Assembly: GCA_032622095.1 (NCBI GenBank)
Contig: CP136066.1
Span: 41,305,835-41,369,834, forward strand
DNA: 64,000 nt
Origin: Siphonodentalium dalli
Lineage: Eukaryota; Mollusca; Scaphopoda; Gadilida; Siphonodentaliidae
Reading direction: 5' to 3'
The notes under the pieces were generated by a model that saw only the letters and a program-made list of their open reading frames with translations, made no database searches and was not told the DNA's origin. The translations under genes were made by a program, and so were the position numbers. Of the stretch, positions 1 through 64,000 are shown piece by piece. Within the stretch, counting starts at the first letter, position 1. The number at the start of each line of letters is the position of its first letter.

Positions 1-498
1 TTGGAACCTATGTCATAAATCAAATTCATATCAATTACTAATTCATATCACCTTCTGATAATTTGATTGGTTTGTTGACAAAAAGTGTGTTCTGATTGGG
101 TGAATGACAGCCGGGGGCCGAGCCGCATCTCTGACTAAATGCAGGTCAAATTCGTGCGCGTCAAATACACGAATCAACGCGATGCCGAAATTCTCGCAAT
201 TATAATCTTGAAATATATAGTTTTGGACATTGTTATACGATAAATAGAATATGTAATTCGTATTTATCTAATAAACATACGATATAATGTCACAAACTGA
301 GAACAGAATAGCGCACTATATCTTCGCGTGCAAATTATTTCTGCTAGTTCACCAGGTGTAATTGGGCTTCCGGTGCAATGAAGTGACGTCACATTAATCT
401 TTTGCTGCCGATGTCATATAGCTATTTAGTGATTTGTGTGCGTTTTGGACATCATAATCAATTTATAGGTGTCATATGCTAAATATAATATGTAATTC
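1..498. other. Non-coding, AT-rich, no gene seen
   Basis: No exon with convincing protein similarity is visible. Two stretches near 225-290 and 440-505 resemble each other: both carry GTTTTGGACAT followed by a TATGTAATTCGT block. This suggests an old local duplication or two copies of a dispersed element. Confidence 0.5.
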
Positions 499-618
499 GT
501 GTTTCTCTCATATGATATTTATGAAACTCGTCACGATTTTTCAGTTTTCTCTCGCCGGAGGCTCGAGAAAACTGAAAATTCTTAGACTCGTTTCATAAAT
601 ATCATATGAGAGAAACAC
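499..618. repeat. Foldback (inverted repeat) element
   Basis: The left arm starts GTGTTTCTCTCATATGATAT and the right arm ends with its reverse complement ATATCATATGAGAGAAACAC. A second inner stem (CAGTTTTCTC against GAGAAAACTG) closes on a CCGGAGG loop. The long, nearly perfect hairpin of about 120 bp looks like a MITE or foldback element next to the 21-bp satellite. The transposon family is unknown. Confidence 0.75.
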
Positions 619-654
619 TCATTTCATATCCTCTATTTATGTGTTTTGTTATTT

Positions 655-3600
655 ATAAAGTCAGAATACCGAGTTAATAAGTGTCAGAATTCCGAGTTAA
701 AAGACAGAATTCCGAGTTATAAAGTCAAAATTCCGAGGTTAATTAAGTCAGAATTCCGAGTTTATAAAGTCAGAATTCCGAGTTAAAAAGACAGAATTCC
801 GTGTTTATAAAGTCAGAATTCCGAGTTAAAAAGACAGAATTCCTATTTGAAAAGACAGAATTCCGTGTTTATAAAGTCAGAATTCCGAGTTAAAGAGACA
901 GAATTCCTAGTTGAAAAGACAGAATGCCGAGTTTATAAAGTCAGAATTCCGAGTTGAAAAGACAGAATTCCGAGTTTATAAAGTCAGAATTCCGAGTTAA
1001 AAAGAGAGAATTCCGAGTTTATAAAGTCAGAGTTCCGAGGTTATAAAGTCAAAATTCCGAGTTATAAAGTCAGAATTCCGAGTTAAAAAGAGACAATTCC
1101 GAGTTTATAAAGTCAGAATTCCGAGGTTATAAAGTCAAAATTCCGAGTTATAAAGTCAGAATTCCTAGTTGAAAAGACAGAATGCCGAGTTTATAAAGTC
1201 AGAATTCCGAGTTGAAAAGACAGAATTCCGAGTTTATAAAGTCAGAATTCCGAGTTAAAAAGAGAGAATTCCGAGTTTATAAAGTCAGAATTCCGAGGTT
1301 ATAAATTCAAAATTCCGAGTTATAAAGTCAGAATTCCGAGTTAAAAAGACAGAATTCCGTGTTTATAAAGTCAAAATTCCGAGTTTATAAAGTCAAAATT
1401 CCGAGTTTATAAAGTCAGAATTCCGATTTAAAAATACAGAATTCCTAGTTGAAAAGACAGAATTCCGTGTTTATAAAGTCAGAATTCCGAGTTGATAAAG
1501 TCAGAATTCCGAGTTATAAAGTCAGACTTCCGAGTTAAAAAGAGAGAATTCCGAGTTTATAAAGTCAGAATTCCGAGATTATAAAGTCAGAATTCCGAGA
1601 TTATAAAGTCAGAATTCCTAGTTAAAAAGACAGAATTCCGAGTTTATAAAGTCAAAATTCCGAGTTTATAAAGTCAAAATTCCGAGTTATAAAGTCAGAA
1701 TTCCTAGTTAAAAAGACAGAATTCCGAGTTTATAAAGTCAAAATTCCGAGTTTATAAAGTCAAAATTCTGAGTTATAAAGTCAGAATTCCTAGTTGAAAA
1801 GACAGAATGCCGAGTTTATAAAGTCAGAATTCCGAGTTAAAAAGACAGAATTCCTATTTGAAAAGACAGAATTCCGTGTTTATAAAGTCAGAATTCCGAG
1901 TTAAAAAGAGAGAATTCCGAGTTTATAAAGTCAGAATTCCGAGGTTATAAATTCAAAATTCCGAGTTATAAAGTCAGAATTCCGAGTTAAAAAGACAGAA
2001 TTCCTATTTGAAAAGACAGAATTCCATGTTTATAAAGTCAGAATTCCGAGTTTATAAAGTCAGAATTCCGAGTTAAAAAGACAGAATTCCTATTTGAAAA
2101 GACAGAATTCCGTGTTTATAAAGTCAGAATTCCGAGTTAAAAAGACAGAATTCCGAGTTTATAAAGTCAAAATTCCGAGTTTATAAAGTCAAAATTCCGA
2201 GTTATAAAGTCAGAATTCCTAGTTGAAAAGACAGAATGCCGAGTTTATAAAGTCAGAATTCCGAGTTAAAAAGACAGAATTCCTATTTGAAAAGACAGAA
2301 TTCCGTGTTTATAAAGTCAGAATTCCGAGTTAAAAAGAGAGAATTCCGAGTTTATAAAGTCAGAATTCCGAGTTGATAAAGTCAGAATTCCGAGTTATAA
2401 AGTCAGACTTCCGAGTTAAAAAGAGAGAATTCCGAGTTTATAAAGTCAGAATTCCGAGATTATAAAGTCAGAATTCCGAGATTATAAAGTCAGAATTCCG
2501 AGTTAAAAAGACAGAATTCCGAGTTATAAAGTCAAAATTCCGAGTTTATAAAGTCAAAATTCCGAGTTTATAAAGTCAAAATTCCGAGTTATAAAGTCAG
2601 AATTCTGAGTTAAAAAGACAAAATTTCCGAGTAATAAAGTGAAAATTCCAAGTTTATAAAGTCAAAATTCCGAGTTATAAAGTCATAATTCTGAGTTAAA
2701 AAGATTCCAAGTTGAAAAGACAGAATTCCGAGTTATAAAGTCAAAATTCCGAGTTATAAAGTCAGAATTCTGAGTTAAAAAGACAGAATTCCGAGTAATA
2801 AAGTGAAAATTCCAAGTTTATAAAGTCAAAATTCCGAGTTTATAAAGTCAAAATTCCGAGTTTATAAAGTCAGAATTCCGAGTTAAAAGACAGAATTTCG
2901 AGTTAAAAGTCAGAATTCCGAGTTAAAAAGACAGAATTCCGAGTTATAAAGTCAAAATTCCGAGGTAAATAAAGTCAGAATTCCGAGTTAAAAAGACAGA
3001 ATTCCGTGTTTATAAAGTCAGAATTCCTAGTTGAAAAGACAGAATTCCGTGTTTATAAAGTCAGAATTCCGAGTTAAAAAGAGAGAATTCCGAGTTTATA
3101 AAGTCAGAATTCCGAGATTATAAAGTCAGAATTCCGAGATTATAAAGTCAGAATTCCGAGTTAAAAAGACAGAATTCCGAGTTTATAAAGTCAAAATTCC
3201 GAGTTTATAAAGTCAAAATTCCGAGTTATAAAGTCAGAATTCTGAGTTAAAAAGACAGAATTTCCGAGTAATAAAGTGAAAATTCCAAGTTTATAAAGTC
3301 AAAATTCCGAGTTATAAAGTCATAATTCTGAGTTAAAAAGATTCCAAGTTGAAAAGACAGAATTCCGAGTTATAAAGTCAAAATTCCGAGTTATAAAGTC
3401 AGAATTCTGAGTTAAAAAGACAGAATTCCGAGTAATAAAGTGAAAATTCCAAGTTTATAAAGTCAAAATTCCGAGTTTATAAAGTCAAAATTCCGAGTTT
3501 ATAAAGTCAGAATTCCGAGTTAAAAGACAGAATTTCGAGTTAAAAGTCAGAATTCCGAGTTAAAAAGACAGAATTCCGAGTTATAAAGTCAAAATTCCGA

Positions 3601-4615
3601 GGTAAATAAAGTCAGAATTCCGAGTTAAAAAGACAGAATTCCGTGTTTATAAAGTCAGAATTCCTAGTTGAAAAGACAGAATTCCGTGTTTATAAAGTCA
3701 GAATTCCGAGTTAAAAAGAGAGAATTCCGAGTTTATAAAGTCAGAATTCCGAGATTATAAAGTCAGAATTCCGAGTTAAAAAGACAGAATTCCGAGTTAA
3801 AAAGACAGAATTCCGAGTTTATAAAGTCAAAATTCCGAGTTTATAAAGTCAAAATTCCGAGTTATAAAGTCAGAATTCTGAGTTAAAAAGACAGAATTCC
3901 GAGTAATAAAGTGAAAATTCCAAGTTTATAAAGTCAAAATTCCGAGTTATAAAGTCATAATTCTGAGTTAAAAAGATTCCAAGTTGAAAAGACAGAATTC
4001 CGAGTTATAAAGTCAAAATTCCGAGTTTATAAAGTCAAAATTCCGAGTTATAAAGTCAGAATTCTGAGTTAAAAAGATTCCAAGTTGAAAAGACAGAATT
4101 CCGAGTTATAAAGTCAAAATTCCGAGTTTATAAAGTCAAAATTCCGAGTTATAAAGTCATAATTCTGAGTTAAAAAGACAGAATTCCGAGTAATAAAGTG
4201 AAAATTCCAAGTTTATAAAGTCAAAATTCCGAGTTATAAAGTCATAATTCTGAGTTAAAAAGATTCCAAGTTGAAAAGACAGAATTCCGAGTTATAAAGT
4301 CAAAATTCCGAGTTTATAAAGTCAAAATTCCGAGTTATAAAGTCAGAATTCTGAGTTAAAAAGATTCCAAGTTGAAAAGACAGAATTCCGAGTTATAAAG
4401 TCAAAATTCCGAGTTTATAAAGTCAAAATTCCGAGTTATAAAGTCAGAATTCTGAGTTAAAAAGATTCCAAGTTGAAAAGACAGAATTCCGTGTTTATAA
4501 AGTCAGAATTCCGAGTTAAAAAGACAGAATTCCGTGTTTATAAAGTCAAAATTCCTAGTTGAAAAGACAGAATTCCGTTTTTATAAAGTCAGAATTCCGA
4601 GTTATAAAGACAGAA
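655..4615. repeat. 4-kb 21-bp satellite with higher-order structure
   Basis: A unit close to TTATAAAGTCAGAATTCCGAG (about 20-21 bp) runs almost without a break for about 4 kb. Variants include TTAAAAAGACAGAATTCC, a GTGTTTATAAAG form and a GATTCCAAGTTG form. GAATTC recurs in a large share of units. The marker AAGATTCCAAGTTG recurs at 2701, 3338, 3973, 4074, 4260, 4361 and 4462. Its spacings of about 636, 635, 101, 186, 101 and 101 bp show higher-order repeats made by block duplication. There is no long ORF, and the array is upstream of the transmembrane exon of the receptor. Confidence 0.95.
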
Positions 4616-5630
4616 AATTCCAAGTTGTGATGTCACGAATTATTATCTAGTACGACGTTGTTGTTTTTGAATTTTGCGACCACTTTTGTTGCACAGTAGG
4701 TTGGTGGGCTTAAAGCATTAATGTCGTAATAGAAATATCTTGTAACTGTGTCTTTTGATTACTGGTATTGTAAATGAGAATTATGAATATTGAATTACAA
4801 AGTTCATTCGTAGCGGTAGTTTACCTTTTATTGAGAAAATAAGACATCTTAAATAACGACACTATAGTAACTACAGTCTACACCCATCGGGGCGAGTGAA
4901 AAGTGATCGAAATTCCAGATGTGAAATAATAAGAATGTCATCACGAATTCACCTTTCTACTGTGCGAAGGTGGGCCTTTAATGTACATCACTTGGTACTG
5001 TGCGAAACGAAATAATATATATTTAATATGGAATTAATTGTTATCATAAGACTACATAGTACATACATGAATGTGATAATCCATAAATATCATAAAGTTT
5101 TCTGGAATCGAAAGAAAACATATAATTGTGAACAAAGCAGAAGATACATTCGTGCAGGTTCAGGCGAACTCGGTCAATGCGGAAAGTTACACGATGAGGT
5201 TGTTCGTCGATTTTCGTTAAAATAGACACGACACTTTACGAATGAAATGAACAGCTATGAAATGGACACGCTTCTCCATATAGTATCTCAGTCCCAGCGC
5301 TCACCCAGCGTCAAGAAAATAAATAGACAGGTTGAATTCATTAAACAAATTCCCGCTCCCATCTCGACAAGATATATTGTCACTTTGATGTTGGTAGTTT
5401 ATACCATGTATAGTCTAGCTGTCAATCAAGACTACGCGGAAGTTCGATTTTCTTAATTTTGCTCTAATTACTTTTACCCAGGAAATATAGGCTTATGTAA
5501 ATTTTATTTGAAGGGAATACCAGGGAATCTATAAACAGATGTTGATAAATAAAAAAAAAAAACGAACAAAAAAGCCACAGCTACCCTCATGTGAGTGGTT
5601 TTGCCTTGGTTCGTTAATTACGCTAGCGTA
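4616..5630. other. Unique non-coding sequence
   Basis: Two short open frames lie here on the + strand (5028-5225 and 5247-5456). Neither has a recognisable domain or a convincing splice-bounded exon. The region is upstream of the transmembrane exon, so an unrecognised extracellular-domain exon cannot be excluded. Confidence 0.4.
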
Positions 5631-5639
5631 TGATCATAT

Positions 5640-6600
5640 TAGCTTTGTTGGTTCTTGGAAACCGACCATAATAAAAATATCCATTTCTGTAATCTGAGTG
5701 CATACATGGAAAGCCTTTATATGTATCGACATTAAAATACAATATGTTAAAAACATATGTTAATAATGGCTGTGTTGGTTCTTGGAAACCGACCATAATA
5801 AAAATATCCATTTCTGTAATCTGAGTGCATACACGGAAAGCCAGTATATGTATCAACATTAAAATACAAATATGTTAAAAAAATATGTTAATAGTGACTG
5901 TGTTGGTTCTTGGAAATCGACCATAATAAAAACATCCATTCCTGTAATCTGAATGCATCCAGGAAAAGCCATTATGTGCATGTATAAAACAATACAAAAC
6001 AAATATTTAAAAATTATTATTTGAATAACGTCTGTTGTTATAAACCGACCGTAATCAAAATTTCTATTACTGTCGTTATGTGAATACCAGCGCAGCCATT
6101 ATTAAACAATCTTTTAAATACGAGCAGACACTGATTTCCCCCCCCCCCCCCAAAATTAGCCAAACACCACGAAAATGACAACTTTCGAAAAAAATAACAG
6201 TACTTCTATTCTTTTTTTCTTTACATAATCAACTTGCCCCATTAGCATCATAGCACATTAGCAGGATCACATAAACAGCGCTGGATACATGACTTGCTTA
6301 TTTTACAGATATGTATATTACCACAGCAAGCTCTCTCGCCGTTCTCACACTGACTCTGACGACATCATTCATCGTTATCCAATTAAGAAGGTTAGTGGCT
6401 TTAATAATGGTTGTATTGATTGTTGGAAATCGACCATAATAAAAATATCCATTCCTGAAATCTGAATGCATCAAGGAAAACCATGTTGTATAAACGTTAA
6501 CATACAGATATGTTTAAACATATTTTAATAATGGCTGTGTTGATTGTTGGAAACCGACATTTTAAACACCACGAAAATGACAACTTTAGCTTAGACAGCG
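5640..6600. repeat. About 127-bp diverged tandem repeat
   Basis: The block GTTGGTTCTTGGAAACCGAC followed by CATAATAAAAATATCCATT recurs at about 5647, 5773 and 5901, with a diverged copy near 6030. It recurs again near 6408 and 6537, on the far side of the transmembrane exon. An inverted fragment lies near 6710-6785. The repeats therefore surround the exon at 6309-6390. A 12-base poly-C tract lies at about 6139-6150. Confidence 0.8.
6309..6390 (+). CDS. Receptor guanylate cyclase, transmembrane exon
   Basis: This exon encodes the membrane-spanning segment that anchors the receptor cyclase. It is bounded by a pyrimidine-rich acceptor (CTTGCTTATTTTACAG) and a GTTAGT donor. In the frame with two leading bases (AT, then ATG TAT ATT) it encodes 26 residues. 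These include a hydrophobic run SSLAVLTLTLTTSFIVI followed by QLR. The last two bases, AG, join the first G of the next exon (12326) to make AGG (Arg), so the junction reads QLRR-KKRTEREL. That is a typical stop-transfer and juxtamembrane start. The phase match and the basic cluster are the main evidence; the exon is too short to identify alone. A second open frame (YVYYHSKLSRR...) exists but does not place a membrane helix. The extracellular exons upstream were not found. Confidence 0.65.
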
Positions 6601-7144
6601 TGTGCAAGTTTTTTGGTGGCATGTCTACTTGAGATTTTAATTTAAGGTAGACCCACATCCCATGTTTTTAAATATTTTTTTTAAAGTAACATGGATATAT
6701 TTTTGAAACAAATTTGTATTTTAACGTTTATACATATAATGGCTTTTTCTGTATATGCACTCAGATTACAGAAATGGATATATGTCACTGGTATATTCGA
6801 CTTATATTTATGCAATTAAGAAGGTTGGTGGCTTGTCTACTTGAGATTTTAATTAAGTTAGACACCTGTTCCGTGTTTTTGAAGTAATTTTTTTTAACAG
6901 AAATCCTTGAATTATGGCAACATGAAATTTTCGCATTTACACATATCAGAAATAACGATGAAAACATTTCTCATCAAAACTTTGTTTGACAAATTCAAAA
7001 ACATGATCTTGAATCATAACAATGTCGAGCAGTAGTTAACAGAATGCATATACATGTATATATGTACCCAAGTGATATGTGTTTGAAAAGTTCACCAGTC
7101 GGAATGCATTGCCAGTGTCACCATTCGTCTGCCAGCGATTCAAC
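6601..7144. other. Intron sequence with repeat fragments
   Basis: This stretch holds two related blocks (about 6615-6650 and 6828-6860) containing GTCTACTTGAGATTTTAATT. At 6811-6835 there is a near copy of the end of the transmembrane exon and its donor (CAATTAAGAAGGTTGGTGGC). No coding sequence is seen. Confidence 0.55.
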
Positions 7145-7322
7145 TACAGTAATGCCCTAAGTAATCAACTCCTTAAACACAGCAGAATTATGGGTAACTT
7201 TTCAGAATTTAGTCGGAGAGCTTTCCGATGAATATCAACAAGCAATATTTCCGACTAAATCCTGAAAAGTTACCCATAATTCTGCTGTGTTTAAGGAGTC
7301 GATTACTTAGGGCATTACTGTA
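7145..7322. mobile_element. Foldback MITE with TA ends (Tc1/mariner-like), copy 1
   Basis: The arms CAGTAATGCCCTAAGTAATC and GATTACTTAGGGCATTACTG are inverted and flanked by TA on both sides. The inner arms carry CTTAAACACAGCAGAATTAT and its complement. TA flanks with ends beginning CAGT fit Tc1/mariner-type non-autonomous elements. Related copies lie at 40287-40382 and 62900-63160. Confidence 0.8.
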
Positions 7323-8660
7323 GGTGTAGTCGGCTTCCCCCGTGACGTTCATGCTCAATGTTGATATAACATTAACGTATCGTCTACGTTTCCTGCGACT
7401 TAAACCAACCTGTGACATCAGTTATTTTAGATACTGGTTTATGACGAAGATTTGTTTCATTACTCTCCTATAGCAAAGTTTACGCCCAGACCATTGGGCG
7501 GAATTGTCCGTCAATTGCGATGCGATTTAATGTGGTCATGGGTTTTGACCGCGATACAAAATTATCAAAAAGGGTTCAGTCAGTTTGTTTAATTTTTCTC
7601 TCTGTCAAAATCCCATAACTACATTGCGTCCGCCGTTTATTTATTAAGTGATCCAACCAAAATGGAATCATAATTTTATGAATGCACCTGTACACTGTGT
7701 GTAAAATCTAATTACATGGCTCTTATTGATAAGAACTTACATAATATTAACGATAATAGCGACGATTTGTAAGAGTATTTTCAAAAACATTATTTTACTG
7801 CCATGTTTTCCATACAACACACGATGAAATTTAGAAACGTTTCCTTGGCCGTGCTTCTGTTCGATTGTTTCCCCCGAGCAGGTAATACTAAATACGGTAA
7901 CGTGACACCGGCTTCGATTGATCCGACGATGGTATCCTGTTTTATATCAAGCTTTATGACTTACCTACTATATACCATTTCGGATCTGTGTACACAATAG
8001 CTGTTGTATATAACAATGTTCTCCCATTCTCATTGTATATATGTTGTGTCTCAATACTAATGAATCTGTACAATATGAGTATTAAGAGAATAAACTAATT
8101 AATTAATTAATATTTATACATTGTAATTACATCAGCCACTGCACATCACTGCTAAATTAAAATATGTCTAACCTGAACCCACATGCGTGATCAAAAGCGG
8201 CGCATCAAACGGCATGGAGTTATATTCCATTTTTATAAATCATGTAGTGTTATGGTGTTTTGTGTCGGCTGCTAGCCGGAACTCCACATGCTATTGTAAA
8301 TAGTGTGTATATATATATTGTAAATACATTATCTCTGAACCTATGTATACTCTTTAGGTGATGAGAATAACATTTGAATTTGAAATATTTATTGTTTTAA
8401 ATTTACCACATGGCAGGGATTGTGTGCATGCAATTAGAAAAAGTTGTAATTGTCAAATATTATCAAAGTCAGCAGTGAACATATAGTAGTTTAACGTAAG
8501 TAACTGGTATATTCGACTTCTATTTATCTAAGTGCATGTACATTCACACGCTGGCAAATCTGAAGGCACTTTGTTATAGGATGCACGGGTGTGAGGAATA
8601 CACTACGTATCAAATAATCACACCTGGTACTTTACTAAACGCACAGTAAGGCAAAAAGAG
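7323..8660. other. Intron sequence, no exon recognised
   Basis: An open frame at 7803-8000 starts with a hydrophobic stretch and is followed by a possible GTAATA donor. It lies between the transmembrane and juxtamembrane exons of the receptor, where a signal peptide would not belong, and it has no recognisable family. The text ACTGGTATATTCGACTT near 8500 repeats one near 6785. Confidence 0.5.
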
Positions 8661-8661
8661 T

Positions 8662-9745
8662 CAGGTTACTATGAATCGGGCGGCTGGTTACTATGAATCG
8701 GGCGGCTGGTTACTATGAATCGGGCGGCTGGTTACTATGAATCGGGCGGCTGGTTACTACGGATCGGGCGGGCGGCTGGTTACTACGGCTCGGGCGGCTG
8801 GTTACTATGAATCGGGCGGCTGGTTACTACGGATCGGGCGGCTGGTTACTATCGGGCGGCTGGTTACTACGGATCGGGCGGCTGGTTACTATGAATCGAG
8901 CGGCTGGTTACTACGGATCGGGCGGCTGGTTACTATGAATCGGGAGGCTGGTTACTACGAATCGGGCGGCTGGTTACTACGAATCCGGTGTCAGTAAAAA
9001 CTGTTTACCGCAGCTTAAAGGGTCATGTTACTACGAATCGGGCGGCTGGTTACTATGAATCGGGCGGCTGGTTACTATGAATCGGGCGGCTGGTTACTAC
9101 GGATCGGGCGGCTGGTTACTACGGATCGGGCGGCTGGTTACTATGAATCGGGCGGCTGGTTACTATGAATCGGGCGGCTGGTTACTACGAATCGGGCGGC
9201 TGGTTACTATGATTCGGGCGGCTGGTTACTACGAATCGGGCGGCTGGTTACTATGAATCGGGCGGCTGGTTATTATGCATCGGGCGGCTGGTTACTACTA
9301 ATTGGGCAGCTGGTTACTATGAATCGGGCGACTGTTTACTATGAATCGGGCGGCTGGTTACTACGAATCGGGCGGCTGGTTACTACGAATCCGGTGTCAG
9401 TAAAAACTGTTTACCGCAGCTTAAAGGGTCACGTTACTACGAATCGGGCGGCTGGTTACTATGAATCGGGCGGCTGGTTACTATGAATCGGGCGGCTGGT
9501 TACTATGAATCGGGCGGCTGGTTATTACTAATCGGGCGGCTGGTTACTACGAATCGGGCGGCTGGTTACTATGCATCGGGCGGCTGGTTACTACCAATTG
9601 GGCAGCTGCTTACTACAAATCGGTCGGCTGGTTACTACGAATCGGGCTGCTGGTTTTTATGAATCGGGCGGCTGGTTACTACGAATCGGGCGGCTGGTTA
9701 CTACGAATCGGGCGGCTGGTTACTACGAATCGGGCGGCTGGTTCA
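8662..9745. repeat. 22-bp minisatellite
   Basis: The unit GAATCGGGCGGCTGGTTACT plus AT or AC is 22 bp and repeats for about 1.1 kb. It is GC-richer than its surroundings. A non-unit insert containing GTCAGTAAAAACTGTTTACC occurs near 8987 and again near 9392, about 405 bp apart, which shows block duplication. Short Gly/Tyr/Trp-rich open frames are by-products of a 22-bp unit read through three frames. Confidence 0.95.
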
Positions 9746-10255
9746 ATTGTGGCAAGGACGAGGCTATGCGCGACATTTGGCAACACCTCTTTTAAGTTTC
9801 TACTTTGCGGAAGTAAAAGTACATTTCAATAGATTTTTGTTTTAAAGTTAATACGAATGCTTAATGAATGAACATTGCTATCTAAGTTGTCAGCTGCCAT
9901 TGTTTTGTGACACTCATGTCTGTTTATGGACGGGCACTCAATTTTTCTTATATAAATAGACTGATTCCTGGTCCAAATCTGAGAAAATCTGAAAATAGTA
10001 AACTGATCTGTCAGCAACTGTAAGGTATATATGTAATTCCTTAAATTATTCTCTAAATTACATTTGCATGCCAGAAATTTAATCTTCAAATATCGGAATA
10101 AAATCAATCCTGCAATTACTTGCGACTTTCATCGCGCTAATAAACGATAACAAAATTGAAAACACCTATTCTGTAATACAAACATTACCACTCAAAAATG
10201 TACAATACATAATCACATGTGAAGAATGTTATATAAGAAATGACTAGAAGGTCGA
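9746..10255. other. Intron sequence, nothing recognised
   Basis: AT-rich spacer between two minisatellites within the transmembrane-juxtamembrane intron. No exon, RNA gene or strong inverted repeat was seen. Confidence 0.5.
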
Positions 10256-10279
10256 TAGGGGAGGGATTCACTCGAACTT

Positions 10280-11020
10280 GGTTTAATAATTACCCTGCAT
10301 GCCGATCAAAACCAGCGACCACAATCGATCTTTGTTTAATAATTACCCTGCATGCCGGTCAAAACCAGCGACCACAATCGATCTTTGTTTAATAATTACC
10401 CAGCATGCCGATCAAAACCAGCGACCACAATCGATCTTTGTTTAATAATTACCCTGCATGCCGATCAAAACCAGCGACCACAATCGATCTTTGTTTAATA
10501 ATTACCCTGCATGCCGATCAAAACCAGCGACCCCAATCGATCTTTGTTTAATAATTACCCTGCATGCCGATCAAAACCAGCGACCACAATCGATCTTGGT
10601 TTAATAATTACCCTGCATGCCGGTCAAAACCAGCGACCACAATCGATCTTTGTTTAATAATTACCCTGCATGCCGGTCAAAACCAGGGACCACAATCGAT
10701 CTTTGTTTAATAATTACCCTGCATGCCGATCAAAACCAGCGACCACAATCGATCTTTGTTTAATAATTACCCTGCATGCCGATCAAAACCAGCGACCACA
10801 ATCGATCTTTGTTTAATAATTAGCCTGCATGCCGGTCAAAACCAGCGACGACAATCGATCTTTGTTTAATAATTAGCCTGCATGCCGGTCAAAACCAGCG
10901 ACCACAATCGATCTTTGTTTAATAATTACCCTGCATGCCGATCAAAACCAGGGACCCCAATCGATCTTTGTTTAATAATTACCCTGCATGCCGATCAAAA
11001 CCAGGGACCCCAATCGATCT
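10280..11020. repeat. 53-bp minisatellite, about 14 copies
   Basis: The unit contains TTTAATAATTACCCTGCATG followed by CCGATCAAAACCAGCGACC and CAATCGATCTTTG. The marker GCATGCCG recurs every 53 bp. Differences between copies are few (CCGGTC for CCGATC, CAGGGACC for CAGCGACC), so amplification or homogenisation was recent. The array ends near CGATCTTCCAGTC at about 11021. Confidence 0.93.
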
Positions 11021-11584
11021 TCCAGTCATTCATTGTGCTCAACTTTTCAAAACTACCAAAACAATTGTAATTGACATATTGTTCAAATTCCAACACAATC
11101 TCCCAATAATAGCACACAGTGAGCGCGTGCACATAGTTGGCTTGACACGGCGTAAATGGTTCGTCGCTGAAGTTATTGCTTGATAAACCTTGGATATGTT
11201 CGTCTGAACCGTATGGTGAGTTTTACCTATTCCTACCGGCGCTATTATTGTGTGAATGTAGAGGGTGCGTGTTACAGTAATCTGTCAATTGTGCTAGCTG
11301 TGTGTAAGTAGCCTACTATAAGAGCTACTGGCCTGACGTGTTGCGGTCTTATACCAATTCGATAGCGAATGGTACTTAATCGGAGTTGACCTTTAGATAG
11401 CGATTTATATTAAAATGCAGTAACAGCTAGGTGACTCGCGACGTTATATCGAATTGAGGTTAGGATTCTTGACTATCCTCCCCCAAGCGCACCCACATAA
11501 TAACATATTTTGACGTATGTGCGATCACTTGTTGATAACTTGTGGTGTTGTAAATTCTTTCATACAAAGCTCCGTTATTTAGCC
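11021..11584. other. Intron sequence, nothing recognised
   Basis: Spacer between the 53-bp array and a foldback element. No coding or RNA feature could be supported. Confidence 0.45.
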
Positions 11585-11772
11585 AAAGTATACGTTTTAT
11601 ATAGAGGATATCCACACTTTTTCAGTGGATATGGGTTATAATTTATGACAAAACATTGAATTTCCACGAGTGGCTTTAGCCACGAGTGGAAATTCAAATG
11701 TTTTGTCACCACGAATGAGATTTAACCCATATTCACAGAACAAGTGTGGATATTCTGTTCATTATATACTTT
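11585..11772. repeat. Foldback element, about 190 bp
   Basis: The outer arms AAAGTATA...GATATCCACACTT and AAGTGTGGATATTC...TATACTTT pair. The inner arms GAATTTCCACGAGTGGCT and AGCCACGAGTGGAAATTC also pair, as do ACAAAACATT and its complement. This gives a nearly continuous hairpin. It is probably a MITE of unknown family. Confidence 0.7.
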
Positions 11773-12325
11773 AGTTACTTGCCTATGACCCCAATGAATG
11801 TCAATACATAAGAAATTTCAAGCTGACACATTGCGCCCAAAACATAGTCCCATATTTAAAACACTCAAAAAGTATAGATTTTGTATTTATTATATATTTT
11901 CGTTACTTGCCGGTGGCCCCCAATGAATGTCAGTACATCATAAATTTCATGTTGACACATTACGCCCAAAAACAAAACACATAATAATGAAGCAAAGTAG
12001 ATATAAAAAGAGAATCAGAAAAAAGACATCAATCATAATGGAACTGGTAATAATACCAGTGAGATATCGATATCTCACTAGTGGGATATCACTTATATCT
12101 CACTGCTAAAACCTTATAATTCATGGGCAAGTATATAATAAATGGAGTTATCATCCTTCCGATTAACTGAGGATACTCATTTCAAAAAATAATCCTAACC
12201 CCGCTTGGTACGTGTTACTGCGATTGAATATCAATCGCTATATAATCGTGAACCCCGATTAAGTATATCCAAAAACATGAGCGTATTATACACTACATCT
12301 ATGAACTGGACTTTCTATTCCGAAG

Positions 12326-12410
12326 GAAGAAGCGCACGGAGAGAGAGCTGCACGAAGGAATGATCTGGAAGATAACACCCACAGACATACAACCTATGTC
12401 TAAACACCAG
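12326..12410 (+). CDS. Receptor guanylate cyclase, juxtamembrane exon
   Basis: This exon encodes the cytoplasmic segment between the membrane helix and the kinase-homology domain. Starting at 12326 (after CTTTCTATTCCGAAG) it contributes one base to a shared Arg codon, then 28 codons: KKRTERELHEGMIWKITPTD followed by IQPMSKHQ. The pattern basic cluster, EL, W-[KR]-I, DI is typical of this segment in natriuretic-peptide-receptor-type cyclases. It ends CAG|GTAAGA at 12410/12411 in phase 0, which matches the phase-0 start of exon 17532. The 5' border is less certain: the frame is open back to 12252, and AG sites at 12328-12329 or 12280-12281 are alternatives. The last 31 bases and the donor are the founder of the 39-bp array that follows. 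Confidence 0.8.
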
Positions 12411-12568
12411 GTAAGACCTACAGACCTACAACCTATGTCTAAAAACCAGGTAAGACCTACAGACATACAACCTATGTCTAAAAACCAGGTAAGACCTACA
12501 GACATACAACCTATGTCTAAAAACCAGGTAAGACCTACAGACATACAACCTATGTCTAAAAACCAGGT
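12411..12568 (+). promoter_or_regulatory. Five tandem in-frame 5' splice sites
   Basis: CCAG|GTAAGACC occurs at 12411, 12450, 12489, 12528 and 12567, exactly 39 bp apart. The reading frame of the juxtamembrane exon stays open through all five until a TAA at 12585-12587. Use of the second to fifth donor would add one to four copies of a 13-residue segment (VRPTDIQPMSKNQ or a close variant) between the membrane helix and the kinase-homology domain. The sequence shows the sites and the frame; use of any site other than the first is inference. Confidence 0.6.
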
Positions 12569-12906
12569 AAGACCTACAGACATATAACCTATGTCTAAAA
12601 ACCAGGTAAGACCTACAGACATACAACCTATGTCTAAAAACCAGGTAAGACCTACAGACATACAACCTATGTCTAAAAACCAGGTAACCCCTACAGACAT
12701 ACAACCTATGTCTAAAAACCAGGTAACACCTACATATTTACTACCTATAATGTCTAAAACCCAGGTAACACCTACATATTTACTACCTATAATGTCTAAA
12801 TCCCATGTAACACCTACATATTTACTACATATAATGTCCAAAAATCAGGTAACACCTACAGACATACAAACTATAATGTCTAAAAGCCAGGTAACACCTT
12901 CAGATG

Positions 12907-13096
12907 TTGCTTAACTATTTTGATGTATGTGTTAATCTTATGCCATCATCTCTTGTGTGTAGGCCTATGATGTATGCATAGATGTATTTGTGTATCATGT
13001 GTAATAGAGGGCATGGTACTCGTTGAAATGTAGGCGCTCTGGGCCATCTGGGATAAAGCGCTATATAAATGTTATTTATTATTATTATTATTATTA
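12907..13096 (+). mobile_element. SINE-like insert with (TTA)n tail
   Basis: The insert interrupts the 39-bp array. It ends in GGATAAAGCGCTATATAAAT, an A/T run and a (TTA)n tract, the 3' end shared by many animal SINEs and LINEs. A TAACACC at both edges (near 12894 and 13095) may be a target-site duplication, but the array itself contains TAACACC, so this is uncertain. No coding sequence. Confidence 0.7.
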
Positions 13097-13435
13097 ACAC
13101 CGACAGACAGACAACCTATATGTCTAAAACCAGATAACACATACAGACATACTACCTATAATGACTAAACAGGTAACACTTACAGACATAAAACCTATAT
13201 AATGTCTAAACCTGGTAACACCTAATTATATACAACCTATAATGTCTAAACCTGGTAACACCTACATATATACAACCTATAATGTCTAAACACCAGGTAA
13301 CACCTACATATATACAACCTATAATGTATAAAGACCAGGTAACACCTACATATATACAACCTATAATGTTCAACAAACCAGGTAACACTAACAGGTATAC
13401 AACCTATAATGTCTAAATACCAAATCGAATATCCG

Positions 13436-14515
13436 AGTATTTCTTCCATCAATACGAAGTGTCCCCCAAGCAAATAGCAAATCAATTATAATATGAAGGA
13501 ACGAAGTGGTCCTGTTAATGTGCGAAATGTGTTAAAGATACTCAATCCGATCAGAGGGTCCCCATATCATCAATATACAACAACAATATTTCTTCAAAAT
13601 ACGTTTTAGTTATCAGAATCGATTAATTGTAACAAAATAATGCTAACCACTGTCAACTATGGTATAAAATTTCCCAAAGCGTGCTATTTAGCAGCATTTT
13701 GTTCAACGAAATATGGCTGTATTATCACTTGAAATTCACGAAATTTAACCGTATTACCACTTGTTTTTTAGAGTTATCCATCTTCATCCGTAATTTTTTA
13801 CCGAGACCACCCATTTGACGGTGTGTTTCTGGGCCACAAACAATTGAAATAACAAACTTATAAAATCGATATCTGATCACTCTGAGCTTTGATGGTAAGT
13901 TCCTCGACTCGATTCAAATATTGTTTACCCCCGAAGCCAAAGAAATAGTAATTTAGGGGTGTTTAATCGGATTGAATACCTTTAATACTGGATATTAGTT
14001 GTTGCAGATCAACTATAATCAAGATGGCTATTAACGTCGTTTTGCAAACTCCATTGCAGCCATTACTCATTTTTTGTCACAAAATATATGTTCTCGAATA
14101 CAGACACCGGCTTTTTCTCAAATAATTTCAAGAATATGTCATTACTCCAAACAAGCATAGAACATCTCAAACAGACAGTAAAACATGGATGTTTTCGTAC
14201 GAATATCTTTTGACAAACAGTAAGACATCGGTGTATTCGAATGAATATTTTGACAAACAGTAAAACATGGGTGTTTTCGAATGAATATGTTTGACAAACA
14301 GTAAAACATGGGTGTCTTTGTATGAATATGTGATTAATAAACTCGCGATCGTTGACCATCACCTCAATGTGGGAGATGGTTATGCGATTGTGTCCTTAAA
14401 TAGTGATCGCCATGACTGTGGCCTTACTTATTATATATTAGTGGCAATGAAATCATTCGTCGTCGTGAAACACGAGAAACCCGATTAAGTTTCTTCTCAT
14501 GCAGCCCGGTAACTT
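13436..14515. other. Intron sequence with a small local repeat
   Basis: Near 14160-14330 the block GACAAACAGTAAAACATGG plus GTGTTTTCGAATGAATAT repeats four or five times at about 55-65 bp. No exon is seen. TATCAGAATCGATTAATTG near 13613 and TCTATTCTGATAACTGAT near 24598 belong to related, oppositely oriented dispersed sequences. Confidence 0.55.
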
Positions 14516-14740
14516 CACCATCGCGGTTTTCGTCATCACCAACATATTCACCATCGCCATCATGCATCCTTCTCCTCATCCCCATCCCCATCAGGTCATG
14601 TTCACCACATCGTCATCATCCTAATCATCATCATCATCTTCGTCCTCTTATCGTGGTAATCATCATCATCGTCGTCATCGTCGATCACAAACGCAATAAT
14701 CATCATAACACCCAGCATCGTTGTCATCAAGTTGACAAAC
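14516..14740. repeat. CAT/ATC-rich simple sequence
   Basis: Imperfect CAT, ATC and CGT triplets (CATCATCATC, CGTCGTCATCG) fill the region. It is a degenerate trinucleotide microsatellite with no coding signal. Confidence 0.7.
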
Positions 14741-14882
14741 GGCATTTGTATCCTTCATCCCATTTTCTTCTCTTCTGATTGGCGGAGGTTGCGTCACATG
14801 GCGGGCCGCAAATCACTTTTTACCCTCGAGGGTAACATTTCGACAGTACTGTTGTTGACCGCTCTGTACGGTTGCCCGTAAG

Positions 14883-15093
14883 TGCCACGGCGAAACAAAC
14901 TTGTCAAAAGTTTGTTTTGCCGTGAATTTTTTACTCACGGCAAAACAAACTTTTCAATCACGGCAGAATAAACTTTTCACTCACGGCAGAATAAACTTTT
15001 CACTCACGGCAAAACATTCTTTTCATCCACGCAAAACAAACTTGTCACTCACGGCAAAATAAACTTTTCACTCACGGCAAAACAAACTTTTCA
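14883..15093. repeat. 23-bp minisatellite with an inverted first copy
   Basis: The unit CTCACGGCAAAACAAACTTTT plus CA repeats about seven times. The first copy is inverted, so 14883-14923 forms a palindrome (CACGGCGAAACAAACTT against AAGTTTGTTTTGCCGTG). Confidence 0.85.
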
Positions 15094-15866
15094 TATAAAA
15101 CACCTGGTCAGACACCACTTAACTCCAATGGTTAACTTATAAAACACATGGTCAGACTCCCACTTACCTATAATGGTTTACTTATAAAACACATGGTCAG
15201 ACACCCACTTACCTATAATGGTTAACTTATAAAACACATGGTCAGACACCCACTTACCTATAATGGTTCACTTATAAAACACATGGTCAGACACCCACTT
15301 ACCTATAATGGTTAACTTATAAAACACATGGTCAGACACCCACTTACCTATAATTGTTAACTTATAAAACACATGGTCAGACTCCCACTTACCTATAATG
15401 GTTAACTTATAAAACACATTGTCAGACTCCCATGGTCAGACACCCACTTACCTATAATGGTTAACTTATAAAACACATTGTCAGACTCCCATGGTCAGAC
15501 ACACACTTACCTATAATGGTTAACCTATAAAACACCTAGTCAGACACCCACTTATCTATAATGGTTAACCTATAAAACACCTGGTCAGACACCCACTTAC
15601 CTATAATGGTTAACCTATAAAACACCTGGTCAGAACCCATTTACCAATAATGGTTAACTTATAAAACACATGGTCAGACTCCCACTTACCTATAATGGTT
15701 AACCTATAAAACACCTGGTCAGACACCTACTTACCTATAATGGTTAACTAACAAAACACTAACTCTGTCAGATTTGTCACCTGGTCAAACACCCACTTAC
15801 CTATAATGGTTAACTTATAAAACACCTGGTCAGAAACCCACTTAACTCTAATGGTTAACCTATAAA
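15094..15866. repeat. 45-bp minisatellite carrying ACTTACCT
   Basis: The unit CTTATAAAACACATGGTCAG plus ACACCCACTTACCTATAATG and GTTAA is 45 bp, with about 17 copies. Most units contain CACTTACCTATA, the reverse complement of a strong 5' splice site (TATAGGTAAGTG). Local duplications of the CAGACTCCCATGG junction occur near 15420 and 15480. The array lies in the intron between the juxtamembrane and first kinase-homology exons. Confidence 0.93.
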
Positions 15867-16023
15867 ACTGATGTTGATTTTTCAATAATAGTGTGATTAT
15901 AATCTTTGGTATCTATATGCCTAGTTTATATATCATTTAGTTTTGAAATTTATTTACATATCAGAAAACAATGTTAAATTGTTTTGTCTATGTTGCTCTA
16001 ACTGAATGACTGAATTCCTGAAG
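15867..16023. other. Short unique spacer
   Basis: Non-repetitive AT-rich intron sequence between the 45-bp array and a MITE. Nothing was recognised. Confidence 0.4.
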
Positions 16024-16402
16024 GGCCCTGTGCCAATGCATTCTCTCATATAATTATGCGAGTCGACCATAGGTCGCCTCGCATATATAAGAGAATGCAT
16101 TGGCTTAACACATTAAAAATTATAAAATTGTTAAAGAATGTAAGAAAAATGGTAAAAAGTGTTAAATTTGTTTTTTTTAGGCCAATGCATTCTCTTATAT
16201 ATGCGAGGCGACCTATGGTCGACTCGCATATATAAGATAATGCATTGGCACAGGGCATAACTGTAACTATCACAATGTGGTCAAGGAGCCGGTTCCAATG
16301 ATATCCATATTTGTATGGTTCTATTGAGACAGACCGAATATATTTTAGGCTGTTGAAGCTTTATTTGGCCGGTTTTGGCCGCTTTGTTGGGTAAAGGGTT
16401 AA
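16024..16402 (-). mobile_element. TTAA-type MITE with twin palindromes, one end missing
   Basis: Two palindromes of about 70 bp are built from GCCAATGCATTCTCTTATAT and its complement around GGTCGACTCGC/GCGAGTCGACC. They flank an A/T-rich core. To the right are GTTACAGTTATG-type flanks and a terminal GTTGGGTAAAGGGTTAA. Compared with the copies at 17138, 21350 and 37706 it is inverted, and its left terminal repeat is absent (GAATTCCTGAAGGGCCCTG instead). Short open frames over it are not genes. Confidence 0.85.
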
Positions 16403-17137
16403 TCATTCTATACTATAGATAGAATCTCGCATTCAGTTAAACAGTGTACCTAGGAATTGTTTATTATCCATTTGAAGGGATGTTAAGGTGATAACAGCAG
16501 GCGACAGATACATAAAATTGCAGAATGGTTTGTTGAATTTGAACATTTCCTTTGTGATAAGTACTCATCTATGATGCTTTAGTTGTGACATAACTCCATA
16601 TACAATTGCCAATACCCCATTATAATCCCACAACTTGATTCAAACTATATGACTGTCCCAATATATAGAACCCCAATCTCAAATATTCGTGTTCGATTCC
16701 TTAATGAAACCTCACACATCTTACTCCTAGCGAAGACATACACACAATGAACATGGCTCCCAAATATGGTCATGGGAAATGACCATAACGGCAGAACCAA
16801 TCCCGATGTGTATTGCCAAATGCCTCATCTAATATGCATCCCAAATAGTATATAAGAAACAGTCACATCACATCACATCATGCTTTCACTAGACTCATCT
16901 CATCTTGAGGTTCGCACACCTCTCCAGGCATCACCTCACTAGGCATCACCCATTCGGGGGCTTTACTTCGCGGCGACTTGATTGTTACATTTATATACAC
17001 TACTTGTATTCACGACGTATTAAAGACTTGTAACGTATAAAATACAAGTTGTACCTATATCTATGTGTCCATTACATCACATAGTATAGAACAGGTTAAT
17101 ATTTAAATACAAGTGTATTTGTATCCGGATCCGATGT
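16403..17137. other. Spacer between two inverted MITE copies
   Basis: 735 bp of unique-looking intron sequence enclosed by two MITE copies in opposite orientation. No exon is seen. It includes a short CATCACATCACATCATG run near 16867. Confidence 0.5.
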
Positions 17138-17514
17138 TTAACCCTTTACCCAACAAAACGGCCAAAACCGGCCAAATAAAGCTTCAACAGACTAAAATAT
17201 CTTCGGTCTGTCTCAATAGAACCATACAAATATGGATATCATTGGAACCGGCTCCTTGACCACATTGTGATTGTTACAGTTATGCCCTGTGCCAATGCAT
17301 TCTCTTATATATGCGAGTCGACCATAGGTCGCCTCGCATATATAAGAGAATGCATTGGCCTAAAAAAAAAAATTCTACATTCTTTGACAATTTTATCATT
17401 TTTAATATGTGTTAAGCCTATGCATTCTCTTATATATGCGAGGCGACCTATGGTCGACTCGCATATATAAGAGAATGCGTTGGCACAGGGCCGTTCTGTT
17501 GGTTAAAGGGTTAA
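17138..17514 (+). mobile_element. TTAA-type MITE (piggyBac-like), full copy beside an exon
   Basis: The element starts TTAACCCTTTACCCAACAAA and ends ...CTGTTGGTTAAAGGGTTAA. TTAA stands at both ends and the terminal repeats begin CCC, as in piggyBac-type elements. The two inner palindromes are the same as in the other copies. Its right end is 17 bp before the acceptor of the exon at 17532, so it supplies sequence in the branch-point region. No transposase is present. Confidence 0.85.
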
Positions 17515-17531
17515 TGGTATTTTCGTTCCAG

Positions 17532-17696
17532 CTAAGCTATAAAAGTCTCCGCTCCTCACGGATGTTCACTTCCGAGCAGTCACTTGAGCACGCGTCGGAC
17601 AGCTTAGGGCTATACAAAGGAATCCAAGTCTTCGTCAAAAAGACCAGCGTCACTGACTTCACCCTGGGCCGTGACGTATTGATGGACCTCAAAGCG
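17532..17696 (+). CDS. Receptor guanylate cyclase, kinase-homology exon 1
   Basis: The exon encodes 55 residues in phase 0-0, from LSYKSLRSSRMFTSE to VLMDLKA. It covers the start of the kinase-homology domain. GLYKGIQVFVKKTSV lines up with the strand carrying the ATP-site lysine in natriuretic-peptide receptors, and DFTLGRDVLMDLKA with the following helix. In receptor cyclases this domain binds ATP and represses the cyclase; it is not an active kinase. The acceptor is TATTTTCGTTCCAG and the donor GCG|GTAACG. The acceptor lies 17 bp downstream of a MITE. The upstream exon ends in phase 0 (12410) and the next exon starts in phase 0 (19211). Family assignment is firm because the following exons continue the domain in order. 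Confidence 0.88.
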
Positions 17697-19210
17697 GTAA
17701 CGTCACTCCAATATTATAGTCTGATTTATGAATTATAGGTGGAATAATTTAGATGTAAGAGGGAAAACTTATAGTATTAGCCAGGTTCAGACACACGTAC
17801 TTGAAAGTTGAAACTTGTAACGTGTGTTACTATGGTACTACTATGGATATAGACTTCATGTCATGTGATTGTACGGCGCCAAAGCTATACTTTTTGAGAT
17901 ATCGGCCCGACTTGTACAAGAACGTGTAAACAATAATCCGGTTGTCGAGACAAGCTGGTTAAAGTGTCACCGCCGCCTACATGCTTAATTGGATTCAATG
18001 AAAACACTACCTAGCTATTGTTTCAATAATCACAATTGTCCCAGCAATCGAAACTATAATTATCACTGTATATGAATTCCGCACGTATTTTCAAAACGAT
18101 TGTTATTGTACATATCGTAAATAGTTCTTTGCATAAAACAGATTAAATAATGGATAACAAGGGGAGAGAAAAGTTAATATTATTTTCTTCATCACATACT
18201 TCATATTTTAGACTTTTTTATTGTAATTAATATTTGCTTGTGATTAAAGGACACTACTTCATCGCCAATAATTCTGGGATAAACGTACACTGGTTCATTG
18301 GATGTTCATTGGATATTCGGGGGATTCGAGCATGAAAACAGTTTGTGTTCAGGTTCACAAACTGTTTTCATGCTCGAATCTTCAGGCACAAAAAGCTAAT
18401 CGAATCCCCACAAAGGCACTTATAGTCGTAATTACATGTCATGCAGTGAGATATCCTTTTTCTTTTCGTGTGTACGTTCCATAGTGTTACTAGGAACAAC
18501 ACCTGAACAATTTCCTGTTAATCGTATCATATTGTATATAATAAACAACTGTCCGTTTGCGCTCGATTGTGTGACACCTGCCTGTGTGGTGGTGCAGTTG
18601 GCGCGCGTCGTCAATCGCAACGTGCTCCACTCAAATGTGTTCACCTTTCATCGGGCGATGCTGATGAATTGTAAATTAGAGTTAGCAGCTCTCGAATATT
18701 TCATGACCATATCACGTCTGGCTATATGTTCCCAAGACATCAAGCTATTGAGCTATCCCAACAGCTCATCTCGAATACAGCAAAAAGAAGATAATATCGA
18801 ACATATTTGTTTTTACAAGGAAATGTTTCGGATTCATATTTCACAACCTCGACAAATGGTAACCGAAACCACTTGAACACATATCTTCTCAATAATCATA
18901 TTTATATTGTGACGAGTTTGATAGTCAGCTAGCAATACATGATACATGTACATATCTCCTTCGTTATCTTGTGTGTATGGTTGTTATTTATATAGGAGAA
19001 GCACACAATGAATAAACACTTCGAACTGAGACATCTTGCCGCCATTTTGAAACAAATTATGACGTAGGTTTGTTTATGGTTGAGTTATTTATATAGGTGA
19101 AGCACACAATGAATAAACACTTCGAAATGAGACATATTGGCGCCATTTTCAAGCAAATTATGACGTAGGTTCCCGCACATGAATAATGCATGATTTACCT
19201 CATCTTTCAG
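17697..19210. other. Intron with a perfect hairpin, dispersed repeat and 102-bp duplication
   Basis: A 146-codon open frame at 18436-18876 has no recognisable domain. Its 3' part (about 18835-18905, CACAACCTCGACAAATGGTA) belongs to a dispersed repeat also found near 36283-36355, so I do not call it a gene. Two copies of a 102-bp segment start near 18983 and 19085 (TTATTTATATAGGAGAAGCA and TTATTTATATAGGTGAAGCA) just before the next exon. Confidence 0.6.
18323..18380. repeat. Perfect 25-bp inverted repeat
   Basis: GATTCGAGCATGAAAACAGT plus TTGTG is followed by an 8-base spacer (TTCAGGTT) and the exact reverse complement. It is a perfect hairpin of unknown origin, perhaps a very short foldback element. 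Confidence 0.85.
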
Positions 19211-19315
19211 ATGAAGGAAATGGCACATGAAAATCTGAATGCGTTTATTGGGGCTTCCGTTGACGTTCATGAAATCCGCACGCTATTCAAATATTGCAAG
19301 AAAGGAAGTCTTCAG
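19211..19315 (+). CDS. Receptor guanylate cyclase, kinase-homology exon 2
   Basis: The exon encodes 35 residues in phase 0-0, starting MKEMAHENLNAFIGASVDVH and ending KYCKKGSLQ. This is the signature of receptor-cyclase kinase-homology domains: a [ML]-[KR]-[DE]-[ML] stretch before H-[ED]-N-[LI], an F-[IV]-GA core strand, and Y-C-[PK]-[KR]-GSL[QR] at the kinase hinge. The acceptor is CATCTTTCAG and the donor CAG|GTTTGT. It follows directly from LMDLKA of the preceding exon, so no exon appears to be missing. Confidence 0.93.
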
Positions 19316-19537
19316 GTTTGTTATAATTATTTCCACGAACGTGGCTAGATGTTCTCAGATTGGGGATGTCTAACTTGGGATGTTACAACTGAACCACCCC
19401 TATCTTAAAACAGAACGATATTCCAAGGCTGGGAAATATCATTTGCATCCCCTTTGGTTTAGAATGTTCCAACTAGTATCTCAAGCTTTCCAAATTGTCA
19501 ACCCTTCCATGACTGGAGCTTCCTGAACTTTTGCGAA
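19316..19537. other. Intron sequence
   Basis: Nothing beyond unique intron sequence was recognised before the truncated MITE. Confidence 0.4.
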
Positions 19538-19810
19538 AACCCTGTGCCAATGCAGGTCGCCTCGCATATATAAGAGAATGCATTGGCCTAACACATTTTA
19601 TAGTATTTATTATAATTGTAAAAAAATGTAAGAAAAATTAAAAAAAGATGATTTTTTTTAAAAGAATGTAAGAAATAATGACAAAAAATGATAAAAATTG
19701 TTAAAGAATGTAAGAAAAAATGATAAAAATTGATATAGAATGTAAAAAAAATATAATGATAAAAAATAATAAAATTGTTAAAGGATATAAGCAAAAATTA
19801 TAAAAAAAAT
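19538..19810. mobile_element. Truncated copy of the palindromic MITE
   Basis: CCCTGTGCCAATGC is joined directly to GGTCGCCTCGCATATATAAG and AGAATGCATTGGCC, so most of the first palindrome arm is deleted. It is followed by an expanded AT-rich core with repeated GAATGTAAGAAAAA motifs. The second palindrome is missing. Confidence 0.75.
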
Positions 19811-21349
19811 GTTCATCCTAATACCCCAAATTATAGTATGGATGTAAATCATTTTTTCTAAACATGACATGTAGAGGAACTCTAATGAGTCACAATTCAA
19901 TACGAAATTTATTAACAGAGTGCACTAAATTATATTGGAGCCGAGCTTTAGCGAGGTTCTAACCGAATTTAGTGGCCGAGGTTAATAAATTGCGTATAGA
20001 ATTGCGACGAATTTGATATCACATAATCACATTTAGCAAGCAAAAAACGATCTCGAAACGGCTGGGTTTCAAAATTTTTTATATTGATATCATTATCACA
20101 ACTAATGAGGAAGTAAAATACATTCAAGAACAAAATATAGTTTTAATGTGTCTTTTTGTGTTAACAAAATTGTCACCCATGTTTATCTCATAGTCAACAC
20201 AACATAACCCAACACAAATCGAATATCATCAGTATATTCTAATTGACATAATAATAACGTTCCGACTTGAAATCGGCATCATTGATCCAAGCTCTTACAT
20301 CACTGAGCGTGCCGATAATACACGTGTGTCTTACTAAAATAATACGAGGCTGGGTTTATGGGCTAATTATGATAAAGGTAAGATCTACCCGATTTGGGTC
20401 TTAACCATTTCTTTATTTAATATTCATTGACGAGTAGTTCACATAGGGAATGTTCACATAACAGGTTTGTTGGACTTATTATCTAAACATTTCCCTCCAA
20501 TAAATAGGATTCCTTCTGAACTTGTATTGTCTGGGTTAATCAAAAGTTGTTTAATGAGTACCGAGTTAGTTTGTCTGTTTGCTTATGACCATGTATAGGT
20601 GCCTTGTTTTCAAACAAGATCGATTTCGGTAAAATGTGTCACAGTAGTCAGTAAAGACATTTCTCACAGAGCTATGGTTATGACATGTAATTTCGACATT
20701 TCCTGTATTTATAAAAATACATTATGGTATATGTATGGGTTTGTCGAAAAAAACAAACGTGGGCTGATTTATATGGTTTTAGAAACAGTTTTAAGTGATT
20801 CAGAAAACATTTAAAAATAAATCCTGTGTGGTCCTTGCAGTTTGTTATGAGCAAGTTGAAGTCGTTTACAAATATTATTAAATCAGTTTTGGTGGAATAT
20901 GTGCAAGGGGTTACATTTTATTTTTAATATGTATATCACTGGAAAAATGTTCTTTGGTAGTTTGTGTTAAACAAGTGATGAACCGTCTCACACATATGAT
21001 GTTTACGGGACTGTAAGATATATTGTTATCCCTTACCACATTCTCATCCCTTCTGATTGGCAGAGGGCGTGAGTATAACATGCTTAATTAATCTTGTAAT
21101 TTCAGAAACCATCATCTCTCCTCATTAAAGTGTCCAAAGGGAGATTGTGGTTTCAGTTAGAAATTGATTGATTATCATTGATACTTTGTTTCTATAGCAT
21201 GTGCATATAATAATCTTTCTATATGGGAACGTGGAATCATTAGCTTATTAGTCGCATTTGTCTCATGCGTGGGTCATACTGAATCATCAACACATAATGG
21301 CACAGGTCCATTGTCTCCTGACTTGACCAATCGGGATGACTGAACGTTG
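19811..21349. other. Intron sequence with an imperfect foldback
   Basis: Between about 19900 and 20015 an imperfect inverted repeat (ACGAAATTTATTAACAGAG against CGAGGTTAATAAATTGCGT) encloses GGAGCCGAGCTTTAGCGAGG. An open frame at 20599-20814 has no recognisable content. No exon is seen. Confidence 0.5.
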
Positions 21350-21749
21350 TTAACCCTTTACCCAACAAACCGGCCAAAACCGGCCAAATAAAGCTTCAAC
21401 AGCCTAAAATATCTTCGGTCTGTCTCAATAGAACCATACACATATGGATATCATTGGAACCGGCTCCTTGACCACATTGTGATAGTTACAGTTATGCCCT
21501 GTGCCAATGCATTCTCTTATATATGCGAGTCGACCATAGGTCGCCTCGCATATATAAGAGAATGCATTGGCCTAAAAAAAATCTTTTTTTGACACTTTTT
21601 ACCATTTTTTCTTACATTCTTTAACAATTTTATAATTTTTAATGTGTTAAGCCAATGCATTCTCTTATATATGCGAGGCGACCTATGGTCGACTCGCATA
21701 TATAAGAGAATGCATTGGCACAGGGCCCTTCTGTTGGGTAAAGGGTTAA
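21350..21749 (+). mobile_element. TTAA-type MITE (piggyBac-like), full copy
   Basis: TTAACCCTTTACCCAACAAA at the left and CTGTTGGGTAAAGGGTTAA at the right, with TTAA at both ends. Same inner palindromes and A/T core as the copy at 17138. About 400 bp, no coding capacity. Confidence 0.87.
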
Positions 21750-21784
21750 GTTGAGACAAAGAATAATAGCTTGGATGAGATTCC

Positions 21785-21893
21785 ATGTTCCCAAAAGATA
21801 GACATGCTCTCTCACCCAGAGATAGACATGCTCTCTCACCCAGAGATAGACATGCTCTCTCACCCAGAGATAGACATGCTCTCTCACCCAGAC
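21785..21893. repeat. 24-bp tandem repeat, four copies
   Basis: GATAGACATGCTCTCTCACC plus CAGA is repeated four times with almost no change. Confidence 0.9.
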
Positions 21894-22009
21894 TTTCAGA
21901 TAATTTGTAACACATTGATCTCCGTGACTGCTCATAGTTACTCGAATACATTTTAGTTGGAAATAAATAACTGTCATGTTATCTAAGAGTTTTTACTAAG
22001 TGAAAATAA

Positions 22010-22128
22010 ATCTGGGAGTGCTATATATAGTGTGACGTCCACATGACAACAAGCGCGATTTGAATGATGTCATCTTCGTGCACAATATGACATTACGAGT
22101 CGAGCGCGCTAACCACTGGACCAGCGAA
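22010..22128 (-). mobile_element. tRNA-derived SINE head (minus strand)
   Basis: Read on the minus strand, CGCTGGTCCAGTGGTTAGCG plus CGCTCGACTCGTAATG resembles the 5' half of a tRNA with an A-box-like block. No matching 3' tRNA half or B-box was found. I read it as a SINE head or tRNA fragment rather than a functional tRNA. Its 3' limit is uncertain. Confidence 0.5.
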
Positions 22129-22169
22129 ATATATGTGTAGAAACCATTACATGACGTTCACTATTGCAG

Positions 22170-22241
22170 GATGTTCTTGAAAACGACAATATTCAGCTTG
22201 ATTGGATGTTCAAGTTCTCCTTCTTGTCCGATGTTGTACAG
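22170..22241 (+). CDS. Receptor guanylate cyclase, kinase-homology exon 3
   Basis: The exon encodes 24 residues in phase 0-0: DVLENDNIQLDWMFKFSFLS, then DVVQ. The DVLENDNIQLDWMF pattern is the receptor-cyclase sequence D-[IV]-L-E-N-[ED]-x-I-x-LDW-M-F, directly after the hinge, and the next helix leads into the G-M-x-[YF]-LH segment. The acceptor is CACTATTGCAG and the donor CAG|GTGAGTAG. About 150 bp downstream the exon end and donor occur again in diverged form (CTTGTGCAG|GTGAGTAG at 22390). Short exon, but the family match is strong. Confidence 0.92.
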
Positions 22242-22375
22242 GTGAGTAGAGCAGGCTACCGCGTGTATTTGTAGTCCAGAATAGGGTTATAATTCATGGA
22301 ATATCTGGTAGCTGCAGATGAACAGAACACGTCAACACATACAATTGTAGTCCAGAATAGAGTTATTATTCTTGG

Positions 22376-22460
22376 CAGATCTTGTGCAGGTGAGTAGAAC
22401 GGGTTACCATGTGTACGTTTAGTCCAGAATATAGTTATCCATCTTGGCAGATATCATGCA
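22376..22460 (+). repeat. Duplicated donor border of exon 22170-22241
   Basis: TTCTTGGCAGATCTTGTGCA followed by GGTGAGTAGAACGGGTTACC copies the exon end TTCTTGTCCGATGTTGTACA and its GGTGAGTAGAGCAGGCTACC. A TAGTCCAGAATAG block follows both donors. A third, donor-less remnant lies near 22443-22462 (CTTGGCAGATATCATGCAG). The GT at 22390 is a credible decoy donor. Reading on from the true exon meets an in-frame TAG before reaching it. Confidence 0.75.
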
Positions 22461-22462
22461 GC

Positions 22463-23032
22463 TTGGAAAATGGCCATTGTGATACAAAGTTTTAATTTGT
22501 TCACACAGCGGAATCCATGAATTGAACACTTACAGTGCTGTTCCTTGCTTTACCATTCATACATACGACGTTTGAGCACGATAGAGAGGTTCCGCTTACA
22601 GCTTGTAGTTTGTAGCTTGTAGCTTGTGGCTTGTAGTTTGTAAGGTAAATGACAGCAAATCATATTGCAATAATTACAAGTGAATGCGAACATATATGTG
22701 CAATTAGGGAACATCTCGTTATTTCTTTGGCATAAAGAGTGATGTTGCATAAGGGATAACTATTTGGTAGTAACAGTTTAAAGAACTCGTGACAATCTGT
22801 TGAGTTATAAATTATAATTATGAACTATCTATATCCAATATGTACTCGAAAGGAGATGGCTGTGTAATGGCTAAAAACTACAAGGAGAATCTCTCTCTGG
22901 TTGTAGTACGCTTGTGATATAATATACATACTGTCTTCTGGCTGCTATACATAACAGAAGTGGGACTGTTTAAAAGCTACAATGTGGTACATATCATGTA
23001 ACATTGTGTGTTGCATCTGATGGTGTGATTTA
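22463..23032. other. Intron sequence
   Basis: It contains a short run of 8-10-bp repeats near 22601-22640 (AGCTTGTAGTTTGTAGCTTG). Nothing else was recognised. Confidence 0.45.
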
Positions 23033-24168
23033 ACCCTTTCTTTACTAAATGTATTGTCCCATGCAGTTATAAAAGTATACATTGTAATGGTTTATTAGTC
23101 ATCCGGGGGAACAATAAGCAGACGACCAAGTCTAAATAGCGTGTCTGTCATTTGCAGAATGAGATCCCCAGACGGTGAATTTAGTGATGATATCCCGCAC
23201 ACAATTCACCCTCTGGAGACCTCATTCTGCTTAGGCCTCATCTTCTGGGAAGTATCTACAGTATCAAATTAACATTGTTTTTTGCTACATTTCCCTTCTA
23301 GGAAGTTTTTATATCCCCTAATTTGCAGAAGATAAAATTCATAATTGAGGTGCCCAATGGGTGAACATCACCAACTTCAACTGGGGAACTTCAATCTGAT
23401 CCTAGGACTGCCATAACAGTTGAGGGCCTTAGCAGAATGAGGTCCCCAGAGGGTGAATTTAGTGATGCTAGCCCGCTATGCGGGATAGCGTCACTAAATT
23501 CACCCTCTGGGGACCTCATTCTGCAAATGACAGACACGTTATTTGCAGACTTGCAGACGACAGATAACACAAGTGCTGAAGGAGTCTAATTGTGACCCGC
23601 CATATCAAATCCAGTCGTAAGTCGAGATTTTTTTACCCTGTGCCAATGCTTTCTCTTATATATGGTCGACTCGCAAATATAAGAGAATGCATTGGCCTAA
23701 CAATTTTTTATCATTGTTTTTAATAAATGTTTCTTACAATTTTTAGGACATAAATAAAAAACATCCATTACCCTACAGGGAGCCCCACACATATATAGAA
23801 GCATATAGAAGAGTGTCGTCTGCTCATGTTTGTCTGGGGCTCTGTATGGGTGAAATTATAAAATTGTTAAAGAATACAAGAACAAATTATTAAAATTGTA
23901 AAAAATTGTTAGGCCAATGCATTCTCTTATATATGCGAAGCGACCTATGGTCGACTCGCATATATAAGAGAATGCATTGGCACAGGGTAAAAAAATCCCG
24001 ACTTACGACTGGATTTGATATGGCGGGTCACAATTTATCAGATCGAAATGTTCAGATAATAAGATCAAGAAACGATGAGTTGTCATTTTTTAAAACTTAT
24101 TTATATCTGAACATTTCCTATGGGAACTACTCATCACTGAGTAAAGTACATAAAGGGTTAGACACAGA
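23033..24168. mobile_element. Nested MITE cluster
   Basis: The outer element starts TTAACCCTTTCTTTACTAAA at about 23034 and ends near 24165 with GAGTAAAGTACATAAAGGG and TTA. It resembles the intact copy at 33124-33382. Two other foldback elements lie inside it: one at about 23117-23563 (GCAGAATGAG.../...CTCATTCTGC with two GGTGAATTTAGTGAT arms) and one at 23590-24035. The order shows insertion of elements into an older element. Confidence 0.65.
23590..24035. mobile_element. Foldback element with TGTGACCCGCC ends
   Basis: The left end TTGTGACCCGCCATATCAAA and right end TTTGATATGGCGGGTCACAA are exact inverted repeats of more than 30 bp, followed by AGTCGTAAGTCG and CGACTTACGACT. The inside carries palindromes of the GCCAATGCATTCTC family. 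An internal block with GGAGCCCCACACATATATAG (about 23778-23850) pairs with TCTGGGGCTCTGTATGGGT, so a further foldback may be nested. Confidence 0.8.
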
Positions 24169-24691
24169 TCCCTAACAATAATTAGTGGAAACACTAAACA
24201 TATCTATATGTAAGATTAATTAATGGAGAATGTACATGCGTGATCTCTCTGATAACATGGCTAGTACACTGGAATCGACCAAACGTGGTCGAACAAGTAT
24301 ACGTCCGTTCACGCTGTAGTTCTGAATACAGTCTCATTTATTTGGCTTCAGGAGGATAAAAATACTTGATTCGAGTCGAGGAACCCCTCCCATCAAAGCT
24401 CAGAGTTATCAGATATCCATTTTTTAAATCTATTCTTTTTCACCACCTGGAATATTTGACGGCCTAGCAAATATTCAGTGAGCCGAACGACATACTTTCG
24501 ATAACACATTGCTTTGAACAAAATGTTGATATATAACACGTTTTGGAAAATGTTATACTAGAGTTGACAGTGGTTAGAATTATTTTTTGGTAATTAATCT
24601 ATTCTGATAACTGATGAGTATTGTGAATAAATGTTGTTAGAATCTGATGATACGGGGACCATCGAATCTGACTGTGTACCTTTAATTACAG
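24169..24691. other. Intron sequence
   Basis: No exon or clear element beyond the MITE cluster. AAAGCTCAGAGTTATCAGAT near 24397 is the reverse complement of a segment near 13870-13890, so a dispersed repeat is present. Confidence 0.45.
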
Positions 24692-24851
24692 GGAATGGTT
24701 TATTTACATAACAGTCGTCTGAAGACGCACGGTCGACTGGCGAGTAATAATTGTGTGATTGATGGTCGCTGGGTTCTTAAACTGACCGATTACGGTTTGG
24801 CAAATTTTAAGTCGAATGGGACTGCATCGGACATCGGAAATATGGATAAAG
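24692..24851 (+). CDS. Receptor guanylate cyclase, kinase-homology exon 4 (pseudo-catalytic loop)
   Basis: The exon encodes 53 residues, phase 0 in and phase 1 out. [20 protein letters not shown] is the catalytic-loop region and [12 protein letters not shown] the metal-binding loop. In true kinases the loop is HRDLKxxN; here it is HGRLASNN, so the catalytic Asp is absent (Arg at that place). DFG reads DYG. Both fit the pseudokinase state known for receptor guanylate cyclases (HGxL, DYG). The acceptor is TTTAATTACAG and the donor AAAG|GTATGC. The last G joins AT of the next exon to give Asp. Confidence 0.94.
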
Positions 24852-26789
24852 GTATGCTGATTAACCAGGTGTGAAACATCTGTTCAACTAATATAGTTTT
24901 ATATATATTGAACTGCTATAATTAAATTTGTCAGTGCCGCATGTATGTCTTCTATGGCTTTGTTTAACACTTTCTTTACTAAATGCGAGTATTGATCCCT
25001 CAGGAATCTTCAGATAATAAGTTCAACAAACATATATGCCAGTCCTATTTACTATTTAAAAGACATATTATGTACTTGTTCGGGTATGTGAAACTGATAA
25101 GTTAGCATTCAGGCACTATGTCAACTGGAGGAATATTAGTATATTAGTAACATCGCCGAAAATTTCAAGCAAATCGACGGTACCACTCCATAGAAATCAT
25201 CGCTTGAACTACCCTCAATTGTAAATATTCGGGACGCAACTATCTGCGATAAACTAACGAAAATGATTTCACCTTCGAGAATAACTGCCATTAATTAATG
25301 TATAAGAATGACGATGTGCGTTGCTAATTTGGATATAATAATTGTATAAATACTTTGAGCAAGATTATTCTCCTTTTCTATTTGATCACCCTACCGCAGT
25401 GTTTCACATTTCCCCCAATTAACAAGAATCCTTCTGCCCTTATTTTATCTGTTATCTGTTCATATTTTCTAAACATCATCTTAATAGCAACCACCAAGGG
25501 TGCTTATACCTAAGGCAGGTGAATGATGTCATATAATTTTTTCTATATCCATCAGTGATTTTTCAAGATCGCGGGTATAGATTTTGATGTCACGTGACTT
25601 CCGGTTACAACCGTGTGGAGATTGCAAAAAAAAACGCGGAATTGGAAATGAAGCATCGTGATAAAAATGAAAGTAACTATACTTCACAAATTACGAAGAA
25701 TTCACGTCTGATTTAAGTCTATTAATTACATTTAGACCAATTTCGCTGGTCAGCTTAATGAAAACGAAAAATGAAGAAGTCATGACGATAATCCAGACAA
25801 GATTTTACAATCCACGACACGTCTCGTCAATTTGGCATTTCGTCTCCGTCGTGACCACTGCATGGTGTTACATAATGTATTCTTAGCGTTATGGCGCCGA
25901 AAAAAGGCAAATATGAGGCACATCATGTGTGGTTGCTCCACTACGTGTCAATTATCATATTTGATCTTTCCAATTGGAACTCCATTTAGTAAAGTAAGAA
26001 TCAAAACTATGGGATGGATCATCTCAAACACCTTGGTATGTGCACAACAAATGGTTCACATGGATATGGGAAAGTGTTTCTATATCTATCACATATTATA
26101 ATATGTGTGGGTGCTTCTTTGGTATCTGTGCATATATATGACCACTTGTAATAATAATTAAACATGTTATTGACATGAGGTCACCCATTTTACAGACCTA
26201 GCCCTTCTTTGGACATTATTCTTCATGATCTGACGCTAATAAATTATGATCAGGTGAAACTAGTCTGAGAAATTCTAACTGGAACGATAATATTTTTGGA
26301 TCATGATAATTATCACTACTATTGACATTGAGTCCAATTCTTAACAAAATAAGAACATATCACAATACGGGTTCGTTTTGTCATATTTTCACTCAGACCT
26401 AGTCATCGTCAACAGTTGACATGAATGTGAAGCGCAACATTTTCATCGGAATAAGGATAATCACAGCAGAGTATCGCCAGACATTCGCTAAATTATGCCA
26501 ACAAATGTCAAAGGTCTAGAGCTGCTTCTGTTTTGTTTTCATTGTGAGCACAGACAATTTATCAGGGAATTATATTATTATGTATTACACTTTGTATTAT
26601 GTTCCCTATTCATGACATAGTAGTCAACATAGTTGGATTTATATATGATCCAGAAATTGTGTTCAGAAACAAATCCCTGTATTTAGCTCCCGTTGTTTTT
26701 ATTATTTCTGCGAAGTGTATACAACTGAGATTATTGAGGCATTGTTTTAGGGAATTACCCAGCTAGATGCCATATACTCAAAATATATT
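24852..26789. other. Intron sequence, no gene recognised
   Basis: Near 24964 a TTAACACTTTCTTTACTAAA block is a fragment of the MITE family at 33124. An open frame at 25832-26101 has no family signature. No other structure was noted. Confidence 0.5.
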
Positions 26790-27150
26790 ATACTAGCAGG
26801 GTGACCCGACTTCGTCCGGGCTGTTTCCCCTCTGCTTTCATCCGTCGAAAGGCGCGATTTGACCTTGAATTGGCAATTTTGAAGGTCAAGGTGAGGTCGG
26901 GGTCACGATTTGAGCCGTCCAAACAATCGCCGGACAAAAGTACCCCTAGGTATCAAATTTCGTCGACATCCCGTCGAAAGGCGCGATTTGACGTTGAATT
27001 GACCATTTTGAAGGTCAAGGTCAGGTCGGGGTCACGATTTGACCCATCTAAAACACTCCCCGGACAAAAGTATCCCTAGGTATCAAATTTCGTCGAATTC
27101 CGTCCGGCAGTTTTCCCGGCCATTGCTAACAAACAAACAAACAGAAGTCC
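26790..27150 (+). mobile_element. Dispersed element with internal duplication
   Basis: ACTAGCAGGGTGACCCGACT opens the block. Two copies of a 150-160-bp module follow, each with CGTCGAAAGGCGCGATTTGA, AAGGTCAAGGT and CCTAGGTATCAAATTTCGTC. It ends CTAACAAACAAACAAACAGA. The pattern resembles the 3' part of a non-LTR retroelement, but no protein is left and the family is uncertain. CTAGCAGGGTTACCC occurs inverted near 37265, suggesting related dispersed elements. Confidence 0.5.
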
Positions 27151-27299
27151 CAAAATATGTATTAGACTTCTCAATTTTGACATCCGCGTGACCAACGGGT
27201 GATGTTCTGCGAGCAAGTTATGTCAAGTATGGATGTTACGATAACACATTATTGTGTGAATGAGGACACCCGTGATCACAATATACGAAATACAGATGA

Positions 27300-27565
27300 G
27301 GTGTGGTGTCCCGTGTCAGTCCAGGGAGCCAGTGTGGTGTTCGTGTAAGTCCAGTGTGGTGCTCGTGTCTGTCCGTGGGGCTGGTGTGGTGTTCGTGTCA
27401 GTCCAGGGAGCTGGTGTGGTGTTCGTGTCAGTCCAGGGAGCCGGTGTGGTGTTCGTGTCAGTACAGTGGGGCTGCTGTATGTTCGTGTCAGTCCATGGAC
27501 CCGTTGTGGCATTCGTGCACCCTGTCTTATATTATCAGTTCAGGGAGCTGGTGTGGCATGCATGT
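27300..27565. repeat. About 30-bp GT-rich minisatellite
   Basis: The unit GTGTCAGTCCAGGGAGCTGG plus TGTGGTGTTC repeats about eight times with moderate drift. Short open frames across it in both directions are by-products. Confidence 0.85.
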
Positions 27566-28193
27566 ACCCTGGCTTAAGTCCGACACCCCTTGACCATAAT
27601 GCACAAAACAAAACAATGCACATTAGCTACATTCATACAACTGGAAAAAGTGCCTGGAAAATGTTCATGAATGTTTCTTAATTTGTTGTATTGCTTATTA
27701 AACTAAGGATATGCCATAAGTTGGTGCATGACTGTCGACTCTGCCAGATATTTGGAGGCTAATTTCGGGGGAAAGTTAGTTCTAGAACAACTTAAGGAAT
27801 TATCAACGAGATGCTATACATACTGAAATCAGCCTTAAAACTCACTCCCGAATAGTTATTGTAGAAATAAATTATCGGGCTGACCCTTACCGGGAATCTA
27901 ACCTATGCCCACGTAGTCTAGCTCTAATTGCGATGATGGAACCCATGACACACGATTATGGAACAACCCCCGTTGGAAATTATATAGAGTTTTGTAGTAA
28001 ACTTTTATAGACTTTTTATGTAGTAAACTGTAGATTATGTGAATTATATAGGTTATTTTTCGTTCATATACCCGAGAGCACAGTATGGCCCCATTACAAT
28101 GAATTGCCTGCAAAGGTACCATCGTGTGAATGTACCACTAACGGTTTTGCTGTTGTCATGTTGTATCAACTTGTATGATACTTTTCTCTGCAG
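27566..28193. other. Intron sequence
   Basis: Nothing was recognised other than the pyrimidine tract and CAG acceptor at its end. Confidence 0.45.
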
Positions 28194-28346
28194 ATCTTAT
28201 ATGGACTTGCCCTGAGTTGTTGAGATTTGGTGATACTAGTTGCAGAGGAACACAGAAGGGCGATGTGTACAGCTTTGCAATCATAGCGCATGAAATATAC
28301 TTCCGAGATGGGGCGTTTACTACAGACGACGGACTCACGTCCAGTG
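28194..28346 (+). CDS. Receptor guanylate cyclase, kinase-homology exon 5
   Basis: The exon is 153 bases, phase 1 in and phase 1 out. It encodes DLIWTCPELLRFGDTSCRGT and continues QKGDVYSFAIIAHEIYFRDG. WTCPELL replaces the APE motif, and GDVYSF-[AG]-II is the strongly conserved helix in which GDVYSFGII is usual for receptor cyclases. The acceptor is TTTTCTCTGCAG and the donor AGTG|GTGAAT. The final G joins AA of the exon at 42853 to give Glu (SSGEITNKV). The intron after it is 14.5 kb. Confidence 0.94.
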
Positions 28347-28379
28347 GTGAATATATCTAGGCATTATTAACCCATGACC

Positions 28380-28630
28380 GGGGCTTCCTGAAATATTGCG
28401 AATACCCTGTGACACTGCATTCTATTATACATGCGTGTCTCTCATAGGGGGCCTCACATATTTTAGAGAATACATTGCCATAACAATAGCTACCTTGATC
28501 TTGTCAGCCAGTGCATTCTCTTGTATGTGCAAGGCTCCCCATGGGAGACTCGCATATATAAGATAATGCACTTGCACATGATCTTTAATGCACGACCAGC
28601 GGTGTTCCTGTCAAGAAAGGGCTAATTAAG
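28380..28630. mobile_element. Diverged relative of the palindromic MITE
   Basis: CCCTGTGACACTGCATTCTA...GAGAATACATTGCC and CCAGTGCATTCTCTTGTATG...TAAGATAATGCACTTGC keep the two-palindrome layout with many substitutions. It is followed by a CACATGATCTTTAATGC block also seen near 62549. It is an old copy. Confidence 0.65.
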
Positions 28631-29138
28631 TAATGTAATAAAAAGTTATTTCTCCACAAGTTTGTATATAAAATGGTGTATGTACATCCAACCGAAAGCC
28701 AATGACTGGCGGTAGCGCATGTTCCAAGGTGCCCGACACTATATGCTATGAATTTGGAAAGTCACTTTAAGCTAGTGTTTCGTGTCTATTTTTATTCGCC
28801 GACTACTCGTCAGGGGACAGGCGATTTAATTAGGTAAGTTGACATTTTATATGTCTGTTAACATGTATTCCATGTGTATATAGTTTGGGCCACGTCATGT
28901 GGTGTTGTTGGATTTGCAAATTTCATGCAATCATTCTGTTAACATGTATTCCATGTGTATATAGTTTTTCCACGTCATGTGGGATTGTTGGATTTGCAAT
29001 TTTCATGCAATCATTCTGTTGGATGGTTTGTAGTTTGTCTTATTTGACTCGCCGTTAATCTTAGTCTGACATATTTCTGACTGTAGCGTCAATAGTTTCA
29101 ACCTCTCCGCGTTCGTTGCGATGTGAATGAGAATGATC
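28631..29138. other. Intron with a 78-bp direct duplication
   Basis: Two copies starting TCTGTTAACATGTATTCCAT lie at about 28854 and 28935. Each continues with CCACGTCATGTGG and TTGTTGGATTTGCAA. No exon is seen. Confidence 0.6.
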
Positions 29139-32100
29139 ATCATCGTCACTATCAGCACCTTATCATAGTCACTATCAGCACCTTATCATCGTCACTATCA
29201 GCACCTTATCATCGTCACTATCAGCACCTTATCATCGTCACTATCAGCACCTTATCATCGTCACTATCAGCACCTTATCATCGTCACTATCAGCACCTTA
29301 TCATCGTCACTATCAGCACCTTATCATCGTCACTATCAGCACCTTATCATCGTCACTATCAGCACCTTATCATCGTCACTATCAGCACCTTATCATCGTC
29401 ACTATCAGCACCTTATCATCGTCACTATCAGCACCTTATCATCGTCACTATCAGCACCTTATCATCGTCACTATCAGCACCTTATCATCGTCACTATCAG
29501 CACCTTATCATCGTCACTATCAGCACCTTATCATCGTCACTATCAGCACCTTATCATCGTCACTATCAGCACCTTATCATCGTCACTATCAGCACCTTAT
29601 CATCGTCACTATCAGCACCTTATCATCGTCACTATCAGCACCTTATCATCGTCACTATCAGCACCTTATCATCGTCACTATCAGCACCTTATCATCGTCA
29701 CTATCAGCACCTTATCATCGTCACTATCAGCACCTTATCATCGTCACTATCAGCACCTTATCATCGTCACTATCAGCACCTTATCATCGTCACTATCAGC
29801 ACCTTATCATCGTCACTATCAGCACCTTATCATCGTCACTATCAGCACCTTATCATCGTCACTATCAGCACCTTATCATCGTCACTATCAGCACCTTATC
29901 ATCGTCACTATCAGCACCTTATCATCGTCACTATCAGCACCTTATCATCGTCACTATCAGCACCTTATCATCGTCACTATCAGCACCTTATCATCGTCAC
30001 TATCAGCACCTTATCATCGTCACTATCAGCACCTTATCATCGTCACTATCAGCACCTTATCATCGTCACTATCAGCACCTTATCATCGTCACTATCAGCA
30101 CCTTATCATCGTCACTATCAGCACCTTATCATCGTCACTATCAGCACCTTATCATCGTCACTATCAGCACCTTATCATCGTCACTATCAGCACCTTATCA
30201 TCGTCACTATCAGCACCTTATCATCGTCACTATCAGCACCTTATCATCGTCACTATCAGCACCTTATCATCGTCACTATCAGCACCTTATCATCGTCACT
30301 ATCAGCACCTTATCATCGTCACTATCAGCACCTTATCATCGTCACTATCAGCACCTTATCATCGTCACTATCAGCACCTTATCATCGTCACTATCAGCAC
30401 CTTATCATCGTCACTATCAGCACCTTATCATCGTCACTATCAGCACCTTATCATCGTCACTATCAGCACCTTATCATCGTCACTATCAGCACCTTATCAT
30501 CGTCACTATCAGCACCTTATCATCGTCACTATCAGCACCTTATCATCGTCACTATCAGCACCTTATCATCGTCACTATCAGCACCTTATCATCGTCACTA
30601 TCAGCACCTTATCATCGTCACTATCAGCACCTTATCATCGTCACTATCAGCACCTTATCATCGTCACTATCAGCACCTTATCATCGTCACTATCAGCACC
30701 TTATCATCGTCACTATCAGCACCTTATCATCGTCACTATCAGCACCTTATCATCGTCACTATCAGCACCTTATCATCGTCACTATCAGCACCTTATCATC
30801 GTCACTATCAGCACCTTATCATCGTCACTATCAGCACCTTATCATCGTCACTATCAGCACCTTATCATCGTCACTATCAGCACCTTATCATCGTCACTAT
30901 CAGCACCTTATCATCGTCACTATCAGCACCTTATCATCGTCACTATCAGCACCTTATCATCGTCACTATCAGCACCTTATCATCGTCACTATCAGCACCT
31001 TATCATCGTCACTATCAGCACCTTATCATCGTCACTATCAGCACCTTATCATCGTCACTATCAGCACCTTATCATCGTCACTATCAGCACCTTATCATCG
31101 TCACTATCAGCACCTTATCATCGTCACTATCAGCACCTTATCATCGTCACTATCAGCACCTTATCATCGTCACTATCAGCACCTTATCATCGTCACTATC
31201 AGCACCTTATCATCGTCACTATCAGCACCTTATCATCGTCACTATCAGCACCTTATCATCGTCACTATCAGCACCTTATCATCGTCACTATCAGCACCTT
31301 ATCATCGTCACTATCAGCACCTTATCATCGTCACTATCAGCACCTTATCATCGTCACTATCAGCACCTTATCATCGTCACTATCAGCACCTTATCATCGT
31401 CACTATCAGCACCTTATCATCGTCACTATCAGCACCTTATCATCGTCACTATCAGCACCTTATCATCGTCACTATCAGCACCTTATCATCGTCACTATCA
31501 GCACCTTATCATCGTCACTATCAGCACCTTATCATCGTCACTATCAGCACCTTATCATCGTCACTATCAGCACCTTATCATCGTCACTATCAGCACCTTA
31601 TCATCGTCACTATCAGCACCTTATCATCGTCACTATCAGCACCTTATCATCGTCACTATCAGCACCTTATCATCGTCACTATCAGCACCTTATCATCGTC
31701 ACTATCAGCACCTTATCATCGTCACTATCAGCACCTTATCATCGTCACTATCAGCACCTTATCATCGTCACTATCAGCACCTTATCATCGTCACTATCAG
31801 CACCTTATCATCGTCACTATCAGCACCTTATCATCGTCACTATCAGCACCTTATCATCGTCACTATCAGCACCTTATCATCGTCACTATCAGCACCTTAT
31901 CATCGTCACTATCAGCACCTTATCATCGTCACTATCAGCACCTTATCATCGTCACTATCAGCACCTTATCATCGTCACTATCAGCACCTTATCATCGTCA
32001 CTATCAGCACCTTATCATCGTCACTATCAGCACCTTATCATCGTCACTATCAGCACCTTATCATCGTCACTATCAGCACCTTATCATCGTCACTATCAGC

Positions 32101-32942
32101 ACCTTATCATCGTCACTATCAGCACCTTATCATCGTCACTATCAGCACCTTATCATCGTCACTATCAGCACCTTATCATCGTCACTATCAGCACCTTATT
32201 ATCGTCACTATCAGCACTTTATCATCGTCACTATCAGCACCTTATCATCGTCACTATCAGCACCTTATTATCGTCACTATCAGCACATTATCATCGTCAC
32301 TATCAGAACCTTATCATCGTCACTATCAGCACCTTATCATCGTCACTATCAGCACCTTATCATCGTCACTATCAGCACCTTATCATCGTCACTATCAGCA
32401 CCTTATCATCGTCACTATCAGCACCTTATCATCGTCACTATCAGCACCTTATCATCGTCACTATCAGCACCTTATCATCGTCACTATCAGCACCTTATCA
32501 TCGTCACTATCAGCACCTTATCATCGTCACTATCAGCACCTTATCATCGTCACTATCAGCACCTTATCATCGTCACTATCAGCACCTTATCATCGTCACT
32601 ATCAGCACCTTATCATCGTCACTATCAGCACCTTATCATCGTCACTATCAGCACCTTATCATCGTCACTATCAGCACCTTATCATCGTCACTATCAGCAC
32701 CTTATCATCGTCACTATCAGCACCTTATCATCGTCACTATCAGCACCTTATCATCGTCACTATCAGCACCTTATCATCGTCACTATCAGCACCTTATCAT
32801 CGTCACTATCAGCACCTTATCATCGTCACTATCAGCACCTTATCATCGTCACTATCAGCACCTTATCATCGTCACTATCAGCACCTTATCATCGTCACTA
32901 TCAGCACCTTATCATCGTCACTATCAGCACCTTATCATCGTC
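29139..32942. repeat. 3.8-kb, nearly uniform 23-bp array (about 165 copies)
   Basis: The unit ATCATCGTCACTATCAGCAC plus CTT is 23 bp. Almost every copy is identical. Changes are limited to one early unit (ATCATAGTC) and a cluster at about 32199-32310 (TTATTATCG, CACTTTATC, CACATTATC, CAGAACC). Since 23 is not a multiple of 3 and the unit has no stop in any of its three + frames, it leaves a 1277-codon open frame (29123-32956) cycling through all frames. I do not regard that frame as a gene. The array lies in the intron between exons 28194 and 42853. Confidence 0.97.
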
Positions 32943-33123
32943 CTTCTCGCATATAGCATAATTACCACCAGGGTTCGCGCTAATTCACATTTGTCAAAAA
33001 ATATTTTCATTGTTACATAAAATTTACTAGTGGTGTTTTATAAGGTTTAGGAAAAGTTAACACCTCCATAAGGATGCACCTCATTATCATCATCAGCAAT
33101 ATCCTAACAGCAGCAGCGAGAGC

Positions 33124-33382
33124 TTAACACTTTCTTTACTAAAATGAGTCTCCCACCTAGCTAAAACTATATACATTGGAATGGTCTATTAGCCACCTGC
33201 AGGGATGTTCAGAAAACAAACGTAGAGGACAAACAGACTAAACGATAATACATGTGCAGAAAGAATCATATTCATTGGTGAGAATTGTTCTGATAATAAA
33301 TTCAAAATGGTCGTTTTTTCTTGTTCATTTATTTGAACATTTCCTAAGCAAACTACTTTAGTATTTAGTAAAGAAATGGTTA
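33124..33382. mobile_element. MITE with TTTCTTTACTAAA ends
   Basis: TTAACACTTTCTTTACTAAA at the left and TTTAGTAAAGAAATGG at the right are inverted, about 260 bp apart. Relatives lie at 23034/24165 (split by insertions) and 24964 (fragment). A TTAA at the left suggests a TTAA target, but the right side reads GGTTAT, so this is not proven. Confidence 0.65.
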
Positions 33383-34254
33383 TATTGATATAATCATCGT
33401 CATCAACGGTATAAGCTTTATCATCATCGCAGTTGTGTAAATGTAATATAGGTGATTGGATAGCTTAATTCTCTTTTGACTCACTGAGAGTGTCCACAAT
33501 ATGCTAATATCAATTTTATTCCACAATGCATAACACAGTTATTTGAACACAACGTGAAAGTGATTACGTATGACACTGGCTCGTATTGAGGCGTTCATGG
33601 AATCATAATGTGCGTTAATAGTAATCGACCCGAATGAGCTCCGACCTTTCTTGTATCACTTTTTCCCCTATCCTCAAAATGAGGAGTCAACAGTTGCAAT
33701 ACTTAGAGCCCAACTAACCCCACACCACAATGCGCTCCTCCCCAAATTGCCTTCCACCCAAATGCCATCCATCAAAATGCGCTCCATCAAAAATGCGCTC
33801 ACAAAATGCCCTCCCCTTTTCTCTGCTCCCAAAATGCTTTTCCCAGATATGCCCTCAATTGCCCTTCTCTGGCAGTTTCCCAGTCTGTTTGTGGATGGGT
33901 ATAATGAGGAAACACCACAATATTTGATTTTCTTAATAGAGGCTTCTTTGAGCGTGTTTGCTTGCTTAGTACATACACTTTGAAGTTCACTTAGGGTCAG
34001 GGAGGGCAGTTTTTGAGTATGCATTTAGAGAAAGCATTTGGAGAGGAACGTATTTGGGTTTGTAGACCGGGTTGTCCCTGAGTCGGGATGTCCTTGGATC
34101 GGGAAGTCCTTGGTCAGGCTAGCTGGGGTCCATCGGGTTGGGTTGTCTCTGTGTCAGGTTCCCGTAATACTTGGCTACCGATATGGTCCACGTTTAGAGA
34201 AAGCAACCACACTCTACTATGACATGGTATCTGCCTCAAATGAAAGTCCGGGAG
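33383..34254. other. Intron with a short degenerate repeat
   Basis: Around 33725-33850 an imperfect 14-15-bp repeat (CCATCAAAATGCGCTCC type) occurs. Open frames in several frames over it are short and unlike known proteins. Nothing else was recognised. Confidence 0.5.
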
Positions 34255-34420
34255 CAACAGGGGTGAAGTAAAAATTATCTGTTAAAGTTTTTTTCTCCAT
34301 TTGGATTGTGACTCTGGGTGGTGTGTACATCAATTTCTAGGCGGGTGTGGAGTTCTCACCCTTGAGCATTCCCTATCATCCAAGATGGCAGCCAACATGG
34401 CCGCCGTAGTATAGAATATG
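34255..34420 (+). repeat. Dispersed repeat, inverted partner at 41560-41715
   Basis: GGGGTGAAGTAAAAATTATC, GGATTGTGACTCTGGGTGG, GTGTGGAGTTCTCACCCTTG and AAGATGGCAGCCAACATGG appear in the same order, as reverse complement, at 41560-41715. Confidence 0.75.
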
Positions 34421-34599
34421 AACTAAGTCAGTTTAATCTGTTTTGTTGGAAACTATATATCATGAAATTAACTCAAATTTATAAATTATTTGGATGCTAT
34501 TACATTATACTATTGTTTGAAGGAACATCTGGCACTCCATTAGAAATATGGCTGCCAAAATGGCGACCGGAATGTGAAAAATATGATTTGTTTCGCCTC

Positions 34600-36260
34600 A
34601 TCTATCTTCTATATCTATATTTGCGAATGTCTGTCTGTCTGTCTGTCTGTCTGTGTTCTATAGAAATTCACAGGGGACCATCTAGATGATGCCAAAGGGG
34701 TCTACTAGGAGTAGCTTTTCACGAGAAAGATAATGGTCGGGGTTAGAATTTATAAAGTGACGCCGTTGTTGTCAGGGGCAGAAAAGGGGGAGGGGCAGAA
34801 AAAAAATTTGTCGCCGATTGCCACGAAACTTACATATAATCATCCCCATGATATGAAGAATCCAACGGTGTGGTTTAAATATGTCAAAAGTGGCGTCGTT
34901 TGAGTCAGGGATGAACGGAAGGGGAGAGGGGCACCAAAATTGATAAAACTAATTTTAGCGCCGATTTCCACCAAATTGATATATATTCTTCTTCATGATA
35001 CAAGGAATCTAATTGTGCGATTTAACAACGCCAAATTGTTTTTGGATGAGAGATTGGAAGGGGGTGGGCACTAAATTTGATAATAAGTCGCCGATTGCCA
35101 CCACACTTACACAAAATCATCCCCATGGTATGAGGAGTCTGATGGTGTGGCCTCATTCGAGTCAGGGTTGCATTGAAAGGGACAGGGGCACCAAAATTGA
35201 TGCACAATTTTTTAGCGCCAATTTCCACCAAATTGATACACGTTCTTATCCATGATACGAGGAATCTAATCGTGATTTAAAGACGCCATAATGGTGCTGT
35301 TTGGGTGAGAGATGGAGAGGGGAGTCATTGGCACCAAATTTGATAAAAAAAATTGTTTAGTCGCCGATTATCACTAAACTTATAAACAATCATCTCCATG
35401 ATATCAGGAGTGTAATCGTGTGGTTTAAGGATGTCACAAGTGGGGCCATTCGAGTCAGTGGTGTATAGAGATGAGAGGGACACAACAAATTATATCGATA
35501 TGTTTAGTGCCGATTTCCACCAGATTGATACATATTCTTCTCCGTGATACGAGGAATCTTATCGTGTGGTTTAGATACACCAAATTGGTGCCCTATGGGT
35601 GAGAGATATCGGGACCTTAAATTTGATACGAATTTGTATACTCGCCAATTTTCACCAATTTCATATATATGCATCTCTAATCTCTAATGAGTCTTAGTGT
35701 GTGCAGCTTGAGTCCGAAATAGGGACGGGAGGGTCACCAAAACTGATACAAAATATTTTTAGTACCAATTACCATCAAATTCAGACAGGTTCTTCTCAAA
35801 TGATACCAGAAATAAAATCGTGCTGTCTGTCTGTCTTTTTGTCTGTCTGTGTGCGTTCTATATATAACTTCACACGGTACAATCGAGATGGCACCAAGGC
35901 GTTCTAAGAGGGGTAACTTTTTACAAGGAAGATAATGGTGTGGGTTAAAATTTTCTAAAATGACGCTGTTGGTGGGAGGGGAAATTAAAAAAATATGGTG
36001 AAATAGTTTTGTCGCCGATTTCCACCAAACGAATACATAATCACCTTCGCAATATGGCGTTGTTCGAGTCAGCGTTGCATCAATTGATTTAATAAACTAA
36101 ATTCCACCAAATTCATACACGTTTTTCTCTAATGATATACCATGAATTAAATCACATTTGGTGTCGTTTGCGTTACGGATGGCGAGCGGATATGTACTAT
36201 CATTGATAAGATTGCTATTCGCCGATATCCACATATAAGTTATATACAGTCACCAGGCCA
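34600..36260. repeat. Modular repeat, about 10 diverged modules of 120-160 bp
   Basis: TCGCCGATTGCCACCAAACTT-like text, CATGATACGAGGAATCTAAT, CGAGTCAGGG and GGGGCACCAAAATTGATA recur roughly every 120-160 bp. Sites are near 34813, 34963, 35090, 35216, 35361, 35508, 35643, 35763, 36011 and 36217. TGTC/TCTG microsatellites lie at about 34629-34656 and 35823-35850. The layout resembles a non-autonomous dispersed element; no protein remains. Confidence 0.7.
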
Positions 36261-37240
36261 TCTCCATATCATTTTAAGTAGTTGGGCGTTCACATTTCAC
36301 AATCCCGACATATGGTGACCCACATAAGTCACTTGAACAATTATATCTTCTTAACAGTCATATTTATATGGGAATGGCAATCAAGGCATTCACACAATGA
36401 GCTAGGAAAAAGAGATAACTAGAAGAAGCATTAAACGTATATTTATCATTCTATTGAAGAGATACATATATTCGTGCAAACTGAGAGACCTCGAACCGTC
36501 AGAGGATTGCATAGATGTAATAACAAAATTTAGTCTGTTCCATTCAATACAGTTTCCACAAAAAGTTACAATTTGTCAAGAGATATGGAAGGCCTGTTCA
36601 AAAATAGTGGTCACATTGTGCAGTCAAATATAGTTTCTTCTGATATACAAGAAAATGCAGTTAGTAGCACAAGACTTTTCAGGATTCTACCAATACTGAC
36701 ATCTGACAAGGGTTTTAGAACAGACTTATCGACTGACATAAACAACTCAAAATCTCGCTCTGTGCCTGGCACATGTAGCTGATATATGTGCGCAGCAACA
36801 TTTCGTTTAAACTAAGAATATTTAGCCAATATATAGCACCATGAACAGAGGAGCACCTGAAAATTTCTTTGAAACATCTGTATCTTCATGGATATATGAT
36901 AGCCACGTATCCTCGAGATCTTAGTCCAACCCACTAGATTGATTGATACATCTCAATATGTAAAACCCAATTATCATCTTTTATCGAACTAATGTGTATA
37001 TGATGTTCATGTATCATATTATAACGTCTAATGTATACGCAGTTGTAAATAAATAAATACTTCATTATTGGTGGAACGGATTAATCGCGATAAACAGAAT
37101 GACAATTGACAAGGTGAGCCACTACTTATATTCCATGACTGTAATAATCATGTTTTGTGATGCTATTTGAATATATAATTTATGAGAAAACGTATAACAC
37201 TTTAAGCAAGAGCATTCTCTATTCCCAACAAATATCCACA
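36261..37240. other. Intron sequence with one dispersed repeat
   Basis: About 36283-36355 (ACATTTCACAATCCCGACAT, then TCACTTGAACAATTATATC) matches a segment near 18835-18905. An open frame at 36573-36782 has no family signature. Confidence 0.5.
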
Positions 37241-37640
37241 GCATACATTAACCTGGGCAACGCCGGGTAACCCTGCTAGTATCTCATATAACCGTTCCTA
37301 GTGTTTTGGACTGGTTGCAAATTGTGCCGTGTTTTCTTGTTACTCATATCGTATGATCATTTGCTCAGTACTGCATGTTGTTCATTTCGTCCCAGCCACT
37401 TCCAATCCCTAACAAAATAGATCTTACAGAACATTGTATGAAATTTTCCCGAAAACTCAATATTGGTTCCTGGCCATATTTTAATGTGAAATGAACAGAT
37501 TTGAAGGAATTAATAAGCGAGTGTGAGTATTGCCTATAAAATACAACCTTAGTAGGGCCTGAAACAGTTACTATAATTTATGATGGCAGTCAAAATGGCA
37601 GAAAATGTATAGAAAATGATATAGTTTGTCCCTATGCGCT
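37241..37640 (-). repeat. Dispersed element end and inverted module
   Basis: CTGGGCAACGCCGGGTAACC plus CTGCTAGTAT is the reverse of the element head also seen at 26795. From about 37395 to 37610 the text (GAAATTTTCCCGAAAACTCA, TTTTAATGTGAAATGAACAG) matches, inverted, the region 41064-41240. Confidence 0.55.
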
Positions 37641-37705
37641 TGCTTGTCGCGACTGATATATGCATGGAGTTGACTAATTGCATTAGATACATTAAAAAGA
37701 AACAT

Positions 37706-38070
37706 TTAACCCTTTACCCAACAGAACGCCCAGAAACGCCCTAACAGCCTAAATTATCTTCGGTCTGTCTCAATAAAACCATGGAAATATGGGTATCATT
37801 GGAACCGGCTCATTGAGCACATTGTGATAGTTACAGTTATGCCCTGTGCCAATGCATTCTCTTATATATGCGAGTCGACCATAGGTCGCCTCGCATATAT
37901 AAGAGAATGCATTGGCCTAAAAAAAACTTTTTTTTAACACTTTTTACCATTTTTTCTTTAATATGTGTTAAGCCAATGCATTCTCTTATATATGCGAGGC
38001 GACCTATGGTCGACTCGCATATATAAGAGAATGCATTGGCACAGGGCCGTTCTGTTGGGTAAAGGGTTAA
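37706..38070 (+). mobile_element. TTAA-type MITE (piggyBac-like), full copy
   Basis: TTAACCCTTTACCCAACAGA at the left and TCTGTTGGGTAAAGGGTTAA at the right with TTAA at both ends. It carries the same twin palindromes as the copies at 17138 and 21350. The spacer between palindromes is shorter. Its terminal inverted repeats are the best conserved of the four copies. Confidence 0.88.
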
Positions 38071-38163
38071 ATAGGACATGCACATACGGTATGAGATATG
38101 TTTTGTAAGACCAGAGACTCCCGCATTATATTTCATTTATTTACAACCTTGTAACCTTGTAAG

Positions 38164-38600
38164 ATGTGTGTGGTGGGGATACCTATATATGTTTGTGGTG
38201 GGGATACCTATATATGTATGTGGTGGGGATAACTATATATGTATGTGGTGGGGATACCTATATATGTATGTGGTGGGGATACCTATATATGTATGTGGTG
38301 GGGATAACTATATATGTATGTGGTGGGGATACCTATATATGTATGTGGTGGGGATACCTATATATGTGTGTGGTGAGTATAACTATATATGTGTGTGGCG
38401 GGGATACCTATATATGTGTGTGGTGGGGAGACATATATATGTGAGTGGCGGGGATACCTATATATGTATGTGGCGGGGATACCTATATATGTGTGTGGCG
38501 GGGATACCTATATATGTATGTGGTGGGGATACCTATATATGTATGTGGTGGGGATACCTATATGTGTATGTGGTGGGGATACCTATATATGTATGTGGTA
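38164..38600. repeat. 25-bp minisatellite, about 17 copies
   Basis: The unit TGGTGGGGATACCTATATAT plus GTATG repeats for about 435 bp with small changes (AACTA for ACCTA, GCGGGG for GTGGGG). The + strand open frames rich in Tyr, Val and Trp are by-products. Copies of AACCTTGTAA flank both sides. Confidence 0.93.
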
Positions 38601-40286
38601 TAACCTTGTAAAATTTAGTTCCGTGACATCAACTATGTGGAGAATGCACACACAGTGTATGACGATAATATGATTTGTGCATACTGATGTGGTTAAGATT
38701 AATCATATGTACACGGCAATGTTGTCATACTGGTCTTGTGGGCAATGAGTTCCAAAACCGTACTACATAAAATGTTCTCATACTCTAGTAGATCAGGGAG
38801 ATAATTTTATCACAGCATCATCAAATGAAGATACATTGGGTTGCTGGTACAATGTAACGGTGTTATCATCACATTTAATTATCACTCACGCACTTTCATA
38901 TGACAGCATCGAACCTTGCATGAGTTTAGATATCAGCGTATACCGGGCATCGTTGATGATATAACCCTGAACTGACATTTATTCAACTGTCTCTTCATGC
39001 ACAATGAACAATCTAATTTCCGTGTGCAAGACGATTAGAGGGGAAGCCAGGAATCCTGGTTTCACATGTACCAATCTATATGCCGTGTGAACTGACATAG
39101 AACATGCGCCTGACTACAATGGGGCATTTGGAAGACGATAATTCTAAATGAATATAACACACAATGACCCGATCCCAAAGTGAGCTTGGTCAAACTATTG
39201 GCAACTGGTTAATTATCAAATTACTGGCTGAAGTATATAACACAGTTGGTAGAATAGAGGCTAGCTCTAGTCATGGAAGTGTGCATATTTGGACTATTTA
39301 GTTAAGTAGAAATCACACTATGGCGATTACTCCCGATCGCTAGCGGTTGAGAAATTCCAAAGTATGCCCAGAACAATTGTTGCTTGGAAGCAATATTTGC
39401 AGAGAAAATTGGGTCACGGTGGAATAAACTTGAAGATACACAAGAGCAGGCTAGGATATCATTTTCTCTGAATCAGTTGTTCGCACATGGCACATCCCAA
39501 ATTGGGGGGCTAAATCAATTGTGGTCACAACACGGGCATAATAATTATGACACTGGTACCAAATGACAAGCTCTCCAATCTGGTAGTACATTGCAATACT
39601 CAACGATAAGTGGTGATGGAAAATATTTCCGGAACGAGACTTTGGGTTTAGGAGCAAATGCACTTCTATGTTTTTTATTCTAAGTGTATATGCCCATGAC
39701 AGCTTTTATTGTTTTCATATCTGAATTTCTGTCCACGATGCTTGTGCAATGTACATGTTCCTGACTAAATGGTGGTATTTAATTGCATTGCACGTCCGGT
39801 TATCAAAGATCGCGATAGATATAAGACAAATTATATTAGCCCAGGCGAAAGCTGGCAACTTGAAGATTCAACATGAATATACATGTTTAGGGTTTTGAGG
39901 GCTATTGTATATAATGTTATATGGCATGTCGAAACATGCATCACCACAGTTGGAACCAGCCTCCACTATATAGATACCATGGTTATGCTAAATTATATTT
40001 TCCGATCCAGTACTCCACACTTAGTATAGATGCATGCGTACTGCATAAATATCCAAATAACTCTCCCCAAAACTAAACAAATTTAAGCATTTGGTGGGAC
40101 CTATCAGACCCAAGAAGAATAGAGCGCAAATTCAAGACAAAAATTCAAACCGTACATCCTTCAAGTGAAGCACGAGTTCGGTCTGTTCTACTTCGAGGGT
40201 TGGTGAGTTATTTATCATGAGGTGATCATGTTTGGTGCTATCTCAATGTTCTGAAAACGCTGAAATGTGATCAACTATCAGCCACC
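38601..40286. other. Intron sequence, no gene recognised
   Basis: About 1.7 kb without clear repeat or exon. The open frame at 39384-39566 has no splice context or family signature. Confidence 0.45.
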
Positions 40287-40382
40287 TACAGTAATGCTCT
40301 AAACAATCGACTACTTAACCACATCAGAATTACCCATATTTCTGATGTGGTTAAGGAGTCGATTATTTAGAGCATTACTGTA
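40287..40382. mobile_element. Foldback MITE with TA ends, short copy 2
   Basis: CAGTAATGCTCTAAACAATC and GATTATTTAGAGCATTACTG are inverted and flanked by TA. The inside pairs (CTTAACCACATCAGAA against TTCTGATGTGGTTAAG) around ACCCATA, so the whole 96 bp is nearly one hairpin. Same family as 7145 and 62900. Confidence 0.85.
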
Positions 40383-40699
40383 GCATTACTCGATAGTAAG
40401 TACAGCTTTTTATGAACTATTTGGCATAATGAAGAATGTTACCTGCAAAAGTTATTGACTGTTGATTATTTGTTTGGTTGTTCAGTCGATAGACCATATC
40501 AGGACTAATACTACATCATTCCCACAGCCAGATTATGTTGAACTTTGACCATAATTGTTTTTTTTATTTCTGTGATATTTGTGCTATTTGATGATGATTT
40601 AATTCCTGAGCAGAGGCGCGAACTGCATTATTTCCATGATGAAATGTCAACATAAGCCTCACTGCTTATAATCATATATGATGCCCTAGACTTAGCCTT

Positions 40700-41715
40700 A
40701 ATGAGGCTAAATATTGATTTTCGCAGCCATTTTGAATGATACATTAGCTATTACAAAATGTGTTCAAGTGTGTGTCACCAATCTAACACTTCTGATATAT
40801 TTGTCACCATTTTGACTGTCATAACTGTTCAAGCACCGATGAAATTGAATTGTATAGGTAATAATTGCCTGGGCTTAACTCGTTCATTTCACATTGCACT
40901 ATGGCTAGAAATACGAAATTACACCAAGATAAATTTGATTAGGGATTGAAATGGACTGAGACAAAAGAAATAACAAGAGTAATGTCTCAATGCAGATTAA
41001 TCAACTTCACACATCAACCACAACGTCTAAACAAATAAGGATGAACATAGAATTTTCCATAAATTTGCCGCCATTTTGACTGCCATCATAGACCATAGTA
41101 ACCATTTCAGACCCTACTGAGATTGTATTTTGTCAGTAATACTTCCAATGGCTTAACTCCTTCGGATCTGTTCATTTCATATTAAAATATGACTAGAAAC
41201 CGAAACTGAGTTTTCGAAGAAATATCATACTACGTTCTTTAAAGTAGCTGAGCATAAATGAACAACAAATTTCACTGCCCAAATATTCGTAGGATATGAA
41301 TAATAGGAATACAAACAACAACTTGTCGTCAGTTCCAAACAGTAGAAACGGGTATAGAAGATATGAGTGAAAATGTGTCTATTTTTCAATTCAGGTCACT
41401 ATTTTGGCAGCCATCTTGCCATTGGAGAACCACTTGTTCCTACAAAATGTAGTACAATGTAATAACATCCCAATAATATATACATTTGTATACATTATAG
41501 AAGACATTATCTCCCAATAAAATGGATTAAACAGAGTTAGTTCATATTTTGTAACACGTCGGCCATGTTGGACGCCATCTTGAATTATAGGAAATGCTCA
41601 AGGGTGTGAACTCCACACCCACCCAGAAATTGAAGCACATACCATCCAGAATCACAATCCGCTGAGAAAAAAAATTTAACAGAGAATTTTTACTTACCCC
41701 TGATAATAAAGTGCG
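40700..41715 (-). repeat. Diverged modular repeat with GCCATTTTGACTGCCAT blocks
   Basis: Modules beginning with a GCCATTTTGA-like block start near 40733, 41070 and 41402, with a related block near 41565. Each is followed by text such as CTGTTCATTTCATATTAAAA and a GAAATAC or GAAACCGAAA stretch. The last part is the inverted copy of 34255-34420. No coding sequence. Confidence 0.6.
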
Positions 41716-42852
41716 TTCTCGATTATGAATGTTGTGATCGGTTTCGAGGTATCATAGGTAATTTTGTATGTGGCAATGTGGTATAAAGAGCGACCAATCT
41801 TCCGTCGACCAAAAGCGTTAGGCAATAAAGAGCGTTAACAATTATTAACTTTGTTGTCTTTTTCAAGGTATTATATAATGTGGCATGTGGCATTTGAATA
41901 TACGAATGATTGAGAATTTGGAAATAACTTACACAAAAACAACGATTGAAACAAAATAAGCATGTTATTAATGGCTGAAAAAACAACCAACCCAGGCGCT
42001 ACTAATTATATATTCATAAAAAAATATAGTCTGCCACACGAGAATGACCGAATATAACCACACTATCTTGATTAATTACATAACACATCGGATAACAACA
42101 GTATATATACACTGCGCGCGCACAAACTGATTCACATAGGGGTTAAGGAAATGGCATCTCGGCCCTTTCGAATATCCCGGTGTTACCCCCCCCCAAATCA
42201 CTTCATCATCAACTGATTCACAAATTAGTATCTGTTGACAAACAATTACCGAATCATATAGTCTGCATAATAAACTCCAGATCCGAATCTGTTTTTAATT
42301 CGCTGTACCATTTTGACGTCGTCGTAGTCTAGTCACATTCGAGAGGGCTTTCTGATTGCGTTTGGTGGTTTCTAGACCATATAAATAATTTAAGAAATAT
42401 CTTAGTACCGTCACTGTTATAAAGTTGTCATTCTCACGGTGTTTAGCTACTCTTAAAGCATCAAGGAAAAGTAATTGTCTATGAAACATTTAAGAACCTT
42501 TATATTTAAATAATATTTCAAGAATAGCGGCCCTGGTATTAGGTGCTAGCAATACGACTGAAATATTCATCTTGATTATGGTTGGCTTGCAACAACCACC
42601 ACAGCCATTATTTCATTATTTTATAACCTGAATGTGTTTGAATGTTTTATACACATCGCGTCTTTTCCTTTATTCGCCCAGACAACTGAGACTCCACACA
42701 AATGACAATTTTAGATAAAATAACGGTACTTTACCATAACAGCATCATTTTGAACTATCAGGATCATAGCAATTCAGCAGAACACACCATCATTGTTGAA
42801 AATTAGGACCAGTTAACTAAGGGTGAAATTGGAAACTTTCTATCCATTGTAG
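41716..42852. other. Intron sequence before kinase-homology exon 6
   Basis: Two diverged copies of a block with AATAAAG[TA]GCGTT and AGGTAT occur at about 41708 and 41824. A fragment near 42560-42640 resembles the 127-bp repeat at 5640. An 8-base poly-C tract is at about 42187. No other exon is seen. Confidence 0.5.
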
Positions 42853-43033
42853 AAATAACCAACAAAGTGCGGTCTGAAAAGATCGACCCACCTTTCCGCC
42901 CAACTGTAGCCACCGCCTATGATGTACCTCCACGTATGTTGGGCTTACTTTGTGATTGTTGGGCTGAAAATCCCGGTGAACGACCAACATTCGAAGACAT
43001 CAGAAAGTACATCAAGAAACACAACACAGATCA
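42853..43033 (+). CDS. Receptor guanylate cyclase, kinase-homology exon 6
   Basis: The exon is 181 bases, phase 1 in and phase 2 out. It encodes EITNKVRSEKIDPPFRPTVA and ends DIRKYIKKHNTDQ. EI-x-x-x-V, PPFRP, and C-D-C-W-A-E-x-P-x-E-RP-[TP]-F are the expected C-lobe motifs of the kinase-homology domain. The acceptor is TATCCATTGTAG. The donor is CA|GTAAGTG at 43034, and reading past it meets TAA at once. The last two bases CA take an A from the next exon to make Gln. The exon has no internal Met near its start, so simple ORF searches miss it. Confidence 0.94.
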
Positions 43034-45828
43034 GTAAGTGAATATCTATTTGACTAATAGTATTAATTACATCCATCTGCTTCTCTGTAGTACTCTGCCA
43101 TTGCTTTCAACAATGCTAATGCATATAAATAGGATGATTATATTATAGGGCGGAGTGAACGTTGAATATTGGAATCTCGTCATGGCAACGTCACTAAAAA
43201 GCTCCATAAATTTAATGATATTTCTGACTAAAATTAATTTTCAGGTTGATAATTTTCACTGATAAATAATTAGAAGTACTAAGCACGGTTTTCTAATATA
43301 ATTACGCATTTCAAAGGCATCATACCAATAGCAAACAGTTCATAAATCGCTTCACTATTTATAAGTTTGTTATTCAATATGATGCTTTCTAACTGTAATT
43401 AAATTAGGAAACCAAAGTTATTCCGTAAGTAAAATTTAGAAGTGGTCGAGTATAATCACAGTGTGTGTACGAGTCATCAGATAGCTAGTATAAGTGTTAT
43501 TAATGGGCACAGTCAGAACATCCCAGAATTATAATTTTACGATTTCAGTTTATCAATAGATGGAATATCAAAACTAAGAGGAACATGGAGAAATACATAG
43601 ACGTTGTTCTTATATTCATTACTGATAGTTGTCAATTAACGAATTTTTGCATGTTGAAACCATTGTTATGTAAACAAATCCATTACAGTTATTTGTCAAC
43701 GAACATCGCTAAATGTATAGTAAGTTCAAATATGTTAGTCTGAATATGATTTTCAGAATATTTTTCAATGCTCTGACCTTTGAAAATGTCTACCATCAAT
43801 TTTGATCAATTTGGTGTCTTACTGGACTTATTGGACTGGAATCCGTAATTCCACTATAACTATAACGTTTACATACCAATCTAATTGACATACGCAGGGT
43901 TCGCGCTGGACCGAAATATACTTTTGCCAAATATTTTGCCAAATGAAAATATTTTTTGCCAAATTCTTTTAGAAATTGCCAAATGCTATTACTTTCTGCA
44001 AAATGAAGTTTTATATTTCTACAAGCGCTGTTTGAAAAAACATTTGTTATCGTTAGGAAAGCAGTTAATTATTACCGAACAATACGATTGTTGAAGTGCT
44101 GCTTCACCAGAAGTGCAAATAGAAAAGAGGATTATCTATATGTGAACACCACAACAATAACTTATATAGTAATCTGATCGATACTAATGCTATCAGATTA
44201 CCTGCATTTTGATAAAGGTGTTAACATTTTCTAACCTTATAGACCGCAGTTAATTGCAATGGTTTCCTTAAATTAATGTCATGAGTGACCAATACTTTTT
44301 TTTCCTTGATAATTTAAAAAGTGACTTGCCAAAACTTTTGCCAAATGAAAATATTTTTTGCCAAATGTAAATTATTTTTGCCATTAGCAAGTGGAAACTA
44401 ATAACAAAGGTAATCTATTTTTTCTTTTTTTGTTATTTTGCATGAACCCACTACGAAGGCATGTAGGCGAATTTGAATCTGTGACTTGTTACATTTGAAG
44501 TAAATCATAGGTATCGATTTAGCTTGATTGCGTTTGAATCAGTCATGTAACAAATAAGACATGAAATGACGAATATTATACTGTTACAATTACTATAAGC
44601 ATCTCCCAATCATGGGGTGGGTGGGGGGGGGGGGGATAAAACGCAGAACTTCAAGAGTAGAGTGAAGTTTGACCGCCGTGTCAAGCAAGTTAAACCAATG
44701 CAAAATCAGTCGTGTGAATATGCTCACACGAGCTTACGGTTACGATTGCCTTGAACATCGTTCAGATGGCGCAGTATTGACCCAATTTGAATGACCAAAA
44801 CAAACTGGACAACTTCGTCAACTCTTTACCGGCCGTGCACACGTTGACGAACATCAATAAATATATGAGTTAAACATTCCAGCGAAGATTGTTATTGGTT
44901 GTCATAAGCACATCCATTTTTTCACAAAAGAGCTGCCGGGGTAATTATATTTTGGATATTCCAAGTGCACAGAAATATATTTATATTCACATATTGCTTC
45001 TGCGTTTCCCATATCATTATGATAGCCACCCTCTCTGATCAATGTGGTTATATCTAGTTTTCGCGGATTGTAAATGGCATGGGACCTAAAAATCCCCCGT
45101 GATTTCTATGATGGAGTCTTCGTGGGGCTGATTTAAAAAAGCTATATAAATGTTGTAGATATGTAATAAGAACTGAAAGCACACCTTAATGTTACCCTGT
45201 AAGTAGTCAGTAACAAATGGGATCTTTTTGTAATGTCTCTGTATTGTGTTTTTGTATGGTTTTTTATAGAATATTAAAAAATAAGAAATCAATATCACTA
45301 TGTTTAAACTGATATAAAAATTTAACTCAAACATATTTCAACTACTTGTTGAACATTGAACAACTTAACATCATGACATTTTTGAGAAGTTTGCTGAGTG
45401 AAACTTATTTCTGTTTACATGTTCCTGATTCAAAATTAATCTGTCGTAGTCGGTTTTCCTCGACACTGGGGCCGTGGGTTTTACAGGGCTGATAAAAAGG
45501 CGCCACATCTGCCAGGTACGGGGCATAGGTCTGTAGACCCCGTCAAAATGCAAACACTGTTACAACTCTATAACATTGCCTGCAACTTGTATCCGTCGTT
45601 CTCACTAAGTGTATACATATAAGCAATGAATGGTGGAGTGAACGTGGTCATAGGTTCATGGAGTTAATTCATTTTGTTTATCTGTGCTCGTGGTCAAAAT
45701 CCCATGACCACAGTGAAACTGCAATTATTTTTTTATGTGACGCCATATAAATTACCTCTATACATGTAGATGAGATTGTGAAGGGGTGCCACGTTCCGGT
45801 GACAGTACAATATGGCGAAAGCTAACTT
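43034..45828. other. Intron sequence with TTTTGCCAAAT repeats
   Basis: CAGGGTTCGCGCTGG near 43897 and at about 32970 (CAGGGTTCGCGCTAA) mark copies of a dispersed repeat. It is followed by several TTGCCAAATGAAAATATTTT blocks (43911-43990 and 44326-44395). Poly-G is at about 44621-44634. Open frames at 45086-45334 and 45371-45553 (minus) have no family signature. Confidence 0.55.
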
Positions 45829-45844
45829 ATTCATTGTTATCTGT

Positions 45845-46106
45845 ATTCGACTTTTGTCAGACAGGGAGGCGACAGGGATATAATGAATTTATTCGATCTT
45901 ATCTTTAATCTGTTTGTCAGACAGGGATGAATCATGGATATAATTACCTTATTCGATGTGTTCTTTAGTCTGTGACTGTCAAACAGGGAGGGATTATGGA
46001 TATAACGACCTTATTCGATGGTATCTTTATTATGTTTCTGTCAGAAAGGGAGGTATAAATGATATAATGAACTAATTTGATATTATCTTTACTCTGTTTC
46101 TGTCAG
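45845..46106 (+). repeat. Tandem copies of a 3' splice site, 60-62 bp apart
   Basis: The block TTT(C)TGTCAG[AG]A[AC]AGGGAGG followed by TGGATATAAT and TTATTCGAT recurs with AG at 45860, 45920 and 46044 and the true acceptor at 46106. A mutated copy (TGTCAAACAGG) is near 45982. Each unit repeats the pyrimidine tract, AG and the first 25-30 bases of the helix exon. At least three of the four upstream copies keep an AG after a T-rich tract. The copy at 46044, if used, meets TAA in frame after nine codons. Confidence 0.8.
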
Positions 46107-46247
46107 AAAGGGAGGTATAATGGATATAATGGTGCAGAAGTTAGAGAAGTACGCCAGTAACCTTGAAGATATCGTGGCACAGAGGACAATGGAACTTACA
46201 GATGAGAAGAGAAAGACTGATAATCTGCTCAATCGAATGCTACCACC
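46107..46247 (+). CDS. Receptor guanylate cyclase, signalling-helix (dimerisation) exon
   Basis: The exon is 141 bases, phase 2 in and phase 2 out. One A completes Gln, then KGGIMDIMVQKLEKYASNLE, DIVAQRTMELTDEKRKTDNL and LNRMLPP. This is the helix linking kinase-homology and cyclase domains. The pattern [ML]-E-x-YA-x-NLE-x-[IL]-V-x-x-RT-x-x-L-x-x-E-K-[KR]-[KR]-T-[DE]-x-LL-x-x-MLP is diagnostic of membrane guanylate cyclases and mediates dimer signalling. The donor is CCACC|GTAAGTAT at 46248; the next exon supplies G to complete Pro. Without splicing here TAA follows in frame. Both borders of this exon have been multiplied in the flanking introns. Confidence 0.96.
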
Positions 46248-46442
46248 GTAAGTATAATATTCAATAATGAAGCCGATATCCCAGTGCTTGTGAGAGAGAG
46301 ATTCTGACTACTAGATTTCCTATGTATGCTATATTAACGTATAAATAAGTGACAATACAAGGTAACTTGAACACCTTCCGTTGTGTGTGAGTACTGTTCA
46401 ATTGTCAGTTTGAGTATCATATACTGAGTACAAAGTGCGGCT
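46248..46442 (+). other. Founder donor region of the 47-bp array
   Basis: The first bases after the exon, GTAAGTATAATATTCAATAA plus TGAAGCCGATATCCCA, are the start of a complete array unit. They are followed by about 170 bp of unique sequence before the array itself begins near 46443. This makes the exon-intron border the likely source of the array. Confidence 0.75.
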
Positions 46443-46620
46443 AGTATATCATTGTATAATATTCAATAATGCAGCCGACATCCCAACACTAGCACCGTAA
46501 GTATAATACTCAATAATGCAGCTGACATCCCAATGCTAGCACCGTAAGTATAATATTCAAAAATGAGTCTGACTTTGTAGGGCTAGCACCGTAAGTATAA
46601 TATTCAATAATGCAGCCGAC

Positions 46621-49600
46621 ATTCCAATGATAGCACCGTAAGTATATTATTCAATAATGAATCCGACATCCCAATGCTACCACTGTAAGCATAATATTCA
46701 ATAATGAAGCCAACATCCTAATGCTAGCGCTGTAAGTATAATATTCAATAATGAAGCTGACATCACAATACTAGGGCCATAAGTATATTATTCAATAATG
46801 ATGCCAACATCCCAATGCTAGCGACGTCAGTATAATATTCAATAATGAAGCCGACATCACAGTACTAGGGCCATAAGTATATTATTCAATAATTAAGCCA
46901 ACAAATCAATGCTAGCGCCGTAAGTATCATATTCAATAATAAAGCCGACATCACAATACTAGCGCCATAAGTATAATATTCAATAATGAAGCCGATATCG
47001 CAATACTAGCGCCATTAGTATAATATTCAATAATGAAGCCGACATCACAATACTAGCACCATAAGTATATTATTCAATAATGCAGCCAACATCCCAATGC
47101 TAGCGCCATAAGTAAAATATTCAATAATGAAGCCGATATCCCAACGCTAGCACTGTAAGTATAATATTCAATAATGAAGCCGATATCCCAACGCTAGCAC
47201 CGTAAGTATAATATTCAATAATGCAGCCGTCATCCCAACACTAGCACCGTAAGTTTAATATTCAATAATGAAGCCGATATCCCAACGCTAGCACCGTAAG
47301 TATAATATTCAATAATGAAGCCGATATCCCAACCCTGGCACCGTAAGTATAATACTCAATAATGCAGCCGACATCCCAACACTAGCACCGTAAGTATAAT
47401 ATTCAATAATGAAGCCGATATCCCAACGCTAGCACCGTAAGTATAATATTCAATAATGAAGCCGATATCCCAACACTGGCACCGTAAGTATAATACTCAA
47501 TAATGCAGCCGACATCCCAACACTAGCACCGTAAGTATAATATTGAATAATGAAGCCGATATCCCGACACTAGCACCGTAAGTATAATATTAAATAATGC
47601 AGCCAACATCCCAACACTGGCACCGTGAGTATAATATTCAATAATGCAGCCGACATCCCAACACTGGCACCGTAAGTATGATATTAAATAATGCAGCCGA
47701 CATCCCAACACTAGCACCGTAAGTATAATATTAAATAATGCAACCGACATCCCAACACTGGCACCGTAAGAATAATATTCAATAATGCAGCCGACATCCC
47801 AACACTGGCACCGTATGTATAATATTCAATAATGCAGCGGACATCCCAACACTGGCACCGTAAGTATAATATTCAATAATGCAGCCGACATCCCAACACT
47901 GGCACCGTAAGTATAATATTAAATAATGCAGCCGACATCCCAACACTGGCACCGTAAGTATAATATTCAATAATGCAGCTGACATCCCAACACTGGCACC
48001 GTAAGTATAATATTCAATAATGCAGCCGACATCCCAACACTAGCACCGTAAGTATAATATTAAATAATGCAGCCGACATTCCAACACTGGCACCGTAAGT
48101 ATAATATTCAATAATACAGCCGACATCCCAACACTGGCACCGTAAGTATAATATTCAATAATGCAGCCGTCATCCGAACACTGGCACCCTAAGTATAATA
48201 TTCAATAATGAAGCGACATCCCAACACTGGCACCGTTGGTATAATATTCAATAATGCAGCGACATCCCAACACTACCACCCTAAGTATAATATTCAATAA
48301 TGCAGCCAACTTCCGAATTCTAGCACGGTAAGTATACTATTCAATAATGAAACCGATATCCCAACACTATCGCCATAAGTATAATATTCAATAATACAGC
48401 CGACATCCCAACACTGGCACCGTAAGTATAATATTCAATAATGCAGCCGACATCCGAACACTGGCACCCTAAGTATAATATTCAATAATGAAGCGACATC
48501 CCAACACTGGCACCGTTGGTATAATATTCAATAATGCACCGACATCCCAACACTACCACCCTAAGTATAATATTCAATAATGCAGCCAACTTCCGAATTC
48601 TAGCACGGTAAGTATACTATTCAATAATGAAACCGATATCCCAACACTATCGCCGTAAGTATAATATTCAATAATGCAGCTGACATTCCAATGATAGCAC
48701 CGTAAGTATATTATTCAATAATGAATCCGACATCCCAATGCTACCACTGTAAGCATAATATTCAATAATGAAGCCAACATCCCAATGCTAGCGCTGTAAG
48801 CATAATATTCAATAATGAAGCCAACATCCTAATGCTAGCGCTGTAAGTATAATATTCAATAATGAAGCTGACATCACAATACTAGGGCCATAAGTATATT
48901 ATTCAATAATGATGCCAACATCCCAATGCTAGCGACGTCAGTATAATATTCAATAATGAAGCCGACATCACAGTACTAGGGCCATAAGTATATTATTCAA
49001 TAATTAAGCCAACAAATCAATGCTAGCGCCGTAAGTATCATATTCAATAATAAAGCCGACATCACAATACTAGCGCCATAAGTATAATATTCAATAATGA
49101 AGCCGATATCGCAATACTAGCGCCATTAGTATAATATTCAATAATGAAGCCGACATCACAATACTAGCACCATAAGTATATTATTCAATAATGCAGCCAA
49201 CATCCCAATGCTAGCGCCATAAGTAAAATATTCAATAATGAAGCCGATATCCCAACGCTAGCACTGTAAGTATAATATTCAATAATGAAGCCGATATCCC
49301 AACGCTAGCACCGTAAGTATAATATTCAATAATGCAGCCGTCATCCCAACACTAGCACCGTAAGTTTAATATTCAATAATGAAGCCGATATCCCAACGCT
49401 AGCACCGTAAGTATAATATTCAATAATGAAGCCGATATCCCAACCCTGGCACCGTAAGTATAATACTCAATAATGCAGCCGACATCCCAACACTAGCACC
49501 GTAAGTATAATATTCAATAATGAAGCCGATATCCCAACGCTAGCACCGTAAGTATAATATTCAATAATGAAGCCGATATCCCAACACTGGCACCGTAAGT

Positions 49601-50790
49601 ATAATACTCAATAATGCAGCCGACATCCCAACACTAGCACCGTAAGTATAATATTGAATAATGAAGCCGATATCCCGACACTAGCACCGTAAGTATAATA
49701 TTAAATAATGCAGCCAACATCCCAACACTGGCACCGTGAGTATAATATTCAATAATGCAGCCGACATCCCAACACTGGCACCGTAAGTATGATATTAAAT
49801 AATGCAGCCGACATCCCAACACTAGCACCGTAAGTATAATATTAAATAATGCAACCGACATCCCAACACTGGCACCGTAAGAATAATATTCAATAATGCA
49901 GCCGACATCCCAACACTGGCACCGTATGTATAATATTCAATAATGCAGCGGACATCCCAACACTGGCACCGTAAGTATAATATTCAATAATGCAGCCGAC
50001 ATCCCAACACTGGCACCGTAAGTATAATATTAAATAATGCAGCCGACATCCCAACACTGGCACCGTAAGTATAATATTCAATAATGCAGCTGACATCCCA
50101 ACACTGGCACCGTAAGTATAATATTCAATAATGCAGCCGACATCCCAACACTAGCACCGTAAGTATAATATTAAATAAAGCAGCCGACATTCCAACACTG
50201 GCACCGTAAGTATAATATTCAATAATACAGCCGACATCCCAACACTGGCACCGTAAGTATAATATTCAATAATGCAGCCGACATCCGAACACTGGCACCC
50301 TAAGTATAATATTCAATAATGAAGCGACATCCCAACACTGGCACCGTTGGTATAATATTCAATAATGCAGCGACATCCCAACACTACCACCCTAAGTATA
50401 ATATTCAATAATGCAGCCAACTTCCGAATTCTAGCACGGTAAGTATACTATTCAATAATGAAACCGATATCCCAACACTATCGCCATAAGTATAATATTC
50501 AATAATACAGCCGACATCCCAACACTGGCACCGTAAGTATAATATTCAATAATGCAGCCGACATCCGAACACTGGCACCCTAAGTATAATATTCAATAAT
50601 GAAGCGACATCCCAACACTGGCACCGTTGGTATAATATTCAATAATGCACCGACATCCCAACACTACCACCCTAAGTATAATATTCAATAATGCAGCCAA
50701 CTTCCGAATTCTAGCACGGTAAGTATACTATTCAATAATGAAACCGATATCCCAACACTATCGCCGTAAGTATAATATTCAATAATGCAG
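46621..50790. repeat. Segmental duplication inside the array, offset about 2.06-2.11 kb
   Basis: The unit order and private variants of 46621-48680 recur from about 48685 on. The offset is about 2064 bp at the left and 2111 bp further right; the 47-bp difference equals one extra unit near 48780-48827. For example the variant runs at 47523-47985 and 49634-50096 correspond. Confidence 0.85.
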
Positions 50791-50975
50791 CTGACATTCC
50801 AATGATAGCACCGTAAGTATATTATTCAATAATGAATCCGACATCCCAATGCTACCACTGTAAGCATAATATTCAATAATGAAGCCAACATCCCAATGCT
50901 AGCGCTGTAAGTATAATATTCAATAATGAAGCTGACATCACAATACTAGGGCCATAAGTATATTATTCAATAATG

Positions 50976-51515
50976 ATAATAATAATAATAATAATAATAT
51001 TTATATAGCGCCTATCCCCCGCAAGGGGCCCTAAGCGCTTTACACATTATATAAATACACAAGAAATGAACATGGAAAATAATCAATAGATATGTGGAAT
51101 TATATATAATCAGATTTTGTTAGTTTTCTTTGTGTCGGGGTAGCGTCGTCGGAATATGTGAGTTTTTAAAGCAGATCGAAAATCGGTTAGCAAGCAAGAT
51201 TGTCGCATTTCATTTGGTAGAGAGTTCCAAATGTCGGGACAGGCTACAGAGAAAGCTCTGTCGCCGACGGTCAAAAGATTTGCACCTTGAGGGCAGAGAA
51301 GGGACGATTCACCAGAACGAAGTGTTCGCCGGGGAGTGTATGGATATATCAGACTGTTAATATATTCGGGATTCAGAGACAAACATCCGACGGAAACCAA
51401 ATGTTGCTATTTTGAATTGTATCTGATCTTTGATAGGTAGCCAGTGAAGGTCGGCGTGCATGGTTGTTACGCTACAGCCTTTCCTTCTTCGGAGTACAAT
51501 TCTGGCGGCGGTGTC
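50976..51515 (-). pseudogene. LINE reverse-transcriptase 3' end, 5'-truncated (copy 1)
   Basis: On the minus strand the remnant encodes the C-terminal tail of a CR1/L2-type non-LTR retrotransposon polyprotein. It includes LHWLPIKDQIQFKI, PEYINSLIYPYTPRRTLRS, GDRAFSVACPDIWNSLPNEM and a final LKTHIFRRRYP. Such tails follow the reverse-transcriptase domain. The 3' end reads AAAGCGCTTAGGGCCCC... and runs into an (ATT)n tail on the minus strand (ATAATAATA on the +). The array resumes on both sides (AATGAT before, CCAACATCCC after). No complete ORF. Relative to copy 2 it has a 5-base deletion (GGGATTC for GGGAAGGGATTC) and a GCAAGCAAG difference. Confidence 0.85.
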
Positions 51516-53432
51516 CAACATCCCAATGCTAGCGCCGTCAGTATAATATTCAATAATGAAGCCGACATCACAATACTAGGGCCATAAGTATATTATTCAA
51601 TAATTAAGCCAACATCCCAATGTTAGCGCTGTAAGTATCATATTCAATAATGAAGCCGACATCACAATACTAGCGCCATAAGTACAATATTCAATAATGA
51701 AGCCGATATCACAATACTAGCGCCATTAGTATAATATTCAATAATGAAGCCGACATCACAATACTAGCACCATAAGTATATTATTCAATAATGCAGCCAA
51801 CATCCCAATGCTAGCGCCATAAGTAAAATATTCAATAATGAAGCCAACATCACAATACTAGCGCCATTAGTATAATATTCAATAATGAAGCCGATATCCC
51901 AACGCTAGCACTGTAAGTATAATATTCAATAATGAAGCCGATATCCCAACGCTAGCACCGTAAGTATAATATTCAATAATGCAGCCGACATCCCAACACT
52001 AGCACCGTAAGTTTAATATTCAATAATGAAGCCGATATTCCAACGCTAGCACCGTAAGTATAATATTCAATTTGAAGCCGATATCCCAACGCTAGCACCG
52101 TAAGTATAATATTCAATATTGAAGCCGATATCCCAACACTGGCACCGTAAGTATACTACTCAATAATACAGCCGACATCCCAACACTAGCACCGTAAGTA
52201 TAATATTGATTAATGAAGCCGATATCCCGACACTAGCACCGTAAGTATAATATTAAATAATGCAGCCAACATCCCAACACTGGCACCGTGAGTATAATAT
52301 TCAATAATGCAGCCGATATCCCGACACTAGCACTGTAAGTATAATATTCAATAATGAAGCCGACATCACAATACTAGCACCATAAGTATATATTCAATAA
52401 TGCAGCCAACATCACAATACTAGCGCCATTAGTATAATATTCAATAATGAAGCCGATATCCCAACGCTAGCACTGTAAGTATAATATTCAATAATGAAGC
52501 CGATATCCCAACACTGGCACCGTAAGTATAATATTCAATAATGCAGCTGACATCCCAACACTGGCACCGTAAGTATAATATTCAATAATGCAGCCGACAT
52601 CCCAACACTAGCACCGTAAGTATAATATTAAATAATGCAGCCGACATTCCAACACTGGCACCGTAAGTATAATATTCAATAATACAGCCGACATCCCAAC
52701 ACTGGCACCGTAAGTATAATATTCAATAATGCAGCCGACATCCGAACACTGGCACCCTAAGTATAATATTCAATAATGTAGCGACATCCCAACACTGGCA
52801 CCGTTGGTATAATATTCAATAATGCAGCGACATCCCAACACTACCACCCTAAGTATAATATTCAATAATGCAGCCAACTTCCGAATTCTAGCACGGTAAG
52901 TATACTATTCACTAATGAAACCGATATCCCAACACTATCGCCATAAGTATAATATTCAATAATACAGCCGACATCCCAACACTGGCACCGTAAGTATAAT
53001 ATTCAATAATGCAGCCGACATCCGAACACTGGCACCCTAAGTATAATATTCAATAATGAAGCGACATCCCAACACTGGCACCGTTGGTATAATATTCAAT
53101 AATGCACCGACATCCCAACACTACCACCCTAAGTATAATATTCAATAATGCAGCCAACTTCCGAATTCTAGCACGGTAAGTATACTATTCAATAATGAAA
53201 CCGATATCCCAACACTATCGCCGTAAGTATAATATTCAATAATGCAGCTGACATTCCAATGATAGCACCGTAAGTATATTATTCAATAATGAATCCGACA
53301 TCCCAATGCTACCACTGTAAGCATAATATTCAATAATGAAGCCAACATCCCAATGCTAGCGCTGTAAGTATAATATTCAATAATGAAGCTGACATCACAA
53401 TACTAGGGCCATAAGTATATTATTCAATAATG

Positions 53433-53976
53433 ATAATAATAATAATAATAATAATATTTATATAGCGCCTATCCCCCGCAAGGGGCCCTAAGCGCTTTAC
53501 ACATTATATAAATACACAAGAAATGAACATGGAAAATAATCAATAGATATGTGGAATTATATATAATCAGATTTTGTTAGTTTTCTTTGTGTCGGGGTAG
53601 CGTTGTCGGAATATGTGAGTTTTTAAAGCAGATCGAAAATCGGTTAGCAACAAGATTGTCGCATTTCATTTGGTAGAGAGTTCCAAATGTCGGGACAGGC
53701 TACAGAGAAAGCTCTGTCGCCGACGGTCAAAAGATTTGCACCTTGAGGGCAGAGAAGGGACGATTCACCAGAACGAAGTGTTCGCCGGGGAGTGTATGGA
53801 TATATCAGACTGTTAATATATTCGGGAAGGGATTCAGAGACAAACATCCGACGGAAACCAAATGTTGCTATTTTGAATTGTATCTGATCTTTGATAGGTA
53901 GCCAGTGAAGGTCGGCGTGCATGGTTCTTACGCTACAGCCTTTCCTTCTTCGGAGTACAATTCTGGCGGCGGTGTC
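53433..53976 (-). pseudogene. LINE reverse-transcriptase 3' end (copy 2, by segmental duplication)
   Basis: Almost identical to 50976-51515, with the same junctions to the 47-bp array on both sides, offset about 2457 bp. It was therefore copied together with flanking array units and did not insert independently. The minus-strand frame is longer (53982-53644) because the 5-base indel keeps it open: LDTAARIVLRRRKGCS, then LHWLPIKDQIQFKI, and on to NEMRQSC. Its first Met comes from the flanking minisatellite. Not a functional gene. Confidence 0.87.
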
Positions 53977-55179
53977 CAACATCCCAATGCTAGCGCCGTC
54001 AGTATAATATTCAATAATGAAGCCGACATCACAATACTAGGGCCATAAGTATATTATTCAATAATTAAGCCAACATCCCAATGTTAGCGCCGTAAGTATC
54101 ATATTCAATAATGAAGCCGACATCACAATACTAGCGCCATAAGTACAATATTCAATAATGAAGCCGATATCACAATAATAGCGCCATTAGTATAATATTC
54201 AATAATGAAGCCGACATCACAATACTAGCACCATAAGTATATTATTCAATAATGCAGCCAACATCCCAATGGTAGCGCCATAAGTAAAATATTCAATAAT
54301 GAAGCCAACATCACAATACTAGCGCCATTATTATAATATTCAATAATGAAGCCGATATCCCAACGCTAGCACTGTAAGTATAATATTCAATAATGAAGCC
54401 GATATCCCAACGTTAGCACCGTAAGTATAATATTCAATAATGCAGCCGACATCCCTACACTAGCACCGTAAGTTTAATATTCAATAATGAAGCCGATATC
54501 CCAACGCTAGCACCGTAAGTATAATATTCAATATTGAAGCCGATATCCCAACACTGGCACCGTAAGTATACTACTCAATAATGCAGCCGACATCCCAACA
54601 CTAGCACCGTAAGTATAATATTGATTAATGAAGCCGATATCCCGACACTAGCACCGTAAGTATAATATTAAATAATGCAGCCAACATCCCAACACTGGCA
54701 CCGTGAGTATAATATTCAATAATGCAGCCGATATCCCGACACTAGCACTGTAAGTATAATATTCAATAATGAAGCCGACATCACAATACTAGCACCATAA
54801 GTATATATTCAATAATGCAGCCAACATCACAATACTAGCGCCATTAGTATAATATTCAATAATGAAGCCGATATCCCAACGCTAGCACTGTAAGTATAAT
54901 ATTCAATAATGAAGCCGATATCCCAACGCTAGCACCGTAAATATAATATTCAATAATGCAGCCGACATCCCAACACTAGCACCGAAAGTTTAATATTCAA
55001 TAATGAAGCCGATATCCCAACGCTAGCACCGTAAGTATAATATTCAATAATGAAGCCGATATCCCAACGCTAGCACCGTAAGTATAATATTCAATATTGA
55101 AGCCGATATCCCAACACTGGCACCGTAAGTATATTACTCAATAATGCAGCCGACATCCCAACACTAGCACCGTAAGTAT

Positions 55180-58100
55180 AATATTGATTAATGAAGCCGA
55201 TATCCCGACACTAGCACCGTAAGTATAATATTAAATAATGCAGCCAACATCCCAACACTGGCACCGTGAGTATAATATTCAATAATGCAGCCGACATCCC
55301 AACACTGGCACCGTAAGTATGATATTAAATAATGCAACCGACATCCCAACACTGGCACCGTAAGAATAATATTCAATAATGCAGCCGACATCCCAACACT
55401 GGCAACGTAAGTATAATATTCAATAATGCAGCGGACATCCCAACACTAGGACCATAAGTATAATATTAAATAATGCAGCCGACATCCCAACACTGGCACC
55501 GTAAGTATAATATTCAATAATGGAGCCGACATCCCAACACTGGCACCGTAAGTATAATATTAAATAATGCAGCCGACATCCCAACACTGGCACCGTAAGT
55601 ATAATATTCAATAATGCAGCTGACATCCCAACACTGGCACCGTAAGTATAATATTCAATAATGCAGCCGACATCCCAACACTAGCACCGTAAGTATAATA
55701 TTAAATAATGCAGCCGACATTCCAACACTGGCACCATAAGTATAATATTCAATAATACAGCCGACATCCCAATACTGGCACTGTAAGTATAATATTCAAT
55801 AATGCAGCCGACATCCGAACACTGGCACCCTAAGTATAATATTCAATAATGAAGCGACATCCCAACACTGGCACCGTTGGTATAATAGTCAATAATGCAC
55901 CGACATCCCAACACTACCACCCTAAGTATAATATTCAATAATGCAGCCAACTTCCGAATTCTAGCACGGTAAGTATACTATTCAATAATGAAACCGATAT
56001 CCCAACACTATCGCCGTAAGTATAATATTCAATAATGATGCCAACATCCCAATGCTAGCGCCGTAAGTATAATATTCAATAATGAAGCCGACATCACAAT
56101 ACTAGGGCCATAAGTATATTATTCAATAATGAAGCCAACATCCCATTGCTCGCGCCGTAAGTATAATATTCAGTAATGAAGCCGACATCACAATACTAGT
56201 GCCATTAGTATAATATTCAATAATGAAGCCGACATCACAATACTAGCACCATAAGTATATATTCAATAATGCAGCCAACATCCCAATGCTAGCGCCATAG
56301 GTATAATATTCAATAATGAAGCTGACATCACAATACTAGCGCCATAATTATAATATTCAATAATGAAGCCGATATCACAATACTAGTGCCATTAGTATAA
56401 TATTCAATAATGAAGCCGACATCACAATACTAGCACCATAAGTATATATTCAATAATGCAGCCAACATCCCAATGCTAGCGCCATAGGTATAATATTCAA
56501 TAATGAAGCTGACATCACAATACTAGCGCCATAAGTATAATATTCAATAATGAAGCCGATATCCCAACGCTAGCACTGTAAGTATAATATTCAATAATGA
56601 AGCAGATAGCCCAATGCTAGCACCGTAAGTATAATATTCAATAATGCCAACGACATCCCAACACAGGCACCGTAAGTATAATATTCAATAATGTAGCTGA
56701 CACCCCAACACTGGCACCATAAGTATAATATTCAATAATGCAGCCGACATCCCAACACTAGCACTGTAAGTATAATATTAAATAATGCAGCCGACAATCC
56801 AACACTGGCACCATAAGTAAAATATTCAATAATACAGCCGACATCCCAACACTGGCACCGTAAGTATAATATTCAATAATGCAGCCGACAACCCAACACT
56901 GGCACCGTAAGTATAATATTCAATAATGCAGTCGACATCCGAACACTGGCACCCTAAGTATAATATTCAATAATGAAGCTGATATCCCAACACTGGCACA
57001 GTTGGTATAATATTCAATAATGCACCGACATCCCAACACTACCACCCTAAGTATAATATTCAATAATGAAACCGATATCCCAACACTATCGCTGTAAGTA
57101 TAATATTCAATAATGATGCCAACATCCCAGTGCTAGCGCCGTAAGTATAATATTCAATAATGAAGCCGACATCACAATACTAGGGCCATAAGTATATTAT
57201 TCAATAATGAAGCCAACATCCCATTGCTAGCGCCGTAAGTATAATATTCAGTAATGAAGCCGACATCACAATACTAGTGCCATAAGTATAATATTCAATA
57301 ATGAAGCCGATATCACAATACTAGTGCCATTAGTATAATATTCAATAATGAAGCCGACATCACAATACTAGCACCATAAGTATATATTCAATAATGCAGC
57401 CGATATCCCAACGCTAGCACTGTAAGTATAATATTCAATAATGAAGCAGATATCCCAATGCTAGCACCGTAAGTATAATATTCAATAATGCCGACGACAT
57501 CCCAACATTAGCACCGTAAGTTTAATATTCAATAATGAAGCTGATATCCCAATGCTAGCACCGTAAGTATAATATTCAATAATGAAGCCGATATCCCAAA
57601 ACTGGCACCATAAGTATAATACTCAATAATGAAGCCGACATCCCAACACTAGCACCGTAAGTATATATTGAATAATGAAGCCGATATCCCAACGCTAGCA
57701 CCGTAAGTATAATATTCAATAATGAAGCCGATATCCCAACACTGGCACCGTAAGTATAATACTCAATAATGCAGCCGACATCCCAACACTAGCACCGTAA
57801 GTATAATATTAAATAATGCAGCCAACATCCCAACACTGGCCCCGTAAGTATAATATTAAATAATTCAGCCGACATCCGAACACTGGCACCGTAAGTATAA
57901 TATTCAATAATGCAGCCGACATCCCAACACTGGCACCGTAAGTATAATATTCAAAAATGCAGCCGACATCCCAACACTAGCACCGTAAGTATAATAATAA
58001 ATAATGCAGCCGACATCCCAACACTGGCACCGTAAGTATAATATTCAATAATGCAGCCGACATTCCAACACTGGCACCGTAAGTATAATATTCAATAATA

Positions 58101-61100
58101 CAGCCGACATCCCAACACTGGCACCGTAAGTATAATATTCAATAATGCAGCCGACATCCCAACACTGGCACCGTAAGTATAATATTCAATAATGCTGCCG
58201 ACATCCGAACACTGGCACCGTAAGTGTAATATTCAATAATGGAGCCGACGTCCCAACACTGGCACCGTAAGTATAATATTCAATAATGTACCGACATCCC
58301 AACACTACCACCCTAAGTATAATATTCAATAATGAAGCCGATATCCCAACGCTAGCACCGTAAGTATAATATTCAATATTGAAGCCGATATCCCAACACT
58401 GGCACCGTAAGTATATTACTCAATAATGCAGCCGACATCCCAACACTAGCACCGTAAGTATAATATTGATTAATGAAGCCGATATCCCGACACTAGCACC
58501 GTAAGTATAATATTAAATAATGCAGCCAACATCCCAACACTGGCACCGTGAGTATAATATTCAATAATGCAGCCGACATCCCAACACTGGCACCGTAAGT
58601 ATGATATTAAATAATGCAACCGACATCCCAACACTGGCACCGTAAGAATAATATTCAATAATGCAGCCGACATCCCAACACTGGCAACGTAAGTATAATA
58701 TTCAATAATGCAGCGGACATCCCAACACTAGGACCATAAGTATAATATTAAATAATGCAGCCGACATCCCAACACTGGCACCGTAAGTATAATATTCAAT
58801 AATGGAGCCGACATCCCAACACTGGCACCGTAAGTATAATATTAAATAATGCAGCCGACATCCCAACACTGGTACCGTAAGTATAATATTCAATAATGCA
58901 GCTGACATCCCAACACTGGCACCGTAAGTATAATATTCAATAATGCAGCCGACATCCCAACACTAGCACCGTAAGTATAATATTAAATAATGCAGCCGAC
59001 ATTCCAACACTGGCACCATAAGTATAATATTCAATAATACAGCCGACATCCCAATACTGGCACTGTAAGTATAATATTCAATAATGCAGCCGACATCCGA
59101 ACACTGGCACCCTAAGTATAATATTCAATAATGAAGCGACATCCCAACACTGGCACCGTTGGTATAATAGTCAATAATGCACCGACATCCCAACACTACC
59201 ACCCTAAGTATAATATTCAATAATGCAGCCAACTTCCGAATTCTAGCACGGTAAGTATACTATTCAATAATGAAACCGATATCCCAACACTATCGCCGTA
59301 AGTATAATATTCAATAATGATGCCAACATCCCAATGCTAGCGCCGTAAGTATAATATTCAATAATGAAGCCGACATCACAATACTAGGGCCATAAGTATA
59401 TTATTCAATAATGAAGCCAACATCCCATTGCTAGCGCCGTAAGTATAATATTCAGTAATGAAGCCGACATCACAATACTAGTGCCATTAGTATAATATTC
59501 AATAATGAAGCCGACATCACAATACTAGCACCATAAGTATATATTCAATAATGCAGCCAACATCCCAATGCTAGCGCCATAGGTATAATATTCAATAATG
59601 AAGCTGACATCACAATACTAGCGCCATAATTATAATATTCAATAATGAAGCCGATATCACAATACTAGTGCCATTAGTATAATATTCAATAATGAAGCCG
59701 ACATCACAATACTAGCACCATAAGTATATATTCAATAATGCAGCCAACATCCCAATGCTAGCGCCATAGGTATAATATTCAATAATGAAGCTGACATCAC
59801 AATACTAGCGCCATAAGTATAATATTCAATAATGAAGCCGATATCCCAACGCTAGCACTGTAAGTATAATATTCAATAATGAAGCAGATAGCCCAATGCT
59901 AGCACCGTAAGTATAATATTCAATAATGCCAACGACATCCCAACACAGGCACCGTAAGTATAATATTCAATAATGTAGCTGACACCCCAACACTGGCACC
60001 ATAAGTATAATATTCAATAATGCAGCCGACATCCCAACACTAGCACTGTAAGTATAATATTAAATAATGCAGCCGACAATCCAACACTGGCACCATAAGT
60101 AAAATATTCAATAATACAGCCGACATCCCAACACTGGCACCGTAAGTATAATATTCAATAATGCAGCCGACAACCCAACACTGGCACCGTAAGTATAATA
60201 TTCAATAATGCAGTCGACATCCGAACACTGGCACCCTAAGTATAATATTCAATAATGAAGCTGATATCCCAACACTGGCACAGTTGGTATAATATTCAAT
60301 AATGCACCGACATCCCAACACTACCACCCTAAGTATAATATTCAATAATGAAACCGATATCCCAACACTATCGCTGTAAGTATAATATTCAATAATGATG
60401 CCAACATCCCAGTGCTAGCGCCGTAAGTATAATATTCAATAATGAAGCCGACATCACAATACTAGGGCCATAAGTATATTATTCAATAATGAAGCCAACA
60501 TCCCATTGCTAGCGCCGTAAGTATAATATTCAGTAATGAAGCCGACATCACAATACTAGTGCCATAAGTATAATATTCAATAATGAAGCCGATATCACAA
60601 TACTAGTGCCATTAGTATAATATTCAATAATGAAGCCGACATCACAATACTAGCACCATAAGTATATATTCAATAATGCAGCCGATATCCCAACGCTAGC
60701 ACTGTAAGTATAATATTCAATAATGAAGCAGATATCCCAATGCTAGCACCGTAAGTATAATATTCAATAATGCCGACGACATCCCAACATTAGCACCGTA
60801 AGTTTAATATTCAATAATGAAGCTGATATCCCAATGCTAGCACCGTAAGTATAATATTCAATAATGAAGCCGATATCCCAAAACTGGCACCATAAGTATA
60901 ATACTCAATAATGAAGCCGACATCCCAACACTAGCACCGTAAGTATATATTGAATAATGAAGCCGATATCCCAACGCTAGCACCGTAAGTATAATATTCA
61001 ATAATGAAGCCGATATCCCAACACTGGCACCGTAAGTATAATACTCAATAATGCAGCCGACATCCCAACACTAGCACCGTAAGTATAATATTAAATAATG

Positions 61101-61620
61101 CAGCCAACATCCCAACACTGGCCCCGTAAGTATAATATTAAATAATTCAGCCGACATCCGAACACTGGCACCGTAAGTATAATATTCAATAATGCAGCCG
61201 ACATCCCAACACTGGCACCGTAAGTATAATATTCAAAAATGCAGCCGACATCCCAACACTAGCACCGTAAGTATAATAATAAATAATGCAGCCGACATCC
61301 CAACACTGGCACCGTAAGTATAATATTCAATAATGCAGCCGACATTCCAACACTGGCACCGTAAGTATAATATTCAATAATACAGCCGACATCCCAACAC
61401 TGGCACCGTAAGTATAATATTCAATAATGCAGCCGACATCCCAACACTGGCACCGTAAGTATAATATTCAATAATGCTGCCGACATCCGAACACTGGCAC
61501 CGTAAGTGTAATATTCAATAATGGAGCCGACGTCCCAACACTGGCACCGTAAGTATAATATTCAATAATGTACCGACATCCCAACACTACCACCCTAAGT
61601 ATAATATTCAATAATGCAGC
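55180..61620. repeat. Segmental duplication inside the array, offset about 3.28 kb
   Basis: 55188-55626 and 58470-58908 carry the same ordered variants (for example GGCAACGTAAG, GGACCATAAG, AATGGAGCC), offset 3282 bp. The match extends from about 55030 (GCTAGCACCGTAAG before AATATTGAAGCC) to about 61600. The two copies are nearly identical: GGTACC for GGCACC near 58872 and GCTAGC for GCTCGC near 59428 are among the few differences. Confidence 0.85.
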
Positions 61621-62490
61621 CGACATCCGAATGCAATCACCGTAAGTATAATATTCAATAATGAAGCCGATATCCCAACACTACCACCGTAAGTATAATA
61701 TTCAATAACGCAGCCGACATCCCAACACTAGCACCGTAAATATAATACTCAATAATGCAGCTGACATCCCAATGCTAGCACCATAAGTATAATATTCAAA
61801 AATGATTCTGACATCGTAGGGCTAGCTCCGTAAGTATAATATTCAATAATGCAGCCGACATTCCAATGATAGCACCGTAAGTATAATATTCAATAATGAA
61901 TCCGAAATCCCAATGCTACCACTGTAAGCATAATATTCAATAATGAAGCCAACATCCCAATGCTAGCACCGTAAGTATAATATTCAATAATGAAGCCGAC
62001 GTCACAATACTAGCGCCATAAGTATATTATTCAATAATGAAGCCAACATCCCAATGCTAGCGCCATAAGTATAATATTCAATAATGAAGCCAACATCCCA
62101 ATGCTAGCACCATAAGTATAATATTCAATAATGAAGCCGACGTCACAATACTAGCGCCATAAGTATATTATTCAATAATGAAGCCAACATCCCAATGCTA
62201 GCGCCATAAGTATAATATTCAATAATGAAGCCGACATCACAATACTAGCGCCATAAGTATATTATTCAATAATGAAGCCAACATCCCAATGCTAGCGCCG
62301 TATGTATAATATTCAACCACTCTAAGAATAATATTCAATAATGAAGCTGACATCACAATACAATACTAAATATAATATTCAATAATGAAGCTGACATCAC
62401 AATACAATATTAAATATAATATTCAATAATGAAGCTGACATCACAATACAATACTAAATATAATATTCAATAATGATGATGTCAAATAAA

Positions 62491-62683
62491 ATTCTACCAG
62501 CGCAAGTCTGTTATGAATATGGGTATTGGACAATTGCGATGCAGCACTGGCACATGATCTTTAATGCTGCACCAGCGCAGCTCCCGTCGTCTTCCTCATG
62601 AAAGGGTTAAGATGCGATACATTGCCATATTTACATTGTGTTCATCTATATGAACGTGTGAATCTTTTTCGATCTATTCACAG
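62491..62683. other. Short intron end with a dispersed repeat
   Basis: GGCACATGATCTTTAATGC, CACCAGCG and CATGAAAGGGTTAAG resemble 28560-28630. The pyrimidine tract and CAG acceptor of the cyclase exon follow (TTTTTCGATCTATTCACAG). Confidence 0.55.
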
Positions 62684-62876
62684 GAGCATCGCCGATAAGC
62701 TTAAGAGAGGAGAAACGATTGAACCAGAGTACTTTGATGAGGTAACTATATTCTTCAGTGATATCGTGGGCTTCACAACGATCTCGGCAGCCAGCTCTCC
62801 AGTGCAGGTCGTCGACCTACTCAACGATCTCTATACGATGTTCGATGGGATCATCGCCGACCACGACGCTTATAAG
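62684..62876 (+). CDS. Receptor guanylate cyclase, catalytic-domain exon 1
   Basis: The exon is 193 bases, phase 2 in and phase 0 out. The first G completes Pro, then [37 protein letters not shown] and [16 protein letters not shown] follow, ending DAYK. This is the start of the class III nucleotide cyclase domain, which makes cGMP from GTP. The first metal-binding Asp is in FFSDIVGFT. The second Asp (in V-E-T-I-G-D-A-Y-M) is expected in the next exon, which is not in the window. LNDLY-x-x-FD is the conserved helix after the first Asp. The donor is AAG|GTCAGC. A foldback MITE begins 24 bp after the exon. Confidence 0.97.
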
Positions 62877-62899
62877 GTCAGCCCAGCTGTAGTTGGATA

Positions 62900-63160
62900 T
62901 ACAGTAATGCTCTAAGTAATCGACTTCTTAACCACAGCAGAATTATGGGTACTTTTCAGGATTTAGTCGGAAATATGGCTTGTTGCCATTCATCGGAAAG
63001 CTCTCGGATTTAGTCGAAAATATGGCTTGTTGCTATTCATTGGAAAGCTCTCGGTGAGAGCTTTCCGATGAATGGCAACAAGCCATATTTCCTCCTAATC
63101 CTGAAAAGTTACCGATAATTATGCTGTGGTTAAGAAGTCGATTAATTAGGGCATTACTGT
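62900..63160. mobile_element. Foldback MITE (Tc1/mariner-like), long copy 3
   Basis: The arms CAGTAATGCTCTAAGTAATC and GATTAATTAGGGCATTACTG are inverted. The inside carries CTTAACCACAGCAGAATTAT and a duplicated GGAAATATGGCTTGTTGCCA/GAAAGCTCTCGG segment, then the complementary arm. TA is present at the left; the right side reads TG, so the right flank has changed or the element was altered. Confidence 0.8.
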
Positions 63161-64000
63161 GGCACCAGGGACAAATCCTGATAATTTTTGGGGTGGGTCA
63201 CAAGTTTTCCGGATGAGAATGTCCCATGTAATTTGAGATGACACAATTGTTCTGATAAAACATTTGATATGTAACTAAAGACCCAATTGCAACCTCAGAT
63301 TTACCATTTACACTATGTATTGTTAATTTGTTTAATTTTGCCTTAAAAGTTTAAAATTCAGTTGATAAAAAAATTGTTTTCTAAGAATTCGGGGACATTT
63401 GGGCTACTAGAGTTTGGGCACCAAAACCTGTAACAGGTATCTAAACAGCCCTGGATATTCCCTGAGTACCAAGAACCAATTATTGGTTGTGTTCGTGATT
63501 GTTCAGTCATGTTTCTAACAGTGGATTAGCACCACGGTTGCTATCATCGCTGCTATGTTTTATAGTCCGAGAGCTGAGACACTATTTCACGATATTTAGG
63601 TAACAATTTTTATTGGTAGTTATTGAATCGATGCGAACCAGCTAATCAGAAAACCTATTTCTCAATATTGGAAGTATCTGCCTTTGTCTGCGAATTACAT
63701 AGTTCATGTTTTTTAAAAAGTGTATTATTTAACAAATATCGAAAAATCAATTTTTGCTATTATTTCTAGAAATAATAACCAAATAGGTATGTTTAATGCA
63801 CATAATTAGTGTAGCAACATAAATCAAGCAAGTGTTTGTCAAGATTTTAAGGAATACGCGAGAACTGTAACATTTCATGACGACATTGGGCAAAAGATAT
63901 TTGTCGATTGAACAAACATATCCGCTTACCATGTCTTTAGCGGAACGTTATCAATGCCAGGTTTTTGATTTGCTCATAGAAAACTGCAGCACATACATGC
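63161..64000. other. Intron sequence to the window end
   Basis: AT-rich, no exon seen. I looked for the next cyclase exon (GDAYMV-type text) and did not find it, so the gene continues beyond the window. Confidence 0.6.

Follow-up and report, generated by a model that had tools for sequence, protein, structure and literature searches.

Locus and gene structure

The window, the whole stretch of DNA that was analysed, comprises 64,000 nucleotides of Siphonodentalium dalli (assembly GCA_032622095.1, contig CP136066.1, positions 41,305,835 to 41,369,834), and unprefixed positions are counted from its first letter. A membrane guanylate cyclase gene runs through it on the (+) strand. An ANF-receptor exon (C6:41239325, +), a transmembrane exon, kinase-homology exons and cyclase (PF00211) exons in line (C6:41368558-41373220, +) keep the membrane guanylate cyclase order of ANF receptor, transmembrane helix, kinase homology and cyclase on one strand. 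The exons of the window gene were delimited by comparison with a paralogue and are listed with their arrays in Table 1.

A protein joined by hand from four exons matched NPR1 (E 1.8e-7), in keeping with the preliminary description, which had assigned the exon at 12326 to the juxtamembrane region of a receptor cyclase. The NPR1 alignment pairs the end of this exon, WKITPTDIQPMSKHQ, with WRVRWEDVEPSSLERH, a juxtamembrane element, and the exon end is therefore read as ancestral (the founder) and the intron copies as derived. A Pfam search with the juxtamembrane and first kinase-homology ORFs returned nothing above the cut-offs, the best match being a sub-threshold lysostaphin domain. The transmembrane exon is conserved in the paralogue and has no array at either edge, and the first kinase-homology exon has 95% identical residues in the paralogue (61-residue query). 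As read from the printed sequences, the pre-transmembrane, transmembrane and juxtamembrane exons end in phases 1, 2 and 0, and the juxtamembrane acceptor (TTCCGAAG/G at 12326) and the first kinase-homology exon are phase-compatible.

Table 1. Exons and exon-edge arrays of the window gene (window coordinates unless prefixed; a slash marks the splice junction)
Feature	Position	Strand	Remarks
67-bp donor-side array, 39 copies	L004:5726-8347 (window coordinates about -4274 to -1653)		At the pre-transmembrane exon end
Transmembrane exon (DMYITTASSLAVLTLTLTTSFIVIQLR, phase 2 end)	6309..6390	+	TTTTACAG acceptor, AAGAAG/GTTAGT donor
Juxtamembrane exon	12326..12410	+	Exonic array unit formed by the last 39 bases (ITPTDIQPMSKHQ)
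Four 39-bp intronic units, open in the frame of the juxtamembrane exon	12411..12566	+	Start GTAAGA, end CCAG
Further 39-bp units	12567..12722	+	First unit with in-frame TAA at 12585
Older 39-42 bp units	12723..12904	+	GTAACA replaces GTAAGA
Decayed array continuation, units of about 41-42 bp	13095..13422	+	Lies past unrelated sequence
First kinase-homology exon	17532..17696	+	Splice partner of the juxtamembrane exon
Kinase-homology exon (22170-22241) with 72-bp donor-side array	22170..22452	+	TRF 22221-22452; middle copy without donor
62-bp acceptor-side array	45855..46131	+	TGTCAG/AAAGGGAGG repeated, into exon 46107-46247; also in paralogue
Linker/cyclase exon	46107..46247	+	An array derived from each edge
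47-bp array, about 337 units	46454..62316	+	Resembles end of exon 46107-46247 plus donor (CACC/GTAAGTATAATATTCAATAATG)

The 39-bp array

The last 39 bases of the juxtamembrane exon and its donor are repeated in tandem across the exon/intron boundary and on into the intron (TRF 12373-12904, score 718, 13.3 copies, 91% matches), and the units bear copies of the splice signal. The CCAG/GTAAGA donors noted earlier at 12411, 12450, 12489, 12528 and 12567 were all confirmed, and two more were found at 12606 and 12645, making seven with the same sequence from -4 to +10; they are followed by the variant donors GTAACC at 12684 and GTAACA from 12723 on. Read from 12327, the frame gives KKRTERELHEGMIWKITPTDIQPMSKHQ, next VRPTDLQPMSKNQ, three times VRPTDIQPMSKNQ, and VRPTDI before the TAA at 12585-12587, the point to which it had been said to stay open. 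This TAA, which lies in unit 5 and is one base change from the common unit, is the single stop in the frame of the array up to about 12911. Five donors thus stand in an open frame and could, as had been proposed, add 0, 13, 26, 39 or 52 residues; they had been counted as five in-frame copies of the donor, but are the original and four copies. The units are open because every one of them copies coding sequence in the same phase, and selection is not required for this.

Intronic units 1-5 depart from the common unit in two places, one change turning I to L and the other Q to a stop, and the first four units hold one difference in 156 bases. Values of pN and pS were 0.028 and 0.015 for the window gene (pN/pS 1.85, 8 units) and 0.114 and 0.069 for the paralogue (pN/pS 1.65, 14 units), so that the intronic units of both genes gave no sign of protein-level selection in what is, with so few differences, a weak test.

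The tail-to-tail paralogue

The paralogue lies tail to tail with the window gene on the opposite strand at about C6:41404854-41539500 (-), and the pair formed with C6:41239325-41373220 (+) is an inverted duplication of a membrane guanylate cyclase. The paralogue's 39-bp array lies about 146 kb from that of the window gene and points the other way. Since the 39-bp, 47-bp and 62-bp arrays are common to both paralogues, they probably predate the gene duplication. The 67-bp array differs in copy number between the two (39 by TRF versus about 2 by eye), and the one exact string used to search for the 72-bp array was absent from the paralogue.

GTAAGA donors of the paralogue stand in frame at 0, 39, 78 and 117 bases downstream; its intronic unit 4 has 31 bases (8 short) and a stop, and the frame is lost past the fourth donor. 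The exon of the paralogue ends in ITPTDIQPMCKTQ, and this end matches intronic unit 1 of the same gene at 33 of 33 compared bases, agreement falling through units 1 to 3 as 33, 32 and 28 (of 33). Between the two genes the exon ends match at 29/33 bases, and the exon end of the window gene agrees with its own units at 30 or 31/33 and with three paralogue units at 32/33. Homogenisation inside the array is accordingly visible in one of the two genes, the paralogue, and the same 33-base comparison gave no recent sharing between exon end and own units in the window gene. From the identity of exon end and unit 1, the coding end and the array of the paralogue appear to share changes, the coding end and the nearest intronic unit probably copying each other, in either direction. 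The fall-off with distance fits outward growth from the exon.

Other arrays in the same gene

Among ten exons of the window gene, four (the juxtamembrane exon included) have donor-side arrays and one has an acceptor-side array; nine donors and nine acceptors were scanned, with one acceptor position uncertain and some edges 1-3 bases off, and the array of the pre-transmembrane exon was judged separately, outside the nine-donor scan. That exon ends at window coordinate -4222 (L004) and is followed by 39 copies of the 67-bp unit, ACACAG/GTGAGA. The 47-bp array, nearly 16 kb long, begins after a gap of about 200 bp from its exon, and the donor G is missing in about a third of its units, perhaps by CpG decay.

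Minisatellites are abundant throughout the window, with 55 TRF rows, some of them overlapping. The array at 29139-32942 (23-bp unit, 165 copies, 99% match) is open in all three forward frames and looks like a recent expansion, and large high-copy intronic arrays lie at 653-4615 (21/43-bp) and 8664-9743 (22-bp). A dispersed element with ATGCATTCTCTTATATATGCGAGG or similar occurs at about 16014-16391, 17180-17502, 21392-21746, 23894-23987 and 37817-38105 and has many copies in both paralogues.

Survey of other exons and donor words

A survey was made of 120 other exons, 80 with PF00211 (cyclase) and 40 with PF00225 (kinesin). The cyclase set was 80 of 147 PF00211 rows, taken in the order of the list. 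Excluded from it were open frames of >=250 residues, both index genes, exon C5:113742031 (which adjoins a fetched exon) and, for near-identical loci, the second copies (C8:113.49M, C4:220.76M). The kinesin set was the first 40 of 123 PF00225 rows with open frames under 250. Each exon was read with 450 bp per side, search windows being equal on both sides (median open-frame extension 42 left and 36 right), and arrays were classed by eye from self-matches.

Clear donor-side arrays were found at 9/120 exons and a clear acceptor-side array at 1/120 (two-sided sign test, p = 0.02), the kinesin set alone proving nothing. Seven of the donor-side cases were cyclase exons (L014, L028, L047, L052, L059, L063, L065; 7/80) and two were kinesin exons (L115, L118; 2/40), the nine sitting in about eight genes, with L047 and L059 in one. 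The acceptor-side case was a cyclase exon (L081, 1/80), and the kinesin count was 0/40. Ambiguous cases on the donor side (L011, L034, L108) and the acceptor side (L100) were left uncounted. Candidates were dropped as dispersed or intronic elements (L015, L044, L010, L024, L104, L116, L127), as an array past the donor (L054), as CAT-rich simple sequence (L066), as exon-internal copies (L023, L109) or as weak (L080). On these figures, exon-edge arrays appear to be a common feature of the splice donors of this genome.

Four cyclase genes (L028, L059, L063, L065) have donor-side arrays at or near a homologous exon end (RIG-H-G), with differing units. Because the units differ, the sequences suggest independent births at one place.

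Counted genome-wide as overlapping, non-independent matches, with large arrays dominating among the matches listed, CAGGTAAG (three words 28-53 bases apart) gave 3218 matches versus 910 for its backwards-read control, and AAGGTGAG in tandem gave 1186 versus 245, or 3.5 and 4.8 times over control for the two donor words. The one acceptor word compared, TTTTACAG in tandem, gave 1027 versus 1097 in its control. At most, the word counts give the direction of a donor bias.

Frame of the inserts

The distance from donor 1 to the next donor-like copy in 13 distinct arrays was 39, 133, 148, 249, 45, 27, 72, 50, 38, 53, 79, 60 and 88 bases, where the 39 stands once for the window gene and its paralogue together, the 133 belongs to the 67-bp unit array (the intervening copy being under the cut) and L118 has an uncertain donor and a certain unit. 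Multiples of three made up 6/13 intervals versus 4.3 expected, and four of those six have stops in every phase. The insert is both open and a multiple of three in 2/13 arrays only, the 39-bp array and L028 (27), and selection for in-frame units was rejected on these counts. In the other 11/13 arrays the second donor would bring a frameshift or a stop, and the in-frame unit of the 39-bp array is therefore probably luck.

Interpretation of the 39-bp array

The 39-bp array is best explained, with a probability of roughly 80%, as a donor-side "mirage", a minisatellite that straddles the boundary of an exon and an intron, whose first donor is normally used. The observations behind this explanation are the array itself, its resemblance to the exon end, the array of the paralogue, the shared bases and the lack of visible coding constraint. 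From them we infer an origin at the exon end, where a segment reaching from the juxtamembrane exon into the intron behind it would have been duplicated in tandem, and an array that would have grown by DNA-level turnover, either slippage or unequal exchange. Splicing would normally take the 5'-most donor, by which the exon keeps its usual form, and later copies would be just intron; the array would be tolerated, as neutral intron sequence, because of that choice. Predominant use of the first donor is expected mainly because use of a later donor would break the protein in most of the genes with arrays. Further evidence is the presence in the same gene of donor-side arrays of 67, 72 and 47 bp and an acceptor-side array of 62 bp. 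Against the mirage explanation stand the seven identical donor sites, which in themselves offer nothing to favour the first, the uniformity of the first four units, which recent expansion or coding use would both explain, and the excess of multiples of three among the 13 intervals.

Mirages have been described in amphioxus for Adh3, the globins BflGb6 and BflGb9, troponin C and PGBD5, and are described there as leaving normal splicing undisturbed (PMC3087553, PMC3902484). Compared with the amphioxus cases as given there, the arrays in S. dalli reach 39 and about 337 copies and lie mostly at donors, several exons of one gene are affected, and the 39-bp array turns out to be open and in frame. 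The 39-bp array most likely belongs to this known kind, and nothing seen shows its extra copies to be used as protein. Tandem repeats at exon-intron boundaries in human segmental duplications account for 27 intron modifications, 66% of them also with a repeat-retaining transcript (PMC2812944), a frequency that counts against the mirage explanation. Those repeats are likewise minisatellites placed where exon meets intron in recent paralogues, and differ in coming with transcript support. In the Rogers model, as outlined in PMC3087553, introns are gained when AG/GT proto-splice sites are duplicated in tandem; the duplicated segments here likewise bear splice signals, but the intron pre-exists and grows, with no new intron position seen. 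No count of boundary arrays at donors versus acceptors was found in the open-licence literature as far as its text was available, which is weak evidence of absence.

Alternative use of the five donors, with linkers of +13, 26, 39 or 52 residues tuning receptor signalling, was the proposal of the preliminary description and is improbable. The donors are identical and strong, the frame is open across four units, and the paralogue also has four in-frame GTAAGA donors; the NPR1 alignment has gaps on this protein's side at that place, so an insert there is not implausible. A minisatellite in human IFI6 (6-16, G1P3) reportedly, by the title of the study (Nucleic Acids Res 1995, 23:1854), provides multiple splice donor sites; the likeness lies in repeat units that supply donors, and the difference in that multiple-donor use here is a possibility read from sequence. 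Linker tuning is opposed by the lack of visible coding constraint (in a weak test), by the nonsense in unit 5 and by unit 4 of the paralogue, which is 8 bases short, holds a stop and loses the frame. Sister arrays that shift the frame or meet stops, as the next donor does in 11/13 arrays, also speak against it, as the gene tolerates such arrays, and so do the amphioxus cases, which are described as splicing normally (PMC3087553). Some +13n isoforms via later donors are possible.

Far less probable still is that the array acts as RNA or DNA, for example as a cluster of U1 sites that strengthens the exon or guards the long intron from premature polyadenylation. The genome-wide excess of tandem donor words over control, with none for the acceptor word, favours such a role, and the donor word as a whole shows slightly better preservation than the remainder of the unit in the two arrays compared, 47-bp (0.904 vs 0.877, rank 15 of 47) and 67-bp (0.932 vs 0.884, rank 21 of 67). 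However, the essential GT is not what these two arrays preserve, being intact in 220/337 units of the first (40th of 47 dinucleotides) and 27/39 units of the second (rank 47 of 67). An independent intronic minisatellite ending at the exon by chance, or an assembly artefact, might be suggested by the 55 TRF rows of the window, but is scarcely credible given units that agree with the coding exon end and keep its phase, an exon end that matches an NPR1 protein element, an oppositely oriented array in the paralogue about 146 kb away and nine clear cases at other exon ends.

Donor bias and its significance

Acceptor choice tends toward the first AG past the branch point. Acceptor-side duplications would therefore tend to lengthen the exon and hence be removed, and donor-side duplications would be harmless if the first donor is taken; a splicing filter of this kind, in which the first donor wins, would give a donor bias. 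Mutational bias at donors is a rival to the splicing filter as its source. It is also conceivable, though doubtful, that in this lineage splice donors act as hot spots at which minisatellites arise, new arrays starting time and again at the 3' ends of exons, growing the introns outward from there and sometimes returning altered sequence to the coding end. If so, open units of a multiple of three would offer a protein linker ladder dependent on copy number, as in the 39-bp array.

Boundary minisatellites of the mirage type are presented in PMC3087553 and PMC3902484 as features of a few amphioxus genes, and here 9/120 exons have them at the donor, in two unrelated gene families (cyclase and kinesin). 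Of the leads from this analysis, the genome-wide donor bias is the most interesting. If it holds, it would offer an example, open to test, of introns that lengthen at their 5' ends subject to a splicing filter, with the coding exon end drawn into repeat turnover.
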